Positions 1-64,000 of a stretch of DNA of 64,000 bases are shown here, piece after piece (position 1 is the stretch's first letter; each line of letters begins with the position of its first letter). A program made the position numbers and the translations under genes. The notes beneath the pieces are model-generated. The model was not told the origin of the DNA. It saw only the letters and a list, made by a program, of their open reading frames with translations, and made no database searches. The stretch comes from Afipia massiliensis (GTDB lineage Bacteria; Pseudomonadota; Alphaproteobacteria; Rhizobiales; Xanthobacteraceae). Location: positions 1,737,501-1,801,500 of the forward strand of contig NZ_LBIA02000001.1 in assembly GCF_001006325.2 (NCBI RefSeq), read 5' to 3'.

Positions 1-2
1 CG

Positions 3-437
3 AGCCAGCACGACCATAGTGGCCGGGTGTATTCGTTTATTGAGTTGACTGAGGCCAGCGGACGGCGAGTCAGAGTTGAAACGGTCGGAGTTTCATCAGC
101 GATCGATGTCCATCTTGAACTCGGTGCAACGGGGACATTCTATTTTGACCGCCTGATGGGATTTTTAGCTCCCGGCGCGAAGCATCTTTGGGGTGTCAAA
201 TCTAGCAGCGGAGAGGCCTGCTTCGACCCGACCAATGTTCGATTCATTGTCGGGATGCGTCATATGGGCCAGGGTCTGATGCTTTCGCTGTTCATCATTG
301 GACTCCCTCTAGTTGCTTTCTCGATACTCGAGATACTGGGGTCTGCTGGAAGCCGCCTTGCTCGAGAGCAGCTATTCTATGGCTCTACCGGCAATGAGCG
401 GCGTCATGTCCGGGCGCAGGAAGCTGTCCGGATATGA
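3..437 (+). CDS. Membrane protein of unknown function, 5' end outside window
   Basis: The reading frame is open to the left edge, so the true start may lie outside the window; a GTG at position 27 is the first possible internal start. The predicted chain has a soluble N-terminal part (about residues 1-75) and one clear hydrophobic segment (about residues 80-105, LMLSLFIIGLPLVAFSIL), followed by a short basic tail. The stop overlaps the ATG of the next gene by four bases, so the two are probably co-transcribed and translationally coupled. I do not recognise the family. The neighbour is a secreted protein, so the pair may act at the cell envelope; this is inference only. Confidence 0.5.
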   Translation, partial: SQHDHSGRVYSFIELTEASGRRVRVETVGVSSAIDVHLELGATGTFYFDRLMGFLAPGAKHLWGVKSSSGEACFDPTNVRFIVGMRHMGQGLMLSLFIIGLPLVAFSILEILGSAGSRLAREQLFYGSTGNERRHVRAQEAVRI

Positions 438-943
438 AGTCATTCGTTGGCGTGATTGCGCTCGTGATGTTGGTATCCCCGGTGCTTGCTCAGGGGAGTA
501 TCTATACATCGACGCAGGGCACGGCATGCCGTGATATGGGCTCGCAATCTGCGCTCAACATCTGGCGATGTCCGGGACCTGCCGGCTATGCGGTAGAATT
601 TACCGACGAAGGCAACGTTGCTGGCGTGGCCATTGGCCGATCAGCAGATAGGCGAAAATTCGGCCATCCAATAAGCTGGCGGGGAGCCGAGCGGGTGTTC
701 GGAGACAAACTCGAATGGCGTCTTATGAACGGCGTACCTGCAGCGGCAATTTTGCGAATCTGGCGGGTCTCGACCGACAGAGAGGGAACCGACCGCACAG
801 TGCAGGAGCTCTTGGTGATGCGGTTGTCGCCACAGGGCACGTGCCAAGTTCAAGCTGTTGATGTTCGTCAGATCAACGCAAATGAAACTGCGCAGCAGTT
901 AGCAGATACCGGGACGTGTGTAATTTCGGAGCAATTGGACTAG
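434..943 (+). CDS. Secreted protein of unknown function
   Basis: The 169-residue product begins with a textbook signal peptide (MKSFVGVIALVMLVSPVLAQ, cleavage expected after LAQ), so it should be exported to the periplasm. The mature part contains four cysteines, including CRDMGSQSALNIWRCPGP near residues 32-48 and a CVIS near the C-terminus, compatible with disulfide bonds. It overlaps the upstream membrane-protein gene by four bases. The sequence has the feel of a small periplasmic lipid- or calcium-independent beta protein, but I cannot name a family. A strong stem-loop follows at 945-978, and the next gene is convergent, so the transcript probably ends there. Confidence 0.6.
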   Translation: MKSFVGVIALVMLVSPVLAQGSIYTSTQGTACRDMGSQSALNIWRCPGPAGYAVEFTDEGNVAGVAIGRSADRRKFGHPISWRGAERVFGDKLEWRLMNGVPAAAILRIWRVSTDREGTDRTVQELLVMRLSPQGTCQVQAVDVRQINANETAQQLADTGTCVISEQLD

Positions 944-944
944 C

Positions 945-978
945 CATGCACGCGACAAATCGTTTGTCGAGTTGCATG
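945..978. terminator. Stem-loop between convergent genes
   Basis: CGACAAA (953-959) pairs with TTTGTCG (963-969) around a 3-base loop, and the stem is extended by CATGCA (945-950) with TGCATG (973-978). There is no long T tract on either side. Its position just after the stop at 943 and before the convergent gene ending at 1102 suggests a two-way transcription end. Confidence 0.5.
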
Positions 979-1101
979 TGTAAGTGCTGGTGCAGCAGCG
1001 TAGCCTTTAAGTAACTGAGAGCAGCAGTGGTCCGCGCCGTGGATTATGTCAGCCCACTTGCGGTTTGCTTGTCGAAAGAGAATCACCTCGAAAGGACGCG
1101 C

Positions 1102-1881
1102 TCAGAAGCTAACGGCCCGCCGTCGCGTATTCTGAATCTGAGCCAGGCTTTGTTGCCGTTCGACCTTGTAGTCGAAATAACTGTCTATTCCAGCAAGAAA
1201 CCGCGATCCGGCGAAATACCATGCAACGGTTGATCCGTCGTCTTCGACCATCCAATCGCCGGCGATATAATGCGGCACACTGTGAAACAGTAAAGTCAGA
1301 GAGATCGCCAGTCCTCGCGACAGCAGTGCATTCAACGCCTCCACATCCGCGCCACTTTCCTTGCCGGCTGTCCGTCCGGCATTGACGGCTGCAATGCGCT
1401 CCTGAATCTGGAGCGGCGTCAGATGCACATAGTTGGACGTCAACCCATAGACACGTCCGACTTCTTCCCCGAACGGCTCTTTCAGGTCGTCAGGCAGCAT
1501 TGAGAATTCAAGATTCTGCTTGATCGAAATGCGCTGAGAGGAAAGCTCCTTGTCGAAGCGTTCAAGCTTTGCCTGGATCGTCGAGGCGTAATCCTTTTGC
1601 TGGACGAAACAAAGCTTGATCGATGTTTCGATAATAAAGCGTAGCTCCCGTTTTGCCACGCTGATCAAGCCCTCCATGCTCAGTGTCACAATCGAGATTG
1701 CCGACTGCAGGAAATCTTGAGCGAGATAGGACAAGAGATGATTGTCGAAATAGGCCGGGTCCCGACGCGTATCCTGGATAATGAAGTTCAGGGCGCCGAG
1801 ATATGATAATATGATGTCGTTTGTCGTCTTGAGCGGAGAAACCAGATCAGCAGGCAGATCTTCAATCTTTGTCGTCTTCAC
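1102..1881 (-). CDS. Helical protein of unknown function, third gene of a UPF0489 operon
   Basis: The frame is open back to 2040, but that would overlap the upstream gene by 128 bases. I chose the GTG at 1881 (MKTTKIEDLPADLV...), which starts about 30 bases after the upstream stop and gives 259 residues. The protein looks all-helical and soluble; the stretch RELRFIIETSIKLCFV followed by YGLTSNYVHLTPLQIQER resembles the conserved core of several uncharacterised families found in defence and mobile regions (DUF5677-like feel), but I cannot assign one. It is the last gene of the minus-strand run 3372-1102. Start choice is the main uncertainty. Confidence 0.5.
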   Translation of the reverse strand: MKTTKIEDLPADLVSPLKTTNDIILSYLGALNFIIQDTRRDPAYFDNHLLSYLAQDFLQSAISIVTLSMEGLISVAKRELRFIIETSIKLCFVQQKDYASTIQAKLERFDKELSSQRISIKQNLEFSMLPDDLKEPFGEEVGRVYGLTSNYVHLTPLQIQERIAAVNAGRTAGKESGADVEALNALLSRGLAISLTLLFHSVPHYIAGDWMVEDDGSTVAWYFAGSRFLAGIDSYFDYKVERQQSLAQIQNTRRRAVSF

Positions 1882-1912
1882 TGTCAGCCGATCTCTACTT
1901 TTTAATGCCTTA

Positions 1913-2710
1913 TCAAATGCCGGTGGCAATCTCGAAATCAATATAGTCCGAAAGGACGGGAATGAGTTTATCCGTCTCGATCGGAGTATAGCCGGGAGAT
2001 TGGCAGACGATAATGAAATCAAACGGCGTAGCAGCCGCAAATTGGGTGGAAGATATCTTTTGAAAAGGGATTGCCGGCTCCAGGCGATGTGGAAGTTGTC
2101 GTAGTCGATCAGGGGACATTGTCTGAATCGCTGCCTCTATGCCCTCAGGAACGAACCTCATCTCGATGACGTTAGTGGCAACATCGAAGTCACGAAAAAA
2201 GAACGGCATCAGATCATCCCCGCCCGATGGATGATGAACGTAGATCAGCGACTTGAGCCAGCGACAAGCAAGTACGAATGCGAGGTAATTTGCCGGGGAC
2301 ATTTTAGCATCCCCTTCCCGTAAGATGGCGGCGGGCCGTTGATGGCAGTCCACCCCAAGGAGACGAGAACCAACATCGACCCAAGTGCGATCAAACATCC
2401 CCGTGCCCAGATCGGCGTGGGAATCCATGTGGATTAGATCGAACGCCCCGTGCCGTGCTGCCAGCGCCCCAATTATGTCAAAAGCCTCATCGTGATCGAC
2501 GATGAAACGGCCGGGAATGCGACCGCGACGCGGATTGAACCCACATTTCTCTTCGAGAAAGAGCCGTAACCGCTCCGGACTCCACGCGCCGAGTGTGGAC
2601 GGCTGTCGATGCCGGCCACAGTCAATATTGTCAAATCGCTCAAGGAAAAGATCGAGATCGATATCGGCTACGGTATAGCGACAACCATATCCTCCCGACG
2701 CGACGATCAT
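1913..2710 (-). CDS. UPF0489 (C5orf22-like) family protein
   Basis: The 265-residue protein carries the hallmark of the UPF0489 family: a segment reading FIVDHDEAFDIIGAL followed about 20 residues later by FDLIHMDSHADLG. Asp/His clusters of this type resemble the metal-binding loops of the ureohydrolase (arginase/deacetylase) fold, so a metal-dependent hydrolase activity is possible but unproven. It lies 14 bases downstream of the 215-residue gene and about 30 bases upstream of the 259-residue gene, all on the minus strand, indicating one operon. No signal peptide or membrane segment is visible, so it should be cytoplasmic. The reaction and substrate are unknown. Confidence 0.65.
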   Translation of the reverse strand: MIVASGGYGCRYTVADIDLDLFLERFDNIDCGRHRQPSTLGAWSPERLRLFLEEKCGFNPRRGRIPGRFIVDHDEAFDIIGALAARHGAFDLIHMDSHADLGTGMFDRTWVDVGSRLLGVDCHQRPAAILREGDAKMSPANYLAFVLACRWLKSLIYVHHPSGGDDLMPFFFRDFDVATNVIEMRFVPEGIEAAIQTMSPDRLRQLPHRLEPAIPFQKISSTQFAAATPFDFIIVCQSPGYTPIETDKLIPVLSDYIDFEIATGI

Positions 2711-2724
2711 TTCGGATCCTGGGC

Positions 2725-3372
2725 CTATGCGGCGACGGCTTGAGCAGGCGACGCAATCAGCATCGTGTAAAATTCATCGGCGATGTCCCGGGCAACATCG
2801 GGCAAGAGGTTATCGATTGTCCCAACAAACGACGTTCCGTCAAACATTGCCTTCCCGGGACTATGGCGTGCCAGCGCCTGAAACCTTGCAAACATCTTGC
2901 GGACAAGATCGGCGCCCCTGTCTTCTCCGCGATGGGTATCATCTTCTGGATCACGCGATATGCAATCCCAATTCAGCTTCGCGTATCTGGCCCTCAATTC
3001 GATGTAGAGGTCAGGAATATTCAGCCACTGGCACGCGTAGAACCAGCGATTGCTCGCGGCCAGATCACCATTTTTGAATTCAGCCCAGGGCCGCAATGGC
3101 ATTGCCGGCGAACGAATGATGGCAACCAAGGGCGCCCCATCGACAGCAGTGTAGCCGAGCTCCTGCAAACGCGCCGAAAACCTCGCTGGATCAAAGAAGC
3201 GCGCGGCGGGATGCTTCGCGACCGGAGTTGCCAAGAGCGAAGCATAGGTTCGAGAACCGAGGCCCGCCGCGAACGCCTCGGTTCGGTGGGTTGGTTTCAC
3301 ATGCGGGAGGGCCGCGCGCATGGACAGTTTCGCGTATTCGATATTGTCGTGTACCAGCAGCAGCAAGGCCAA
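2725..3372 (-). CDS. Protein of unknown function, first gene of UPF0489 operon
   Basis: The 215-residue product begins MALLLLVHDNIEYAKLSM. Residues 25-55 (VKPTHRTEAFAAGLGSRTYA) resemble the short helical motif seen in glyoxalase-superfamily and DUF5623-type proteins, where a buried alanine-rich helix is followed by a G-[FY]-x-[ST]-[YF] turn; the neighbouring gene at 3523-4887 has a similar stretch (AHAVALNKAAHAAGYENYMHA). The middle contains FYACQWLNIPDLYIEL. No catalytic motif is recognisable. It is followed after 14 bases by the UPF0489 gene. The shared motif between two adjacent but separately transcribed accessory genes is an observation, and common ancestry is only inferred. Confidence 0.5.
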   Translation of the reverse strand: MALLLLVHDNIEYAKLSMRAALPHVKPTHRTEAFAAGLGSRTYASLLATPVAKHPAARFFDPARFSARLQELGYTAVDGAPLVAIIRSPAMPLRPWAEFKNGDLAASNRWFYACQWLNIPDLYIELRARYAKLNWDCISRDPEDDTHRGEDRGADLVRKMFARFQALARHSPGKAMFDGTSFVGTIDNLLPDVARDIADEFYTMLIASPAQAVAA

Positions 3373-3522
3373 GGTGATCGTCCTTAGTTCAGGATCGCTG
3401 ATCGCCGATTACCAAGCGATCCGAAGGAGCGGATCACGATGAAGTCGCAAGCAACTCTCTTTGACCCGGCGACAGGTCTGGCGGAGTGACCAACTTGGAG
3501 CCTAGGTGATTCGACTTTGTTT

Positions 3523-4887
3523 TCACAAGGTCGGCGCACCCCGATTGATATGCTGGCGCCTAACTTGCGTTGTCCGCGCCGGAGCAGCTTTCCAGGAGCG
3601 AAGTGATGCGATCGCCAGATCGGTTTTCTTCAGCAAATCTCTTAGCGGGGGACATTCGGGATAGTGCCGGATGAGTGTCGCCTTGACCTCATCGAGGCTC
3701 GTAATATGCCGATCCCAGCTCGCAGGGGTCACGCTGAGCGGATCATTCTCGGGAAGTTCGTGATAATAGAGATCGAAGAACACCTGATCTGACAGTTCAT
3801 CGCGCTTGTATTCACACTGCACCCAGTTATCGAGTTCGCAGCGGGTCGCATCGACGCGCCGTTGAACACCTGCGCGTTCTTCCGTTCCGATCAGGACAGA
3901 TTTCAGAAGCCGGCCGACCGACTCGTGCCCGTCAATGGGCATGCGAGTCTTCGGACGACGCCGCGGTCCGGTCAGAAACATCTCGTATTCGACCGAGTTA
4001 TGAGCGCCGCCCCGCTTTCCAATCGGCTTCGCTTCGCGAGACTTCGCCTCGATCTCGGCCGCCTGCCCGGGACTGATGAATGCGGGGGTGATCGGCCGTG
4101 ACTCTCCGTCCCAGTTAGACACCACGATCGGCGCCTGCGCCTTGGCAAGCCGCGAAATGATGGTCTCAAGGGAGTATCCCTTCGACATATCGGCCAGAAG
4201 GAACAGCCACGTCCCATTATCCGGGCGATACATTCCCTTCCATGGCGAGAGCGCCACCGCCCAGCCATAACGCGAGGCCCACGCCTGCTGCTGCGGAGTC
4301 ACGCTGTTGCTGACGTAAGGTTCATTGGTGCGGATGAATGTTTTGGCCGCCGGGTCGTACCATGCTGCATCATGATCCGAGCCGGGCATCCGGTTCTGAA
4401 AGTCCCCTCCCGGGAATGATCGCTTGGCGTTCGAGGGAACGAGTCCAGTCGCCGCGATGAACTGGATTGCCCTTGCGGCTTTACAGGCGGCCTCGCGCGC
4501 AAGCTCCTGCGATGACGCCGTGTGCATATCGGTAATATGATCCGGTCCTTCGCGGCGGATCGTCCCCAGGCCTCTTGACGCCCCGTACTGCGCCGGCTTC
4601 ACCAGTGCATCGAGAGGCTTGCCGAGAGGCATCCTAAGAATCTCGCACCCCGTCGCCTTCGTCGTGCGATCACGCCAAAGAACGGAAATGTAGAGGCTGA
4701 GAAGCGACTGCGGCGCAGGATTGCCTCCGCCAATCGCCCGAAGCGCGTGCATGTAGTTTTCGTAGCCAGCCGCGTGCGCGGCCTTGTTCAGGGCAACGGC
4801 ATGGGCAATGCCGTCGGACTTCTTCAATCGCTTGGCGAGTTGCTTGATACCCTCGATCGACGAGGGACGGATGTGATCGTTCGACAC
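3523..4887 (-). CDS. DUF5623 domain protein
   Basis: The frame extends to 5094, but I place the start at the GTG at 4887 because GGGAGA lies six bases upstream and the N-terminus then reads MSNDHIRPSSIEGIKQLAKR, the usual opening of DUF5623 proteins; this gives 454 residues. After this come LKKSDGIAHAVALNKAAHAAGYENYMHALR (split here only for description: a helical motif at about residues 20-50) and a long region of unknown fold. The C-terminal half has SLDEVKATLIRHYPECPPLRDLLKK. No enzyme motif is evident. It is divergent from the gajA gene, with about 250 bases between the starts. DUF5623 genes are typical of mobile and plasmid DNA; function unknown. Confidence 0.6.
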   Translation of the reverse strand: MSNDHIRPSSIEGIKQLAKRLKKSDGIAHAVALNKAAHAAGYENYMHALRAIGGGNPAPQSLLSLYISVLWRDRTTKATGCEILRMPLGKPLDALVKPAQYGASRGLGTIRREGPDHITDMHTASSQELAREAACKAARAIQFIAATGLVPSNAKRSFPGGDFQNRMPGSDHDAAWYDPAAKTFIRTNEPYVSNSVTPQQQAWASRYGWAVALSPWKGMYRPDNGTWLFLLADMSKGYSLETIISRLAKAQAPIVVSNWDGESRPITPAFISPGQAAEIEAKSREAKPIGKRGGAHNSVEYEMFLTGPRRRPKTRMPIDGHESVGRLLKSVLIGTEERAGVQRRVDATRCELDNWVQCEYKRDELSDQVFFDLYYHELPENDPLSVTPASWDRHITSLDEVKATLIRHYPECPPLRDLLKKTDLAIASLRSWKAAPARTTQVRRQHINRGAPTL

Positions 4888-5139
4888 GTCAGGTCTCCCG
4901 GCTCTTTGCGAAGTGTCGCCCGTCAACCACCTCTCGAGCCCGACATGACATGACGGGAACGATGGAGCAGGACAGCGCCTCAACGGCTTCGCTACGACGG
5001 GCGGCAGGCTCCTGCCGGGAGCCGACTCGGCTATACCACAACCTTGGCTTTCGGGGAAGGATGACCGCGTCCCCGGCAAGACGATTGCCTTCACATAGGC
5101 AGATGCGATTCGGATCGAAAGGTTGGGGGACGAAGGGGC

Positions 5140-6996
5140 ATGTATCTCGACAAGCTAACGCTGAACAATTTTCGATCCTTTGCGGAGTCGGAAATTCCGC
5201 TGTGCAAGGATCTCACTCTGCTTGTCGGAGAAAACAATGGCGGCAAGAGCAACGCGATCGATGCCATTCGTCTCCTGACTGCTCCGCTGGGTGGGCGCCG
5301 GGAGATATATTGCGAGCCGACCGATATCCGGTTCGGTAGTACAGAACGGAAGTTCGAACTGACCGCTACCTTCGCGGAGTTGAGCCCGGCTCAGCAGGGG
5401 CGGATGATATCGGCCGCGACCGACGCGGCAATCAGTGGATGTGTCTTCGGTCTACAATACGACGAGACAACGGGGCGCTTTCCGATTCGACCGGCTTTGT
5501 GGGCGGGGCATCAGCGGGGCAATCCCGAGCCCGGGTGCCACGAGATGGTTCGTCACGTCTATTTGCCGCCGCTTCGCGATGCGAAGCGCGCGCTCGCCTC
5601 GGGTAATCCGACACGGATTTATGCGTTGCTGAATCACTTCCTCGAAGGCGGTGATCCGGAGGATCTGGCCAAAAGCCTGCGGCGCGGCGTCGAGGCGGAG
5701 ATCCTTGGCAAAGTCGGCGAAGCCGTCGAGGTCGGATTGAGTGCCCTGACGGCCGGTGTCCGTCGCCAGGCGGCATCGCTGGGTTTCGCGAGCGACGAGA
5801 AGCTGATCGATATCGCGCGTGACCTCCGCTTCAAGCTCGCCGATCATGGTATCGAGCCCGAAGACCTCCGTTACTCGGGGCACGGTTACGCGAATCTTCT
5901 CTACATGGCCACGATTGCGGTCGAACTCGAGAAGGTTAACGACGCCGATCTGACACTCTTCCTCGTCGAAGAGCCGGAGGCGCATCTTCACCCTCAGCTT
6001 CAGGCAGCGGTTTTGAGTTTCCTAGACGAGCAGGCCGAGAAGTCGCGCAAACCCCGCGAAGGCCACCAGGGGCCAGCGGGAGAGTTGCAGGTGATTGTGG
6101 CGACCCATTCACCGAATCTGTCGGCGTGGGTTGAAAGTAAGAAGCTCGTCTTTTTCCGCTCCTTCCTTCCAGTGCCAGTGGAGGGATCTACCGGTGACGC
6201 AGGAGAGGAACCGCAGCCGCTCGCCGGCGTACCTGCGGAGATGATGCCGGAAATCGAGCCGAACCCGGTCATGCCGGTCGATCGCCCGAGGCGGGTAACG
6301 CGCTGCATCCCGCTCGCAGTGCTGGCGCTTGATCCTGTCGAGCGCCGCAAGGTTGATCGCTATCTCGACGTCACCAAATCCGCCTTCCTTTTCGGAGGTC
6401 GCGTACTCCTCGTGGAAGGTATTGCCGAAGCGCTTCTGCTTCCCGTCATAGCCAAGAAGATCGTGCTGAAGGACGATGCCGAAAAGCTACGCCTGTTTCG
6501 ATCGGCCGTATTCGTGCCGATCGACGGGGTTGATTTCCAGCCTTACACCAAGTTGCTGCTTTCGCCGTTCAACGAGGTTCGGATCGCGGACCGACTCGTC
6601 GTGTTGACGGATGGCGATGGCGGCGAAGTAGCGGAAGGCGCGGTCAAGCCAGGCGCCGCGCGCAAACGCGACCTCGAGGCGCTCGCTGCGGGACTTGGCG
6701 CGACCGAACTCCTTGAAGTCGTCATCAACGATTATTCCCTGGAAACCGAGCTGGTCCGCGCCGACAACGCCGCCGTCCTCAAGGGGGTCTATCTCCAGCT
6801 TCACCCACGTTCGGGTGACAAGTGGAACGCAGCGGTTGCGCAGGCTGGTGCTGCCCAGGCTGTGGCGATCCAAAAGCTCTTCGAGACGACACGCAAGGGC
6901 GACTTCGCGCAACTCCTTGCAGAGGAGATCAACAAGGGCGCGGCCTTCACCGTGCCGGGCTATTTGAAGACGGCGATCGAGGCCCTGGTGAAATGA
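5140..6996 (+). CDS. gajA: Gabija-type OLD family ATPase-nuclease GajA
   Basis: The 618-residue protein combines an SMC/ABC-like ATPase with a TOPRIM nuclease, as in class 2 OLD proteins. ATPase: LNNFRSF at the N-terminus, Walker A GENNGGKS (30-37), ABC-signature-like region around 245-260, Walker B LFLVEEPEAHLHP (273-285), and the H-loop ATHSPN (321-326). TOPRIM: the conserved Glu in LLVEGIAEALLLP (E426) and the acidic pair in VVLTDGDGG (D491, D493). Known GajA proteins cut phage DNA when nucleotide levels fall. The gene overlaps the UvrD-like helicase gene by four bases (ATGA), the arrangement of Gabija phage-defence operons. An RBS-like GAAGGGG sits just before the ATG. PARIS is excluded because ATPase and TOPRIM are on one chain. 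Confidence 0.88.
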   Translation: MYLDKLTLNNFRSFAESEIPLCKDLTLLVGENNGGKSNAIDAIRLLTAPLGGRREIYCEPTDIRFGSTERKFELTATFAELSPAQQGRMISAATDAAISGCVFGLQYDETTGRFPIRPALWAGHQRGNPEPGCHEMVRHVYLPPLRDAKRALASGNPTRIYALLNHFLEGGDPEDLAKSLRRGVEAEILGKVGEAVEVGLSALTAGVRRQAASLGFASDEKLIDIARDLRFKLADHGIEPEDLRYSGHGYANLLYMATIAVELEKVNDADLTLFLVEEPEAHLHPQLQAAVLSFLDEQAEKSRKPREGHQGPAGELQVIVATHSPNLSAWVESKKLVFFRSFLPVPVEGSTGDAGEEPQPLAGVPAEMMPEIEPNPVMPVDRPRRVTRCIPLAVLALDPVERRKVDRYLDVTKSAFLFGGRVLLVEGIAEALLLPVIAKKIVLKDDAEKLRLFRSAVFVPIDGVDFQPYTKLLLSPFNEVRIADRLVVLTDGDGGEVAEGAVKPGAARKRDLEALAAGLGATELLEVVINDYSLETELVRADNAAVLKGVYLQLHPRSGDKWNAAVAQAGAAQAVAIQKLFETTRKGDFAQLLAEEINKGAAFTVPGYLKTAIEALVK

Positions 6997-8717
6997 TCGC
7001 AAAGCCGTTCGAGCCAACCGACGAGCAGCAGCGGGTGATCGAGCATATAGGCTCGGCGTTCATCGCGGCGTGTCCGGGCGCGGGGAAGACCCGCGTCATG
7101 GTCGAGCGAGCGCGGAGGCTTCTTAGTAGTGGGCCACCGGGTCGCGGCATTGCCTTTCTGTCCTTCACCATCGCCGCCGTTTCCGAACTGGAGGATCGGC
7201 TACGCCGGGAGGGCCTGGTCGAGACGCCGGCGTTTCCGCACTTCATCGGAACCTTCGACGCGTTCCTCTGGCAATTCCTCATCGCGCCGTTTGGTGTCGA
7301 TGGCTGCGACGCCAAGCCGAAGCTGATTCCGGACAAGGACGATCGATCGATTCAGCCGTTTCCTGCCGCGCAGGCCCTGCCGCTGGAATGTTTCGACCGC
7401 GTGACGGGAGACGCCATCCCGGCCATGATCCAGCGCCACGGCTTTCGTGGAAGGATCAACGCGCACGAGACGGCGGCGCGAAACACGCGCGCGCACTTTC
7501 TGGAGCGCGGCGAACTCGACTTCGCCGACGCGCGTTCCGTAGCGCTCGCCCGACTGCGCGATCCGGTATGCGGGGCGGTCTTCGGCCCAGCGTTTGCGGC
7601 GCGCTTCCTCGAGCTCATTGTTGATGAGGCGCAGGACTGCAATCCGGTCGACCTGGAGATCATCACCTGGTTTCGCGCGGTCGGTGTGCCGGTGAAGGTG
7701 ATCTGTGATCCGAACCAGGCGATCTACGGCTTTCGGGGCGGCGTAACGCGGGAACTTGGTCAGTTCGCAGAAACGTTCGGAGAGGCCGAGCGACTGCCCA
7801 TGAACGGAAATTTCCGGTCTAGCGGGCATATCACGAAAGGCGTGGCGGCCTTACGTGCGACCAACATGCGCGCCGCAATCGACGAGGCGCTGGGAGAGCA
7901 TCGCGAAGAACCAACGGCGGTTCAGATCCTGTCCTATTCGGGCAGGGGTGTCCCATCGACGATCGGGGCGAAATTCCAGGAGCTCACGGCAGCAATGGGA
8001 CTCGCGGCGCGAGATTGTCCCGTCGTCTCAGCGACCCGCCGGGCCGGCGCAAACGCCCTTGGCCATCCTCAGGATTCCGGGGTCCGGGACCTCAGCTACA
8101 GACTGGCGGTCGCCGTGAGCGATTTCCACTTTTCGTTCGAGCTTGGCGGCCGGAAGGAGGCGCTCGTCGCCATTCACCGGATCATGCTCGAATTGGGCGG
8201 CCGCATGGGCGGAAAGACCTATCACCAGCATCTCATAGACGCTGACGTGGCCCCCGATGCGTGGCGGCCAGAAGCACTCGCTTTGGTTCAGACGCTCCGC
8301 TTCAGCCCGGAGCGGTTCGCGACCGCCGAGGCATGGCACGACGAGGCACGCCGGCTGCTGGCGCCGTTGCTTCCGGCCGGCGGCCAATCCATCAATCAGC
8401 GTCTTCGCCGTAACGGCGAGCTGGCGAGGGCATTGGCGGTCGCGCCTGCGACCGGCCATCCGGCACGGACTATCCATAGCGTAAAGGGGATGGAGTTTCC
8501 TGCGATCTGCGTGGTGATGTCGCCGAGTACCGCGAAGGGCATCGTCGATTTTCTGGCTAGTGATGCTGCGGACGACAATGAGGAAGCCCGCAAAATCTAT
8601 GTCGGTGCATCGAGGGCGCAGCGACTGTTGGCGATCGCGTTGCCCCGTACCCAAGCCCCTCGCTTGAGGGATTTGATGACGGGGATGGGCGGCGTGGTCG
8701 AGCTCATCGCACTGTAG
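6993..8717 (+). CDS. gajB: Gabija-type UvrD/Rep-like helicase GajB
   Basis: I start the gene at the ATG at 6993, inside the gajA stop (ATGA), giving 574 residues; the frame is open further upstream within gajA but without homology. Superfamily 1A helicase motifs are in order: Q-motif region EPTDEQQRVIE, Walker A ACPGAGKT (26-33), Ia LSFTIAAVSELEDR, Walker B IVDEAQD (209-215), motif III QAIYGFRGG (242-250), motif V HSVKGMEFPAICVV and motif VI YVGASRAQRLL near the C-terminus. GajB partners GajA in the Gabija complex, sensing DNA ends or nucleotide depletion and boosting anti-phage activity. It is somewhat longer than the classical Bacillus GajB. Role by context and family; spectrum of phages unknown. 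Confidence 0.85.
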   Translation: MIAKPFEPTDEQQRVIEHIGSAFIAACPGAGKTRVMVERARRLLSSGPPGRGIAFLSFTIAAVSELEDRLRREGLVETPAFPHFIGTFDAFLWQFLIAPFGVDGCDAKPKLIPDKDDRSIQPFPAAQALPLECFDRVTGDAIPAMIQRHGFRGRINAHETAARNTRAHFLERGELDFADARSVALARLRDPVCGAVFGPAFAARFLELIVDEAQDCNPVDLEIITWFRAVGVPVKVICDPNQAIYGFRGGVTRELGQFAETFGEAERLPMNGNFRSSGHITKGVAALRATNMRAAIDEALGEHREEPTAVQILSYSGRGVPSTIGAKFQELTAAMGLAARDCPVVSATRRAGANALGHPQDSGVRDLSYRLAVAVSDFHFSFELGGRKEALVAIHRIMLELGGRMGGKTYHQHLIDADVAPDAWRPEALALVQTLRFSPERFATAEAWHDEARRLLAPLLPAGGQSINQRLRRNGELARALAVAPATGHPARTIHSVKGMEFPAICVVMSPSTAKGIVDFLASDAADDNEEARKIYVGASRAQRLLAIALPRTQAPRLRDLMTGMGGVVELIAL

Positions 8718-8888
8718 CGCCGTTTGTCACTCGGCTGGTCTCGGGGGCTCGGCGGGGCATTTGGCTGGATTGCGTTCCGGTTTATTTGGGTGGGCGTAGC
8801 CATAGCCGCGATACTTGAATTCTTACTCGTCCTCACTGGATAAGGTTCGACTTCCTCACACCGCCCGGTGATGTCGGCATGTGAGGAC

Positions 8889-9218
8889 CTAGGCTGGGCT
8901 GCCTTTCTTGTCTATGTCGGCTTCGCAGACAGCGACGTACTCCTCCATGAGGTCATCAATTTTTCGATATGCGTGCTCGAAAAGCTCTAACGCACCGATA
9001 AGGCAGTTGAGAACCAGACGCTCGGAATTTTTTGTGTCGCGCAGCCCGCGCCCGAAGTGCGTGATGAGAGTGTTATCATCACGGGTCGAAAAAATTGCTG
9101 CCGAGCCAGCCCAATTCGGATGAGCGATTTCGCTCAACCGTTCGTAAGCGCCGAAATAGCCGGGTATGATCTCGTCTAGTTTTTGAACCATGGTCAGTGC
9201 GTTGATTGCTTCGGGCAT
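8889..9218 (-). CDS. Small protein of unknown function, possibly a truncated C-terminal fragment
   Basis: The 109-residue product (MPEAINALTMVQKLDEII...) starts 12 bases after the stop of the recombinase gene on the same strand. An alternative start is MVQKLDEI at 9191. The text YERLSEIAHPNWAGSA resembles the C-terminal part of longer accessory proteins in which a helical domain ends in S-E-x-x-H-P. Its shortness and position right against the recombinase suggest either a read-through partner gene or a gene cut during integration. No motif gives a function. An 8-bp inverted repeat, GTCCTCAC at 8829-8836 and GTGAGGAC at 8881-8888, lies just after its stop and may form part of a terminator. Confidence 0.45.
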   Translation of the reverse strand: MPEAINALTMVQKLDEIIPGYFGAYERLSEIAHPNWAGSAAIFSTRDDNTLITHFGRGLRDTKNSERLVLNCLIGALELFEHAYRKIDDLMEEYVAVCEADIDKKGSPA

Positions 9219-9229
9219 ACGGCACCAAG

Positions 9230-10900
9230 TTAAGCCGCTCGCGTCGCTCGCGCGTCCTTTCTGGCTTCCTTCGCGGCTTCGTCGGCCTCGATCTGCGCTC
9301 GTGTGCGGCGGGCACGCTTGTGCGGTGCTGGCGGAGCTTTCAATGCCGAGATTCTGAACGCCGGATACTTTTCTATTTCAATCGACATCGTTTCAGCCCA
9401 CCGGTCGCCGTAGTCAAATCCGGAATTGGAGTTCTTCGGTCGGTGACCTGTGATGTGTCCTTCAACCTCTCTGTCCATTGGGATGCGCCGCGCCACGCTT
9501 TTGAATGTGTGTCTCCAACCATGATTCGGCTTGATACCGTCCGGAATCAGATTCTTGGAGTGCAGCCATTCGGCCAATCGCTCTGCAACTTTTTTGAATT
9601 GTGGGTTGCCGGCCTTACCGCCGCGTCCTCTATCTGGATCATAGAACAGCGGTTTTCCCGACTTCCGGCGGCGATCGACGTAGTCTAGGAAGCCTTGCTC
9701 TCTAAGGTGGGAATGGATCGGAACGGTACGCCACTGCGCTGTCTTCTCAAGCGACGGTTTGATCTGCATGCACCATATACCGGTCTCTTTGTCCTTGGCG
9801 ACGTCGTCCGGATAAAGCGACGTCACCTCATTGACCCTGGCTCCTGAATAGCAGCACAACCAAGGCAGCCAGCGACGGGCCGCAGCGGTCTCTTCAGAGA
9901 TCAGATGAGAGTGGCCGTCGAGCGTTGCTGTCAGGATGGCTTCAGCTTCCTTCTTGGTGAAGCCCTTCTTGCGTGGCCGCAGGCTGTTCGTAGCGACGCT
10001 ATTGCGGACCCTAATCTGCAAAAACGGATTTTGGGCCAGCCGTCGCCGCTCGACCATGAAGCCGGCCGTCGCCGACAACGATGCTATCCAGACGTCGCGG
10101 ATCGACTTTTCGGCGTAGCCCTCGGCCTTCAGATGGTCGGCCCACTTATAGCCATCCGCCGTTGTCATCTGGGCTAGGTCACGGTGTTTGAGCCACTTGC
10201 AGAACGCCGCGATCTTCGGTCGCCAGCGCTTCGCCGTCGGACCGTCCTTTCCGCCCTTCAAGGCACCATTCTCGACGTACTCCTCGAACGCCAACACCAA
10301 GTCGAGCTTGGGTGATGTTCTTTTCGGCAGCTTCTTCAGTTCCGGGTTAGCGCTATAATCGCCTTCAGCAGCTCGCCCCACGTCGGCCACCGCGTCCCGA
10401 CGAGCTCTAAGGTATAGCGGTTTGAACCTCTCTACATCGGCAGGCGAGGCGCTGACGCCCTCTCGCTGTAAAAATTCGCATACCGCCTCGTCTAGTGCCG
10501 CAGCGTCATCCGCGTTGTCGGGATCGGGTATGCCGGCGGCCATGCGCATGACCGAGAATCCGGTTGGGTTGGCTATGACTGCGTCCCGGGCGGTGATGTG
10601 TGCGACCCCGCGCAGGGCGTGCAGATCCTGATGTGACAGGGGTTCGATTTCCGGCACGAGGTTCGAAGCTGCTGCCGGCGCGACAAGGCGAGCCCATTCG
10701 GCTTCGATGGCTGCGGAAATTTGGCCTATACGCTGATTGGCCGTCCGGAGATCGGTAGTGTCTAAAGACCGCCAAACCTCACTCTTTCCAACAAGAGAGC
10801 GCAGCTTTTCGGGGACTTTTTTGCGGAGCCACCAAGTGTTGACCTGGCTACCGTTAGCTTTCTTGGGACGGATCGGAGTAGGCATTCTTACGCTCGGCAT
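9230..10900 (-). CDS. Tyrosine site-specific recombinase (DUF6538 integrase)
   Basis: The 556-residue protein starts with a DUF6538-like arm domain (NTWWLRKKVPEKLRSLVGKS, about residues 20-65) and ends in a phage-integrase catalytic domain. The tyrosine-recombinase set is visible: R355 in YSGARVNEV, a Lys near 380-390, H460 and R463 in NHGWRHTF, H486 in ITGHRP and the nucleophile Y497 in GFDYGD. It would integrate or excise the mobile element. It is transcribed leftwards, about 100 bases from the putative att copy at 10998-11014, and divergent from a second recombinase at 11112. An internal ATG six codons in (MPTPIRPKKANG) is an equally possible start. All catalytic residues are present, so it looks active. 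Confidence 0.85.
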   Translation of the reverse strand: MPSVRMPTPIRPKKANGSQVNTWWLRKKVPEKLRSLVGKSEVWRSLDTTDLRTANQRIGQISAAIEAEWARLVAPAAASNLVPEIEPLSHQDLHALRGVAHITARDAVIANPTGFSVMRMAAGIPDPDNADDAAALDEAVCEFLQREGVSASPADVERFKPLYLRARRDAVADVGRAAEGDYSANPELKKLPKRTSPKLDLVLAFEEYVENGALKGGKDGPTAKRWRPKIAAFCKWLKHRDLAQMTTADGYKWADHLKAEGYAEKSIRDVWIASLSATAGFMVERRRLAQNPFLQIRVRNSVATNSLRPRKKGFTKKEAEAILTATLDGHSHLISEETAAARRWLPWLCCYSGARVNEVTSLYPDDVAKDKETGIWCMQIKPSLEKTAQWRTVPIHSHLREQGFLDYVDRRRKSGKPLFYDPDRGRGGKAGNPQFKKVAERLAEWLHSKNLIPDGIKPNHGWRHTFKSVARRIPMDREVEGHITGHRPKNSNSGFDYGDRWAETMSIEIEKYPAFRISALKAPPAPHKRARRTRAQIEADEAAKEARKDARATRAA

Positions 10901-10997
10901 GGTGGAGAACCTCGGTGTAGAACCGACGGTTCAAGAAACCCCGAAACCAGCGTATAAAACTGTATCTATTGGGCTTTTCGCGTGCCTCGGTGGCGAG

Positions 10998-11014
10998 TCC
11001 CTCCCTCTCCGCCA
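10998..11014 (+). repeat. att-like direct repeat, copy 1 (tRNA-Ser 3' end)
   Basis: TCCCTCCCTCTCCGCCA here is identical to 24747-24763. The last bases, CTCTCCGCCA, match the acceptor 3' strand plus encoded CCA of the intact tRNA-Ser in this same window (43240-43249), and the preceding GAG resembles the T-arm end GAA of many tRNA-Ser genes. No complete tRNA precedes it. It lies in the gap between two divergent recombinase genes, where an attachment site is expected. Confidence 0.6.
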
Positions 11015-11015
11015 G

Positions 11016-11046
11016 TTTCGTGTAACCTGCTGGGTTACCAACGAAA
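11016..11046. other. Nested inverted repeat next to att-like site
   Basis: TTTCGT (11016-11021) and GTAACC (11022-11027) pair with ACGAAA (11041-11046) and GGTTAC (11033-11038) around a 5-base loop. It begins two bases after the att-like repeat and lies about 65 bases before the second recombinase start. It could be a recombinase core- or arm-binding site, or a regulatory hairpin in the leader of the recombinase transcript. Confidence 0.4.
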
Positions 11047-11089
11047 TTTCAGACAGTTATTCGGCGACTTCCTGAACTGGGACATAACC

Positions 11090-11100
11090 CTGGTACAGAA
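11090..11100 (+). repeat. CTGGTACAG repeat near left end of the right element
   Basis: CTGGTACAGAA occurs 12 bases upstream of the recombinase start codon. The same CTGGTACAG core is found twice near the opposite end of the element (24642-24650 and 24655-24663), about 85-105 bases inside the right att copy, while here it is about 75 bases inside the left copy. Matching end-proximal repeats are typical of recombinase arm sites. Confidence 0.4.
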
Positions 11101-11111
11101 CCGAATTTTTT

Positions 11112-12806
11112 ATGTCCTACTCGTCGCTTCATCTCGTGAAACGTGGCCGTAGCTACTATTTCCGGCGTGCGATACCGGACGATCTCGCAAGCCTACTATC
11201 TTCACGCGAGATCAAAATCTCTCTGCGCACTTCCGACGCAATTAACGGAAAAATACGCGCCCGGTATTTGAGCAGCACACTCGATTTGGCGTTCAGGGAT
11301 TTGCGACAGATGACAACGATCTCCAATGATGTGATCCGCGAGCGCGCGAAAGACTATTTCAAGAAGCGTCTAAGCCAATCGCTTGAACATGTGTTTCTTC
11401 TTCCGCTTGATAAGACGTGGGATCGGCTTGCTGGGGTAGGCTATCTGCAGGATCACGAGGCTGAACTCCGCGCAAGGCTAGCAGAGCAAAATTTCACTCC
11501 TAGCATTCAGTCAGACGCACTCGGTCTTTTGGACATCGCCAATCTCACCCCGGCGATAAAGGCTTCAGAGGCCTTCCATTACGCGTGTAACGCGATTACG
11601 CGCGCTAAAATCGAGGACGCTCGAATTCTGGCCGCCCAGTTCTCAGGGCAATATGACAAAACGTTACCGCTCGATCCATTGTTTGCCGGAATTGTTGTAA
11701 CGGAGCTTCCCCCGCTTCCTGGGGAAAAGCCAATTCAATTAGGTCACACGCTGGCGTCGGCAGCTGATGTATTTTTCAAGTTTAAAAGCAAGAATGATTG
11801 GACGGCAAAGACAGCGGCAGATGTCAAACGGGTCCTCGCCCTTGCGTTAGCCCGGATCGGAAGCGAGCGGCCAATCAATTCTGTTGGCATCGAAGATGTG
11901 AAGGCGGTTCGTGATGCCCTTGGGCTGCTTCCGCCAAATTACATGAAGGCATCATCTAATAAGGGGATCAGTGTTCAAGAAGCTATCGACGCGAACATCT
12001 CGGGCGTATCGCTCTCCATTAAAACCCAAGATAAGTACTTTACGATGTTCCGGCAGTTTCTGATCTGGGCTTCTAATGAAGGTTACATCGATAAGGTGCC
12101 GGGAGCCGGCGTAAAGGTTGCAGGGGTTTCAAAGCTTTTGGCGGGTGAACAACGGGGCCCGTATTCGCTTGATCAGCTGAAACAGATATTCTCATCGCCG
12201 ATTTACACGGGTCATAAATCTACTGTTGTTCGTCACAAGCCAGGAAAGCTGTTGATCCGGGATGGCAAGTTTTGGGTTCCGCTCATCGCGCTTTATTCTG
12301 GAATGCGCATGGGCGAAATCGTCCAGTTACTTGCTTCGGATATCAAGGTTGAAAGCGATATATGGTACTTTGATGTGAGTAAGGGCGAGGGAAAGTCTCT
12401 CAAGACAATCTCAAGCAAGCGCCGTGTCCCAATTCATCAGCTACTGATTAAGATGGGCTTTCTGAAGTATGTGAAAAGCTACGCCAGCAATCAGCGTTTA
12501 TTCCCTGAAATAGAAAAAGGAAAAGACGGATACCACTCACATAACTTGAGCAAATGGTGGGGAAGATATTCGAAGCAGGTTAAATTCAAGTCTCCCAAAA
12601 CGGCATTTCATTCCTTCCGGCATAATTTTTTGGATGCTCTTCAGCAACAAGGTTTGCCAGAGTATTTAAACAAGGCGCTGATGGGGCATGCGGATAAGAG
12701 CGTGCACAGCCAATATTCAAGTGGTGTAAAAGTCAGTGTTTTAAAGGAAGCGATAGACAAGGTGTCGTTTGATTTTGATCTTTCGCACCTCGCGTTAGAG
12801 AATTAA
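11112..12806 (+). CDS. Tyrosine site-specific recombinase (DUF6538 integrase)
   Basis: The 564-residue protein begins MSYSSLHLVKRGRSYYFRRA, the standard opening of DUF6538 recombinases, followed by a core-binding region (about 215-330) and a catalytic domain. Catalytic residues: R399 in YSGMRMGEI, K436 in SSKRRVP, H500 and R503 in FHSFRHN, H526 in LMGHADKS and the nucleophile Y535 in HSQYSSG. It is the likely integrase of the element that ends at 24763, lying about 100 bases inside the left att copy. It faces away from the related 556-residue recombinase. Codon use is noticeably AT-richer than that gene, pointing to a different origin. Confidence 0.85.
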   Translation: MSYSSLHLVKRGRSYYFRRAIPDDLASLLSSREIKISLRTSDAINGKIRARYLSSTLDLAFRDLRQMTTISNDVIRERAKDYFKKRLSQSLEHVFLLPLDKTWDRLAGVGYLQDHEAELRARLAEQNFTPSIQSDALGLLDIANLTPAIKASEAFHYACNAITRAKIEDARILAAQFSGQYDKTLPLDPLFAGIVVTELPPLPGEKPIQLGHTLASAADVFFKFKSKNDWTAKTAADVKRVLALALARIGSERPINSVGIEDVKAVRDALGLLPPNYMKASSNKGISVQEAIDANISGVSLSIKTQDKYFTMFRQFLIWASNEGYIDKVPGAGVKVAGVSKLLAGEQRGPYSLDQLKQIFSSPIYTGHKSTVVRHKPGKLLIRDGKFWVPLIALYSGMRMGEIVQLLASDIKVESDIWYFDVSKGEGKSLKTISSKRRVPIHQLLIKMGFLKYVKSYASNQRLFPEIEKGKDGYHSHNLSKWWGRYSKQVKFKSPKTAFHSFRHNFLDALQQQGLPEYLNKALMGHADKSVHSQYSSGVKVSVLKEAIDKVSFDFDLSHLALEN

Positions 12807-12958
12807 GGCGAGACCTATGCGGCGCTGACCGCATATTTTCTCAGGCGGACGTGCGGGGTGCATGGCCCCTGAACTGTGCCACCTCGCGAAAAACCATTTG
12901 TGCCAGGAGACAATCGATCCCTAGTTAGGTCATCGATATAATCTCGCTGGAGGGTGCG

Positions 12959-14071
12959 GTGGCTTCTCAACTTCCACTAGTTGTTTCGGATACTAGTCAG
13001 CTTACGCTTGCGGATAAGCAAAGGCGGACGGCTACTGCCGAGCTCTCGCTATCCTACGGGCCGAAATCGCTTTGGTTGGTAAACATCAATGGGTTTGTCG
13101 GGCCAACAATTTTCTCAGCGAGCGTGACATCAGCTGTTCCTGAGAAAATCATTCAAGAGCCCTTTTTCAAAGAGCCGCCAGCCCTTCATGCCACACAATG
13201 TCACCTTCATAAGTATGAGTACCAAGGTGTGGTGCATACTGAGAAAACGATTACGACAGAGCCGCAACATATAATCGACTGCCGAACTTTGAGCGCCACC
13301 GCTCTGCGTCGAAAATACAAGGCTGAGGCAAGCTCTCATCGAAATATGCTCCACCGAGCACTGAGGCGTGGGAATGTCATCCATCCCGATTTTCAGAAGT
13401 TCTGCAGCTTTCTGACGCACATTGGCCCCGTGCCATGCGGGGGAGCATCGTTGGATCGCATCAGCAACGACGACCTGGAATACGCTCCGGGTAAAGTGCG
13501 GTGGGCGGACAGGCGAACCCAAAATTCAAACAAGGGCGACACCTTGCTCTTTCAATGTTCGCGTTCAAATAAGAACTATACAGCGTCGCGCCTGGCAAAG
13601 CTTCAGAAGGTATCGCCAAACACTATCCGGACGCGCCTAGCGCGGGGGTGGAGCGACGACGAAATAATTGAAGGCAAGCGCCAAGACAGGTCGCTCCGAT
13701 CTAGGCACATATCTCAACAGTCTTACCTTCACAAACAAAATGATCGTACTCAGCTTCCGACCCGCGAAAAGACGAGCGGCGAACTTGCATGGGAGAAAAG
13801 AGCTAAAACTGCTCAGTGGTATCGTGATCACGAAGGCGAGGAATATTGTATAGCTGATCTCCAAACGCTCAATGAAGTTGCCGGTGAGTGTGGCTTAAGT
13901 ATTAGCCGCGAGGCCCTTAAGCGAAAGTTCGCCAAATGGTGGCCGGATTGGAAGCCCCACCTGCGGATAGACCGCCTACCGGATTGGGCCAAGGAAATGA
14001 TTGCGGAGATCGAGGGGTGTTCTCTGATAGAGATTGCGCAGCGCAAGGGTCAGTTGCACGATCTTCTTTAA
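12959..14071 (+). CDS. HNH-like phage/plasmid protein of unknown function
   Basis: GTG start at 12959, supported by GGAGGG five bases before; 370 residues. Residues about 158-185 read CGGASLDRISNDDLEYAP followed by GKVRWADRRTQNSNKG. This L-D-R-I-x-N-D ... Y-x-P-x-N-V-R-W-A pattern is a signature of many small phage and plasmid proteins related to HNH endonucleases, although the paired catalytic His is not clear here. After it come two stretches resembling helix-turn-helix segments (TASRLAKLQKVSPNTIRTRL, about 205-225, and the region near 300-320). It might bind or nick DNA. It follows the recombinase after 150 bases on the same strand and shares its AT-rich character. Confidence 0.5.
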   Translation: MASQLPLVVSDTSQLTLADKQRRTATAELSLSYGPKSLWLVNINGFVGPTIFSASVTSAVPEKIIQEPFFKEPPALHATQCHLHKYEYQGVVHTEKTITTEPQHIIDCRTLSATALRRKYKAEASSHRNMLHRALRRGNVIHPDFQKFCSFLTHIGPVPCGGASLDRISNDDLEYAPGKVRWADRRTQNSNKGDTLLFQCSRSNKNYTASRLAKLQKVSPNTIRTRLARGWSDDEIIEGKRQDRSLRSRHISQQSYLHKQNDRTQLPTREKTSGELAWEKRAKTAQWYRDHEGEEYCIADLQTLNEVAGECGLSISREALKRKFAKWWPDWKPHLRIDRLPDWAKEMIAEIEGCSLIEIAQRKGQLHDLL

Positions 14072-14154
14072 GAGGCTTGAAAACGCGTCGTGCCGCCACC
14101 GTGCTATGCGGGTAACTTGTCCTGAAAAAAGTCGTATGTTGAAAAACTACAAGC

Positions 14155-14373
14155 TCAGTGTTGAAAAAGAGCAGCTAAGTCAGCTTTGCGGTACATTAAT
14201 TTTCGGCTCTGCTTTACTCGGGGCGGCATTTTGCCAGCAGCCTGCAGTCGTCGAAGTGTCCGTACCGAAAGGCCGTACTGAACGGCTGTCTGTTTAATAG
14301 AAAGAAGGGGAGAGTTTTCGGCGCGTGTGCGCAGCACGTCCAAGTCTGGAAAGTGTTCGCCATCCCTGAGCAT
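14155..14373 (-). CDS. AlpA/excisionase-like helix-turn-helix protein
   Basis: The 72-residue product is almost entirely one MerR-type winged helix-turn-helix: LLSIKQTAVQYGLSVRTLRR, then LQAAGKMPPRVKQSRKLMYR and KADLAAL. The order (HTH, two-residue turn, basic wing, helix starting x-x-D-L-x-A) is that of AlpA and excisionase (HTH_17) proteins, which steer recombinase direction or activate element genes. Its position 1.35 kb downstream of the integrase in an integrative element fits an excisionase or recombination directionality factor. The N-terminal 20 residues are unlike AlpA and may come from an upstream start choice. Confidence 0.6.
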   Translation of the reverse strand: MLRDGEHFPDLDVLRTRAENSPLLSIKQTAVQYGLSVRTLRRLQAAGKMPPRVKQSRKLMYRKADLAALFQH

Positions 14374-14778
14374 GTGTATCCCTGTGCATCTTCAACAGTT
14401 AAGTTTGCATAGTTCCGCAAATGCGTCCGGTAAACAATGCCAGGCAGCTTTAATGGTCGCAAGTGCGTGCCGATCCTTTCGGGGACATGCGTCACTGAGG
14501 GACATGCTCAGGGACACGGGGAAAAGACGTCGGATACCCCCTTTGAAAATGAATAGGCTGCTCCCATCAAAGCTTTAGCAGTCATTGAGCCATCGTTTCT
14601 TGGTGATGGAAAAGTGTACCTCTAAGGGCATCCCCGCTCAGGACACCGTCTCGGCGCGAAGCTGTCGGCGGAGTGTATCGGAGGCGCATAAGAGGACACC
14701 CCTTTACAAGGTGAAGATCAGGATCATCGTCTATAGTGGGTTTTAAGTTTCACGCTCCCCGCAACAAGCGAGGAGAGC
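14374..14778. other. Non-coding gap of about 400 bases
   Basis: I see no convincing gene here; short frames on both strands have no family resemblance or RBS. It must contain the divergent promoters of the excisionase-like gene and of the gene at 14779. Just before the latter start, GAGGAGAGC gives an RBS and partly pairs with GCTCCCCGC upstream, so a small hairpin could cover the RBS. Confidence 0.4.
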
Positions 14779-15867
14779 ATGAACGGACGAACGATTTTAC
14801 AAGATGCCAAAGATCGGCTGGCCGACGAGGTTCTTGGGACAGCCATCGCAGTTCCGGAGCCTTTAGCGGTTTCCCCATGGGTGGCGATGAGCCTGCTTCA
14901 GAAGGCAATCCGCCGAAGTGAGACGGCACTCGCGTTGCAGGCTGCAGTGACGCTACTGCAATTGTCACCCGAACGCCTCTGGCGTCGGATCGGCTGCGTC
15001 GCATTCGAAGATGTGGGAGTAGCCGAACTCGAATGGCTATCGGTAACTACCGCCGCTCTATCGGGGAAACGCTATCGGACGAGCATCGGGAGCGAATGGC
15101 AGATTGCTAGCTACCTCGTCTCTCGAATGTCCCAAGGCAGTCAGTGCCGAAGCGCGGATGACCTGCTCCTTACTGCCGAATTGCACCCCAGGTATCGACG
15201 AGCGCGCAGCGAGCTTGCAGGCAAATCCACCGCAGATTTGTTGCGTATCGTATCCGGCTCGGCAGACCTTCCGGTTCGGGCAATTGCCGCCTGGTACGCT
15301 ATTGGAACAGATCGCCGTCCATCACCCTACCTCTTTGAACGCAAGGGCGATCCCGGCGCACTGTTTGACTGGATGTGCGAGGCCGGGCTTCCTCACACCG
15401 TCGTTGAAATATCGAGAGAGGGTTTCCGCAGGGTGGGCGAAGTCCTTTGCCCGTTTGTCGCTCTACTGAGTTCGACACACCTTCCGGCGCAGTTACCAAC
15501 CGAGGCGGATACCTTTCCCCCGGAAGTATTGATCGGCGACGGCATACCGAGTTGGGCGTTCGATATGTATACGCGAGAAGGTAGGGCCGCGTACCAAGCT
15601 TTCCTGCGGGGAAACAGCCAAAGCGCCAAATGGGTTCGAACATTCGTTCCTAAGCCGGAGCGGGTCCAATTTCTCGGGACGGCGATATTCCGCGTCGAGG
15701 GTGGTCTGGTCAAAAACCGCCTTCGTTGGGACACCGGGGATTGGCTGAAGCGTTCCGTCGATATCGAGTGCCACGGTCCGCGTTGTTCTGACGCCACGGA
15801 GCTATTGGCTCTCGTACGGGCCGATATTCCCAGCATCAACGAGGCGAGGGCAGCCCATGTCGGATGA
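14779..15867 (+). CDS. Protein with RarA/MgsA C-terminal-like helical region, recombinase partner
   Basis: The 362-residue protein has at about residues 38-75 the text SLLQKAIRRSETALALQAAV and then PERLWRRIGCVAFEDVGVAEL. This resembles the helical collar domain of RarA/MgsA clamp-loader-type AAA+ proteins (A-L-x-K-[AS]-[IV]-R ... A-L ... A-x-E-D-[IV]-G). There is no Walker A or B, so the ATPase part is absent. It overlaps the following recombinase gene by 11 bases, implying translational coupling and a joint role, perhaps a recombinase accessory factor. A strong GAGGAGAG RBS precedes the ATG at 14779. The domain reading is moderate; the function is inferred from the pairing. Confidence 0.5.
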   Translation: MNGRTILQDAKDRLADEVLGTAIAVPEPLAVSPWVAMSLLQKAIRRSETALALQAAVTLLQLSPERLWRRIGCVAFEDVGVAELEWLSVTTAALSGKRYRTSIGSEWQIASYLVSRMSQGSQCRSADDLLLTAELHPRYRRARSELAGKSTADLLRIVSGSADLPVRAIAAWYAIGTDRRPSPYLFERKGDPGALFDWMCEAGLPHTVVEISREGFRRVGEVLCPFVALLSSTHLPAQLPTEADTFPPEVLIGDGIPSWAFDMYTREGRAAYQAFLRGNSQSAKWVRTFVPKPERVQFLGTAIFRVEGGLVKNRLRWDTGDWLKRSVDIECHGPRCSDATELLALVRADIPSINEARAAHVG

Positions 15868-16840
15868 TCTAAATCGCTATAATCCTCCATTCTCGAGACC
15901 CAAAAAACCCGAATTGGCACACCTCAGTGCAATTAATGACAGGCCTGAACTTACAGATAAAGTTCGGGCATATGTTCGTGAGAGCCTGTCTCCAAGTACT
16001 CAAATCGCTTATCTCAGCGACCTTCTTCATTTTGAGGGCTGGGGCGGGCGTATTCCTGCCTCACCCGAGACGGTGGCGGAATACATCGTCGCACACGCTG
16101 ACAGTCTTAGTGTTGCCACCCTCAACCGACGTCTTGCCGCAATAAGCAAAGCCCATCGATCCCATGGCCTAGCCACCCCAACATCCACCGAACTCGTCAA
16201 ATCTACAGTACAGGGCTTAAGACGCATCAAAGGTAGCGCTCAGCGACAGGCTAAGCCCCTCATGAAGGAAGACTTAGTGGCAGTACTGGACGTTATCGGA
16301 GGGCGGCCTAAGGACGTGCGCGATTGCGCACTGCTTCTACTAGGTTTCGCGGGCGGCTTCCGAAGGTCTGAGTTAGTCGGGTTGGCTTGCACAGACGTTG
16401 AACCTGTCCGTCAGGGTATTGTAGTCAACCTCCGCCGCTCAAAAACCGATCAGAACGGGGAAGGGCGTAAAATCGGTATTCCGCGCGCAAAGGGCCGGTG
16501 GTGCCCGGTTGCGTCGCTAGAACAATGGCTAGATCGCTCTGGCATCACCGAAGGCGCCCTGTTCAGACCAATCGACCGTCATCATCGAATTGGCATGAAA
16601 CCGCTGTCAGGCGAGGCTGTATGCCTGATCGTAAGGGATCGGGTTCGGTCGGCTGGTATCAATCCAGTCGGTTACTCGGGTCACAGTCTCCGGGCGGGGC
16701 TTGCCACCAGCGCAGCTCAGGCGGGTGTATCGAGTTGGAAAATTCGTCAACAAACAGGGCACGCGTCGGATGCGATGCTTGCCCGGTACATTCGGGACGG
16801 AGAGCTTTTCACAGCTAACGCAGCGGGAGCACTGCTTTGA
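15857..16840 (+). CDS. XerC/D-like tyrosine recombinase
   Basis: At 327 residues this is the size of Xer and simple integrases. A SAM-like core-binding domain (about 30-125, SPSTQIAYLSDLLHFEGW) precedes the catalytic domain with R169 in GGFRRSELVGL, K196 in RRSKTDQ, H276 and R279 in GHSLRAGLAT, H302 in TGHASDAM and the nucleophile Y311 in LARYIRDG. It overlaps the preceding RarA-C-like gene. It is distinct from the two DUF6538 integrases and, being internal to the element, may derive from another inserted element or act on cargo shuffling. It ends 19 bases from the convergent membrane-anchor gene at 16859. Confidence 0.85.
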   Translation: MSDDLNRYNPPFSRPKKPELAHLSAINDRPELTDKVRAYVRESLSPSTQIAYLSDLLHFEGWGGRIPASPETVAEYIVAHADSLSVATLNRRLAAISKAHRSHGLATPTSTELVKSTVQGLRRIKGSAQRQAKPLMKEDLVAVLDVIGGRPKDVRDCALLLLGFAGGFRRSELVGLACTDVEPVRQGIVVNLRRSKTDQNGEGRKIGIPRAKGRWCPVASLEQWLDRSGITEGALFRPIDRHHRIGMKPLSGEAVCLIVRDRVRSAGINPVGYSGHSLRAGLATSAAQAGVSSWKIRQQTGHASDAMLARYIRDGELFTANAAGALL

Positions 16841-16858
16841 AAAAGCATTCCATCGCGG

Positions 16859-17410
16859 TCATGTGTCTGGTTTTGCCCACAAGGCCGGGTTCGTTTTGCC
16901 TTCCTTCCACCAAGTTGGCAGGGAAAGTGATCGATGGCGGTTCTCGCCCATGGTGCGTGCTGCACTCGAGAAAGGCATTGTATTGTGATGTGCTTTACGT
17001 ATTCCAAGGATAACGGCCGAAGCCGTCTGCATTGAAAGCCTTGTACGCAGTACATCCGCTTCGCGCTTTTCTTCAGTGAATTCCCCGCCGGTAAGTGCGT
17101 CTAGTAATTCAGACATCAACTCGTCGAGGATTGCAGCTTCTTCGGGTGAAAACCTTAATCGCAACTCAGCGTACAACCCGTCGCACAGGTCCTGCGCTCC
17201 CCTTATTCTGGCTTCTGCAAGGAGCGCTTTGTTCTGCTCATCATATTTTGTCGACCAGTATTCAGAGGCCTCCAAAGCGACGCTGTGGACTGCCTCGCAA
17301 ACTTCGTCGCATCGCGAAGCAAATTCGTCACGCCGCATTTTCCAAAAGTTAAATATTGCTCCCACAAGAGCGCCAATCAATGCGCCAATTAAACCCGAGA
17401 GAAGGATCAT
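16859..17410 (-). CDS. Membrane-anchored helical protein, third gene of GHKL-STAS cassette
   Basis: The 183-residue protein has one N-terminal transmembrane helix (ILLSGLIGALIGALVGAIF, glycine zipper-like, residues 2-20) followed by a basic turn (KMRRDEF) and a long soluble, probably helical part extending into the cytoplasm. Its ATG overlaps the stop of the DUF4325 gene by four bases, so the three genes 18917-16859 form one operon. The C-terminus carries PTWWKEGKTNPALW. No family is recognised. In a partner-switching arrangement it could be the membrane target or effector whose activity is released by the STAS-like protein; that is inference from gene order only. Confidence 0.55.
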   Translation of the reverse strand: MILLSGLIGALIGALVGAIFNFWKMRRDEFASRCDEVCEAVHSVALEASEYWSTKYDEQNKALLAEARIRGAQDLCDGLYAELRLRFSPEEAAILDELMSELLDALTGGEFTEEKREADVLRTRLSMQTASAVILGIRKAHHNTMPFSSAARTMGENRHRSLSLPTWWKEGKTNPALWAKPDT

Positions 17411-17757
17411 GGCTTCGGCAACAAACTACGCGCCGCAGCATCGGCCACATACGTTTCCGCTCTCTTCTTATGATGTTTGAAACGCGATGTGTGTGCCTCT
17501 ATGCGGAGATGTCTCTTCAAATCGGCCTCTGAAAATCCTTCTCTTATCAGTCCGCCAAACGCCTCTTCTAAAAATGAGGAGCCGTATCCGGCGACATCGT
17601 CAAGAATGACGATCAATACCTCGCCTGATGCTTGCACTTCCTTCAGGGCGGGGATCAATTTTTCTTCGCGAAACGCTTGACCACTAAACTCGCCGTTCCT
17701 TCGGTATCGAGGTCCGGGATATCGGCTAAAATCTGTGGCGATTGAAAGCGTTCGCAT
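17407..17757 (-). CDS. STAS-like domain (DUF4325) protein
   Basis: I use the ATG at 17757 because GAGGA sits five bases before it; an ATG 30 bases upstream has no RBS. The 116-residue product carries the DUF4325 signature: FSRYPGPRYRRNGEFSGQAF followed by VLIVILDDVAGYGSSFLEEAF and GGLIREG. This fold resembles the anti-anti-sigma STAS domain, which is phosphorylated or bound by GHKL kinases in partner-switching systems. The upstream gene encodes exactly such a GHKL ATPase (11-base gap), and the downstream gene a membrane-anchored protein (ATGA overlap). The canonical phosphorylated serine would be within GYGSSFLEE. Function of the cassette unknown. Confidence 0.75.
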   Translation of the reverse strand: MRTLSIATDFSRYPGPRYRRNGEFSGQAFREEKLIPALKEVQASGEVLIVILDDVAGYGSSFLEEAFGGLIREGFSEADLKRHLRIEAHTSRFKHHKKRAETYVADAAARSLLPKP

Positions 17758-17768
17758 TTTATCCTCTT

Positions 17769-18917
17769 CTACACTTGAATTCGCCATTCAATCAGCGTGC
17801 CGCCGATGGAATGCTCATAGTTCCTGCTCACAACTTTCTTCCCGCGTTCCCAAATATATTCGCCCCTGTTGCTTAGAATTCTCAACCGCCCCTCTCTTGC
17901 GCGCTCGGCTACTTCTAACATGGTATGTAAACCCTTCCCATGCTGCGGGAGGCCGGTTTTAGTTTTTGAAATCTTCATGGCAAGTCTGATGCTTATATCA
18001 TCTCTAACCGTCCCGATTTCTCCGCTCCCGGAAAAACGTCGCAGAAGCTTTTCAAGCATCCCCCAATGCTCCCATTGGGGGAGACTAACGGGAATAGAAA
18101 CGCCTTGATCATATACCGCTACCGTGACCGTCTTTAAATTGGTGTCGATAGCACCCGTCATCCACCATCTGCGCAGGATTGGAAAATCCCATGTCTGCGA
18201 AGGCGGGTATGCCCACATATGAGAATTGAGCGCGGCTTCGAGCATTCCACCGTAGGGCTCAGCGTACAGTAAGCGATCACGCTCATCTGGCGGCAGTAAG
18301 CTTCCCAGATGCTCTTGTAGGCGACCGAGAGCCTCTCCTTCGACTTTTTCGCCGGAAAGAAACTTCAAAACCCTTATGTGCTGCTGACCGTCATCTCCGA
18401 CGGCGTGTGGCTGCATCTCTAACAACTCATGAAAGCCAACAGAACGTAAGACCCTCATCACGTCTGGGTTCCAAAGATGCTCGTCAACAGTATGTGGCTT
18501 GTAACCGAGAATATGCTTCCGTCGATCATAGATCGATGCAAGCACTAAGGCAGCAGTAGGCGAGATCATCGTAGCTGGCTTGAAGTCGAAATACGTTTCG
18601 ATCCTGTGCGATCCGCGCTTCCTGATTGGAGGTAATCTTCGTTTTTGTACTGCATCCTGCCAAAGAGACCGCCGCATGCCTTCCAAAAAAGCCAAAGTTT
18701 CTTCAGTGTTGTTGTCCAAACAAAAGGTCGCGGGCATCGGTTTAGAGCTATATGCCCAAGCTCTTCGATAAGTTCCGTCTCTAAAGACCATCACTTTTTT
18801 TGGAGAAGAACCGGCGCGCTTTGCGCGCTTCCATTCTTTCCAAACTTGCGATCTCCAAAGACACCAATTTGCGTGTTCCTTGAGATGATTTCGTTGCCTT
18901 GGTGTGGTGTAGCGCAA
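17769..18917 (-). CDS. GHKL (histidine-kinase-like) ATPase, first gene of GHKL-STAS cassette
   Basis: TTG start at 18917 with GGAGAAG about seven bases upstream; 382 residues. The C-terminal half is a GHKL ATPase: N box MLEAALNSHMWAY (E227, N231), G1 box VYDQGVSIP (D270, G272), G2 box HGKGLHTM (G327, G329) and the final GGTLIEW (371-378). There is no phospho-acceptor histidine domain or receiver partner, so it is not an ordinary sensor kinase but like anti-sigma-type GHKL proteins. Residues about 115-168 (ISPTAALVLASIYDR ... VMRVLRSVGFHELLEM) look like an additional degenerate STAS-like unit. It heads an operon with a DUF4325 protein and a membrane protein, next to a restriction enzyme gene in a mobile element. 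Confidence 0.7.
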   Translation of the reverse strand: MRYTTPRQRNHLKEHANWCLWRSQVWKEWKRAKRAGSSPKKVMVFRDGTYRRAWAYSSKPMPATFCLDNNTEETLAFLEGMRRSLWQDAVQKRRLPPIRKRGSHRIETYFDFKPATMISPTAALVLASIYDRRKHILGYKPHTVDEHLWNPDVMRVLRSVGFHELLEMQPHAVGDDGQQHIRVLKFLSGEKVEGEALGRLQEHLGSLLPPDERDRLLYAEPYGGMLEAALNSHMWAYPPSQTWDFPILRRWWMTGAIDTNLKTVTVAVYDQGVSIPVSLPQWEHWGMLEKLLRRFSGSGEIGTVRDDISIRLAMKISKTKTGLPQHGKGLHTMLEVAERAREGRLRILSNRGEYIWERGKKVVSRNYEHSIGGTLIEWRIQV

Positions 18918-19025
18918 GGCACTCTTCTCCGATCAATTGCTGGTGCGGGTCGACATTCGAGCCCGGTTAAGAGCAAGGTGTTAGATGGCAATTTGATTAT
19001 GCGCGGTTTCGCGCGCTTTTCCTCA

Positions 19026-22000
19026 TTAGCCCTCGACCACAGCGTCTGGATGCCCCGCCGCAAGCGCGTTCATGTAGGCGAGGCAAAGGTCGCGAGAGCG
19101 GTAGCGATCCCAGACGTCCGTTTCCTCGCGGTGGACGATAGGAAAAGTGGAGTAGACGTAGCTCACATCGTCTCGGTCCAGAACTCCGTAGAGATGGAAA
19201 AAGAGCGCGTCGAGCTTCGCCCGCAGGTGCAGTCGGCGCTCTTCGTCCCAGATGAAGGGCGGCTTTACTAAGCCATCGGCTTCCACATATCCAATAGCGC
19301 TGGCAAAGGGGGCCATGTCTTGCGCTGTATAGGTGAGTTCAAGCACCGCATCACGCACGATCCTGCCTGCCGTCATGTTTCCGAACTTCACACGGTCGAA
19401 GGCTTCTTGCGGGACCACCGGAAGCTGTTCGACGATGTACCAACTCGCGTGGTTGCCTAGAATTTTAGTTCTTGCAATGAAATCAGTCATCGCCGAGTTC
19501 AGGTTCGCCAGTAGTAGCGTCTGAGCGTTGGCTCGCTCGGTCGGATCGGTGATCTGCATTTGTATCAGTGGTAGCGTATGACCAGCTGCGTAAGGCGGCA
19601 ACAAGGAGGAAATGATCGAGCGTGCGTTAGTCGTGGACGTTACGTCCTTAATAGCGATCTCTACAGACAGCGGGATCGCCTCCCGCACATAATATCGCGG
19701 CTCAGGATAGAAGCTGGGGTCCAGATGCTCCTCAAGCGTTGTCTCAAGTCCCTGCCCCGAGCGGTGGACGTTCTTGGCGACGACGACGATCCCGGACGCG
19801 CGATGGTCATATGCCTGCACCATCTTGCCTTCGTATAGCGGCACCCAGTCGCCTTCCGCATTGCGGAAGCGGTGGCCTCCGATTGGATATGCTCCCTCTC
19901 GGCTTTCAAGCTCATTCCGGGTACGGAACATGGCGCTGTCATTCGCCATGTGGAACATCGTTGTGTATTTTACGGGCCAAGCCCGTGTTTCGTCACCGTT
20001 CGAACGATCAACGAGAATAGGGTATCGACTATAAATCTGCGTCGAGATGTCTTTGTCACGCCCGGCTCTGTAAATGGGTGCAGTGTGACTATTCGGGTTG
20101 ACGTGCTCGAAGTGTTCGAGGGTCATTCCGAAGACCGTGCCGTCTTGCTCAAGCTCGCCGACGTCACGCACGAATGACGCGAACTTGCAGCCGTCGAAGG
20201 CCGTCGCAACTGGCGAGAAGACTAGCACGCAGAACTTGAACCTGTAGTAGACATCGGGGAAGAACAGTTTGCCGTCGCGCCGTTTATTGAAGAAGTCATA
20301 GACGCACTTGGCTGTCTTGTTCTCCATGAGGCCGGAAAAGAACCTCTGCGAATTCGTCTCAGTCGCAATACCAGACGGGACAAGTAGGCCTACCATTCCG
20401 TCCGGTTTACACAGATGCTTGGCTCGTTCAATGAACAGCGAGTTGATGTTCGTGTCCCCGCCCGACAGCAACGGGTAATCCCTACCCTCACGGGCCATAC
20501 GACTGGCGGTTTCGGCGCGATTACTGGCCTTGTCAAAATCGGCTGTTAGCGGATCGGCCTCATTGACCAGCCGCTCGATGAGCTTTTTTCGATCAGCCGC
20601 ACGAGGGGCAAGGGCAATCGCGGGTCTGCGGGCGGCGAACCATTCCACCTGCTGGAGTTTTATCCGGTCCCAAGGCGGGTTGCCTACAATGGCATCGAAC
20701 CCGCCATTCAGCCCATCGGCCTCCCAATCAGTCCAGACACCGGGAAATGTTACTTGCCAGTGCAAAAACCGCTCTTCTTTGATGAGTTCACGCACAGCAT
20801 TGAGGATTGGTAGGAAATTCGGCGTGTCGCGTCCCACACGGATTTCGGTTCGCCCCATTGCAATTTCTACCGGATCGCCAAATTGCCCGTCGAAGAAATG
20901 CTTGATCAGCGCCACGCTCTGACGGTCGCGCAGGTTCAGCCAGTCGAGGGCGTGGATAAAAGATAACAAGGCCGAAAGCGGTCTGGTCATCTCGGTGATT
21001 TGATCGAATATGTGTGATGACTTTTCGGCTTCCGCGATCTCAGCGTCGGTTAGCCCCTCAACAAGCTGCATTTGCGCCGCTGACTGGATGGCGGATCGGA
21101 TTGGGCCATGCAGCACCAACGGTGATCCATACCGAGTGACCTTCTCAATCCCGGCCTTGACCCAGGAACCGAACAGGCTGTCCCCAACCCGCAAGTGGTG
21201 ATCGAGAAAGCTCAGAGGTGCGCCTACGGTGAAGGTGTGGAGCCACAGAGCCACCTTCGCCAATTCAACAGCCATAGGGTTCTTGTCGACCCCGTACACA
21301 CAGCGCTTGAGCACCATGCGGCGGATGATGTGACGGTCGTCAAGCTGGTCTTCATCGACGCTCCAGCCTCGCGCCTCAGCGTTGCCCATAATCGTGTTGC
21401 GGATCGCCTCGATGCGCTCGGCGAGTGGCGAGATATAATCTCCCCAAGTCACCTGCGCTTCGGCCTCGGCCATCGCGTCAATGATCTGATCGGTTATCTT
21501 GTCCACCACGCTGACGAGAAAGTGGCCCGATCCCATTGCCGGATCGCATATCTTGAGTTCAAGAAGCCGCATTGCCGGGTCTAGACGTGTCAGGCCGCCC
21601 ATGCGCCGACTGCGAGGGGGCTGTGCCTCAAGCTCGGCAACCTTCGCCGTAAATGCCGCCAGATGGCGGTTCACAAGTGGTTCCAGCGTTTCGTCGAGGA
21701 TTAGGTCAACTAGATCGTCCGGGGTGTAGTAGCTACCCGATCCCTTGCGAGCGAAGATGTTGGGGCGAATGAGGACGTCACCATCCTCACGGACGATCTC
21801 ATGTTCGAGCAGGCGCTCATAAATCGAACCCAGCTGCTGCACGCTCAAATCGCGGTAGTTGATATAGCGCCGTCCCTGCTCGGATTTTACGAAGGACAGG
21901 GTGTCGACGACGTTCGCAATTAGAGTGTCTCCGAGCCGTATTTCGTTGAGCAGCGGGGTACGATCCTGATTGAACAGGCCTCCGTTGTAGGGAGGCAGGC

Positions 22001-23093
22001 CGATGTCGGCATCGCCCTTATCAATGGCGCGGCAGAGGTCATCGAGAACCGACCAATATCGGGCGGCGGTGGTCGAGAAGGCATCACCGGCATCCATCCG
22101 CTTGCCCACATCAAGGCGAACCCGCTCGCGCAAGCCGTAGTCCTCATACCGGCGCTCGTGAACCGGCAGGAGGTCTCTGTCTTCGGCATAAAGGATGAAC
22201 AACAGTCGATAGAGTAGGACCAGCGCCGCATCCCGCACATCGTTGAGCGGCGCGGCTGGAGCTGCCGCTGCAATGCCACGTGCGAGTTCGGGGAAAGCGA
22301 AGCCGAACACCAAATCAGAGAGGTTCTGAGCAACCCGTTCTTCATAGAACCTTCCCTCATCGAGGGCTCGCTGATGGAAAGTTCGGTGATCGGGGCTAGG
22401 CAAAAATGCCTGACGCCGGAACACAAGGACGAACACTTTGAACCAGTGATGCTGCTCGTCGCTGGTAAGTTTGAACAATCCCTCATTATGCCCGGGGACC
22501 CCGATGACGGCCGCAAGATCGATCTCGAAGAATTGCTCAGCAACCGACCGAGCGCCGGAGTAATAAAGTCGCCAGCGGGCACCGTTGGTCAGAATACCCC
22601 ATCGCAGCTTTCCGCTGGTCAAATCATCAACCCGGCGCAGATATCGCAACATCTGAGTAGACGGAGCCGTTACCTCATCGCGTTGATCAGAACGGCGGTC
22701 GAGGGGGCGGTTCCAGCGCTTGCTTTCAACGATAGCCGCGCCCAACTCATACCGCCGCCATTCCTCTGCGTGCTCGACGGCCCTCTCTTTTGCGGGGGCG
22801 TCTGCAAACAGCAACCCATCAGGCACGTCCTGGCGGCCCTTCGTAGTCAGGTTTTGTTGCTTCAAACTGTCTGCCCACCCGAGGAGTGCAAGCACCCGCC
22901 AGATTAGATCATCCTCAGTATGGGTCTCGTTGGGGGTCTGGGCGGTGGGAAAACGGGCGAAAACGCCTGCGATGTCGTCGCGTAGCTTTAGGAGTTCTGC
23001 ATCGCCTAACGCTAACCAGTCTGGCAGGTCTGTGATTGCCCCCTCAATAAAAGCATTGGAGAAAAGGCTCCCCTGAAAACCACCTGAAGCCAA
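19026..23093 (-). CDS. Single-chain Eco57I-like (type IIG/IIL-like) restriction-modification enzyme
   Basis: TTG start at 23093 after GGCGGGG; 1355 residues. An N-terminal PD-(D/E)XK-type nuclease is suggested by VPDGLLF (D92) and AAIVESKRW (E123, K125). A helical connector follows, with YYTPDDLVDLIL (455-466) leading into an N6-adenine methyltransferase: motif I CDPAMGSGHFLV (516-527) and motif IV NPPWDR (805-810). The last 500 residues form the target-recognition part. Such chains methylate one strand of host DNA and cut unmodified DNA. No separate specificity, helicase, DISARM or BREX genes are nearby. PglX-like alternatives are less likely because of the ExK motif. A 22-bp inverted repeat 33 bases before the start may be its operator. 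Confidence 0.8.
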   Translation of the reverse strand: MASGGFQGSLFSNAFIEGAITDLPDWLALGDAELLKLRDDIAGVFARFPTAQTPNETHTEDDLIWRVLALLGWADSLKQQNLTTKGRQDVPDGLLFADAPAKERAVEHAEEWRRYELGAAIVESKRWNRPLDRRSDQRDEVTAPSTQMLRYLRRVDDLTSGKLRWGILTNGARWRLYYSGARSVAEQFFEIDLAAVIGVPGHNEGLFKLTSDEQHHWFKVFVLVFRRQAFLPSPDHRTFHQRALDEGRFYEERVAQNLSDLVFGFAFPELARGIAAAAPAAPLNDVRDAALVLLYRLLFILYAEDRDLLPVHERRYEDYGLRERVRLDVGKRMDAGDAFSTTAARYWSVLDDLCRAIDKGDADIGLPPYNGGLFNQDRTPLLNEIRLGDTLIANVVDTLSFVKSEQGRRYINYRDLSVQQLGSIYERLLEHEIVREDGDVLIRPNIFARKGSGSYYTPDDLVDLILDETLEPLVNRHLAAFTAKVAELEAQPPRSRRMGGLTRLDPAMRLLELKICDPAMGSGHFLVSVVDKITDQIIDAMAEAEAQVTWGDYISPLAERIEAIRNTIMGNAEARGWSVDEDQLDDRHIIRRMVLKRCVYGVDKNPMAVELAKVALWLHTFTVGAPLSFLDHHLRVGDSLFGSWVKAGIEKVTRYGSPLVLHGPIRSAIQSAAQMQLVEGLTDAEIAEAEKSSHIFDQITEMTRPLSALLSFIHALDWLNLRDRQSVALIKHFFDGQFGDPVEIAMGRTEIRVGRDTPNFLPILNAVRELIKEERFLHWQVTFPGVWTDWEADGLNGGFDAIVGNPPWDRIKLQQVEWFAARRPAIALAPRAADRKKLIERLVNEADPLTADFDKASNRAETASRMAREGRDYPLLSGGDTNINSLFIERAKHLCKPDGMVGLLVPSGIATETNSQRFFSGLMENKTAKCVYDFFNKRRDGKLFFPDVYYRFKFCVLVFSPVATAFDGCKFASFVRDVGELEQDGTVFGMTLEHFEHVNPNSHTAPIYRAGRDKDISTQIYSRYPILVDRSNGDETRAWPVKYTTMFHMANDSAMFRTRNELESREGAYPIGGHRFRNAEGDWVPLYEGKMVQAYDHRASGIVVVAKNVHRSGQGLETTLEEHLDPSFYPEPRYYVREAIPLSVEIAIKDVTSTTNARSIISSLLPPYAAGHTLPLIQMQITDPTERANAQTLLLANLNSAMTDFIARTKILGNHASWYIVEQLPVVPQEAFDRVKFGNMTAGRIVRDAVLELTYTAQDMAPFASAIGYVEADGLVKPPFIWDEERRLHLRAKLDALFFHLYGVLDRDDVSYVYSTFPIVHREETDVWDRYRSRDLCLAYMNALAAGHPDAVVEG

Positions 23094-23125
23094 GTTTGTA
23101 CCCCGCCTAATTCGCTGTCCCGCGC

Positions 23126-23147
23126 TTCTAGATACCGCAGTCTAGAA
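23126..23147. promoter_or_regulatory. Operator-like inverted repeat upstream of the R-M gene
   Basis: TTCTAGA (23126-23132) and TCTAGAA (23141-23147) form a perfect 7-bp inverted repeat with an 8-base spacer, 33-54 bases upstream of the restriction-modification start codon. Dyads of this size and place are bound by XRE-type control proteins of R-M systems, and an XRE gene lies next upstream on the same strand (23891-23466). Confidence 0.5.
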
Positions 23148-23465
23148 ATGGATCAAACGCTTCCTTGAAATGCAAAAATGGTAAGTGCTGTCAGGCGAAG
23201 TAAAGGACCGCATAATCGCATCTAGCGCCACCATCCAACCTATCAGCTCACCTTGAGCCAAGGCAGCCAGGACGAAATCACCCTCGCCCCATCGCCAAAT
23301 TGGGGCCCCATCACATTCGGACCCCAGTCATTGAGCCGTGGCGCAGCAGGTTGGACGAATGGTGAATTTCGGGCTCTGTGTTGATTTACGCCTTGAAATA
23401 TGGAGTTTCGGCGGGGAAAATTGGCTAGAAATTTTGTAGGCGATTTTCTTCAAAAATGCGTCGAT
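23148..23465. other. Non-coding gap between XRE regulator and R-M gene
   Basis: About 320 bases without a supportable gene. It presumably holds the R-M promoter and any terminator of the XRE gene. No strong stem with a T tract was seen. Confidence 0.35.
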
Positions 23466-23891
23466 CTAGTGAGCTTTCCGATTTGCCTTCTTGGAAGAGC
23501 TTAGCGGTTTTGTCGACCTGCCCACTGGTGCTGCACCGGGGCTGCTGGACGCTTTCTTACCGCGGCTTGAAAGCGCGGCATCCAAAATGGACTTTACCCA
23601 GATCAGGTCGGCCTCATCAAGTTGAGCCAACGCAGCGGAAATCTGTCCGTAAGCACCTCGGCTCATTGAGCCGGTCGGCAGATCGCTAGTGAACAGCTCG
23701 GCTGGGTCAATTTTCAGAGCTTCGGCCAAACGCTCGATAGCGGGAAAGCGCGCCCCTGTAGCTCCGACCTCCAGCTTGGAAATCATGTCCACGCTCAGTC
23801 CTGCTGCCTCGGCAAGCGCTTCCTGAGTATGCCCTAACCGCCTTCGGTGAGCTGCAAGTAGCCGCCCAAATCTTTTCCGTAGGTCCGCCAT
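23466..23891 (-). CDS. XRE-family helix-turn-helix regulator
   Basis: The 141-residue protein opens with an XRE/Cro-CI helix-turn-helix (about residues 6-65): FGRLLAAHRRRLGHTQEALA, then EAAGLSVDMISKLEVGATG, then FPAIERLAEALKIDPAELF. The second half (YGQISAALAQLDEADLIWVKSI) is a short helix region followed by a Ser/Lys-rich tail. It lies upstream of the restriction-modification gene in the same direction and is divergent from the membrane-protein gene at 24035. Two dyad clusters (23126-23147 and 23962-24023) are candidate binding sites. It is longer than classic R-M control proteins, so control of the R-M gene is only suggested by position. Confidence 0.75.
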   Translation of the reverse strand: MADLRKRFGRLLAAHRRRLGHTQEALAEAAGLSVDMISKLEVGATGARFPAIERLAEALKIDPAELFTSDLPTGSMSRGAYGQISAALAQLDEADLIWVKSILDAALSSRGKKASSSPGAAPVGRSTKPLSSSKKANRKAH

Positions 23892-23961
23892 CGTGCCTCC
23901 AAGCAGAGGTGTACGAGGCGGCTAAGAAAAGCGGCAGTGATTACAATTACTTGTAGATGTC

Positions 23962-24023
23962 TAATCCGTAATACATTTGCAATTAATTGCATTTGGATTA
24001 CGGTTTTTACGAAATCCGTAATC
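23962..24023. promoter_or_regulatory. Operator cluster: three ATCCGTAAT-type repeats and a palindrome
   Basis: AATCCGTAAT occurs at 23963-23972 and 24013-24022, and the inverse GGATTACGG at 23995-24003. GATTACGG (23996-24003) and CCGTAATC (24016-24023) form a perfect 8-bp inverted repeat. Between the first pair lies the perfect 14-bp palindrome TGCAATTAATTGCA (23978-23991). The cluster is in the divergent gap between the XRE gene (start 23891) and the membrane-protein gene (start 24035), the expected place for an autoregulatory operator. Confidence 0.6.
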
Positions 24024-24034
24024 GGGAGGAAGCA

Positions 24035-24628
24035 TTGCTGGAACTGTTTATTTTGTTGTTTCTTGGATCGCTGCTTGGCCTGTGCTTCGGTCTTCTCGGG
24101 CTGCTGTTCAAGCGAGTTCGCAGGTACGCCAGCGTTCTGAGTGGGATGTCGCTAGCAACCTTGATTTTCGCACTTGCAGCGAAGCCGGATGCGTTGGCGA
24201 AAAAGGACTTACAAAGCCAAACACAATCGCAAGGTCCAAATCCCGCCATTCAGCCTATCGATGTCCGGTTATTGGCGTGCGGAGCCAAGCCATGCCGCCA
24301 CATCGATGGTCGTTCGATTGTCGAAAATATCCAGCGTCAAATGCACCAAGCTCGAACGGACTGCCGGGAGGTCCGCGACGTGTTTTGGCTTCCCGACGCA
24401 AATCCAAACCTTATTGATCATCTCTGGACGATCTACATGGTCGTTTGTAGCGACGCGAAAGGCGACCAGCTCTATCAGGTCGTCCATGCTGCTGCAGACC
24501 GCGAGATCGTTATCCGCAAGTTCTCAGGCGACGCTATGGACACCAAGACAATCAAATCTGCACCATTCAATCAGTTGTTTTCCGTCAGCGAAGCAGCGCC
24601 GTTACAGTCGCCACTTTCGGGCCAATGA
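24035..24628 (+). CDS. Membrane protein of unknown function, divergent from XRE regulator
   Basis: I choose the TTG at 24035 because GGGAGGA ends four bases before it; an in-frame TTG at 23987 lies inside the operator cluster. The 197-residue product has two N-terminal hydrophobic helices (LFILLFLGSLLGLCFGLLGL and SGMSLATLIFALAA) joined by a basic loop (FKRVRRY), then a soluble domain of about 145 residues with cysteines in LACGAKPCRHIDG, DCREV and VVCSD. I recognise no family. It is the last gene before the right end of the integrative element. Being divergent from and probably controlled by the XRE protein, it may serve element maintenance or defence, but nothing in the sequence says how. 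Confidence 0.55.
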   Translation: MLELFILLFLGSLLGLCFGLLGLLFKRVRRYASVLSGMSLATLIFALAAKPDALAKKDLQSQTQSQGPNPAIQPIDVRLLACGAKPCRHIDGRSIVENIQRQMHQARTDCREVRDVFWLPDANPNLIDHLWTIYMVVCSDAKGDQLYQVVHAAADREIVIRKFSGDAMDTKTIKSAPFNQLFSVSEAAPLQSPLSGQ

Positions 24629-24641
24629 TCCCGAGCCTCCA

Positions 24642-24663
24642 CTGGTACAGAATTCTGGTACAG
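24642..24663 (+). repeat. Tandem CTGGTACAG repeats near right end of element
   Basis: CTGGTACAG is present at 24642-24650 and 24655-24663, 13 bases apart, and once at 11090-11098 near the other end. They lie about 85-105 bases inside the right att-like repeat, suitable for recombinase arm-type binding sites. Confidence 0.45.
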
Positions 24664-24746
24664 TTTCTTGCCAAAACCCGAACCGAGGAAAGGCGGTCTC
24701 CGCTTAACTCTCTGATATCATTATGGAGCGGATTTCTGGGTACTTC

Positions 24747-24763
24747 TCCCTCCCTCTCCGCCA
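24747..24763 (+). repeat. att-like direct repeat, copy 2 (tRNA-Ser 3' end)
   Basis: TCCCTCCCTCTCCGCCA, identical to 10998-11014. It marks the proposed right end of the element; the chromate operon starts about 155 bases further on. Upstream bases differ from copy 1, so identity is limited to the core, as expected for a recombinase crossover region in a tRNA 3' end. Confidence 0.6.
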
Positions 24764-24918
24764 ACAAATTTCCCCATGCGCGGTGCCGGGCTTCAGCCCA
24801 ACTAATCCGCAATTGACAAAATTGCACTCCTTGATTTTACTTCAAGCCATGGGGAAGCGATCTCCCCACAAGGCGACATGCCCAAGAATCGCGTCCCGTT
24901 TTTCAACAAGGACGCATC

Positions 24919-25749
24919 ATGTCAGCTATCAACGCACTTTCACCCGATAAGCTTGCCCGTCTGATTGGTACGCCCGCGTGCCCGGTACTCGTTGATGTCA
25001 GGATCGACGAGGATTTCAACGCGGACCCGCGATTGATTCCTGGCGCTATTCGCCGCAGCCACAGGGAAGTCGCCGAGTGGGCGCCGGGCTTTTCAAAGCG
25101 GACCGTCGTCGCGATCTGCAGGAGGGGACACAAACTCAGCGAGGGTGTCGCGGCGTGGCTGCGTCATGCCGGCGCCTCCGCCAACATTCTTGAAGGTGGC
25201 ATTGAAACGTGGGCGAAGGAGGGGCGCCCGCTTGTTCCTGTGTCCAAGCTTCCTGCCCGCGATCCACAAGGGCGAACGGTATGGGTTACACGCGCCCGAC
25301 CGAAGATCGACCGCATCGCCTGCCCGTGGTTGATCCGCCGGTTCGTCGACCCTTCCGCGCTATTTCTTTTCGTAAGCGCCTCCGAAGTCGAAGCTGTTGG
25401 AGAGCGCTTTGGTGCCGTTGCCTTCGATATTGAAAACGTCCACTGGAGCCATCGCGGAGAGCTTTGTACGTTCGATGTTATGGTCGAGGAATTCGGGCTG
25501 GAACTCGAGCCGCTCAAGCGTCTTGCGACCATCGTGCGGGCGGCGGATACAGCGCGCCTCGATCTTTCGCCGGAGGCACCCGGTCTGCTTGCGGCTTCAC
25601 TGGGATTGTCGCGAATGTATTCCGACGACCTCGAACAGCTCGAAGCGGGTCTGGGGCTGTACGATGCCTTCTATCGCTGGTGCCGGGATGCCACCGACGA
25701 AACCCACAATTGGCCATCGCACAAAGCGAAAGTGAAAGCGAAGGCATGA
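24919..25749 (+). CDS. chrB: Rhodanese-ChrB fusion, chromate resistance protein
   Basis: The 276-residue protein fuses two parts. Residues 1-115 are a rhodanese domain with the active-site loop at C67 (AICRRGHKLSEG), which could handle thiol sulfur. Residues about 128-270 are the ChrB C-terminal domain (VTRARPKIDRIACPWLIRRF, then FDIENVHWSHRGELCTFDVM), found in proteins that sense or reduce chromate and support ChrA. The gene overlaps chrA by four bases (ATGA), so both are co-translated. It lacks the N-terminal DNA-binding part of longer ChrB regulators, so I favour an enzymatic or accessory role. It is the first gene right of the element end. Confidence 0.8.
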   Translation: MSAINALSPDKLARLIGTPACPVLVDVRIDEDFNADPRLIPGAIRRSHREVAEWAPGFSKRTVVAICRRGHKLSEGVAAWLRHAGASANILEGGIETWAKEGRPLVPVSKLPARDPQGRTVWVTRARPKIDRIACPWLIRRFVDPSALFLFVSASEVEAVGERFGAVAFDIENVHWSHRGELCTFDVMVEEFGLELEPLKRLATIVRAADTARLDLSPEAPGLLAASLGLSRMYSDDLEQLEAGLGLYDAFYRWCRDATDETHNWPSHKAKVKAKA

Positions 25750-27149
25750 TCGACGTGACCACGCCGCCAGCGGCTCTGCACGAGCGGACTGCTCCGGATT
25801 TCCCGAGTCTGGCCGAAGCATTTTGGGTCTGGCTGCGGGTGGCGATGCTCAGTTTTGGCGGCCCCGCCGGACAGATCGCAGTGATGCACCGGATTCTCGT
25901 CGAGGAAAAGCGCTGGGTTTCCGAAAGCCGGTTCTTGCACGCCCTCAATTACTGCATGTTGTTGCCGGGCCCCGAGGCGCAACAGTTGGCCACCTATATC
26001 GGCTGGCTGATGCATCGGACGCGCGGCGGCATCATGGCGGGTGGCTTGTTTATATTGCCCGGCGTCGTCGCCATCATGGCGCTGAGTTACGTCTACGCTG
26101 CATTCGGCAATGTCGGATTCGTTGCCGCCCTGTTTTTCGGTCTGAAGGCGGCGGTGCTGGCCATCGTGATTCAGGCCGTCGTTCGTGTCGGCAAGCGGGC
26201 GCTGAAGAACCCGGTCATGCAGGGACTCGCGGCCGCGGCATTCGTCGCGATCTTCTTTTTCGATGTTCCGTTTCCCATCATCATCCTGGTTGCTGGATTG
26301 ATTGGCTACTTCGGTGGCCGGGCCGAGCTTGCGGTGTTCGCCGTAGGCGGCGGGCATGACAGCAAAAATTCCACGGCTATGGTCGATGCCTTGCTGGGCG
26401 ATGAAGTGCCCTACCACGCACGCCCGAATCTTGCGCGCTCCCTCCGGGTGGCCGTCGTTTGGTTGCTGTTGTGGCTGATTCCCGTGGCCGCGCTTCTTCT
26501 GCTGCTCGGAGAGCACAACGTCTTCACGCAGATTGCGGTGTTCTTCAGCAAGATGGCCATGGTGACGTTCGGCGGCGCCTATGCGGTGCTGGCGTATGTC
26601 GCGCAGCAGGCCGTGGAGAACTACCATTGGCTGCGTCCGGGCGAGATGCTCGATGGATTGGGCATGGCCGAGACCACGCCCGGTCCGCTGATCATGGTGT
26701 TGCAGTTCGTGGGCTTCATGGCCGCCTTTCGCGATCCCGGCACGCTGTCGCCCATGATGGCGGGAACGCTGGGCGGGCTGCTGGCGACCTGGGTGACCTT
26801 CACGCCTTGCTTTCTCTGGATCTTTCTCGGCGCGCCGTTCATCGAGATGATGCGCGGAAACAAGGCGCTGGCGGGGGCGCTCTCCGCGATCACCGCCGCG
26901 GTGGTGGGCGTGATCTTGAATCTGGCGATCTGGTTCGCGATCCACACCGTTTTTCGCGAAACATTTCCGGTGCGCGGTTTCGGATTCTGGTTCGAGGCAC
27001 CTGTGCTCAGGAGTGTCGATCCGTGGGCGCTTGCGCTGTCGCTCGCGGCGGCTGCAGCGATATTCCGCTTCAATGCCGGAATGTTGCAGACGCTGGCCGC
27101 CTGCGCCTCGGCGGGGGTGTTGCTTTATCTGGCTGGGATTCTTGGATGA
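25746..27149 (+). CDS. chrA: Chromate efflux transporter ChrA
   Basis: Start at the ATG overlapping the chrB stop; 467 residues. It is a long-chain (two-domain) CHR family permease of the inner membrane that exports chromate using the proton gradient. Each half has the family motif: LSFGGPAGQIAVMH and MLLPGPEAQQLATYIGW in the first, VTFGGAYAVLAYV and MAETTPGPLIMVLQFVGF in the second. About ten to twelve hydrophobic segments are visible. The frame is open upstream through chrB, but the overlap start is the sensible one. Together with the rhodanese-ChrB gene it forms a chromate resistance operon, with a type II NADH dehydrogenase 92 bases downstream. Confidence 0.88.
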   Translation: MIDVTTPPAALHERTAPDFPSLAEAFWVWLRVAMLSFGGPAGQIAVMHRILVEEKRWVSESRFLHALNYCMLLPGPEAQQLATYIGWLMHRTRGGIMAGGLFILPGVVAIMALSYVYAAFGNVGFVAALFFGLKAAVLAIVIQAVVRVGKRALKNPVMQGLAAAAFVAIFFFDVPFPIIILVAGLIGYFGGRAELAVFAVGGGHDSKNSTAMVDALLGDEVPYHARPNLARSLRVAVVWLLLWLIPVAALLLLLGEHNVFTQIAVFFSKMAMVTFGGAYAVLAYVAQQAVENYHWLRPGEMLDGLGMAETTPGPLIMVLQFVGFMAAFRDPGTLSPMMAGTLGGLLATWVTFTPCFLWIFLGAPFIEMMRGNKALAGALSAITAAVVGVILNLAIWFAIHTVFRETFPVRGFGFWFEAPVLRSVDPWALALSLAAAAAIFRFNAGMLQTLAACASAGVLLYLAGILG

Positions 27150-27241
27150 GTCCGATGGACGATGCATTTCGCCTCTCGCCGGCTTGCCTTGCACCGGATT
27201 TTGCCGCCAACTCATGTTGTTTTTCTTTGCGGAGAGACATC

Positions 27242-28567
27242 ATGGAGCGGTCGGCCGATATCCCGGGTGGGAAAGACAACGCGGTGGCAACAACCGGCCG
27301 TCATCGCGTCGTCGTGGTCGGCGCAGGCTTCGGTGGACTGGAAACGGTGCATCGGCTTGCGGGTGTGCCGGTCAGCATCACGCTGATCGATCGGCGCAAT
27401 CACCATCTGTTTCAGCCTCTGCTCTATCAAGTGGCGACGGCTTCGCTGGCAACTTCGGAGATCGCGTGGCCGATACGGCACCTGCTGAGCGGACGGCGGG
27501 AGGTGACCACGCTGCTTGCATCGGTCACAGGTGTGGATGTCGCGGTGCGGCGCGTTTTGCTCGAGGACGGCGACGCGCTGGATTACGACACGCTGGTGCT
27601 CGCAACCGGTGTGCGGCACGCCTATTTTGGTCACGATGAATGGGAGCCGTTCGCGCCGGGGCTGAAAACGCTCGAAGACGCCACGACAATCCGTCGCCGT
27701 CTTCTGCTGGCGTTTGAGCGCGCGGAGCGTGAGAGCGATCCGCAGCGGCGCGCGGCGCTTCTGACATTCGTGATCGTCGGTGGCGGTCCGACCGGCGTTG
27801 AACTCGCCGGAACCATCGCGGAGCTGGCGCGGGTGACGTTGCCGCCGGATTTCCGCAACATCGATACGCGAGCCGCGCGCGTGGTTCTGATCGAGGCGGG
27901 GCCGCGCGTGCTCGCGGGTTTCGCCGAGGATCTGTCCGACTACGCACACCGCTCGCTGGAGCGCATCGGGGTTGAAGTGGTGCTCGGGCGAGCAGTGTCC
28001 GAATGCAGCGCCGATGGCGTGATTTACGGCGGCGAGGTTTTGAAATCGAACACCATCCTCTGGGCTGCCGGCGTGCGGGCGTCACCGGCGGCGGAATGGC
28101 TCGGGGTGCCGCTTGATCGTGCCGGGCGGGTCATTGTCGAGCCCGACCTGACGGTGCCCGGTCGTCCGGAAGTATTTGCGATTGGCGATACGGTGACGAT
28201 CGCCGCGCCTGACGGTCAGCCGGTGCCGGGCATCGCGCCCGCCGCGAAACAGCAGGGGCGATACGTCGCGGACGTGATCAAGACGCGGTTGCGCGGCGAG
28301 ACATCGCCCGCGCCGTTTCACTACAAGCACGCCGGAAGTCTTGCCCAGATCGGCAAGCGGCTGGCGGTGATCGATTTTGGCCGGATCAAGCTGCGCGGCG
28401 CACTGGCGTGGTGGATTTGGGGAATCGCGCACATCTATTTTCTGATTGGCGTGCGCAACCGGCTCAGCGTCGCGATCAGCTGGCTCTGGAACTACCTGCG
28501 TGATCAGCGCAGCTCACGGCTGATCACCCAGGGACGCAGCGCGCCGGAGTATCCCAAGCAGCCTTAA
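27242..28567 (+). CDS. ndh: Type II NADH dehydrogenase (NDH-2)
   Basis: ATG at 27242 preceded by GGAGAG; 441 residues. Two dinucleotide folds are present: VVVVGAGFGGLETV (FAD, about 22-35) and TFVIVGGGPTGVELAG (NADH, about 178-193), with the flavin-binding AIGDTV near 315. LFQPLLYQVATA and the C-terminal amphipathic region (WWIWGIAHIYFLIGVRNRLS) are typical of NDH-2 enzymes, which pass electrons from NADH to quinone at the inner membrane without pumping protons. It follows chrA in the same direction, and respiratory dehydrogenases of this type are recurrent near chromate genes; joint regulation is possible. It is convergent with the RNA helicase gene. Confidence 0.85.
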   Translation: MERSADIPGGKDNAVATTGRHRVVVVGAGFGGLETVHRLAGVPVSITLIDRRNHHLFQPLLYQVATASLATSEIAWPIRHLLSGRREVTTLLASVTGVDVAVRRVLLEDGDALDYDTLVLATGVRHAYFGHDEWEPFAPGLKTLEDATTIRRRLLLAFERAERESDPQRRAALLTFVIVGGGPTGVELAGTIAELARVTLPPDFRNIDTRAARVVLIEAGPRVLAGFAEDLSDYAHRSLERIGVEVVLGRAVSECSADGVIYGGEVLKSNTILWAAGVRASPAAEWLGVPLDRAGRVIVEPDLTVPGRPEVFAIGDTVTIAAPDGQPVPGIAPAAKQQGRYVADVIKTRLRGETSPAPFHYKHAGSLAQIGKRLAVIDFGRIKLRGALAWWIWGIAHIYFLIGVRNRLSVAISWLWNYLRDQRSSRLITQGRSAPEYPKQP

Positions 28568-28578
28568 GAGGAGAGACG

Positions 28579-28597
28579 CGAAAGCCGTTGGCTTTCG
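28579..28597. terminator. Hairpin between convergent genes
   Basis: CGAAAGCC (28579-28586) pairs with GGCTTTCG (28590-28597) around three bases, between the NADH dehydrogenase stop (28567) and the convergent helicase stop (28627). No T tract follows, so intrinsic termination would be weak. Confidence 0.5.
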
Positions 28598-28626
28598 GCG
28601 CTCACGCCCCAACGCAAAAGAGGAGG

Positions 28627-30618
28627 CTATCCGCCTTTGCGATGCTTCTTTTTCTTCGGTTTCTTGGCAAGGCCACCCTTGTCGACATCAGGCCAACTCT
28701 GGCGATCCTGGCTCTTGCCGGGCTTCGGACCTTTGCCACGCGGAGGCGCGTCTTCGAAGCGGCGAGTGTCGTCCCGCTGAGGTTTTCCGCTGTGCTTCGG
28801 CTTGTCGTAGCGCGGCTTGTCCTCAAATCGCGGCTTGTCCTCGTGCCTAGGCTTCGAGTCGTAGCGCGGTTTGGCGCTGAAATCCCTGTCCTTGTGCGGC
28901 GGCTTCCGCGGGCGCTTGTCGAAGGATGGGGTATCGCCCTGCGGTCCGTTCGGCAGCGCCTCGATGCGGATATTGTCTTCCTTGTCGGGGCGCTTGATCT
29001 TGGCGGTAAACTCGTCAACCGCGTTCGCGGAAATCTCGAACTCGGTGCTGGCATCGAAGATGCGAATGGCGCCGATATCCTGTTTGCCGATTCCGCCGCG
29101 ACGGCAGATCATCGGCAACAGCCAGCGGGCCTCGGCATTCTTGTTGCGGCCGATGGCGGCGCGAAACCAGACGCTGCCTTCGGGCATCTCGCCGCGTGAT
29201 TTTGATTTTGCGCGTGGCGCACGGTCGTCGCCGCGCGGCTCGCGGCTGTCGCGTCTTGCGCCGCGATCCTCGCGCGATCCTCGGTCGTCGCGTGACCGGC
29301 CACCCTGACCGGGATCGAGAATATCTTCAGGTGAGGGGAGGCGCGAGCGATAAAGGCGCGCCAGTGCCGCTGCGATGTCTTCCGCCGAGCGTTCGGCGAG
29401 CATCGCGCGCGCCAGCACCAGATCGTCTTCCGTGGTTTCTTCACCGAACAGCGCGTCCTGCAACATGCGCTGCTGATCGAGGGTGCGGATCTCCTCGACG
29501 GTCGGCGCGGTGCCCCAGGCCACATCGATTCCTGCCATGTTGAGTAACAGTTCGGCACGGCGCTTGCGCGCGGGAATCACAAGCATCACGCTGATGCCCT
29601 TCTTGCCGGCGCGGCCGGTGCGGCCGGACCGATGCTGAAGCACCTCGGGATCGTTGGGCAGATCGGCGTGAATCACCAGACCGAGATTCGGCAGGTCGAG
29701 ACCGCGTGCCGCAACGTCGGTGGCGACGCAGACCCGCGCGCGTCCGTCGCGCAGCGACTGTAATGCCTTGGTCCGTTCGTTCTGGGTCAGTTCGCCCGAT
29801 AGCGCGACCACGGAGAAACCGCGTTCGAGCAAGCCAGCCTGTAAATGATTGACCGCGTTTCGGGTGTTGCAGAACACGATGGCGCTCGGCGATTCGAAAT
29901 AGCGCAACACGTTGACCACAGCGTGCTCGACGTCGCCCGGGGCGATACGGATCGCGCGATACTCAATATCGGCATGGCCGCCGTCGCCGCCAGCCACTTC
30001 GATGCGAAAGGGGTTGTTCTGATATTGCTTGGTGATGGAGATAATCGTGCGCGGCAAGGTCGCCGAGAACAGCAGCGTACGGCGCGTGTCCGGCGTGGTC
30101 TTGAGGATGAATTCCATATCTTCGCGAAAGCCGAGATCGAGCATCTCGTCGGCCTCGTCGAGCACGACGGCTTTCAGTTCGGAGACGTCGAGACGCTTGC
30201 GGCGGATATGATCGCACAGCCGACCGGGCGTGCCGACCACGATATGGGCGCCGGCTTCAAGCTCGCGTTTCTCGCGCTGGGGGTCCATGCCACCGACGCA
30301 GGAGACGACGCGGGCGCCCGCATAGGCATAAAGCCATTCCAGTTCGCGATGAACCTGCAGGGCCAGTTCGCGCGTCGGCGCAACGATCAGCGCCAGCGGT
30401 GCGCCTGCTCTGGGCAGGCGCTCGGCGTCGCCGAGCAGATCGCTTGCGAATGCCAGCCCGTAGGCCACGGTCTTGCCGGAGCCGGTTTGCGCTGACACCA
30501 GCAGGTCGCGGCCGATGGCATCGGGGGCGAGCACCGCCGTCTGGACCGGTGTTGCATCGTTGTAATTGCGCTCGGCCAAGGCGCGGGCGAGCGGGGGACT
30601 TGCGGACAGGGATTTCAC
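28627..30618 (-). CDS. DEAD-box RNA helicase with DbpA RNA-binding domain
   Basis: I place the start at the GTG at 30618 (MKSLSASPPLARALAERNY), after AAGGT, because the upstream extension is unlike helicases; 663 residues. Motifs in order: Q motif ATPVQ, I AQTGSGKT, Ia PTRELALQ, Ib VGTPGRL, II DEADEMLDLGF, III SATLP, IV VFCNTR, V ATDVAARGLDLPN and VI HRSGRTGRAG. A DbpA-type RNA-binding domain follows (VWFRAAIGRNKNAEARWLLP), then a long basic tail with repeats of the form KPR-Y/H/F-[DE]-[SD]-KP. The protein resembles DeaD/CsdA, which remodels ribosomal and messenger RNA, especially in the cold. The long KPRYD-type tail is unusually repetitive. Confidence 0.85.
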   Translation of the reverse strand: MKSLSASPPLARALAERNYNDATPVQTAVLAPDAIGRDLLVSAQTGSGKTVAYGLAFASDLLGDAERLPRAGAPLALIVAPTRELALQVHRELEWLYAYAGARVVSCVGGMDPQREKRELEAGAHIVVGTPGRLCDHIRRKRLDVSELKAVVLDEADEMLDLGFREDMEFILKTTPDTRRTLLFSATLPRTIISITKQYQNNPFRIEVAGGDGGHADIEYRAIRIAPGDVEHAVVNVLRYFESPSAIVFCNTRNAVNHLQAGLLERGFSVVALSGELTQNERTKALQSLRDGRARVCVATDVAARGLDLPNLGLVIHADLPNDPEVLQHRSGRTGRAGKKGISVMLVIPARKRRAELLLNMAGIDVAWGTAPTVEEIRTLDQQRMLQDALFGEETTEDDLVLARAMLAERSAEDIAAALARLYRSRLPSPEDILDPGQGGRSRDDRGSREDRGARRDSREPRGDDRAPRAKSKSRGEMPEGSVWFRAAIGRNKNAEARWLLPMICRRGGIGKQDIGAIRIFDASTEFEISANAVDEFTAKIKRPDKEDNIRIEALPNGPQGDTPSFDKRPRKPPHKDRDFSAKPRYDSKPRHEDKPRFEDKPRYDKPKHSGKPQRDDTRRFEDAPPRGKGPKPGKSQDRQSWPDVDKGGLAKKPKKKKHRKGG

Positions 30619-30873
30619 GTTGAGACCTTGATTGGCGTTGTCGCCATGAATGAGATTGAAACGGCTCAATGCACGCACGACGCGCGCATCTGGTAGTTTC
30701 AAAGAAATCGATGAATTGGAGGTGCTTTATGCCAGTTTTGGCCAAAGAGCCATCAATAAGTGCTCCTGTTGTCATCAGAATAAGGCCATTCCGCGTTCTC
30801 GCCGCCACGGCAGGAACTATTGGGGGCCCGGCCACTTGTGCTTCCCGACAATCTTCAATCGGGAGTTTTGAAT

Positions 30874-31290
30874 ATGAAACGGACTTTGATGGTTTTGGCG
30901 ATGATTTCGACTGGCGCGCTCATTCCGACGGTGGCATCGGCGCAGGGCGTTCCGGGTGGAATCGAACGCGGCGCGCGTGAAGGCGAGCGCGCGGCGGGTC
31001 CCGTCGGTGCGATTGTGGGCGGCACGGTCGGTGGTGTGGTCGGCGGCGTTGCGGGCGTTCTTGGCGTCGATCAGGGTCCGCGCTTCCGCAGCTATGTTGT
31101 CGAGCAGCGTCGCCCGTCTTACCGGTATCAGAATGACCTCGCGGTCGGTGTCGTTCTTCCGGAAGAAGGCGTGACTTACTACGACGTTCCCGCAGAATAT
31201 GGCGTTCGCGACTATCGCTACACCGTGGTGAACGATCGCACTGTTCTGGTGGATCCGCGGACCCGTCGTGTGGTTCAGATCGTCGAGTAA
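30874..31290 (+). CDS. DUF1236 secreted protein
   Basis: ATG at 30874 with GGGAG eight bases before; 138 residues. A signal peptide (MKRTLMVLAMISTGALIPTVASAQ) is followed by a glycine-rich stretch (AIVGGTVGGVVGGVAGVLGV) that may insert in or pack on a membrane, and a C-terminal DUF1236 domain: YYDVPAEYGVRDYRYTVVND and TVLVDPRTRRVVQIVE. DUF1236 proteins are abundant in Bradyrhizobiaceae and related rhizobia; their function is unknown, with a periplasmic or outer-envelope location expected. A strong intrinsic terminator follows, so it is a single-gene unit. Confidence 0.8.
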   Translation: MKRTLMVLAMISTGALIPTVASAQGVPGGIERGAREGERAAGPVGAIVGGTVGGVVGGVAGVLGVDQGPRFRSYVVEQRRPSYRYQNDLAVGVVLPEEGVTYYDVPAEYGVRDYRYTVVNDRTVLVDPRTRRVVQIVE

Positions 31291-31311
31291 GTCGCGGTCG
31301 CTCACGAATAA

Positions 31312-31338
31312 AAAAGGCCGCCCCAAGGGCGGCCTTTT
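31312..31338. terminator. Rho-independent terminator, bidirectional
   Basis: AAAAGGCCGCCC (31312-31323) pairs perfectly with GGGCGGCCTTTT (31327-31338) around a CAA loop. The flanking A and T tracts let it serve both the DUF1236 gene on the plus strand and the cox-type operon ending at 31358 on the minus strand. Confidence 0.9.
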
Positions 31339-31357
31339 CATTTTCCATGACTAAAAG

Positions 31358-32158
31358 TTAGCCCGCTGCGGCAACGGCGCGTTGCGCCATCACCTTGATG
31401 AGGTTGGCGCGGTAGGGCGCCGATCCATGGATGTCCGCCATCAGCCCGTCGGCTGAAATCGTCACACCGTCGAGTGCGTCGGCAGACCAGTTCGCCTTCA
31501 AGGCCGCCTCGATGGCGGGCACGCGCATCACGCCGTTCTGCGATGCGCCGGTTGCGGCGACGCGCACGTCACCCGACTTCGTCTTGGCCACGAACACGCC
31601 GGTCAGCGCAAAGCGCGAGGCCGGATGGCGCATCTTCGCATAAGCCGCCTTCGCCGGAATCGGGAACGAGATTTCGGTGATGATCTCGCCGTCCTCCAGT
31701 GCGGTGGTGAACAAGCCCTGGAAGAAATCATCCGCCTTGATGCTGCGCTTGTTGGTTTTCACCGTGGCGTCGAGGGCGACCACGGCTGCGGGAAAATCTG
31801 CCGCCGGATCGTTGTTGGCGATCGAGCCACCGATGGTGCCGCGATAGCGCACCGCGGGATCGCCGAGCACCGAGGTCAGATGCACGATGGCGGGAATCGC
31901 TTTCTTTGCATCCGTGCTGGTGAGGATGTCGTAGTAGGTCGTCGCCGCCTTGATGACCAGCGCATCCGCGGTCGCGGACACCCCGACCAGCGCGGGAATC
32001 CGCGCGAGGTCGATCACGTCGGAGGGCTGTGCGAGGCGTTGCTTCATCACCGGCAGCAGCGTGTGGCCGCCGGCGAGGTACTTCGAGTCGGAGCCCTTCT
32101 TGAAGAGCGCGACAGCGTCATCGACGCTGGAGGGACGGTGATAGGTTGTCTCGTACAT
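31358..32158 (-). CDS. FAD-binding medium subunit of a form II CODH-like molybdenum hydroxylase
   Basis: ATG at 32158 (MYETTYHRPSSVDDAVAL) with GGGAG seven bases before; 266 residues. The FAD-binding pattern of CoxM/CutM proteins is clear: YLAGGHTLLPVMKQRLAQP near residues 27-45 and TIGGSIANNDPAADFPA near 102-118. The subunit passes electrons from the iron-sulfur subunit to an acceptor. It is the last gene of the minus-strand run CoxS-CoxL-CoxM, opposite in order to Oligotropha coxMSL. Between it and the CoxL-like stop lies a palindromic repeat. The complex probably oxidises an aromatic, heterocyclic or aldehyde substrate; true CO oxidation is unlikely, as explained under the large subunit. 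Confidence 0.85.
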   Translation of the reverse strand: MYETTYHRPSSVDDAVALFKKGSDSKYLAGGHTLLPVMKQRLAQPSDVIDLARIPALVGVSATADALVIKAATTYYDILTSTDAKKAIPAIVHLTSVLGDPAVRYRGTIGGSIANNDPAADFPAAVVALDATVKTNKRSIKADDFFQGLFTTALEDGEIITEISFPIPAKAAYAKMRHPASRFALTGVFVAKTKSGDVRVAATGASQNGVMRVPAIEAALKANWSADALDGVTISADGLMADIHGSAPYRANLIKVMAQRAVAAAG

Positions 32159-32184
32159 GATGCTTCTCCCTACGGATTCTTGCT

Positions 32185-32232
32185 GCGCATGATCTGTTCC
32201 GAAAACCGGTAGCCACTTTTCGGGATCATGCG

Positions 32233-32233
<1 letters not shown>
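32185..32233. repeat. Palindromic intergenic repeat of the Bradyrhizobiaceae type
   Basis: GCGCATGATC (32185-32194) and GATCATGCGC (32224-32233) form perfect outer arms, and CCGAAAA (32199-32205) with TTTTCGG (32217-32223) inner arms. The pattern GCATGATC ... CCGAAAACCGG ... TTTTCGGGATCATGC recurs in intergenic regions of Bradyrhizobium, Rhodopseudomonas and relatives. Here it fills the gap between two subunit genes and abuts the CoxL-like stop codon; it may lower downstream expression or stabilise the upstream message. Confidence 0.75.
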
Positions 32234-34587
<2,354 letters not shown>

Positions 34588-34669
34588 AATCTCGACCTTT
34601 CCATAAGGGCTGCCTTGATCGCGCGAGCAGCGCGGGCAGTTGCACATCTGATTATTGAGTCGTCGCGGA

Positions 34670-35155
<486 letters not shown>

Positions 35156-35461
35156 AAGCACCTCCCCAGTGATTTCCAGAAAACGCTTTTTGTAATTGTT
35201 CTAATTAACAACCGGCGCGCAAAACTTTGCAACGTCGATTTTCGTCGCGGATGTCATCGCGCGATCATCTGGACGTGAAGCGCATGCGCGATACGTCGCC
35301 CGATCGCGCAACTCGCCAGATGCAATGTTCATTTCGCAGATGCGAAAGAGGGCTGCTTTCTGCATCCCCTCAATGCCGACGCGAGGTTTGATTGACGCGT
35401 CCTTTTTGCCTAGGCTCGATCGATCAAAGGCAAGAAAATAGAACGCTAACAAAGGAGTAAG
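35156..35461. other. Divergent promoter region, no gene seen
   Basis: About 300 bases between the CoxS-like start and the CoA-transferase start. It is AT-richer near 35180-35220 (TTTTTGTAATTGTTCTAATT), where minus-strand promoter elements may lie, and ends with AAAGGAG before the GTG at 35462. No open frame with coding character. Confidence 0.4.
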
Positions 35462-36145
35462 GTGGTGATCGACAAGCGCGTAGAGTCGCTGGCGGCTGCG
35501 GTCGCCGGCGTGCAGGACGGTGCGACCGTGCTGGTGCCTGGTTTTGGTGCGGTCGGTGTCGCCGACAATCTCCTCGAAGCGCTGCACGATCAGGGAGCAA
35601 AGGAATTGACGATCGTCGCCAACAATTCAGGCAACGGCGATCATGGTTTGGCGCGCCTCATCAACTCCGGACGTGTGCGCAAGGTCATCTGCTCTTATCC
35701 GCGCTCGGGCGACTACAGCGCCTTCCTGAATGCCTATCGCGCCAAGAGCCTTGAACTGGAATTGGTGCCGCAAGGCACCATCAGCGAGCGCATGCGGTGC
35801 GCCGCCGCCGGTCTCGGCGGTTTTTTCTCGCCGGTCTCGGCGGGCACCAAGCTCGCCGAAGGCAAGGAGCAGCGGGAAATCGACGGCCGGCTTCATGTTT
35901 TCGAGAAGCCGCTGAAGGGCGACATCGCACTGGTGAAAGCGGCGAAGGCCGACCGCTGGGGCAATCTCACCTATCGCAAATCCGCCCGTAACTTTAATCC
36001 GGTTTGCGCGATGGCTGCCGAATTGACCGTGGTTGAGGTCGAGACCATGGTTGAACTCGGCGCTCTCGATCCGGAAGCCGTTGTGACCCCTGGAATTTTC
36101 GTCGACAGAATCGTCGTTGCCGAACCGCGCAAGATTGGGAGCTGA
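35462..36145 (+). CDS. CoA transferase subunit A (3-oxoacid/3-oxoadipate type)
   Basis: GTG at 35462 after AAAGGAG; 227 residues. It is the alpha subunit of a class I CoA transferase: VLVPGFGAVGVADNLLEAL near residues 22-42, then LTIVANNSGNGDHGLARL and LELVPQGTISERMRCAAAGL, and GNLTYRKSARNFNP. The enzyme moves CoA from succinyl-CoA to a 3-oxo acid, either acetoacetate or 3-oxoadipate. The beta subunit follows after three bases and an MFS transporter lies downstream, which favours aromatic-acid use (PcaI), but no other pca gene is in view, so acetoacetate (ScoA) is equally possible. Confidence 0.85.
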   Translation: MVIDKRVESLAAAVAGVQDGATVLVPGFGAVGVADNLLEALHDQGAKELTIVANNSGNGDHGLARLINSGRVRKVICSYPRSGDYSAFLNAYRAKSLELELVPQGTISERMRCAAAGLGGFFSPVSAGTKLAEGKEQREIDGRLHVFEKPLKGDIALVKAAKADRWGNLTYRKSARNFNPVCAMAAELTVVEVETMVELGALDPEAVVTPGIFVDRIVVAEPRKIGS

Positions 36146-36148
36146 CAC

Positions 36149-36850
36149 GTGACCCTTGATGCAACCGCCCGTTACACCCCTTTGACGCGTCACCAGATGG
36201 CATGGCGCGCTGCGCAGGATTTGCCGGAGGGTGCTTACGTCAATCTCGGCATCGGCATTCCGACGCTGACCTCGGGCTTTGTGCCGAAAACCCGCGAGGT
36301 GATCTTTCACAGCGAGAACGGCGTGCTCGGGATGGGCGGTCCGCCGAAGCCCGGCGAGGAGGATGAAGAGCTTACCGATGCCGGCAAGAACCTGACAACG
36401 CTGGTGACTGGTGGTTGCTACGTCCATCACGCCGACGCGTTCCTGATGATCCGCGGCGGCCATCTCGATGTCAGCCTGCTCGGCGCATTCGAAGTGTCGG
36501 AAAAGGGCGATCTCGCCAACTGGACCACGGAAGACACGGAGTTTCCACCCGGCGTTGGCGGCGCGATGGATCTTGCGGTCGGCGCCAAGGAAATTCGCGT
36601 CCTCATGGAGCACACCGACAAGAAGGGACAGCCGCGCATCAAGTTCCGCTGCAGCTACCCGCTCACGGCGGCGGGCGTGGTGAAGCGCATCTACACCAAC
36701 TACGCGGTGATCGATGTTGCATCGGCGGGTCTCCTCGTGGCTGAAATGATACCGGGCATGACGCTGGAGACATTGCAGGCCATGACGGAACCCAGACTGG
36801 AACTCGCTCCAGGCTACAAGGACATGATGCCGCCCGCGCGGGCGGCTTGA
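36149..36850 (+). CDS. CoA transferase subunit B (3-oxoacid/3-oxoadipate type)
   Basis: GTG at 36149 (MTLDATARYTPLTRHQMAWR); 233 residues. The catalytic glutamate that forms the glutamyl-CoA thioester is in FHSENGVLGMGG, about residue 53. VNLGIGIPTL and GGHLDVSLLGAFEVSEKGDL are further family blocks. It pairs with the alpha subunit three bases upstream. It is followed by a hairpin overlapping a 16-bp palindrome, then an MFS transporter gene 294 bases on, possibly under a local regulator. Substrate choice between acetoacetate and 3-oxoadipate cannot be settled from the sequence. Confidence 0.87.
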   Translation: MTLDATARYTPLTRHQMAWRAAQDLPEGAYVNLGIGIPTLTSGFVPKTREVIFHSENGVLGMGGPPKPGEEDEELTDAGKNLTTLVTGGCYVHHADAFLMIRGGHLDVSLLGAFEVSEKGDLANWTTEDTEFPPGVGGAMDLAVGAKEIRVLMEHTDKKGQPRIKFRCSYPLTAAGVVKRIYTNYAVIDVASAGLLVAEMIPGMTLETLQAMTEPRLELAPGYKDMMPPARAA

Positions 36851-36859
36851 CCCACCAGT

Positions 36860-36894
36860 GGAACCCGCAGGGCCGATCGGGTCACGCGGGTTCC
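36860..36894 (+). terminator. Stem-loop after CoA transferase genes
   Basis: GGAACCCGC (36860-36868) and GCGGGTTCC (36886-36894) form a 9-bp perfect stem nine bases after the stop codon. There is no T tract. The right arm overlaps the palindrome at 36889-36904, so terminator and operator functions may be linked. Confidence 0.5.
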
Positions 36895-36904
36895 ATATGG
36901 AACC
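36889..36904. promoter_or_regulatory. 16-bp palindrome, IclR-type operator candidate
   Basis: GGTTCCATATGGAACC is a perfect palindrome about 240 bases upstream of the MFS transporter start. GTTCC-N-GGAAC dyads of this form are bound by IclR-family regulators of aromatic catabolism. A second, inverted form, GGAAC (36972-36976) and GTTCC (36982-36986), lies 83 bases further on. Confidence 0.5.
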
Positions 36905-37144
36905 ACTCTCTTATCTCGGTGTTGGTACTACGGACGGCGGCGAATGTATCCGCCGTCGTGCGAAACGGCATGGAACCACAAGTTCCGGGCCGTTCCGCTG
37001 ACGTGTTGCGTTCTGGGGAGACCCTGCAGCGCAGAATTCCAACACCTGCCGTGATGCATTGCATCCGGCGGTGCCCGCCATCGTTTCGCCGATCACGGCG
37101 TCCATCGAAGGGTCGAGAGTGGAACCGGGAGAAGGGACGGCGGG

Positions 37145-38644
37145 ATGTCAGCTTTGACAAGCATCCAGATGTCCCCCGCACAGACCTCACCGCGACAAAG
37201 CGCTTCCTCTGTCGCGCTCGCTCAAGGGACTGTCGAGACAGATATCCCCGCACGTCTGGATTCGCTGCCGTGGAGCGGATTTCATACCCGCGTGATCGCG
37301 GCGCTCGGCATCACCTGGATTCTCGATGGTCTTGAGGTGACGCTTGCGGGTGCATTGTCGGGTGCTCTGAAAGAGAGTCCGGTTCTCAAGTTCACCAACA
37401 CCGATATCGGCATCGCCACCAGTGCATATCTTGCCGGTGCGGTTCTCGGGGCTATCGGCTTCGGCTGGCTGACGGACCGGATCGGACGCAAGAAACTGTT
37501 CTTCGTCACACTTGCGGTCTATCTCGCAGCTACAGCAGCAACGGCTTTTTCGTGGAGTCTCGCAAGCTTCGCATTCTTCCGGTTCCTGACCGGTGCGGGC
37601 ATCGGTGGTGAATACACCGCGATCAATTCGACCATTCAGGAGCTTGTGCCTGCGCGTTATCGCGGTCGCACCGACCTGATCGTCAACGGCAGTTTCTGGA
37701 TCGGAGCAGCGATAGGTGCGGTGAGCGCAATCGTGCTGCTCGATCCGAATGTGATCGATCCTGAAAAGGGCTGGCGGCTGGCGTTTCTAACCGGCGCGGG
37801 TCTCGGCCTGATCGTATTCGTGATGCGGTTCTGGATTCCCGAAAGCCCACGCTGGCTGATAATCCACGGCCACCCGGAGCGGGCCTTGAAGATCGTGAAC
37901 GATATCGAATCCTCGGTGATGGTCGAGGCGCGCGGCAGCGGTTCTCAGTTACCCAAAATAAAGCTGAAAATGCGCACGCATACCCCGCTGCGCGAGGTCG
38001 CCGTCACCCTGTTGCGGACCTATCGCAGCCGCTCTTTGGTGGGACTGTCGCTGATGGTGGCGCAGGCATTCTTTTATAACGCGATTTTCTTCACCTATGC
38101 TTTGGTTTTGACAGATTTCTTCGCTATCCCCGCCGCAAATGTCGGCTGGTACATCCTGCCTTTCGCGGCCGGAAATTTTCTCGGGCCACTGCTGCTCGGT
38201 TCGCTGTTCGACACGGTCGGGCGGCGCACCATGATTGCCTTCACCTATAGCGTGTCGGGCATCCTGCTCGCCGTGTCGGGGTATCTGTTCTCGATCGGTG
38301 TCCTTAGTGCGCAAACCCAGACGATTGCCTGGATGGTGATCTTCTTCTTTGCGTCGCCGGCGGCCAGTGCTGCGTATCTCACCGTGAGCGAAACCTTTCC
38401 GCTCGAGATTCGCGCTCTGGCCATCGCGCTGTTTTATGCGATCGGCACCGGCATCGGTGGCATCGCCGGGCCAATGCTGTTCGGCGTGTTGATCGACACC
38501 GGTTCGCGCGACAGCGTGTTTGTCGGTTATCTGCTTGGATCGGCTTTGATGGTCGCAGCGGGGTTCATCGCGTGGCGTTATTGCATCGATGCCGAGTGCA
38601 AATCACTTGAGGAGGTTGCGCGGCCGCTGGCGGCGCAAGAATAA
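37145..38644 (+). CDS. MFS transporter (aromatic acid/metabolite symporter type)
   Basis: ATG at 37145 with GGGAGAAGGG upstream; 499 residues. Twelve hydrophobic helices follow a hydrophilic N-terminus of about 45 residues. The MFS motif A is GFGWLTDRIGRKKLFF (loop 2-3), and RFLTGAGIGGEYTAINSTIQ in helix 4 and IPESPRWLIIHGHPERAL in the central loop are typical of the sugar-porter and AAHS-like branches. WSGFHTRVIAALGITWILDGLEV is the usual opening of organic-acid members. Placement after a CoA transferase suggests uptake of an aromatic or dicarboxylic acid whose breakdown yields a 3-oxo acid; this is inference. Three bases separate it from otsB, though the functions differ. Confidence 0.75.
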   Translation: MSALTSIQMSPAQTSPRQSASSVALAQGTVETDIPARLDSLPWSGFHTRVIAALGITWILDGLEVTLAGALSGALKESPVLKFTNTDIGIATSAYLAGAVLGAIGFGWLTDRIGRKKLFFVTLAVYLAATAATAFSWSLASFAFFRFLTGAGIGGEYTAINSTIQELVPARYRGRTDLIVNGSFWIGAAIGAVSAIVLLDPNVIDPEKGWRLAFLTGAGLGLIVFVMRFWIPESPRWLIIHGHPERALKIVNDIESSVMVEARGSGSQLPKIKLKMRTHTPLREVAVTLLRTYRSRSLVGLSLMVAQAFFYNAIFFTYALVLTDFFAIPAANVGWYILPFAAGNFLGPLLLGSLFDTVGRRTMIAFTYSVSGILLAVSGYLFSIGVLSAQTQTIAWMVIFFFASPAASAAYLTVSETFPLEIRALAIALFYAIGTGIGGIAGPMLFGVLIDTGSRDSVFVGYLLGSALMVAAGFIAWRYCIDAECKSLEEVARPLAAQE

Positions 38645-38647
38645 CGA

Positions 38648-39460
38648 ATGGATCATCGCGTGACTGAGAATTTTGCCGCAAAATCCATGGGGGACATGCT
38701 GTCCGCGCCGGCCGGAATCGTGCCGGACCTGGACCAGACCGCGTTGCTGCTCGATATCGACGGCACGTTGCTTGAGCTTGCGCCGACACCTCGCGACGTC
38801 GTGGTGCCGCCGAAACTCGGCTTGGTTCTTCAAACACTGCATGACCGGCTGGATGGCGCGCTCGCGCTGGTCAGCGGCCGCTCGCTGACCGACATCGATG
38901 TCATCTTTGCGCCGTTGCAGTTTCCGGCTGTTGGCGGCCATGGTGCGGAAATGCGGCTGTCGGTCGAGAGCGAGGCGGTCGCGTCGTGCGCGCCCCCGAT
39001 GGACAATGACCTGAAGCGGCGCTTCATCGCGATCTCTCACCTCAGTCCCGGCATCCTGTATGAGGACAAGGGTTACTCCGTCGCGCTGCATTACCGGCTG
39101 GCGCCGCAGTTCGAGCGGACGATCTACGAAGCGGTGTCGGCGATCCGCGCCGATCTTCCGCAAGCCCCGATTGAAGTGCTCCCGGGAAAATTCGTGTGCG
39201 AGATCAAGCCCGCTGGTTTCACCAAGGCGACCGGTGTTCGCGAATTGATGAATCACGCGCCTTTCTCCGGGCGCAATCCCATATTCATTGGTGACGATGT
39301 CACCGACGAATCCGTGTTCGCCATCATGCCGGCGTTTCGCGGTGTGTCATTCTCGGTGGGCCGGCGTGCGCACGGCGTCAACGGGCAGTTCAAGGCCCCG
39401 AAAGACGTCCGCGCCTGGCTCACGCATTTACTCGATGAAGAAGCGATGGCGGCGCAATGA
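38648..39460 (+). CDS. otsB: Trehalose-6-phosphate phosphatase
   Basis: The 270-residue protein is a HAD-superfamily phosphatase: motif I LLLDIDGTLLELAPTP (nucleophile Asp near residue 37), LVSGRSLTDID (motif II region), a conserved Lys in VLPGKFVCEIKP, and motif IV FIGDDVTDESVF. This is the OtsB pattern; it removes phosphate from trehalose 6-phosphate made by OtsA, forming trehalose for osmotic and desiccation protection. The stop overlaps the next gene by four bases (ATGA). otsA lies downstream beyond the GH15 gene. The ATG at 38648 follows the MFS stop by three bases, so the promoter may be further upstream. Confidence 0.9.
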   Translation: MDHRVTENFAAKSMGDMLSAPAGIVPDLDQTALLLDIDGTLLELAPTPRDVVVPPKLGLVLQTLHDRLDGALALVSGRSLTDIDVIFAPLQFPAVGGHGAEMRLSVESEAVASCAPPMDNDLKRRFIAISHLSPGILYEDKGYSVALHYRLAPQFERTIYEAVSAIRADLPQAPIEVLPGKFVCEIKPAGFTKATGVRELMNHAPFSGRNPIFIGDDVTDESVFAIMPAFRGVSFSVGRRAHGVNGQFKAPKDVRAWLTHLLDEEAMAAQ

Positions 39461-41295
39461 ATATTCCCAAGGCAATCACGGCACTACAGGCTGAAGCAGG
39501 CGCGAAGATCGATCACGGCCTCGATCTTGCTGTGATCGGCAACTGCAAGACCGCCGCGCTGGTCGATCCGACGTCGCGGCTGGTGTGGTGGTGCTTCCCG
39601 CGCTTCGATGCCGATCCGGTCTTCTCCCGATTACTTGCGGGCGACGAAGAGAAAGGTTTCAGCGACGTCGTGCTCGACGGCATGGTGGATTTCAAATCCG
39701 AGTACATCCGCAATACGGCTTTGGTTGAGACCATACTGACCGATGCCAAGGGCAATGCCGTTCGCATCACCGACTTTGCCCCGCGCTTCCGGCAATATGG
39801 TCGCATGTTCCGGCCGCCGCAGCTCTTTCGCATCATCGAGCCGATTGCCGGGTTGCCGCGCATCACCATTCGCATTCGGCCGACTCATTCCTATGGCAAG
39901 CCGCTGAAGCGAAGCTCGCTCGGCAGCAACCATATTCGTTACGTCGAGGAAGAGTCATCGGTTCGCGTCACGACCGATGCGCCAATCGCCATGATCGAGC
40001 ACGAATCACCGTTTGTGCTGACGCGACCGGTGCACATGGTGTTTGGCCACGACGAGCCCTATCCCGGCGACCTCGCCGCGACCGCGAAGTCGTTCGCCGA
40101 ACAGACCAAGGCGTACTGGCTGCATTGGGTGCGACGTCTTTATATCTCTTACGATTATCAGGAAGCGATCATCCGCGCCGCGATCACGCTCAAGCTGTCG
40201 AATTTCGAGGAAACCGGCGGCATCATCGCCGCGCACACCACGTCGATCCCGGAAGCGCCGGGTTCAGGGCGTACCTGGGATTATCGGTTCTGCTGGCTGC
40301 GCGATGCTTACTTCGTGGTGAAAGCGCTGAATCGCGTTGGTGCGACGCAGACGATGGAGGATTTCATCGGTTTCACGCTGTCGCTTGCGGCGAATACCGA
40401 TGAACCGCTGAAGCCGGTCTATAGCGTGGTGCCGAACCTCCCGCTCGACGAATGGATAGCGGCCGATCTCAAGGGTTATCGGGGCGATGGCCCGGTTCGC
40501 GTCGGCAACGCCGCCGTCGAGCAGAGCCAGCACGATACCTATGGCAGCGTGATCCTCGCGGCGCTGCCGCTATTCTTCGATCGCCGGTTGCCGACGCCGG
40601 CTGGTGAAAAGCTGTTTCGCCTGCTGGAGGGCCTTGGAGAGAAAGCAGCCGATGTCGCGCTGAAGCCGGACGCGGGCATCTGGGAATATCGCGGACGGCA
40701 ACGGATTCACACTCATTCAGCAGCGATGTGCTGGGCGGGCGTCAACAGGCTCGCATCGATCGCTGCGCGGCTCGGCTTGCATGATCGCGCGGCTTACTGG
40801 AACTCGGTCGCCGATCCGATCCATAAGGAATTGCTCGAGCGCGCGTGGAATCCGAAACGCGAAGCATTCACTGCTGCATTCGGATCTGACGATCTCGACG
40901 CCAGTGTGCTGCTGTTGCCAGACCTTGGCGTATGCGAGGTCGACGATCCGCGCTTCGTCAAGACGGTGGCGGTGATGGAGCGGGAATTGCTGCGCGAGAA
41001 GCACGTGATGCGCTACGCCGCAGAAGACGATTTCGGATTGCCGGTGACTGCGTTCCTGATCTGCCGGTTCTGGTTGATCGATGCCTGGTGGCAACAGGGG
41101 CGGCGTGAGGAAGCGCGCGAGGCGTTTGCCGATGCACTCGCGCATCGCAATCGCTACGGTCTGCTGTCAGAGGACGTCGATCCGAAAACCGGCGCCTTGT
41201 TCGGGAATTTTCCGCAGACCTATTCGATGGCGGGACTAATTCTCACCGGCATGAAGTTGTCGCGGAACTGGGAAGATCGCTACTGGCGCAGTTAG
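39457..41295 (+). CDS. Glycoside hydrolase family 15 protein (trehalase/glucoamylase type)
   Basis: The 612-residue protein has the layout of bacterial GH15 enzymes: an N-terminal beta-sandwich (LDLAVIGNCKTAALVDPTSR, then WWCFPRFDADPVFSRLL) and an (alpha/alpha)6 barrel with TWDYRFCWLRDAYFV (about 269-283), GIWEYRGRQRIHTHSAAMCW (about 406-425) and the C-terminal LLSEDVDPKTGALFGNFPQT (about 568-587). Characterised relatives include trehalases and glucoamylases. Its four-base overlap with otsB and position before otsA suggest it hydrolyses trehalose or a related glucan, balancing synthesis. A cytoplasmic location is expected as no signal peptide is seen. Confidence 0.85.
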   Translation: MNIPKAITALQAEAGAKIDHGLDLAVIGNCKTAALVDPTSRLVWWCFPRFDADPVFSRLLAGDEEKGFSDVVLDGMVDFKSEYIRNTALVETILTDAKGNAVRITDFAPRFRQYGRMFRPPQLFRIIEPIAGLPRITIRIRPTHSYGKPLKRSSLGSNHIRYVEEESSVRVTTDAPIAMIEHESPFVLTRPVHMVFGHDEPYPGDLAATAKSFAEQTKAYWLHWVRRLYISYDYQEAIIRAAITLKLSNFEETGGIIAAHTTSIPEAPGSGRTWDYRFCWLRDAYFVVKALNRVGATQTMEDFIGFTLSLAANTDEPLKPVYSVVPNLPLDEWIAADLKGYRGDGPVRVGNAAVEQSQHDTYGSVILAALPLFFDRRLPTPAGEKLFRLLEGLGEKAADVALKPDAGIWEYRGRQRIHTHSAAMCWAGVNRLASIAARLGLHDRAAYWNSVADPIHKELLERAWNPKREAFTAAFGSDDLDASVLLLPDLGVCEVDDPRFVKTVAVMERELLREKHVMRYAAEDDFGLPVTAFLICRFWLIDAWWQQGRREEAREAFADALAHRNRYGLLSEDVDPKTGALFGNFPQTYSMAGLILTGMKLSRNWEDRYWRS

Positions 41296-41573
41296 TATTG
41301 CTGTTTCGACAGCTATGCGCGCAGTTAAATCGAATTCTCTTTCGGCTGATCAAGCAGAATATCGGTGACGGTATTTTGCATACGTGCGCGTTGCGCGATT
41401 CCGTCTGTGTCAAGACTATGCAAATCGTTCTTAATGCTCCACCCTTTTGTTTAATGGAACCCGGTTCCGCTTTGCTTGTCCGAATTTGACATCAATCAGT
41501 CTGAAGGGTGGCAGGGAACCATATTGATGAACAGGTGTTGTTTTTGCGGCTGCAAAACTAGGGAGGGCACCCT

Positions 41574-43070
41574 GTGGATCTCGTCGTCGTTTCCAACCGT
41601 GTCGCTCGCGCAAAAGCAAATGAGCCGATGACCGGTGGACTGGCAGCAGCGTTGCTGCCTGTAGTTGAAAGGTCCGGCGCGATCTGGGTCGGTTCATCCG
41701 GTCGCGTTCGCGACAACGTCTCGAAGGATTCATTCGCTGAAATCGAGTCGCTTGGCGCAGGCGCTCTCGCGCTGCTTGATCTTCCTGCGGCACATTACGG
41801 CGGCTACTACGAAGGCTTCGCCAATTCTGCCTTATGGCCGGCTTTGCATTCGCGCACCGATCTGATCAGCGTGTCGCAGGATAACTATCAGTGTTATCGC
41901 GAGGTGAACGCATTCATGGCGCGCGCGCTGATGCGCTTCAATAAGCCGAGCGCCGCGTTCTGGATTCAGGATTATCACTTCCTCACGCTGGGCGCCGAGA
42001 TGCGCGAGCTCGGGGTTCGCAATCCGCTCGGCTTCTTCCTGCATACGCCGTGGCCTGCGCGCCGCGTGATCGCCGGTGTCCCGCATCATCGCGATCTGGT
42101 CGAGTCGATGCTCGCCTACGATTTGATTGGCTTCCAGACCGAAGACGATTGCGAGAACTTCGCGACCTATCTGCGCGCTGAGCTCGGTCTTGAGGTCGAG
42201 GGCGGCAGTGTTTCTTCCCGCTTCGGCACTTCGCGCATCGCGGTGTTTCCCATCGGCATCGATGTCGATGGATTCGCGGCACAAGCCCAGCGCGCGGCGT
42301 CGCATCCGGACGTGTCGCGGCTGCGCAAGAGCCTGCATGGCGAGCGTCTCGCGATCGGTGTCGACCGGGTGGATTATTCGAAGGGCCTCGTCAATCGCAT
42401 CGGCGCGTTTGACCGGCTGTTCGAAATTCAGCCTTCCTTGAAGCGCTCTGTTTCATTGTTGCAGATCGCGACTCCGTCTCGCGGCGGGATCGAGGCCTAC
42501 AGCAACCTGCAGGACGAACTGTCGAGGCAGGTGACCGAGGTCAACGGTCGTCATGGCGAGGTGGACTGGACGCCGATCCGCTACCTCAGCAAGGGATTCA
42601 GCCAAACCGTGCTCGCCGGTTTCTATCGAGCCGCGCAGGTTGGCGTGGTGACGCCGCTGCATGACGGTATGAACCTGGTGGCCAAGGAATATGTCGCCGC
42701 TCAAAATCCCATCGACCCCGGCGTTCTGGTGCTGTCGAAATTTGCCGGCGCGGCGAACGAACTCGACACCGCGCTCCTGGTTAATCCGCACGATATCGAC
42801 GGCATGGCGCGCACCATTGCGACCGCGTTGTCGATGCCATCGACCGAGCGCCGGATGCGGTGGGAGGCGATGATGGCCAAACTGCGCGCGGGCACCATCC
42901 ACAGCTGGTTTGCGGGATTTATCGAGGCGCTGGAGACCGCGCATACGGGCATGGGGCCGAGCCTGTTGCCGTCGGTTGTCCGGCCGCTGCGGGTCGCGGG
43001 GGTATCCGCCCTCGGCGATCGCCGGATGCGTGATTCGGCGCACTTTGGGCCCCGGCCCATGGCAAATTAG
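41574..43070 (+). CDS. otsA: Alpha,alpha-trehalose-phosphate synthase (UDP-forming)
   Basis: GTG at 41574 preceded by GGGAGG; 498 residues. GT20 family: LVVVSNRVAR at the N-terminus, GGLAAAL glycine loop for UDP-glucose, FWIQDYHFLTLGAEMR (about 128-143), GVDRVDYSKGLVNRIGAFDR (about 262-281) and LHDGMNLVAKEYVAAQ (about 363-378) near the nucleotide-binding site. It joins glucose from UDP-glucose to glucose 6-phosphate, giving trehalose 6-phosphate, the substrate of OtsB. A 278-base gap separates it from the GH15 gene, so it may have its own promoter. The product is cytoplasmic. Identification is firm. Confidence 0.93.
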   Translation: MDLVVVSNRVARAKANEPMTGGLAAALLPVVERSGAIWVGSSGRVRDNVSKDSFAEIESLGAGALALLDLPAAHYGGYYEGFANSALWPALHSRTDLISVSQDNYQCYREVNAFMARALMRFNKPSAAFWIQDYHFLTLGAEMRELGVRNPLGFFLHTPWPARRVIAGVPHHRDLVESMLAYDLIGFQTEDDCENFATYLRAELGLEVEGGSVSSRFGTSRIAVFPIGIDVDGFAAQAQRAASHPDVSRLRKSLHGERLAIGVDRVDYSKGLVNRIGAFDRLFEIQPSLKRSVSLLQIATPSRGGIEAYSNLQDELSRQVTEVNGRHGEVDWTPIRYLSKGFSQTVLAGFYRAAQVGVVTPLHDGMNLVAKEYVAAQNPIDPGVLVLSKFAGAANELDTALLVNPHDIDGMARTIATALSMPSTERRMRWEAMMAKLRAGTIHSWFAGFIEALETAHTGMGPSLLPSVVRPLRVAGVSALGDRRMRDSAHFGPRPMAN

Positions 43071-43159
43071 TGCCTCAACTTCAGATATTTACGGAATATT
43101 TTGAGCTGACGCCCGCGCTCTCTTGCAAATCGGCGCGCGCCCCTTCATGACAGGCGCGT

Positions 43160-43249
43160 GGAGAGGTGGCCGAGTGGTTGAAGGCGCACGCCTGGAAAGT
43201 GTGTATACGGGAAACCGTATCGCGGGTTCGAATCCCGCTCTCTCCGCCA
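43160..43249 (+). tRNA. tRNA-Ser(GGA)
   Basis: Acceptor 5' strand GGAGAGG pairs with 3' CTCTCC; D-loop GGCCGAGTGGTTGAAGGC; anticodon arm CACGC-CTGGAAA-GTGTG with anticodon GGA; long variable arm (TACGG-GAAA-CCGTA), which is diagnostic for class II serine tRNA; T arm CGGGTTCGAATCCCG; discriminator G and encoded CCA to 43249. It reads UCC/UCU codons. It lies 90 bases after otsA. Its 3' end differs from the att-like repeats at 10998 and 24747 in the T-stem part, so another tRNA-Ser isoacceptor was probably their source. Confidence 0.95.
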
Positions 43250-43544
43250 GTAGATGCCATTTGCGCCCACAAGATGGGCTGCAAGCTCCCACGCGGATTT
43301 TCCTCAAGCCGGTCTCGCTTCGACAGCGGCCGTGTGTCGGTCCCGGCATATTCCGAGGGTTGCCTTAGGCAGCGCAAAAGTAAGCCCCTGAATCGGCCGC
43401 GCCAGGCGATGACGCTAGGTGTCACGCGAGAGCAGTACACAATCTCAGGTTTTCGACTTGGCGTTGCTAATGCCCCTTTCGCACAAACGGTTTTGCCTGG
43501 CGCTTCCCGCACGATTGATCAAGATCGGTCGAAGTCGCTCTTGT
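43250..43544. other. Gap after tRNA-Ser, no gene seen
   Basis: About 295 bases between the tRNA and the end of the convergent glycosyltransferase gene. Short frames here have no coding character. I looked for a duplicate of the tRNA 3' end in this gap and to the left of 48.6 kb and found none. Confidence 0.4.
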
Positions 43545-45404
43545 CTAGGCTATCGCCCTCTTCGTCGCGCAAATGACATGCTGGGGGTTTCCAAAATAAA
43601 GCAATTCTTTCGACCAGTAGGTAAGAACCTCACAATCTTCAAAGCCGACCTTCCGAAGTTCATCGAGAACCCGCCACCCGTAACGCCTGAAACTGAGTGA
43701 GCCCTTTTCCATATCTACCGGATTGCCGTGATATTCCGGCTCGCCATGGATAATCAGTTCTCCGGATGAACTCAGTTCTGCTTGTACGTGGTGGTCGTTC
43801 AAGGCGGCACTGAAAGGAGCCGTAAAAAGCAATCTTCCGCCTGGCTTCAGACATCGGAAGAATTCCTCGAATGCCTTATTGTGATATGGCACGTGCTCCA
43901 GCACATCAAAACTGAGGACATGGTCAAACGAATGATCCTTAAAGGACATTGACTGAATATCCTGGTGAAGAACACCGTTTCTGATCTCGCCAGACAGTCG
44001 AGCATCCGGGAAGAATTCGCTTCCGGTCGTATTGGCAAATCTTTCCTTCACCCAGCTATACGTCGACGTAATTGCTTCCGTTATGTAAATCGAATCGGTT
44101 TCAGCCGGAGAAAACTCTTGGCGGAAAATCTGTAACGAGGCGCGGACGCGATTAACCAGCCCGCACGAAAGACAATTCAAGTGCTCACGCCAATTTGGAA
44201 CGACGCGTCCATCCGCCAGAGTCCTGGACGAATACATGCCGCTGACCTGGAAGCTATGTGTTTTAGCGCAACAGGCGCAGTATCCTGTGAGCCTGAAGGC
44301 ATCCTCACCAAACGGGATAGCTTCTTGTTCAATCTGCTCGCGGTCACGGATAACATTTTGAAGAAACGAGCGGGCAACATCATACTCTTCGAGAGAGCGT
44401 GATTTCAGAAGCGGCAGGTGCGGAATGTCTCCCTTTCGGGATTGCCGTTCTCGAGCAATGCTTTCATCCGTGTGCGCGTTGTGACCAGACGATCCGCTCC
44501 AGCTAAATCCGTAAGGAACGGTCGTGTAGTGCGAGTGCCCGTTAAAGAACACTTCGTCTCTGTATCGGTCGAGCAGGAGTGACACGTCGCCCGAGTTGCC
44601 AATACTAAACTGTGAGCTGTGGCGCGATAAGATTGATGTGTCTTCAATCTTGTTGCCGCTGAAGTGGAAAAAACGAAGTGGCTCTCCGTTTACAGTCCAG
44701 ACATCTTCTTCCCGGCGAACGCGTCTTTGTGACAAGTTCCAGTAAGCGACGTTATAGCCTGGGTGCCGCAGAATCTTTGTATTGCTTATGAAGGCAGGCA
44801 ACAAATCGGCCCACTTCTGATCGACGAAAAGTCCATTAGGCAGATCAATAACGCAATGAGTTTCTAGTCTTCGCCCCCACCAGGAAGCGACCCTTCGTAC
44901 TTCATCGGTTCCTCGCAGCATGCAGAAACCAAGATTGTAGATCCCATACTGGAGAAACTTGTCATCGCTCATTTCCGCATATTCGGCGGGTTCAGATATG
45001 TGAGGGGTAAGAATGCAATCAGGGCCAGCTTCGATGAGCTGATTCAGCTCGTCCAGCGGGGAGACAATGAAAATATCCGGATCCAGGTAAACGACAGGCT
45101 GGTTAGGCTGCGAATCGAACAAATACGAGAAAACGAAAGGTTTGATCGCGGTGTTCAGCTCTGTGATGTTGTAGCGACGGCGCATCTCGTCAAAATTCGG
45201 GATGCCCAATTGGTCGATGCTTAGAATTTCGAAAGGAAATTGTAGCCGATCAAAATTTGAAAGGTCGTCACAAACCGCGACGTGAAAATGCACAGATGCT
45301 TGATGAGCGACGAGTGACCTGTACAGGGCAAGCGCATAGCCCAGGAAGTTTTTCGAACAGATCGTAAAGAATATCAAGTCGTCGCTCCTTTTCGTCATAG
45401 GCAT
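43545..45404 (-). CDS. Bifunctional glycosyltransferase-methyltransferase
   Basis: The 619-residue protein has two catalytic parts. Residues 1 to about 290 resemble GT8-like/nucleotide-diphospho-sugar transferases: FFTICSKNFLGYALALYRSL at the start, the DxD motif in VVYLDPDIFI, and YGIYNLGFCMLRG. Residues about 375-619 form a class I SAM-dependent methyltransferase of the Methyltransf_11 type, with SFDHVLSFDVLEHVPYHN and CLKPGGRLLFTAPF, preceded by a likely zinc knuckle (CACCAKTHSF ... LNCLSCGL). It probably adds and caps a sugar in surface polysaccharide. It lies nine bases downstream of the 826-residue glycan enzyme, one operon. Coding is AT-richer than flanking genes, suggesting acquisition. 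Confidence 0.75.
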   Translation of the reverse strand: MPMTKRSDDLIFFTICSKNFLGYALALYRSLVAHQASVHFHVAVCDDLSNFDRLQFPFEILSIDQLGIPNFDEMRRRYNITELNTAIKPFVFSYLFDSQPNQPVVYLDPDIFIVSPLDELNQLIEAGPDCILTPHISEPAEYAEMSDDKFLQYGIYNLGFCMLRGTDEVRRVASWWGRRLETHCVIDLPNGLFVDQKWADLLPAFISNTKILRHPGYNVAYWNLSQRRVRREEDVWTVNGEPLRFFHFSGNKIEDTSILSRHSSQFSIGNSGDVSLLLDRYRDEVFFNGHSHYTTVPYGFSWSGSSGHNAHTDESIARERQSRKGDIPHLPLLKSRSLEEYDVARSFLQNVIRDREQIEQEAIPFGEDAFRLTGYCACCAKTHSFQVSGMYSSRTLADGRVVPNWREHLNCLSCGLVNRVRASLQIFRQEFSPAETDSIYITEAITSTYSWVKERFANTTGSEFFPDARLSGEIRNGVLHQDIQSMSFKDHSFDHVLSFDVLEHVPYHNKAFEEFFRCLKPGGRLLFTAPFSAALNDHHVQAELSSSGELIIHGEPEYHGNPVDMEKGSLSFRRYGWRVLDELRKVGFEDCEVLTYWSKELLYFGNPQHVICATKRAIA

Positions 45405-45413
45405 CGTAACAAA

Positions 45414-47894
45414 TCAGTGAATCGGAGCCGGGGCGCCTGCGGATAAAAGCAGTTTCGATATCCGCTCTCTATTCGCATCGAGAGAAAATTCCTTCTCCAT
45501 AAGCGCCAGTCCCGCTTCAGACATCGCGGCCCACTTATCTGCCTTCAAGTACATTTCAACGAGGTGCGCTGCGAATGATTCGTCAGTCTCTCCGACAGCG
45601 ACATTCTTTCCATCGGAAAGACCCATCCCCTCGGCAGCAATTGGAGACAGCACACAAGGCACGCCATGCGCTAGCGAGGTGGCAACCTTTCCTTTTGCGC
45701 CCGCTCCAGTACGAAGCGGTGCAACCATCACTCGAATCTTGCTCAAGGCGCCTGCCAAATCTGGGACATGTCCGAGGGCGACGAATCCCGGCTCGCGACG
45801 GTTTATGATATCGGCCGGCATATCCGCGCCCATTGCATAAAATTCGACGTCAGGCAGCTGCTTGCGGACGATCGGCCAAATGCTGTCCAGGAAATGGTGT
45901 ACGGCATCGACATTTGGTGTGTGTGCGTATCCGCCGATAAATCCCACGCCGCGCCGCTCGGAGAACCCTACGTTGCTTCTGACCACCGCGCGCGCCAGCG
46001 GCAGGGTGTAAACGGGTGAGCCGGGAACGATCTTCTTTAAGAGATCGTCCTCGGCCTCAGACACCACGACAGTTGTGTCGGCAAGGCGTATGAGTGCCAA
46101 CTCACGTTCTTTGGTTCTGAGAGCGAGGTTGAGCAATTTTCTGTCGCCCTTGAGATGTGCATCTCTCTGCTCGCGAAGAAAATGCAGGTCTACGGTATTG
46201 AAGATGACCTTCGCGTCGACGCAGTGACGCCTGACACTTTCCATGAACGCTCCACCCGCGTGAACCCGAGACAGGATGCAAACATCGACTGAGCGTCCCA
46301 AGGATTTGATGACCTCTTCTGGTGAGGCGTAATTCCGGGAGCTTGGACACGAAACGCCGGTTGCCTCTAACGCGCGTTTGTTCGGACTGTCTGAGGCAAA
46401 TTCGGCTGTTGGCAGGAATGACACATCATAGCCGAGTGCTTTGAGGGACAGGATGAGATTCATCGCATCCACTGATCCTGAATCCTCATTTGGTCGCGGG
46501 TAGACGCTATCTATGATCAGGGCATGCCTCTTCCCTGCTTTGTCTTTGAGCGTGTGTTCGCGCTTGATAGGAAGACTCGATGGGGGGCTCTCGATCGCGT
46601 TCTCGCGGGCAACAACCGGTTTGGTAAGGATCTGCCTAAGCCGCATTCTTGCCGGTCTCGTCGATGTGGCGAGTTTTCTTTTTATTGGATCAACTTGAAA
46701 AGTGACCAGATACTTCGCGAGCTTAAAGTAGCGCCCATTGCGAGTTGAATCGGGTATTCGACGCGCGGCAGCTCGCAGAGGTTTGGTCAGTTTCCAAGAG
46801 GTGCTTTCTTCAAAAGTCCGCCTCACGGATGTTAGACGCAGTTCTTCTCTTCGTTCCAGGCTCTTCCCGCGCTCTACCTGAAATGCCAGCTCTCGTTTTT
46901 GCTCGGATAATTCTCTCTGGAGGCCTGTTGCAGCCTCTTGCGCGGCGGCCAGGCGGCGATGCGTGTCCGCATAGCCAAGTCCGATATCGGTGAGGGCATC
47001 GTCCTGCAGTTCGCTCTGGCGCTCGAACAGCGAGATGATTGATTCCAGCTTTGATAGTGCCTTCTCTGCTGGCGCATTTGCCAGCTCGAATTTTACAACG
47101 TTAAGGAGAGCGGCGGGACGGATCGGAAAGGGCGCCCTGCTTAGCGAAGCAATCAGCGAAGGAATTCTCACAGCCGGCCGGATCGACTTTTCATAATTGG
47201 CCAGGGCCTCCGGCAATGACGACGAGAAGACAAGCGGGATACTGAGTTGCTCTGCGATCTCTTCCCATTTCAATGGAACATCGATTTCCCCGTTGTCCCA
47301 GAACCCGAAGGGGCGATTGTATGCAGCTGCCGTAACCGCGCCATGCATCGCTGCCGATAGGACAAACTTCGCCGACCCGACCGCATCGATGAATCGACGC
47401 AGCTCACTTGTGTGGGATGAAAGATTTGGCCTCAGGACTTCATCGCATCCACTGAGCTTCCTCAGCTCTTCATCGGAACGTTGATCATGAAAGTGCGGGA
47501 TGCATACAGTTTTGTTGATAAAGCTATTAGCAGGCCTTGGCGTATATAGTGCGGGAAGCAGGAATGCTGGGTCTCCGATGGGTACCGCTGCGCCGAGCCG
47601 AAGAGCCGAGGCCGTAGCAGTGCCTCGCACGGCAAGGAACTGAACTCCCTTCCGGCGATGCTCGGACGGTCCCCCCTTGGTCCGCACCCCAGACCCCCAG
47701 AAAACAATCTTGGTTTCGCGATTGTCGTCTTGGGGTTCGGGCACGAACAGATCGTCTATGACGCTTCCCCCGATAAAGACGCAGTTCTTCGCGTTGCCGA
47801 TCGGATAAAAGAGCTCCTCCATGAAGAATTCTGCGAGATAGTCTCCGAAGTTCTGAACGCGTTCGCCCTTCTGCCAGTAGTAGATGTAGTCCAT
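45414..47894 (-). CDS. Bifunctional pyruvyltransferase-like / GT4 glycosyltransferase
   Basis: The 826-residue protein joins an N-terminal polysaccharide pyruvyltransferase-like domain (YYWQKGERVQNFGDYLAEFF, then VFWGSGVRTKG and QFLAVRGTATASALR; about 1-230) to a C-terminal GT-B glycosyltransferase (about 445-826: LIIDSVYPRPNEDSGSVDAM, GVGFIGGYAHTPNVDAVHHF, PLRTGAGAKGKVATSLAHGV). A coiled coil lies between (TGLQRELSEQKRELAFQVER). The pair of activities would build and decorate an exported polysaccharide. It is upstream of, and nine bases from, the GT-methyltransferase gene. The long gap upstream (47895-48611) should hold the promoter. Lower GC than the neighbourhood suggests horizontal origin. 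Confidence 0.75.
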   Translation of the reverse strand: MDYIYYWQKGERVQNFGDYLAEFFMEELFYPIGNAKNCVFIGGSVIDDLFVPEPQDDNRETKIVFWGSGVRTKGGPSEHRRKGVQFLAVRGTATASALRLGAAVPIGDPAFLLPALYTPRPANSFINKTVCIPHFHDQRSDEELRKLSGCDEVLRPNLSSHTSELRRFIDAVGSAKFVLSAAMHGAVTAAAYNRPFGFWDNGEIDVPLKWEEIAEQLSIPLVFSSSLPEALANYEKSIRPAVRIPSLIASLSRAPFPIRPAALLNVVKFELANAPAEKALSKLESIISLFERQSELQDDALTDIGLGYADTHRRLAAAQEAATGLQRELSEQKRELAFQVERGKSLERREELRLTSVRRTFEESTSWKLTKPLRAAARRIPDSTRNGRYFKLAKYLVTFQVDPIKRKLATSTRPARMRLRQILTKPVVARENAIESPPSSLPIKREHTLKDKAGKRHALIIDSVYPRPNEDSGSVDAMNLILSLKALGYDVSFLPTAEFASDSPNKRALEATGVSCPSSRNYASPEEVIKSLGRSVDVCILSRVHAGGAFMESVRRHCVDAKVIFNTVDLHFLREQRDAHLKGDRKLLNLALRTKERELALIRLADTTVVVSEAEDDLLKKIVPGSPVYTLPLARAVVRSNVGFSERRGVGFIGGYAHTPNVDAVHHFLDSIWPIVRKQLPDVEFYAMGADMPADIINRREPGFVALGHVPDLAGALSKIRVMVAPLRTGAGAKGKVATSLAHGVPCVLSPIAAEGMGLSDGKNVAVGETDESFAAHLVEMYLKADKWAAMSEAGLALMEKEFSLDANRERISKLLLSAGAPAPIH

Positions 47895-48611
47895 CGCTTG
47901 TATGCCCCGATCAGCGTTGAGCGCGCCGCGAACGCCCTGGTCCTATGGAAGGATCTGAATGTCCTTACCCTTGCACAAATCCGTATTGGCGCAAAGATGC
48001 GCTAAACTGTTCGATTTTTCGATTACTTGGCGTCTTGTGCGAGTGAGAAGAGTTATGAATTTGGGACAACCTTGTGCCGTTCGCGCTGATGCCGAACAAG
48101 CTGTTCCTGTGTCGCCCACCCTATCAGCGCAAACGGCGCCAGCAATTCAAGGCGACGTTTCAATCCGGCCTTCTGAAGGCTGACTCAGAGTGCGGATCCT
48201 CAGTCATAGATGTGTATGGGGATTGTTGGACGGCTCTGGGGTTTAGATGAGTGATCTGCTCGGTTCGAAGTTCGTGCGCGACGCGTATCGCGGCGGGCTT
48301 TGCAGTATCGTCTCACGAGGCGCACGGGTCGGCTGAATCCCGGGATTGATGCCGCTCGTCTGCTTCCGCAAGGCCTGCTCGAAGGTCGCCGGCTGCGAAA
48401 GATCCTGGTGCAGGCCATCACGGACGCGGTGTGCCCCACGTTATGCTTAACGGTTCCTTTCGGAATCAGTCGCTGGAGTCTCTTTTTTGTCACGCCGGAA
48501 GAGAATGCATCGTGTGAGGCCAATAGACGGAACCCATCCGGGCCGTCGTCCATTTCTCGTTAACTGGGGCGCCGATAGGGTCCGCCCAACTCAACATGGG
48601 GAGATATAGAG
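47895..48611. other. 717-base intergenic region without a supported gene
   Basis: Divergent promoters for the glycan operon and the outer-membrane barrel gene must lie here. Frames on both strands exist (for instance around 48300-48560 on plus) but lack RBS, family resemblance or proper codon bias. The piece at 48330-48430 has coding-like composition (L-P-Q-G-L-L-E-G-R-R-L-R-K-I pattern) and might be a decayed gene. GGGGAGATATAGAG gives the RBS of the barrel gene at 48612. Confidence 0.4.
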
Positions 48612-49346
48612 ATGGGTTATCGTTCCGCACTGCTGGCTTTCTCGGCTGCCGTTCTGGCTTCCACTGCTTCGGTCGCTGCCGACTTGCCGGCCCGCACCTA
48701 CACCAAGGCGCCGGTTTACGCTCCAGCGCCGATTTTCAACTGGACCGGCATCTACGTCGGTGCGCACATCGGCGCCGCGTTCGGCGGTGACAACGGGTAC
48801 GCAACCACGCTCCCCGGTTTGACCGGCAGCAACCGCGAAGCAGCGTTCCTCGGCGGCGGCCAGCTCGGCGCTGACTACCAGTTCGCTCCGAACTGGCTGG
48901 TTGGTATCGAAGGCCAGATCTCCGGCCTCTCGGGCAGCGACCGCACCTTCAGCAACGGCATCGACTCGTTCCGTGATCGTTCGGATTGGCTCGCTTCGAT
49001 CACCGGCCGCCTCGGCTACACCTGGGGTCCGGGCCTGATCTACGCTAAGGGCGGTGTCGCGTTCCGTGACGACAACGGCCTTGCTGCAACCGCTGGCTTC
49101 CTGCCAGCCGTCGCTAGCCGCGAATCGACCGGCTACACTGTCGGTGGCGGTCTGGAATACATGTTCGCCCCAGCCTGGTCGGCGAAGGTTGAGTACCAGT
49201 ACTACAACTTCGACACCACCAATGTTGCCTTCACGACTGTCGGCCCCGTCGCGCAGGCGCTCAGCTACAAGGACGACCTCCACACTGTGAAGGTTGGCGT
49301 GAACTATCGCTTCAACTGGGGTGGCCCGGTCGTCGCGAAGTACTAA
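48612..49346 (+). CDS. Outer-membrane beta-barrel protein, Omp31/Rop type
   Basis: The 244-residue protein has a signal peptide (about residues 1-22, ending SVAADLPA), a proline- and tyrosine-rich linker (YTKAPVYAPAPIFNWTGIYV) and an eight-strand barrel: GAHIGAAFGG, GGGQLGADYQFAPNWLVGIE, GRLGYTWGPGLIYAKGGVAF, KVEYQYYNFDT and the final VKVGVNYRFNWGGPVVAKY, ending in an aromatic residue for BAM recognition. Such 25-30 kDa proteins are major and often multi-copy surface proteins of Bradyrhizobium, Brucella and relatives. Codon use is strongly biased (GGC, CTC, ACC), suggesting high expression. A strong terminator follows at 49369. Confidence 0.88.
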   Translation: MGYRSALLAFSAAVLASTASVAADLPARTYTKAPVYAPAPIFNWTGIYVGAHIGAAFGGDNGYATTLPGLTGSNREAAFLGGGQLGADYQFAPNWLVGIEGQISGLSGSDRTFSNGIDSFRDRSDWLASITGRLGYTWGPGLIYAKGGVAFRDDNGLAATAGFLPAVASRESTGYTVGGGLEYMFAPAWSAKVEYQYYNFDTTNVAFTTVGPVAQALSYKDDLHTVKVGVNYRFNWGGPVVAKY

Positions 49347-49368
49347 TAAGTTTTCTCCAGACAAACTT

Positions 49369-49396
49369 AAGGCCCCGGATAACCGGGGCCTTTTTT
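49369..49396 (+). terminator. Rho-independent terminator of the barrel gene
   Basis: AAGGCCCCGG (49369-49378) pairs with CCGGGGCCTT (49383-49392) around ATAA, followed by a run of T. It lies 22 bases after the stop of the outer-membrane protein gene. Confidence 0.92.
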
Positions 49397-49457
49397 GTTG
49401 TGCTTTCGCAATATCGGAGTTGTCGACGCGATCCGCCTTCGGCGGGTTGCGCAACCA

Positions 49458-50588
49458 TCAAGCCTTGTTCGGATTGATAAGAAACTTCTCGCCCGTTGCG
49501 CGCTTGCCGTAGGCGGCGATGTTCGAGAGCTGCAGCGCTTCCTGCAGCGACACGACCTGCGTGTAATGGCTGGCGAAGGTGGTCTTGAGTTCGGCGGCAA
49601 CGCGTTCGCGCAACTTCTGCGCCTCCGCAGGGCCTATCTTTTGCAAGAACGGGAACAGCAGCCAGCCGCCGACGCCCCAGGCCATCCCGAAGCTCCGGTT
49701 GATTTCTGTCGGACGGGTATCGAGGCCGCCGTAAATGTAGACCTGCTTGTGAACGGTCGAGCCATATCGGCTGTAGGCCTTGGCGGTCTTGTTGGCGGCC
49801 GCCTCCATGCAAGCCAGGATCTGGCCTGCCAGCTTGCCGCCGCCGATGGCGTCGAATGCCAGCGTTGCGCCGGTCGCCACCAAAGCTTGCGTCAGGTCGT
49901 CCATGAAGGTTGCACTGCTGGAGTTGCAGACGTAGGTCGCGCCGATCTTGCGGAGGATCGCGTCCTGCTCGGCATTGCGCACAATGTTGACGAGGCTGAC
50001 GCCGTCCTTGAGGCAAATCTTGTTGAGCATCTGGCCGAGATTTGATGCCGCAGCGGTATGCACGAGCGCCTTGTGTCCCTCTCGCCGCATGGTTTCGGTC
50101 ATGCCCAGGGATGTCAGCGGATTGACGAAGCACGAAGCGCCTTCCGCCGCTGTCGTTCCATCTGGAAGGACGAGGCAGTCGGCGGCCTTGATGCAGCGGT
50201 ACTGCGCATACATGGCGCCGCCGATCATAGCGACCATCTTGCCGATCATCGACTGGGCTCTGCTGGAGCTTCCTGCCGCGACGACAACACCGGCGCCTTC
50301 ATTTCCGACCGGCATCGATTCATCGAGGCGCCCCGCCATCGCTCGCATCAACGGCTCCGGGACCGCTGCTGTCACAACGATGCTATCGCCGGTGCCGGAT
50401 GATTTGGCAGTCGTCATATCGGCTGCACCCAGAAGGAGGCCGAGATCGGAGGGGTTGATCGGAGAGCCCTCGACGCGGACGATGACTTCGTCGGCGGCCG
50501 GCTCGGGAATTTTGACCTTGGCCAGCGACAGTTCGAGTTCGCCGCTCTTCTTGATCAAGGAGCGAAGCTGAAGTCCCTCGAAACCCAT
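49458..50588 (-). CDS. Zinc-binding-type medium-chain dehydrogenase/reductase
   Basis: ATG at 50588 (MGFEGLQLRSLIKKSGELEL) with GGGAG six bases before; 376 residues. The N-terminal GroES-like fold has VRVEGSPINPSDLGLLLG, VGNEGAGVVVAAG and MVAMIGGAMYAQY, and the Rossmann part has ALVHTAAASNLGQMLNKICL (a variant of A-A-x-G-x-x-G) and LAFDAIGGGKLAGQIL. Catalytic zinc ligands of alcohol dehydrogenases are absent, so it is more like a quinone reductase or enoyl reductase using NADPH. It is a single gene, ending near the barrel terminator. Substrate not predictable. Confidence 0.75.
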   Translation of the reverse strand: MGFEGLQLRSLIKKSGELELSLAKVKIPEPAADEVIVRVEGSPINPSDLGLLLGAADMTTAKSSGTGDSIVVTAAVPEPLMRAMAGRLDESMPVGNEGAGVVVAAGSSSRAQSMIGKMVAMIGGAMYAQYRCIKAADCLVLPDGTTAAEGASCFVNPLTSLGMTETMRREGHKALVHTAAASNLGQMLNKICLKDGVSLVNIVRNAEQDAILRKIGATYVCNSSSATFMDDLTQALVATGATLAFDAIGGGKLAGQILACMEAAANKTAKAYSRYGSTVHKQVYIYGGLDTRPTEINRSFGMAWGVGGWLLFPFLQKIGPAEAQKLRERVAAELKTTFASHYTQVVSLQEALQLSNIAAYGKRATGEKFLINPNKA

Positions 50589-50759
50589 TGTGATCTCCCG
50601 TGACAATTTACATTCTTGCTTGTGAACGCGTGGCTGTAGCCGCACGTTGGCGGCAGAGGGCACACTTTGCGCCGGATTGAAGCCCGCAGGCAATGCGGCG
50701 GCTCAAATATAAGTAATTGACTTGCGGACGTTTCGTCGTCACGCGAGGGGCGGCGCGTT

Positions 50760-51659
50760 TCACGTCTTCGTGGCGCCGCTGAGAATCTCGCGATCGGCGC
50801 GGGAGCGTTGCGTGACGAAATTGATCACGGCGCGGACCGGCGGCAGGTCGATCAGGTCTGGATGCGCCAGCAACCAGATGTCGGAAATGCCGGCCAGCTT
50901 TTGCGGTGCGACGCGGATCAGGTCATCATGCGCATCGCCGACGATGCAGGACATGGCGCAAATGCCGATTCCGGCGCGGACGGCGGCCAGCATGTCAGCT
51001 TGCGATGAGCAGCGCATCACCACGGAGGCCTGCCGCGCGACATGATCGCTCCAGCGTCCGAGTTCGGCGTTCGAGGCCCGGTCCGCGAAGCCGACGATGT
51101 TGTGGTGCTTCCAGTCGTCGCGGTGCGCGGGCAGCGGACGGCGAGCGGCATAGTCGCGCGAAGCGTAGAAGCCGACGCCGAGGCGCGCGATCTTGCGGCC
51201 AACGAGATTTTCGTCGCCGCTTTGATAGATGCGCAACACGATATCCGCCTCGCGCTTGCGCACGCTCACCGGGAACGGATGGGTGACGAATTCGATCTGG
51301 ACGTCGGGGTGGGTCTCGATGAATGACGCCATATGCGGCATCAGCCAATAGGCGGCGAGCGTCGGACCGATTGAAAATTTGACCAGTCCTCGCGCTTTCG
51401 TGCCCGTGGCGGACACTGCGGCTTCGGCCCGCAGTGCGGCGGCCTCCATCATATCGGTGTGTTCGCGGAAGCGGCGGCCCTGCGCCGTCAGCACCAGTCC
51501 GTCATTGGAGCGGACAAACAATTTGGTGCCAAGCTGGGTTTCCAGCGCGGCGATTTCGCGTCCGACAGTTGGATGGCTCGAGCGCAGCCGTCGCGCGGCG
51601 CCGAGATAGCTGCCGGATTCCGCAACGGCAATGAAAGTTCGGCAAAGGTCCCAATCCAT
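50760..51659 (-). CDS. LysR-family transcriptional regulator
   Basis: The 299-residue protein starts MDWDLCRTFIAVAESGSYLG followed by ARRLRSSHPTVGREIAALET, the LysR winged helix-turn-helix (residues 1-60), then a coiled linker and a periplasmic-binding-like effector domain (VKFSIGPTLAAYWLMPHMAS). It is divergent from the nitronate-monooxygenase-like gene at 51756, with 96 bases between, the usual layout for a LysR protein and its target. TGTTCAAT direct repeats just upstream of its start are candidate binding sites. The effector is unknown. Confidence 0.88.
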   Translation of the reverse strand: MDWDLCRTFIAVAESGSYLGAARRLRSSHPTVGREIAALETQLGTKLFVRSNDGLVLTAQGRRFREHTDMMEAAALRAEAAVSATGTKARGLVKFSIGPTLAAYWLMPHMASFIETHPDVQIEFVTHPFPVSVRKREADIVLRIYQSGDENLVGRKIARLGVGFYASRDYAARRPLPAHRDDWKHHNIVGFADRASNAELGRWSDHVARQASVVMRCSSQADMLAAVRAGIGICAMSCIVGDAHDDLIRVAPQKLAGISDIWLLAHPDLIDLPPVRAVINFVTQRSRADREILSGATKT

Positions 51660-51662
51660 TGC

Positions 51663-51692
51663 TGTTCAATCCTGATGCAATAAGTGTTCAAT
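51663..51692. promoter_or_regulatory. Candidate LysR operator: TGTTCAAT direct repeats
   Basis: TGTTCAAT at 51663-51670 and 51685-51692, 22 bases apart (two helical turns), the second merging with CAATATTG (51689-51696), a perfect 8-bp palindrome. They lie between the divergent LysR gene and the oxidoreductase gene. Confidence 0.5.
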
Positions 51693-51755
51693 ATTGGAGA
51701 TATGGGGGGCGGGTCAAGATGTTATCGTCGCTCACATTCAACGCAGGAAAATCTG

Positions 51756-52730
51756 ATGCCGCTTCCAGCTTCTCTCACCGGTACGCTTGAACTGCCCGTT
51801 CTCGGGTCGCCGCTCTTTATCGTGTCGGGCCCCGAACTCGTCATCGCGCAATGCAAGGCCGGCATCGTCGGTTCGTTTCCGGCGTTGAACGCGCGGCCGG
51901 TCGAGAAACTCGGCGAATGGCTGACGCAGATCGAGGACGAACTCGGCGAATACCAGGCGCTGAACCCGCACAAGAAGGTCGCGCCCTACGCGGTCAACCA
52001 GATCTGCCACGCCTCCAACGATCGCCTGATGAAAGACATGGAAACCTGCGTGAAGCACAAGGTTCCGATCATCATCACGTCGCTGCGTCCGCCGTCCGAG
52101 ATTGTCGATGCAGCGCATTCCTATGGCGGCGTCGTGTTCCACGACGTGATCAATGTGAAGCATGCGCGCAAGGCGGCGGAGCAGGGTGTTGATGGCCTCA
52201 TTCTGGTCTGCGCCGGCGCGGGCGGTCATGCCGGAACGCTGTCGCCCTTCGCGCTGGTGCGTGAAGTGAAGCAGTGGTTCAAGGGCACCATCCTGCTGTC
52301 GGGCGCAATCTCCGACGGCTGGGGCATTGCATCTGCGCTCGCGCTCGGTGCCGACATGGCCTACATGGGCACGCGCTTCATCGCCACTGTCGAGGCCAAT
52401 GCCGACGAGGCCTACAAGAAGGCGCTGACCGACTACGCGGCCCATGACACGGTCTACACCAACCTGTTCACCGGCGTTCACGGCAACTATCTCGGCCCGT
52501 CGATTGCGGCCGCGGGCCTCGATCCCGACAATCTGCCGGTCGCCGACAAGACCAAGATGAACTTCGGCTCGGGCGGCAACATGAAGGTCAAGGCATGGCG
52601 CGACATCTGGGGCTCGGGGCAGGGCATCGGCCAGATCACCGATGTGCCGCCGGTGGCGGAACTGGTCGAGCGCCTGAAGGCGGAATTTGCTGAAGCCAGT
52701 GGCGATTTCGCAAGGCGCGCGAGCGCCTGA
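51756..52730 (+). CDS. Nitronate monooxygenase-like flavoprotein
   Basis: ATG at 51756 (MPLPASLTGTLELPVLGSPL) after GGAAAA; 324 residues. It has the FMN-binding TIM barrel of the 2-nitropropane dioxygenase/NMO family: LFIVSGPELVIAQCKAGIVG at the N-terminus, VVFHDVINVKHARKAAEQGV, LILVCAGAGGHAGTLSPFAL (phosphate/FMN loop) and LLSGAISDGWGIASALALGA, then MAYMGTRFIAT. Such enzymes oxidise nitronates, and some relatives act as enoyl reductases or dioxygenases. It leads a run with a periplasmic binding protein (62 bases later) and an acyl-CoA synthetase, and is divergent from a LysR gene, suggesting a regulated uptake and catabolism unit. Confidence 0.8.
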   Translation: MPLPASLTGTLELPVLGSPLFIVSGPELVIAQCKAGIVGSFPALNARPVEKLGEWLTQIEDELGEYQALNPHKKVAPYAVNQICHASNDRLMKDMETCVKHKVPIIITSLRPPSEIVDAAHSYGGVVFHDVINVKHARKAAEQGVDGLILVCAGAGGHAGTLSPFALVREVKQWFKGTILLSGAISDGWGIASALALGADMAYMGTRFIATVEANADEAYKKALTDYAAHDTVYTNLFTGVHGNYLGPSIAAAGLDPDNLPVADKTKMNFGSGGNMKVKAWRDIWGSGQGIGQITDVPPVAELVERLKAEFAEASGDFARRASA

Positions 52731-52792
52731 ACGAGTGGCGGGCACGCGTATAAGCGCGGTCCGATAATATCAATCAACCCAGGGAGAGAAAC

Positions 52793-53983
52793 ATGAGAGC
52801 CGGACCATTGCGCGCGATTGCGTTGATGACGCTCACCGCTTGCGGACTGACGCAAGCGCTGGCGGATGCAAAGGGTGAAATCCGCATCGGACAGACCTTG
52901 CCTTACAGCGGGCCGCTGTCGGGCTTCGGCACTATCGGTCGTGTGCAGGAAGCGTATTTCGAGAAGGTCAATGCCGAGGGCGGCATTAACGGGCGCAAGG
53001 TGAAGTTCATCAGTATGGATGACGCCTATTCACCCCCGAAGACCGTCGAGCACACGCGCAAACTCGTCGAGCAGGACGAGGTGCAGGTGATGTTCGGCTC
53101 GCTCGGCACCGCGACCAATAACGCTGTGCATCGCTATCTCAACGGCAAGAAGATTCCTCAGCTCTTCGTCCTCAGCGGTGCGACCAAGTGGGCCGATCCG
53201 AAGGGCTTCCCGTACACGATGCCAGGCATGGCGGCCTACGAGTCCGAGGGCGTCATTTACGCCAAGTACATCCTGCAAACCAAGCCGAACGCGAAGATCG
53301 CAATCCTGGCGCAGAACGATGATTTCGGCCGCGACTACGTCAACGGCTTCAAGCGCGCGCTCGGCGCCAAGGCTGCCACGATGATCGTCTCAGAGGTCAG
53401 CTATGAAACCAGCGCGCCGACCATCAGCTCGCAGCTCGCGAGCTTGAAGGCTTCCGGGGCTGACGTGCTGTTCGGCGTGGTGCTTGGGAAATTCACGTCG
53501 CAGCTGATCAAGGGCATTGCTGAACTGGGCTGGAAGCCCGAACTGACCTTCCTGCCAACCTCGGCGGCGTCGATCTCGTTTCTCGCGCCGGCCGGTCTCG
53601 AGAATGCCGTCGGCATGATCTCGTCCAGCAACCAGAAGGACGTCCAGGACGTTCAGTGGGCGAACGATCCGGGCGTGAAGGACTACTTCGCGTTCATGAA
53701 GCAGTACATGCCGAATGCAGATCTCAACAATTCCAACTATGCCGCCGGATATAACTACGCCCAACTGATGGTCGCCGTTCTCAAGGCGTGCAAGGACGAT
53801 TTCAGTGCCGAGAACATCAAGCGTCAGGCCGCGTCGCTGAAGGACCTTCAGTTGCCGTTGCTGTTGCCTGGCATCACGATCACTACCGGTCCGGACGATT
53901 ACCTGCCGTTCCAGCAGTTGCTGCTGCGTCGCTTCGACGGCAAGAGCTGGGTCGGGTTCGGCAAGGTTCTCGACGATCAGTAA
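52793..53983 (+). CDS. ABC transporter substrate-binding protein, branched-chain amino acid/amide type
   Basis: The 396-residue protein begins with a signal peptide (MRAGPLRAIALMTLTACGLT, cleaved near ALA-DA) and has the type I periplasmic-binding fold: IRIGQTLPYSGPLSGFGTIG, INGRKVKFISMDDAYSPPKT, VMFGSLGTATNNAVHRYLN, IAILAQNDDFGRDYVNGFKR. LivK/UrtA-like members of this clan bind amino acids, amides, or aromatic acids. No permease or ATPase genes are adjacent, so it probably serves a transporter encoded elsewhere. AGGGAGAG precedes the ATG. It lies between an NMO-like enzyme and an acyl-CoA synthetase, which points to a carboxylic-acid ligand. Confidence 0.85.
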   Translation: MRAGPLRAIALMTLTACGLTQALADAKGEIRIGQTLPYSGPLSGFGTIGRVQEAYFEKVNAEGGINGRKVKFISMDDAYSPPKTVEHTRKLVEQDEVQVMFGSLGTATNNAVHRYLNGKKIPQLFVLSGATKWADPKGFPYTMPGMAAYESEGVIYAKYILQTKPNAKIAILAQNDDFGRDYVNGFKRALGAKAATMIVSEVSYETSAPTISSQLASLKASGADVLFGVVLGKFTSQLIKGIAELGWKPELTFLPTSAASISFLAPAGLENAVGMISSSNQKDVQDVQWANDPGVKDYFAFMKQYMPNADLNNSNYAAGYNYAQLMVAVLKACKDDFSAENIKRQAASLKDLQLPLLLPGITITTGPDDYLPFQQLLLRRFDGKSWVGFGKVLDDQ

Positions 53984-54049
53984 AGCCATAGCGGGCGCGT
54001 CGCGGATGCGGTGCGCCCGTTCTCGTCCTTTTCCAACCGGAACGACACC

Positions 54050-55570
54050 ATGATCATCAGCGGCGATCGCCAGATCAGCACTCCCGAGATTCAAGAGCGC
54101 ATCGCACGCGCCGCGAATGGCTTCAAGGCGCTCGGCGTTCGCGATGGCGCGCCCGTTGGAATGATGCTGCGCAACGATTTCGCATTCTTCGAAGCTTCAT
54201 CGGCCGCCGCGATGCTTGGTTCGCCGGTGGTGCCGATCAACTGGCACCTGAAGGCCGAGGAGGTTGCCTATATTCTGGCCGACAGCGGCGCTCAAGCGCT
54301 GGTCTGCCACGCCGACCTGCTACCCCAGATCAAGGACGGCTTGCCGAAGCGGCTGCCGCTGCTGGTGGTGGCGACGCCGCCTGAAATCGCGGACATGTTC
54401 AGTGTTTCGCCTGAGTTGGCGCGTGTGCCCGATGGCTTGGTGGATTGGGATACGTGGCGCGACAGCCATGCACCGTCCAAGGACGCGCCGGGCCGGGCAT
54501 CGCCGATGTTCTATACCTCCGGCACTACGGGCCGGCCAAAGGGTGTCCGGCATCTGCCGATGCAACCCGAGCAAATAGCTATCGCCGAACGGGTGAGTGC
54601 CATTACCTATGGCGTGAAGCCGAATGAGGATCAGATCATTCTGATGAACGGGCCGATGTATCATTCGGCGCCGAATTCCTATGGCATGCTGGCGTTCCGC
54701 CATGACTGCACCATCGTGCTGGAGCCGCGCTTCGATCCCGAGGATCTGCTTCAGTTGATCGAGCGGCACAAGGTCACGCACATGCATATGGTGCCGACGA
54801 TGTTTGTGCGCCTGCTGCGGCTGCCTGACGAGGTGAAGACGCGCTACGATCTGTCGTCATTGCGCTTCGTGGTGCACGGCGCCGCACCGTGTCCGGCGCC
54901 GGTGAAACGGGCGATGATCGAATGGTGGGGGCCGGTGGTTCACGAGTATTTCGGCTCGACCGAAACCGGAATTCCAATCTGGCATTCGGCGCAGGAGGCG
55001 CTGGCGAAACCCGGCACCGTCGGGCGCGCCATCGAAGGCGGCATCGTCAAGATTTTCGGCCCGAACGGCGAGCCCTGCGGCGTGAACGAGATCGGCGAGA
55101 TCTTCATGCGGCAAACCGCGATCCCGGATTTTGATTATCATCGCAAGGCGGGCGCGCGCGAGGAAGCCGGCCGGGAAGGCCTGATCAGCGTCGGCGACGT
55201 CGGTTACCTCGACGAGGACGGCTACCTGTTCCTGTGCGACCGCAAACGCGACATGGTGATTTCGGGCGGCGTCAACATCTACCCGGCAGAAATCGAGAAT
55301 ACCTTGATCGGCATGGACGGCGTGCGCGACTGCGCGGTGTTCGGCATCCCGGACGAGGAGTTCGGTGAACGGCTGTGCGCCTGCATCGAACTGGATACCA
55401 GCGCCGCGCTAACGCCGAGGGATGTGCAGGACTATCTGCGCAAGCGGCTGGCGAACTTCAAAGTGCCGAAAGAGATCAACTTCCTCGACGCGCTACCGCG
55501 CGAGGCCAGCGGCAAGATCTTCAAGCGAAAACTGCGCGATCCGTATTGGGAAAATCGCCCGTCCGCATAA
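54050..55570 (+). CDS. AMP-dependent acyl-CoA synthetase
   Basis: I prefer the ATG at 54050 (MIISGDRQISTPEIQERIAR); an in-frame GTG at 54011 gives 13 more residues. The 506-residue enzyme has the ANL superfamily motifs: P-loop-like FYTSGTTGRPKGV (A3), EYFGSTETGIP (A5), GDVGYLDEDGYLFLCDRKRDM (motif A7/A8 region, D in GDVG) and GGVNIYPAEIE, and the catalytic Lys in LPREASGKIFKRKL. It activates a carboxylic acid to its CoA ester through an acyl-AMP. The substrate class (aromatic, medium or long chain) is not fixed by the sequence. It follows the periplasmic binding protein gene by 66 bases. Confidence 0.88.
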   Translation: MIISGDRQISTPEIQERIARAANGFKALGVRDGAPVGMMLRNDFAFFEASSAAAMLGSPVVPINWHLKAEEVAYILADSGAQALVCHADLLPQIKDGLPKRLPLLVVATPPEIADMFSVSPELARVPDGLVDWDTWRDSHAPSKDAPGRASPMFYTSGTTGRPKGVRHLPMQPEQIAIAERVSAITYGVKPNEDQIILMNGPMYHSAPNSYGMLAFRHDCTIVLEPRFDPEDLLQLIERHKVTHMHMVPTMFVRLLRLPDEVKTRYDLSSLRFVVHGAAPCPAPVKRAMIEWWGPVVHEYFGSTETGIPIWHSAQEALAKPGTVGRAIEGGIVKIFGPNGEPCGVNEIGEIFMRQTAIPDFDYHRKAGAREEAGREGLISVGDVGYLDEDGYLFLCDRKRDMVISGGVNIYPAEIENTLIGMDGVRDCAVFGIPDEEFGERLCACIELDTSAALTPRDVQDYLRKRLANFKVPKEINFLDALPREASGKIFKRKLRDPYWENRPSA

Positions 55571-55745
55571 CGGGCGGTTGCTCGTCCAAGCGTTAACGCA
55601 ACCTCGCAGACCTGTTGAAAGCTGCTGAATTCTGCCGTTGCCGGTGTTCCTGCGCTGAAATCGTGTCATGTTGTCCCGACCTGAACGGAAACAGCACGGC
55701 GGAACGAACCGCTGGCGGGGGGGCGAGCAGCATGATGTTCTTTGC

Positions 55746-56519
55746 ATGATGTCCTTGGCGCAAGGCTTGCTCGGAGCGGCGTCGGGCTCGCTTGTCGGCT
55801 TTTCGCTGGGTCTCGTCGGCGGCGGCGGTTCGATTCTCGCAGTCCCCTTGATGGTCTATCTGGTCGGCGTGCCGAACGCGCATGTGGCGATCGGCACCAG
55901 TTCGCTCGCCGTTGCGGCGAGCGCGGCGTTCAACCTCATCATTCACGCGCGTTCGGGAATGGTGAAATGGGGGTGCGCGGCGGTGCTCGCCGGTGCCGGC
56001 GTGATCGGAGCATTTCTGGGTTCTCTGGTCGGGAAAATGGTTGATGGACAGCGCCTGTTGATGATGTTCGCGCTGTTGATGCTGGTGGTCGCCGTCCTGA
56101 TGCGACGGCGTCGCGATCACAGCGGCAACCAGTTTGTGCGGCTGAGCAAAGCCAATGCGCCGGTGCTCGCCGGTCTCGGGCTTGCGACCGGAATGCTCTC
56201 CGGCTTCTTCGGCATCGGCGGCGGCTTCCTGATTGTGCCCGCACTCGTCTTCGCGACCGACATGCCTCTGGTTTATGCGGTGAGTTCCTCACTGGTGGCC
56301 GTGCTGGCCTTCGGCCTGACCACGGCGACGAGCTACGCTTTCTCCGGTCTGGTGGATTGGCCGCTGACCGCAGTCTTTATCGCCGGTGGTCTGGTCGGTG
56401 GATTCGCGGGCGTGAAGTCCGCGCATTTGCTGGCAGACAAGCGGACGCTCCTCAACGACGCCTTTGTCGGCGTTATTTCCTGCGTCGCGATCTATATGCT
56501 GATCCGAAGCTGGATGTAA
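55746..56519 (+). CDS. TauE/SafE family permease (sulfite/organosulfonate exporter type)
   Basis: I start at the ATG pair at 55746/55749 (MMSLAQGLLGAASGSLVGFS); longer forms add a hydrophilic leader without RBS. About 257 residues with eight hydrophobic helices in two repeated halves, each with a glycine-rich motif: SLGLVGGGGSILAVPLMVY in the first and LSGFFGIGGGFLIVPALVF in the second. This is the TauE/SafE (DUF81) signature. Members move sulfite, sulfoacetate or other small anions across the inner membrane. It is followed by a convergent molybdopterin oxidoreductase gene. The transported anion is unknown. Confidence 0.85.
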   Translation: MMSLAQGLLGAASGSLVGFSLGLVGGGGSILAVPLMVYLVGVPNAHVAIGTSSLAVAASAAFNLIIHARSGMVKWGCAAVLAGAGVIGAFLGSLVGKMVDGQRLLMMFALLMLVVAVLMRRRRDHSGNQFVRLSKANAPVLAGLGLATGMLSGFFGIGGGFLIVPALVFATDMPLVYAVSSSLVAVLAFGLTTATSYAFSGLVDWPLTAVFIAGGLVGGFAGVKSAHLLADKRTLLNDAFVGVISCVAIYMLIRSWM

Positions 56520-56536
56520 CGACGAGCCGGGTTTAT

Positions 56537-58642
56537 TTAAGCGGCAGGTTTGATCCAGACTCGGTTGTCGTGGAACGCCGCGCCGCCATAGGGCGCGATC
56601 GGGTCTGCGCCCGTCAGCGTGTTGATACCGCGGCCGTCTTCATACGCGTCATTCGGCCAGATCGACTCCGCGATCAGCACGCCACGCCGAACGCCTTCGA
56701 AGACCTTGGCGTGAATGCGCACTTCGCCGCGCTGATTGCCGAGGACCACCTTGCCGCCGTCTATAATCGACAGCGCGGCTGCATCGTCAGGATGGATCAT
56801 CACCATCGGCCGCTGCTCGCGGCCGAGCGAGGTCGGCGTTTCGTTGAAGGTGGTGTTGAGGAAGTTGCGCGCGGGCGATGTCGCCAGACGGAAATGATGC
56901 TGGTCGTCGGCTTCCTCGATCACGGTCCAGTGGTCGGGCAATTCCGGCAGTCCCTCGACCGGTCCGGAGTGCCACGGGCTGCGAAACGGCACTGTTAGCC
57001 AATCGGGTTTGAAGCGGAATTTCCCGTCGGGCCACGCGAAACCCTTTGTGTAATGCGCGGTTTCGAAATCCGGCTGGCAGTCGATCCAGCGCTCGCGCTC
57101 AAGATTTTCCAGCGTGCCCCAGCCGGATTTTTGCAGCGTCCAGTCGATGATCTCGCGCGGCGTCATGTCGAAGCCGCGATGTTCGGCGCCGAGGCGCCTG
57201 GCAAGGCCGACAATCACGTCATGGTTGGAACGGCATTCGCCCGGCGGCTCGATCAGCTTGGGGCCCGCAATGATGTATTGATGCCCGCCGCCTTGATAAA
57301 CGTCGTCATGCTCCATGAACATCGTGGCCGGCAGCACGAGATCGGCGGCCTTCGCCGTCTCGGTCATGAACTGCTCATGGACGCACACGAACAGATCCTC
57401 GCGCGCGAACCCTTGCTTGACGCGAGTCTGGTCCGGGGCGACCGAAACCGGATTTGTGTTCTGGATCAGCATCGCCGTTACCGGCGGGCCACCCATCAGC
57501 GCATCGGCATCGCCGCACAGGATGGCGCCGATGCGCGATTGATCGAGCGAGCGGACCGACGAGTCTACCGCGTCAAGTCCTTCGATCAGGGTGCGGTCCC
57601 AATGATAGATCGCGCCGTTGTTGTGGAATGCGCCGCCGCCTTCATGGCGCCATGCGCCCGTCACCGCCGCGATACAACTTGCCGCATGCATGTTCGCGGC
57701 GCCGTTGCGCGAACGCGAGAAGCCATAGCCGAGGCGGAAATATGTGCGCGGCGTGTTGCCCACCAGGGCGGCGAATTCCTCGATGGTCTCGACCGGACAG
57801 CCGGTGATCTTCGAGGCCCATTCCGGACCTCGGCTGCGCAGATGCTGCTCCAGTTCGTGCGGCGCATCGGTGAACTGCGTCAGGAAATCCCGGTCGGCCT
57901 TGCCGTCGCGGAACAGGCAATGCATCACGGCACAGGCGAGCGCGCCGTCGGTGCCCGGGCGCACCAGCACGGCGAGGTCCGCCTGCTCCATGGTGCCGTT
58001 CATGTAGACGTCGATCGCGACGATTTTCGCGCCACGTTCCTTCCGCGCGCGCGTTGCGTGGGTCATGACGTTGACCTGGGTGCTGACCGCATTGGTTCCC
58101 CAGATCACCACGCAATCGGACTTCGCCATTTCGCGCGGGTCGGGGCCCGCGAGCAGGCCGGTGCCCGCAATGAACCCGGTCCACGCCGGATTGACGCAGA
58201 TGGTCGAATGGAATCCGGAATACTTCTTGGCATGGCGCAGGCGGTGGATGCCGTCGCGCATCACCAGACCCATGGTCCCCGCGTACTGATAGGGCCACAC
58301 CGCCTCGCTGCCATAGCGGGCCTCGGCCTCGCGGAATTTCTCCGCGACCAGATCGAGCGCATCGTCCCACGAAATCGGCGCGAATGTTCCGGAGCCCTTG
58401 GGGCCGGTGCGAATCAGCGGCTGGGTCAGGCGGTCGGGGTGATGGATGCGTTCGGCGTAGCGGGCGACCTTGGCGCAGATCACGCCGGCGGTATAGCCGT
58501 TGTCCCGAGCGCCGCGCACGCGCCCGATGGTGCGCTCGTCGAGCACGTCGACTTCCAGGGCGCAGGTCGATGGGCAATCATGCGGGCACGCTGTTGCGGC
58601 GACCCGGAGCGGTACAGACTTGGCGCGGAACATCTCGTTCAT
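56537..58642 (-). CDS. Molybdopterin (bis-MGD) oxidoreductase with N-terminal 4Fe-4S
   Basis: ATG at 58642 (MNEMFRAKSVPLRVAATACP); 701 residues. The cluster-binding cysteines are in ACPHDCPSTCALEV, with the fourth in VICAKV. The DMSO-reductase fold follows: FAPISWDDALDLVAEKFREA, NPAWTGFIAGTGLLAGPDPR, VVIWGTNAVSTQVNVM, LGYGFSRSRNGAANMH and, in the C-terminal dinucleotide-binding part, GREQRPMVMIHPDDAA. No Tat signal is seen, so it is probably cytoplasmic. The substrate is unknown; thiosulfate, formate and trimethylamine oxide enzymes share the fold. It is divergent from a second CoxL-like gene, giving two molybdoenzymes back to back. Confidence 0.85.
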   Translation of the reverse strand: MNEMFRAKSVPLRVAATACPHDCPSTCALEVDVLDERTIGRVRGARDNGYTAGVICAKVARYAERIHHPDRLTQPLIRTGPKGSGTFAPISWDDALDLVAEKFREAEARYGSEAVWPYQYAGTMGLVMRDGIHRLRHAKKYSGFHSTICVNPAWTGFIAGTGLLAGPDPREMAKSDCVVIWGTNAVSTQVNVMTHATRARKERGAKIVAIDVYMNGTMEQADLAVLVRPGTDGALACAVMHCLFRDGKADRDFLTQFTDAPHELEQHLRSRGPEWASKITGCPVETIEEFAALVGNTPRTYFRLGYGFSRSRNGAANMHAASCIAAVTGAWRHEGGGAFHNNGAIYHWDRTLIEGLDAVDSSVRSLDQSRIGAILCGDADALMGGPPVTAMLIQNTNPVSVAPDQTRVKQGFAREDLFVCVHEQFMTETAKAADLVLPATMFMEHDDVYQGGGHQYIIAGPKLIEPPGECRSNHDVIVGLARRLGAEHRGFDMTPREIIDWTLQKSGWGTLENLERERWIDCQPDFETAHYTKGFAWPDGKFRFKPDWLTVPFRSPWHSGPVEGLPELPDHWTVIEEADDQHHFRLATSPARNFLNTTFNETPTSLGREQRPMVMIHPDDAAALSIIDGGKVVLGNQRGEVRIHAKVFEGVRRGVLIAESIWPNDAYEDGRGINTLTGADPIAPYGGAAFHDNRVWIKPAA

Positions 58643-58845
58643 CGCTGCGACCTTAATCGGCGCTGCCGGACATGCAAGGTCGGGACGGGGTCGCGGGGGC
58701 TTGGAAGACCCGATTCCAGCGCATGGCGGCAAACCAATTCGCGGACTCAACTCCGAGCGTATGATTGTGCTATGCGAAACCGGCATCTGGAAGCGGCGCA
58801 ATTGCGCGGATTCCGGTGTCAGGTCACCACTTCGAAGGAATCTCC

Positions 58846-61176
58846 ATGAACATTCTGCCCGGCAATCTGCGCTTCGGCGCGGGACAATCCGTCAAGCGTC
58901 TTGAGGATCAGCGGCTTCTTACAGGGCAGGGACAGTTCATCGACGACAAGCCGCAGGACGGCGCATTGTGGCTTTACGTGCTGCGCTCGCCGCACGCCCA
59001 CGCAAAAATCACGGCGGTCGATACCAGCGCCGCGCTGGCCATGGCGGGAGTCGCCGCCGTCTATACCGGAGCTGATCTGGTTGCGGACGATATCGGCACT
59101 ATTCCGACCTTGCCGATCTTCAAGCGGCCGGACGGCTCACCGATGGCCGCGCCGCCGCGCCGGTTGCTGGCGCATGATGTTGTCCGCTTCGCCGGCGAGC
59201 CGGTCGCCGCCGTGCTCGCCGCGTCGCGGGCCGATGCCCAGACGGCAGCCGAGGCGATCGCTGTCGACTATGAGGTTCTGCCTGCTGCCGTCAGTCCGGC
59301 AGAAGCCCTGGCGCCCGGCGCACCGGCCGTTTGGCCCGACGCGCCGGACAATATCGCCGCCGCCATGAGCTACGGCGATGCGGCGGCGACGGAGGCTGCC
59401 TTCGCCAGTGCGAAGCATGTTGTCTCGCTCGATATCACCAGCCAGCGGCTGGTGCCGTCCGCAATGGAGCCGCGCAGCACCATGGCTGAGGTCGACAGGA
59501 AAACCGGCCGCCTCACACTGCATGTCCAGAGCCAGACCCCGACAGCGACGCGTGACATTCTCGCAGATGTTGTGCTGAAGCGTCCGAAAGACAGCGTTCA
59601 CGTGCTGGTTGGCGATATCGGCGGAGGCTTCGGTCACAAGGTCAATCTCTACCCCGAAGACGGTATCGTTGCCTACGCAGCCGCCAAACTGAAGCGCACA
59701 GTGCGCTGGCGCGGCGACCGCATCGACGATTTCGTCGGCGGTTCGCATGGCCGCGATCTCACATCGACTGGCGAATTCGCACTCGACGAGAAAGGCCGCG
59801 TGCTGGCGTTCCGCGTGCGTTCGTTGGGCGGCACCGGTGCGTATCTCACCGGTGCAGGCGTCATCATTCCGCTGGTGCTGGGACCGTTCGTGGCGACCGG
59901 CGTTTACGATCTTCCGCTGATTCACTTCGACATCAAGGCGGTGTTGACCAACACCGCACCGACCGGGCCGTATCGCGGCGCCGGGCGGCCGGAAGCCGTC
60001 TTTATCGTCGAACGGCTAATGGATGCGGCTGCACGCCAGATCGGGATGGACCCGCGCCAGATCCGCAAGGTCAATTACATCAAGCCCGCGCAGATTCCCT
60101 ACACCAACGCTGTGGGTCAGGTTTACGACAGCGGTGCTTTCGCGCACATGCTCGAGCGCGCCTCGAAGCTTGCGGACTGGGATGGCTTTGCCGCGCGCAA
60201 AAAAGCCGCGAAGAAAAAGGGGCTGCTCTACGGACGCGGCCTCACCAGCTACATCGAATGGACCGGCGGCCGCGTCCATACCGAGAAGGTCACGCTGCAT
60301 GCCACAGCCGAAGGCCGCGTGGTGCTGCAGTCAGGCACGCAGGCGATGGGGCAAGGACTTCAGACCAGCTACTCGCAGATGGTCGCTGCTGCGCTCGGCA
60401 TCCCGGTTGACCGTATCGACGTGATTCAAGGCGACACGGATCTGGCGACAGGTGGCGGCAGCGTCGGTTCGCGGTCGCTGTTCGTGGGCGGCACGGCGGC
60501 GGTCGTATCAGCCGGCGATCTGATTCAGAAGGCGCGCGAGAAGGCCTCGCATGTGCTCGAAGCCTCGGTCGGCGACATCGAATATGGCGATGGCTTTCTG
60601 ACGGTGGTCGGGACCGACCGTCGCGTCAGCCTGTTCGATCTGGCGAAGGGCGAGAAGGATGCGCGCCTCACCGTCGACAGTCAGGGTGATGTGGACGGAC
60701 CGACCTGGCCGAACGGCACGCATATCTGCGAAGTCGAGATCGATCCGGACACCGGCGTGACCCGCGTGGTCCGTTACACCACGGTGGACGATGTCGGTGT
60801 CGCCATCAATCCGATGCTTGTTACCGGTCAGGTGCACGGCGGTGTGGCGCAGGGAATCGGGCAGGCGCTTTACGAGGGCGTGGTCTACGATTCCTCTGGG
60901 CAGTTGCTCACCGCGAGTTATCAGGACTACTGCATTCCGCGCGCCAGCGACATGCCGCATATGGAAGTCACTCTCGACGATTCGGCGCCGTGCGTGACCA
61001 ATCCGCTGGGTGCAAAGGGTTGCGGCGAATCCGGCGCGATCGGCGGTCCGCCTTGCGTGGTCAACGGCGTGATGGATGCGTTGAGCGAGCTTGGAATCAA
61101 GTCCCTGCAGACGCCACTGACGCCGGTGAAAATCTGGGATGCGATCCGTGCCGCCAAGGTCGACACCGCGGCGTAA
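58846..61176 (+). CDS. Second CoxL-like molybdenum hydroxylase large subunit, without partner subunits
   Basis: ATG at 58846 (MNILPGNLRFGAGQSVKRLE) with GAAGGA upstream; 776 residues. Moco-binding motifs: GGGFGHKVNLYPED, the active-site loop PYRGAGRPEAVF (form II, no Cys), GTQAMGQGLQTSYSQMVA (Q-G-x-G), GSVGSRSLFVGGTAA and KGCGESGAIGG with the catalytic Glu. It is paralogous to the 784-residue subunit at 32233-34587. Unlike that one it has no CoxS or CoxM gene beside it: neighbours are the molybdopterin oxidoreductase (divergent) and an SDR-like gene (convergent). It must borrow electron-transfer subunits encoded elsewhere. Confidence 0.87.
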   Translation: MNILPGNLRFGAGQSVKRLEDQRLLTGQGQFIDDKPQDGALWLYVLRSPHAHAKITAVDTSAALAMAGVAAVYTGADLVADDIGTIPTLPIFKRPDGSPMAAPPRRLLAHDVVRFAGEPVAAVLAASRADAQTAAEAIAVDYEVLPAAVSPAEALAPGAPAVWPDAPDNIAAAMSYGDAAATEAAFASAKHVVSLDITSQRLVPSAMEPRSTMAEVDRKTGRLTLHVQSQTPTATRDILADVVLKRPKDSVHVLVGDIGGGFGHKVNLYPEDGIVAYAAAKLKRTVRWRGDRIDDFVGGSHGRDLTSTGEFALDEKGRVLAFRVRSLGGTGAYLTGAGVIIPLVLGPFVATGVYDLPLIHFDIKAVLTNTAPTGPYRGAGRPEAVFIVERLMDAAARQIGMDPRQIRKVNYIKPAQIPYTNAVGQVYDSGAFAHMLERASKLADWDGFAARKKAAKKKGLLYGRGLTSYIEWTGGRVHTEKVTLHATAEGRVVLQSGTQAMGQGLQTSYSQMVAAALGIPVDRIDVIQGDTDLATGGGSVGSRSLFVGGTAAVVSAGDLIQKAREKASHVLEASVGDIEYGDGFLTVVGTDRRVSLFDLAKGEKDARLTVDSQGDVDGPTWPNGTHICEVEIDPDTGVTRVVRYTTVDDVGVAINPMLVTGQVHGGVAQGIGQALYEGVVYDSSGQLLTASYQDYCIPRASDMPHMEVTLDDSAPCVTNPLGAKGCGESGAIGGPPCVVNGVMDALSELGIKSLQTPLTPVKIWDAIRAAKVDTAA

Positions 61177-61181
61177 GGGCG

Positions 61182-62057
61182 TTAGCGCGGCCCTTCATCA
61201 GCTTCGCGCAGGGCCTTGAGGCCCTCGCGGTAGGTGGGATAGGCCAGCGTCACGCCGAGTTCGTTGCGGAGCAGGTCGTTCCGCACGCGTTTGCTCTCGG
61301 CGTAAAACGAGCGGCCCATCTCGGTAAGGCCCGCGTCATCAAGGCCGATTTCAGGCGGCGGTTCGACGCCGCAGAGCGACGCGGCGAAAGTTACTACGTC
61401 CTGCGGCGGCGCGGGCTCGTTGTCGGTGACGTTATAGATCGCGCCTGCGCGCGGCCGTTCGAGCGAAGCGTCCACCACGCGTGCGATGTCTTCGACATGG
61501 ATGCGGTTGAACACCTGACCCGGCTTGATGATGCGCCGCGCCGTTCCGCGCGCCAGTTGCGCGAGCGGGCTCTGACCCGAACCGTAGATTCCGGCGAGCC
61601 GGAAAACATGAACGGCAATGTTGTTCGCGGCGCCGAAGGCAAGCCACGCCTGTTCGGCATCGGCGCGTTCGCGTGAGCGAATATTGGTCGGAGTGGCAGG
61701 GGTTTGCTCATCGACCCACGCACCCTGGTGATCACCGTAGACGCCAATGGTCGAGAGATAGCCGATCCATCGCAGCTTCGGTGCGGCCGCAATCTGCCGG
61801 GCGTAAGCCGCAAGCACCGGATCCCCGCCGGGGCCAGGCGGCACAGAGATCAGCAACGCATCGCTGTTCGCGAGGTCGGCGTCGATGGCGCTGTCGCGCC
61901 CGTCTGGGCCGAACACGCGTGCTGACAGGTCTGCAGCGGCTAAGGCTTGCACCTTGCCTTGCGTGCGCACGGTTCCAGTGACGCGGTCGCCACGGGCGGT
62001 GCGGCGCTCGGCAATGGTTCTGCCGCTAAATCCGAGGCCGAAGATAAACAGATTCAC
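61182..62057 (-). CDS. NAD-dependent epimerase/SDR-like protein (YeeZ type)
   Basis: The 291-residue protein begins with a dinucleotide-binding motif, MNLFIFGLGFSGRTIAER (G-x-G-x-x-G), and has the extended-SDR features LRWIGYLSTIGVYGD (active-site Ser/Thr with Y-G-D) and AVHVFRLAGIYGSGQSPL. The pattern is that of YeeZ-like atypical SDRs. The canonical YxxxK is not obvious, so catalysis may be lost or different. It ends five bases from the convergent CoxL-like stop. Possible substrate is a nucleotide sugar; nothing in the context supports one. Confidence 0.75.
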   Translation of the reverse strand: MNLFIFGLGFSGRTIAERRTARGDRVTGTVRTQGKVQALAAADLSARVFGPDGRDSAIDADLANSDALLISVPPGPGGDPVLAAYARQIAAAPKLRWIGYLSTIGVYGDHQGAWVDEQTPATPTNIRSRERADAEQAWLAFGAANNIAVHVFRLAGIYGSGQSPLAQLARGTARRIIKPGQVFNRIHVEDIARVVDASLERPRAGAIYNVTDNEPAPPQDVVTFAASLCGVEPPPEIGLDDAGLTEMGRSFYAESKRVRNDLLRNELGVTLAYPTYREGLKALREADEGPR

Positions 62058-62135
62058 GGAAAGCTCTGTTCAAGAGAGACGATGCGACGTACCTATCGGC
62101 TCGCACGCAGGTTTACAACACAATGGAGCGCCGGA

Positions 62136-62405
62136 TTGAGCGATTACGATCCGCTTCGTGAGCATCTCTCACATCAGACCAAGGTTGAATTTGTCCTGAG
62201 CCTTGAGGAGATCGAGGACATTCTTGGCTTTGCGCTGCCGCGTGCGTCACAACGAGCGTCGTGGTGGGAGAAGGAGCGCAACCCCGAGAACGCACGGCCG
62301 CAGCGCGATGCCATCCGCGACGGTGGTTACGAGGCCACGCGCCTCGCTGACGGAAAGGGTGTGCGGTTCCGAAGGCTTTCTGCGGGACGATACCGGCCGC
62401 GCTAG
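62136..62405 (+). CDS. DUF7662-type small protein
   Basis: TTG at 62136, preceded by GGAG at seven bases, opens with MSDYDPLREHLSHQTKVEFV; 89 residues. An in-frame ATG at 62082 is an alternative. The text YDPLREHL ... FVLSLEEIEDILGFALPRAS ... WWEKERNPENARPQRDAIRD-GGYEATRL matches the DUF7662 pattern (YDPL, I-E-x-I-L, L-P-x-S-A, WW, W-x-x-A-G-[WY]). This domain is found in many short bacterial proteins, some linked to phage or restriction loci; function unknown. It is a stand-alone gene between an SDR gene and a binding-protein gene. Confidence 0.6.
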   Translation: MSDYDPLREHLSHQTKVEFVLSLEEIEDILGFALPRASQRASWWEKERNPENARPQRDAIRDGGYEATRLADGKGVRFRRLSAGRYRPR

Positions 62406-62559
62406 TATTGTGATTGCTGCCGCCGCAGCGCCGATGATTCTTGTGCGTCGCAATATTCACTTGCAATAACCGCGCTGGTTCAATGCGAAAGTTCAATGCC
62501 CCGCCCAAGCGCGATCCCGCTATAAAGGCGTCTCAAACAAGAATAACTGGGAGCGCAAT

Positions 62560-63759
62560 ATGACATCGAAGTTTCTGGCCGCGGCGGTCGCGGCGTTCAG
62601 CCTGACGACGGCACTACCGGTCTCCGCGCAGCAGGGCGTCAAGATTGGCATTCTCAACGATCAGTCCGGCGTCTATGCCGATTACGGCGGCAAGTGGTCC
62701 TTTGAAGCAGCCAAAATGGCTGTCGAAGATTTCGGCGGCTCGGTCCTCGGTCAGAAAATTGAAGTGATCTCCGCCGATCACCAGAACAAGCCGGACCTCG
62801 GCGTCAGCATCGCGCGCCGTTGGTATGAAGTCGAAAACGTCGACATGATCACCGAGTTGACCACGTCGTCGGTGGCGCTCGCGGTCCATGATCTCTCCAA
62901 GCAGATGAAGAAGATCGACATTGTGGTTGGCGCTGCGACGTCGCGCCTGAGCGGCGATGCGTGTCAGCCCTACGGTTTCCACTGGGCCTATGACACCCGT
63001 GCGCTTGCATACGGCACTGGCGGGGCTTTGGTGAAGGCCGGTGGCGATTCGTGGTTCTTCATGACGGCCGATTACGCGTTCGGCCACGCGCTCGAAAAGG
63101 ATACCGGCGACTTCGTCACGCAGCAGGGCGGCAAGGTGCTGGGCGCGGTTCGCATTCCGCTGAACACCGCGGACTTCTCCTCGTTCCTGCTGCAGGCGCA
63201 AAGCTCGAAGGCGAAGATTATCGGTCTTGCCAATGCAGGCCTCGACACCACCAACTCGATCAAGCAGGCGGCGGAATTCGGCATCGTCAAGGGCGGCCAG
63301 AAACTTGCCGGCCTTCTTCTGACGGCGGCTGAGGTTCATGGGCTCGGTCTCGAAGCCGCGCAGGGCCTCGTGCTGACTGAAGGCTATTACTGGGATGTCA
63401 ACGACCGGTCGCGCAATCTCGGCGAACGTTTCTTCAAGCGCACCGGCCGCATGCCGAACATGATCCAGGCTGGCACTTATTCGGCGACCTTGCAGTATTT
63501 GAAGGCCGTCAAGGCCGCCGGCACCAAGGATACCGAAGCAGTAGCGAAGAAGCTGAAGGAACTTCCGGTCGATGACGACTTCGCGCAGGGCGGCAAGGTT
63601 CTCGAAAACGGCCGCATGGTTCACGACCTTTATCTGTTCGAGGTCAAGAAGCCGTCCGAGTCGAAGAAGCCTTGGGACTATTACAAGCAGCTTGCGGTGG
63701 TGCCGGGCGACAAGGCGTTCCCGACCGCTAAGGAAAGCGGCTGCCCGCTGACCAAGTAA
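62560..63759 (+). CDS. ABC transporter substrate-binding protein, branched-chain amino acid/amide type
   Basis: The 399-residue protein has a signal peptide (MTSKFLAAAVAAFSLTTALP, then VSAQQ) and the type I periplasmic-binding fold: VKIGILNDQSGVYADYGGKW, VLGQKIEVISADHQNKPDLG, VALAVHDLSKQMKKIDIVVG and WFFMTADYAFGHALEKDTGD. This clan includes receptors for aromatic acids and amides in Rhodopseudomonas and Bradyrhizobium. GGGAGC precedes the ATG. No transporter permeases are in view. It is similar in type, but not close in sequence, to the one at 52793. A hairpin follows. Confidence 0.87.
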   Translation: MTSKFLAAAVAAFSLTTALPVSAQQGVKIGILNDQSGVYADYGGKWSFEAAKMAVEDFGGSVLGQKIEVISADHQNKPDLGVSIARRWYEVENVDMITELTTSSVALAVHDLSKQMKKIDIVVGAATSRLSGDACQPYGFHWAYDTRALAYGTGGALVKAGGDSWFFMTADYAFGHALEKDTGDFVTQQGGKVLGAVRIPLNTADFSSFLLQAQSSKAKIIGLANAGLDTTNSIKQAAEFGIVKGGQKLAGLLLTAAEVHGLGLEAAQGLVLTEGYYWDVNDRSRNLGERFFKRTGRMPNMIQAGTYSATLQYLKAVKAAGTKDTEAVAKKLKELPVDDDFAQGGKVLENGRMVHDLYLFEVKKPSESKKPWDYYKQLAVVPGDKAFPTAKESGCPLTK

Positions 63760-63774
63760 CACTGAGCCTCGGCA

Positions 63775-63801
63775 TCCGGTCCGGCGTTTTGCCGGGCCGG
63801 A
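63775..63801 (+). terminator. Hairpin after binding-protein gene
   Basis: TCCGGTCCGGC (63775-63785) pairs with GCCGGGCCGGA (63791-63801), with one T-G wobble, around GTTTT. No T run follows, so it may be a weak or Rho-assisted terminator, or protect the message 3' end. Confidence 0.6.
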
Positions 63802-63904
63802 TATCGCGGCAACCTCTCAACTGATAGTGTTTGACGCCGTTTTTCTTAAGCATTTTCGGCGCCGCCATCTTCTTGAACTGGCCGCGTCACGCTAGGATCA
63901 AGCC

Positions 63905-64000
63905 ATGATCCGCATCCTCGTGCCGTGCCTGCTTTTGCTGACCGGTCTGCCCGCCGTTGCGCAAACGCCAGCGGAGCAGAAGCCTCCGGTTGAGCAAAAG
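63905..64000 (+). CDS. Start of a secreted protein, cut by window edge
   Basis: ATG at 63905 begins a frame that runs off the window with MIRILVPCLLLLTGLPAVAQ, an evident signal peptide, followed by TPAEQKPPVEQK, a proline- and glutamate-rich linker. Only 32 codons are seen, so nothing can be said about the mature domain. Confidence 0.55.
   Translation, partial: MIRILVPCLLLLTGLPAVAQTPAEQKPPVEQK

Follow-up and report, generated by a model that had tools for sequence, protein, structure and literature searches.

The window analysed here is a stretch of 64,000 nucleotides from Afipia massiliensis (contig NZ_LBIA02000001.1), and all positions given below refer to it. Three minus-strand open reading frames, found where an earlier note made from the sequence had placed them, encode a STAS-GHKL kinase-like protein (K), a stand-alone STAS-like protein (S) and a membrane-anchored protein (M). 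These genes and the features surrounding them are as follows.

17769..18917, minus strand: K, STAS-GHKL kinase-like protein of 382 amino acids, start codon TTG (open reading frame list)
17407..17787, minus strand: S, stand-alone STAS-like protein (DUF4325), open reading frame of 126 amino acids (PF14213, E 8.8e-12; hhalign to VapS; PDB match)
17575..17580, minus strand: codons of S70 and S71 in the numbering of the 126-residue frame, candidate phospho-acceptor pair (conservation and VapS alignments)
16859..17410, minus strand: M, membrane-anchored protein of 183 amino acids, one N-terminal transmembrane helix and then a predicted helical bundle (hydropathy, model, charge pattern)
17342..17407, minus strand: codons of the M transmembrane helix, residues 2–23, including GLIGALIGALVGAIF (hydropathy and charge pattern)
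19026..23093, minus strand: Type IIG restriction-modification enzyme, context outside the triad (PF07669, E 1.5e-18; PADLOC REase_MTase_IIG 2.5e-69 and DrmMI 2.2e-78)
15857..16840, plus strand: tyrosine recombinase converging on M, context (PF00589, E 4e-13)
24747..24763, plus strand: right end repeat of a 36.2-kb island, 17 bp, matching the 3' end of tRNA-Ser CGA; its left counterpart falls beyond the window

The TTG at 18917 used as the start of K corresponds to the same start point in several homologues, with longer N-termini in some. The true start of S is likely the internal ATG at 17757; the ten residues preceding it are mostly or wholly absent in nine relatives from the S alignment, and the longer frame would share 19 bases with K. 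Provided that S starts at this ATG, the 11-base gap between K and S that had been described is correct, and the ATGA overlap of the S stop with the M start is confirmed. The Type IIG enzyme shares the strand of K and lies 108 bases upstream of it.

The K protein appears to comprise a basic helix (residues 6–35), a STAS-like domain (residues ~60–170) and a GHKL domain of SpoIIAB/RsbW type (residues ~180–382), with a single long helix preceding the STAS part in the structural model. By predicted fold, which is of kinase type, the nearest matches of the GHKL domain are SpoIIAB, RsbW and UsfX, serine kinases of STAS proteins. The N box (E227/N231), G1 box (D270/G272) and G2 box (G327/G329) are intact, as previously read, and near-invariant across the family: N231, D270, G272, G327 and G329 are each invariant among the 121 aligned K proteins, 120 of which also have E227. 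The absence of a histidine acceptor domain likewise holds, in that HisKA was matched neither in the window K nor among the Pfam families found for 75 K proteins. Pfam, searched to an E-value of 1, gave no helix-turn-helix domain for the window K and S, and none is among the four families found for the 75 K proteins. The basic N-terminal stretch carries a net charge of +8 over residues 1–38 in the window and a median of +14 over ~49 residues in 104 proteins, with starts as called.

Profile alignment with VapK-type kinases places the N-terminal half of K opposite their STAS half, so that K is a STAS-GHKL fusion. An hhalign comparison with four such kinases, so termed by their PIN-protein neighbours and not by a published VapK sequence, covers both domains (273 columns, E 8e-20), and the N-terminal half alone is matched with a probability of 85% (E 6e-6). 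The window K has no Pfam match of its own, and Pfam STAS was found in none of the 75 K proteins. The N-terminal half gave no hhalign match to the S family, so the STAS reading of this half rests on the VapK-type kinases. The STAS half had been overlooked in the earlier note.

The S protein is a stand-alone STAS-like DUF4325 protein, as had been stated, and its PF14213 match confirms this. It aligns with the VapS of a Deinococcus plasmid (hhalign E 2.9e-6), and the best PDB match of the S profile is Escherichia VapS (PDB code: 9z7o), a weak one at E 0.085. Among 162 distinct S sequences, residue 71 is Ser in 161 and residue 70 is Ser or Thr in 142; Ser71 lies outside the retrieval pattern with which the relatives of S were collected. 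Residue S70 is aligned opposite VapS Ser48, and the neighbouring S71 is the more conserved. The acceptor may be S70 or S71.

The single N-terminal membrane helix ascribed to M is confirmed by hydropathy (mean 2.47 from residue 2), and in the model (pLDDT 91) it is followed by a helical bundle. The transmembrane helix shows G/A-xxx-G/A spacing (GLIGALIGALVGAIF in the window), and a small-xxx-small-xxx-small pattern is present in the helix of 32 of 63 M proteins versus 16.1 expected, which suggests helix packing into oligomers. In these 63 proteins, which are those of 74 above the transmembrane threshold, the mean K+R count is 3.29 after the helix versus 0.44 before it, with more after in 55. 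The bundle is probably cytosolic and within reach of S, as this family charge pattern indicates. A loop carries the motif T107-G-G-x-F, with T or S at 107 in 100 of 102 aligned rows. Pfam returned no recognisable toxin domain for the window M or for 106 M-family members; PIN was matched neither in the window M nor among the 12 families found for those members. The possibility that M is a VapC was rejected, there being no PIN match and an hhalign probability of 0.5% with a VapC. Fold matches of the M model are generic helical bundles, including chemoreceptor and kinase sensor domains as well as FAT and vinculin bundles.

The neighbours of DUF4325 genes were collected across genomes, viral contigs, plasmids and a phage. 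Searches with the S alignment (A1) matched 251 related loci in genome contigs and 166 in viral contigs, and the best 80 of each were taken; with eight plasmid loci (11 records found) and one phage added, 171 S places were obtained. K lies directly upstream of S in 160 of them (genome 77/81, viral 76/81, plasmid or phage 7/9), and K together with a third gene of at least 90 residues is present in 155 (genome 73, viral 75, plasmid or phage 7), these places not being independent draws because the retrieval pattern is biased towards this S subfamily and some prophages are represented both by viral contigs and by genome loci. The order of K, S and M is conserved far beyond chance. S stands without K in 11 places; in three (L094, L106 and L158) it lies at most 750 bases from the end of the available sequence, and in two (L045 and L105) short K-like remnants remain. 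Five places have K and no third gene, three of them (L016, L035 and L119) with fewer than 450 bases remaining.

Homology clustering was applied to the 154 plus-strand loci that have all three genes. The largest cluster holds K from 154, S from 154 and M from 136, the third genes being divided into clusters of 136, 10 and 4 and four singletons. Flanking genes of the same loci served as a control, and their largest clusters hold 23 of 144 upstream and 5 of 142 downstream genes. For the 73 genome loci only, the counts are 73/73 for K, 73/73 for S and 72/73 for M, with 2/67 upstream and 1/69 downstream; the M figure is flattered because the smaller set lowers E-values, the 154-locus set giving 136 at the same threshold. 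The downstream genes of the genome loci contain no homologous pair among 2346. Pairwise distances covary in Mantel tests (K-S r 0.49, K-M r 0.64, S-M r 0.39; 0 of 999 permutations each), a pattern that fits inheritance as a single unit. K, S and M thus form a real, conserved three-gene unit, and the third gene, whose lack of conservation the earlier note had named as counting against its proposal, is conserved in most loci.

Third proteins vary at the margins of this unit. Of 163 such proteins, 132 have a hydrophobic stretch at the N-terminus, and the main M family accounts for 143 of 164, the window included. Ten are remote relatives of M (probability 90%, versus at most 0.9% for 25 decoys) with one to three hydrophobic stretches each; six come from Bacteroidota contigs, and one each from Omnitrophota, Methylobacter, Methylophaga and a viral contig. 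Four, from an Acinetobacter plasmid and three viral contigs, form a separate group showing no relation to M, and seven stand alone, including those of a Vibrio scophthalmi plasmid and of a Leptospira plasmid.

A related three-gene operon, the anti-phage toxin-antitoxin system VapKSC, was reported by Chambers et al. (EMBO J, June 2026; PMC13373217). According to passages of that report, VapS, which has an inhibitory C-terminal helix, binds VapC, and a phosphomimic at VapS Ser48 no longer holds it. VapKSC gives ~2-log protection against phage Bas42, abolished by mutating any of the three proteins. The same passages describe CapK (HTH-STAS-GHKL), which is activated by ssDNA and phosphorylates CapS (STAS-wHTH), whereupon CapS leaves the DNA. 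Activation by ssDNA was shown biochemically for CapK only, VapK not being testable by the authors, and the ssDNA-stacking aromatics are VapK F54 and CapK W68. A restriction-modification system lies directly upstream in 88 of 443 capKS loci. A word search of the main text of PMC13373217 did not return 'transmembrane'.

The profile alignments show K and S to be homologous to VapK and VapS, and by the same kind of comparison the pair is related to CapK-CapS. In a VapKSC-like locus on the Deinococcus plasmid, the kinase matches Pfam STAS at residues 30–107, S is a DUF4325 protein (PF14213, E 1.5e-14) and the third gene encodes a PIN protein. The window triad resembles VapKSC in being a three-gene operon of the same order, with a STAS-GHKL kinase that appears to lack an HTH, a stand-alone STAS protein and a third gene that would be the controlled target. 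It differs in that VapC is a PIN-domain protein whereas M is a membrane-anchored helical bundle, in the basic N-terminal helix of K, and in the acceptor region, which reads SS-FLEE in S versus S/T-A/P-F-L/F-N in five VapS-type sequences compared by eye. A further, probable difference concerns the stacking aromatic. M117 of K lies opposite CapK W68 and VapK F54, a mapping made by alignment through Deinococcus VapK W53; just 12 of 121 K proteins have an aromatic residue at this position, where R, K or E prevail (64 of 121), although one of the four PIN-type kinases is also non-aromatic here (L185). The published activation step may therefore not carry over to K, and an ssDNA signal cannot be assumed for a protein in which this aromatic appears to be replaced and a basic N-terminal stretch is present instead.

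With CapK-CapS the triad shares a STAS-GHKL kinase and STAS substrate pair and a restriction-modification enzyme directly upstream, but no HTH was found in K, S (126 amino acids) has no C-terminal wHTH, and the downstream immune operon is replaced by M and a converging recombinase. The pairs SpoIIAB-SpoIIAA, RsbW-RsbV and UsfX-RsfB are similar in the serine-kinase type of the predicted GHKL fold, whereas K has an extra STAS-like domain, the third gene is a membrane one and no sigma factor adjoins. Indeed, Pfam found no sigma factor among seven window proteins scanned or among the 25 families listed of 79 matched by 141 neighbour genes. From SiaB-SiaC-SiaD of Pseudomonas the triad is distinguished by M having no GGDEF match. 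The proposal of a partner-switching pair with no adjoining sigma factor is thereby supported, both by the homology to VapK-VapS and by the unrelated flanks. The cassette had also been called undescribed, and as worded this fails, because the K-S pair has its homologues in VapK and VapS of the three-gene VapKSC; a search of open-access PMC full text found neither a description of the version with a membrane third gene nor an experiment on it. The same search returned no account of the triad as a housekeeping regulator, which the earlier note had held would speak against it. Of 398 genomes sampled across the phylum, 29 had a DUF4325 match, own genome counted. In a small sample of 30 DUF4325 loci, window included, ~9 were of the K-S-M kind versus 3 VapKSC, with third genes sorted by eye and one of the ~9 having no transmembrane stretch at the chosen start, and K-S-M may be the commoner of the two in Pseudomonadota.

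The setting of the triad is mobile, as in the earlier note, which had placed it in an integrative element between a recombinase and a restriction enzyme. It lies inside a 36,212-bp island at tRNA-Ser(CGA) with the 17-bp repeat of the tRNA 3' end at both ends. In a genome of the same genus the tRNA is uninterrupted and the island is absent; one side of the tRNA there corresponds to the window right flank (90% identity over 5.8 kb) and the other to ~0.5 kb of left-flank sequence that includes the tRNA. The island also carries a complete Gabija pair, with GajA at 5140–6996 and GajB ending at 8717. Elsewhere the triad is found on plasmids of Vibrio, Acinetobacter and Leptospira. K is interrupted by an IS element on one Acinetobacter plasmid, and on a Novosphingobium plasmid two annotated genes are followed by an open frame for M. 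Three triad plasmids of 14 to 55 kb have toxin-antitoxin pairs nearby, and S occurs without K on a Vibrio parahaemolyticus replicon and a Pseudomonas plasmid. Searches with the single window sequences gave no match for K in viral contigs and none for M in plasmids at E <= 0.1.

Phages carry the triad as well. In Marinobacter phage AS1 it lies in the repressor region, and in passages of the description of Francisella phage KIRK (PMC7924643) the CI repressor is followed by a 293-residue protein 23% like a phage AS1 protein, then by a DUF4325 protein and a 125-residue transmembrane protein. Among 130 upstream genes from 67 viral loci, Peptidase_S24 was matched 18 times, HTH_3 10 times and Phage_CI_repr 4 times, families that can overlap per gene. 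The triad can thus adjoin CI-like repressors in viral contigs. In phage lambda, RexA-RexB is a two-part prophage exclusion system beside cI, formed by a sensor and a membrane effector, and the likeness to K-S-M is one of position and logic only.

No named defence model covers the triad, in keeping with what had been claimed: PADLOC models gave no match for K or M and only PRTase_III-A at E 0.043 for S, and NCBIfam gave none for any of the three. Enrichment near known defence genes, which the earlier note had proposed as a check, was not clear. A matched test compared 141 genes beside 24 S loci, two of which (L045 and L046) have no intact K, with 144 control genes ~78–116 kb away on the same contigs, all called by a simple ORF caller. 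At 1e-20, 49 PADLOC models were matched by neighbour genes versus 10 by controls. The models listed, 25 of the 49 for neighbour genes, collapse to ~seven protein kinds (ThsA, ThsB, ThsC, HsdS, HsdR, CapP and DinG) versus ~six (mad3 on three genes, RtcR, PDC-S48, DEDDh, PDC-M37B and DolB), and no enrichment is therefore claimed. Pfam phage integrase was matched by 3 of the 141 neighbour genes, among 25 of 79 families listed, and is absent from the 25 of 148 families listed for controls. A defence role of K-S-M is plausible, and the island of the window does hold Gabija and the Type IIG enzyme.

On balance we favour, with modest confidence, the reading that K-S-M is a self-contained partner-switching, toxin-antitoxin-like module, built on the VapKSC-type kinase-STAS switch, in which a membrane-acting M limits phage. 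By homology to VapKSC, S would most likely clamp M in the manner of an antitoxin, with K as the trigger for the release of this target; the third gene had already been put forward as the controlled target, and its conservation in 136 of 154 loci makes it the natural candidate. At rest, unphosphorylated S would be bound to the cytosolic bundle of M and keep it inactive. Stress or infection would be sensed by K, whose GHKL domain would phosphorylate S at the S70/S71 pair, and phosphorylated S would release M. The freed M could then assemble via its small-residue transmembrane helix and disturb the inner membrane, so that growth would stop and phage spread be limited. The module would travel as cargo of its carriers, whether island, plasmid or prophage. 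Since no gene beyond these three is conserved, the simplest output is a membrane killer.

Several other arrangements of the same parts were weighed. M might instead provide the input, keeping S or K at the membrane as a tethered sensor or anchor until some membrane event, with the output elsewhere in the cell. The chemoreceptor and kinase sensor domains among its model matches, beside the FAT and vinculin bundles, would fit this, and the conserved T107 loop could be a docking or modification site. However, no fourth gene is conserved on either flank, and any external output would thus need a protein shared by hosts as distant as Alphaproteobacteria and Bacteroidota. The bacterial sensor matches of M are moreover ligand-binding domains of a kind normally located outside the membrane, whereas the charge pattern of M puts its bundle inside; we regard this arrangement as unlikely. 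To a similarly low degree, K-S-M might serve the element that carries it, tuning its lysogeny, excision or superinfection exclusion, and have no part in host defence. The CI and S24 repressors beside viral copies, the position of the triad in the repressor region of phage AS1 and, in the passages on it, of phage KIRK, and the recombinase adjoining the window triad all speak for such a regulator, but the triad is also found on plasmids and at genome loci with no conserved neighbour, and Pfam gives the window S no DNA-binding domain such as the wHTH of CapS.

Somewhat less probable again is a plain addiction module that stabilises mobile elements and has no selected anti-phage role. The triad does lie near toxin-antitoxin pairs on three plasmids and occurs in phages and islands, and VapKSC is itself of toxin-antitoxin type, yet simple addiction needs no kinase sensor, and the phage protection by VapKSC depended on its kinase in the passages cited above (PMC13373217). 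An ordinary housekeeping sigma-factor switch like RsbW/RsbV, to which the predicted GHKL fold of K is indeed close, is very improbable. Of 385 genomes of the class, 10 had a match to the K profile, and a search with the single K sequence found 1 of 149 genomes of the family, own genome counted in both; K-S-M resides in mobile DNA among unconserved neighbours. A housekeeping gene is refuted by this patchy distribution.

Beyond the preferred reading of K-S-M as a phage-limiting partner-switching module with a membrane-acting M, a bolder proposition can be put only tentatively, and we incline more to doubt than to belief in it: K-S-M would add to the K-S immune switch a third class of output, beside transcription through CapS and RNA cleavage by VapC, combining a membrane toxin, a phospho-releasable STAS antitoxin, a signal other than ssDNA and the exclusion of rivals by the temperate phages that carry it. 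If this is true, the kinase-STAS pair would be a general plug-in switch that phages and islands have linked to a promoter, an RNase or the membrane. It would also raise the question of which signal drives a kinase that has no ssDNA-stacking aromatic. M would represent a new membrane effector family, and many genes now annotated as 'STAS-like DUF4325' with no assigned role would be explained.

The triad of a STAS-GHKL kinase-like protein (K), a stand-alone DUF4325 protein (S) and a membrane protein with a single helix (M) lies together with a complete Gabija pair in one 36.2-kb genomic island. The island is bounded by 17-bp repeats of the 3' end of tRNA-Ser(CGA), the left copy of which falls outside the window, and its empty site is present in a same-genus genome. 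The relevant features are as follows.

5140-8717, plus strand: Gabija pair, complete (PADLOC)
5140-6996, plus strand: GajA, full length (PADLOC, E 0)
near 6993 (likely start) to 8717, plus strand: GajB (PADLOC, E 3e-301)
9230-10900: integrase-like ORF, assigned by eye
11112-12806: integrase-like ORF, assigned by eye
15857-16840: recombinase
17092-17090: codon of M residue T107
24747-24763: right copy of the 17-bp repeat

The recombinase is accompanied by two more integrase-like ORFs (region 9230-12806), and the island may be composite.

In the M family, the start aside, conservation is highest at the loop position of T107, which is Thr or Ser in 100 of 102 M proteins; the rest of the protein is variable. 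At four of the related loci (L004, L153, L157 and L165), the membrane proteins encoded after K and S show no detectable homology to the main M family; effector exchange is a possible origin of these third genes.

S-type genes also occur in other arrangements. Loci L158 and L041 each carry two on opposite strands inside the retrieved stretch, perhaps representing two adjacent modules. On a Pseudomonas silesiensis plasmid (L006), a lone DUF4325-like gene (4989-5309), without K or M, is found close to a Cas3-like ORF recognised by eye (1056-3716). Elsewhere (L177, L179, L180, L186-L188, L191, L195 and L197), DUF4325 lies inside open frames of approximately 335-535 residues in other contexts, and therefore perhaps forms the C-terminal part of larger proteins; these represent different uses of the same domain.
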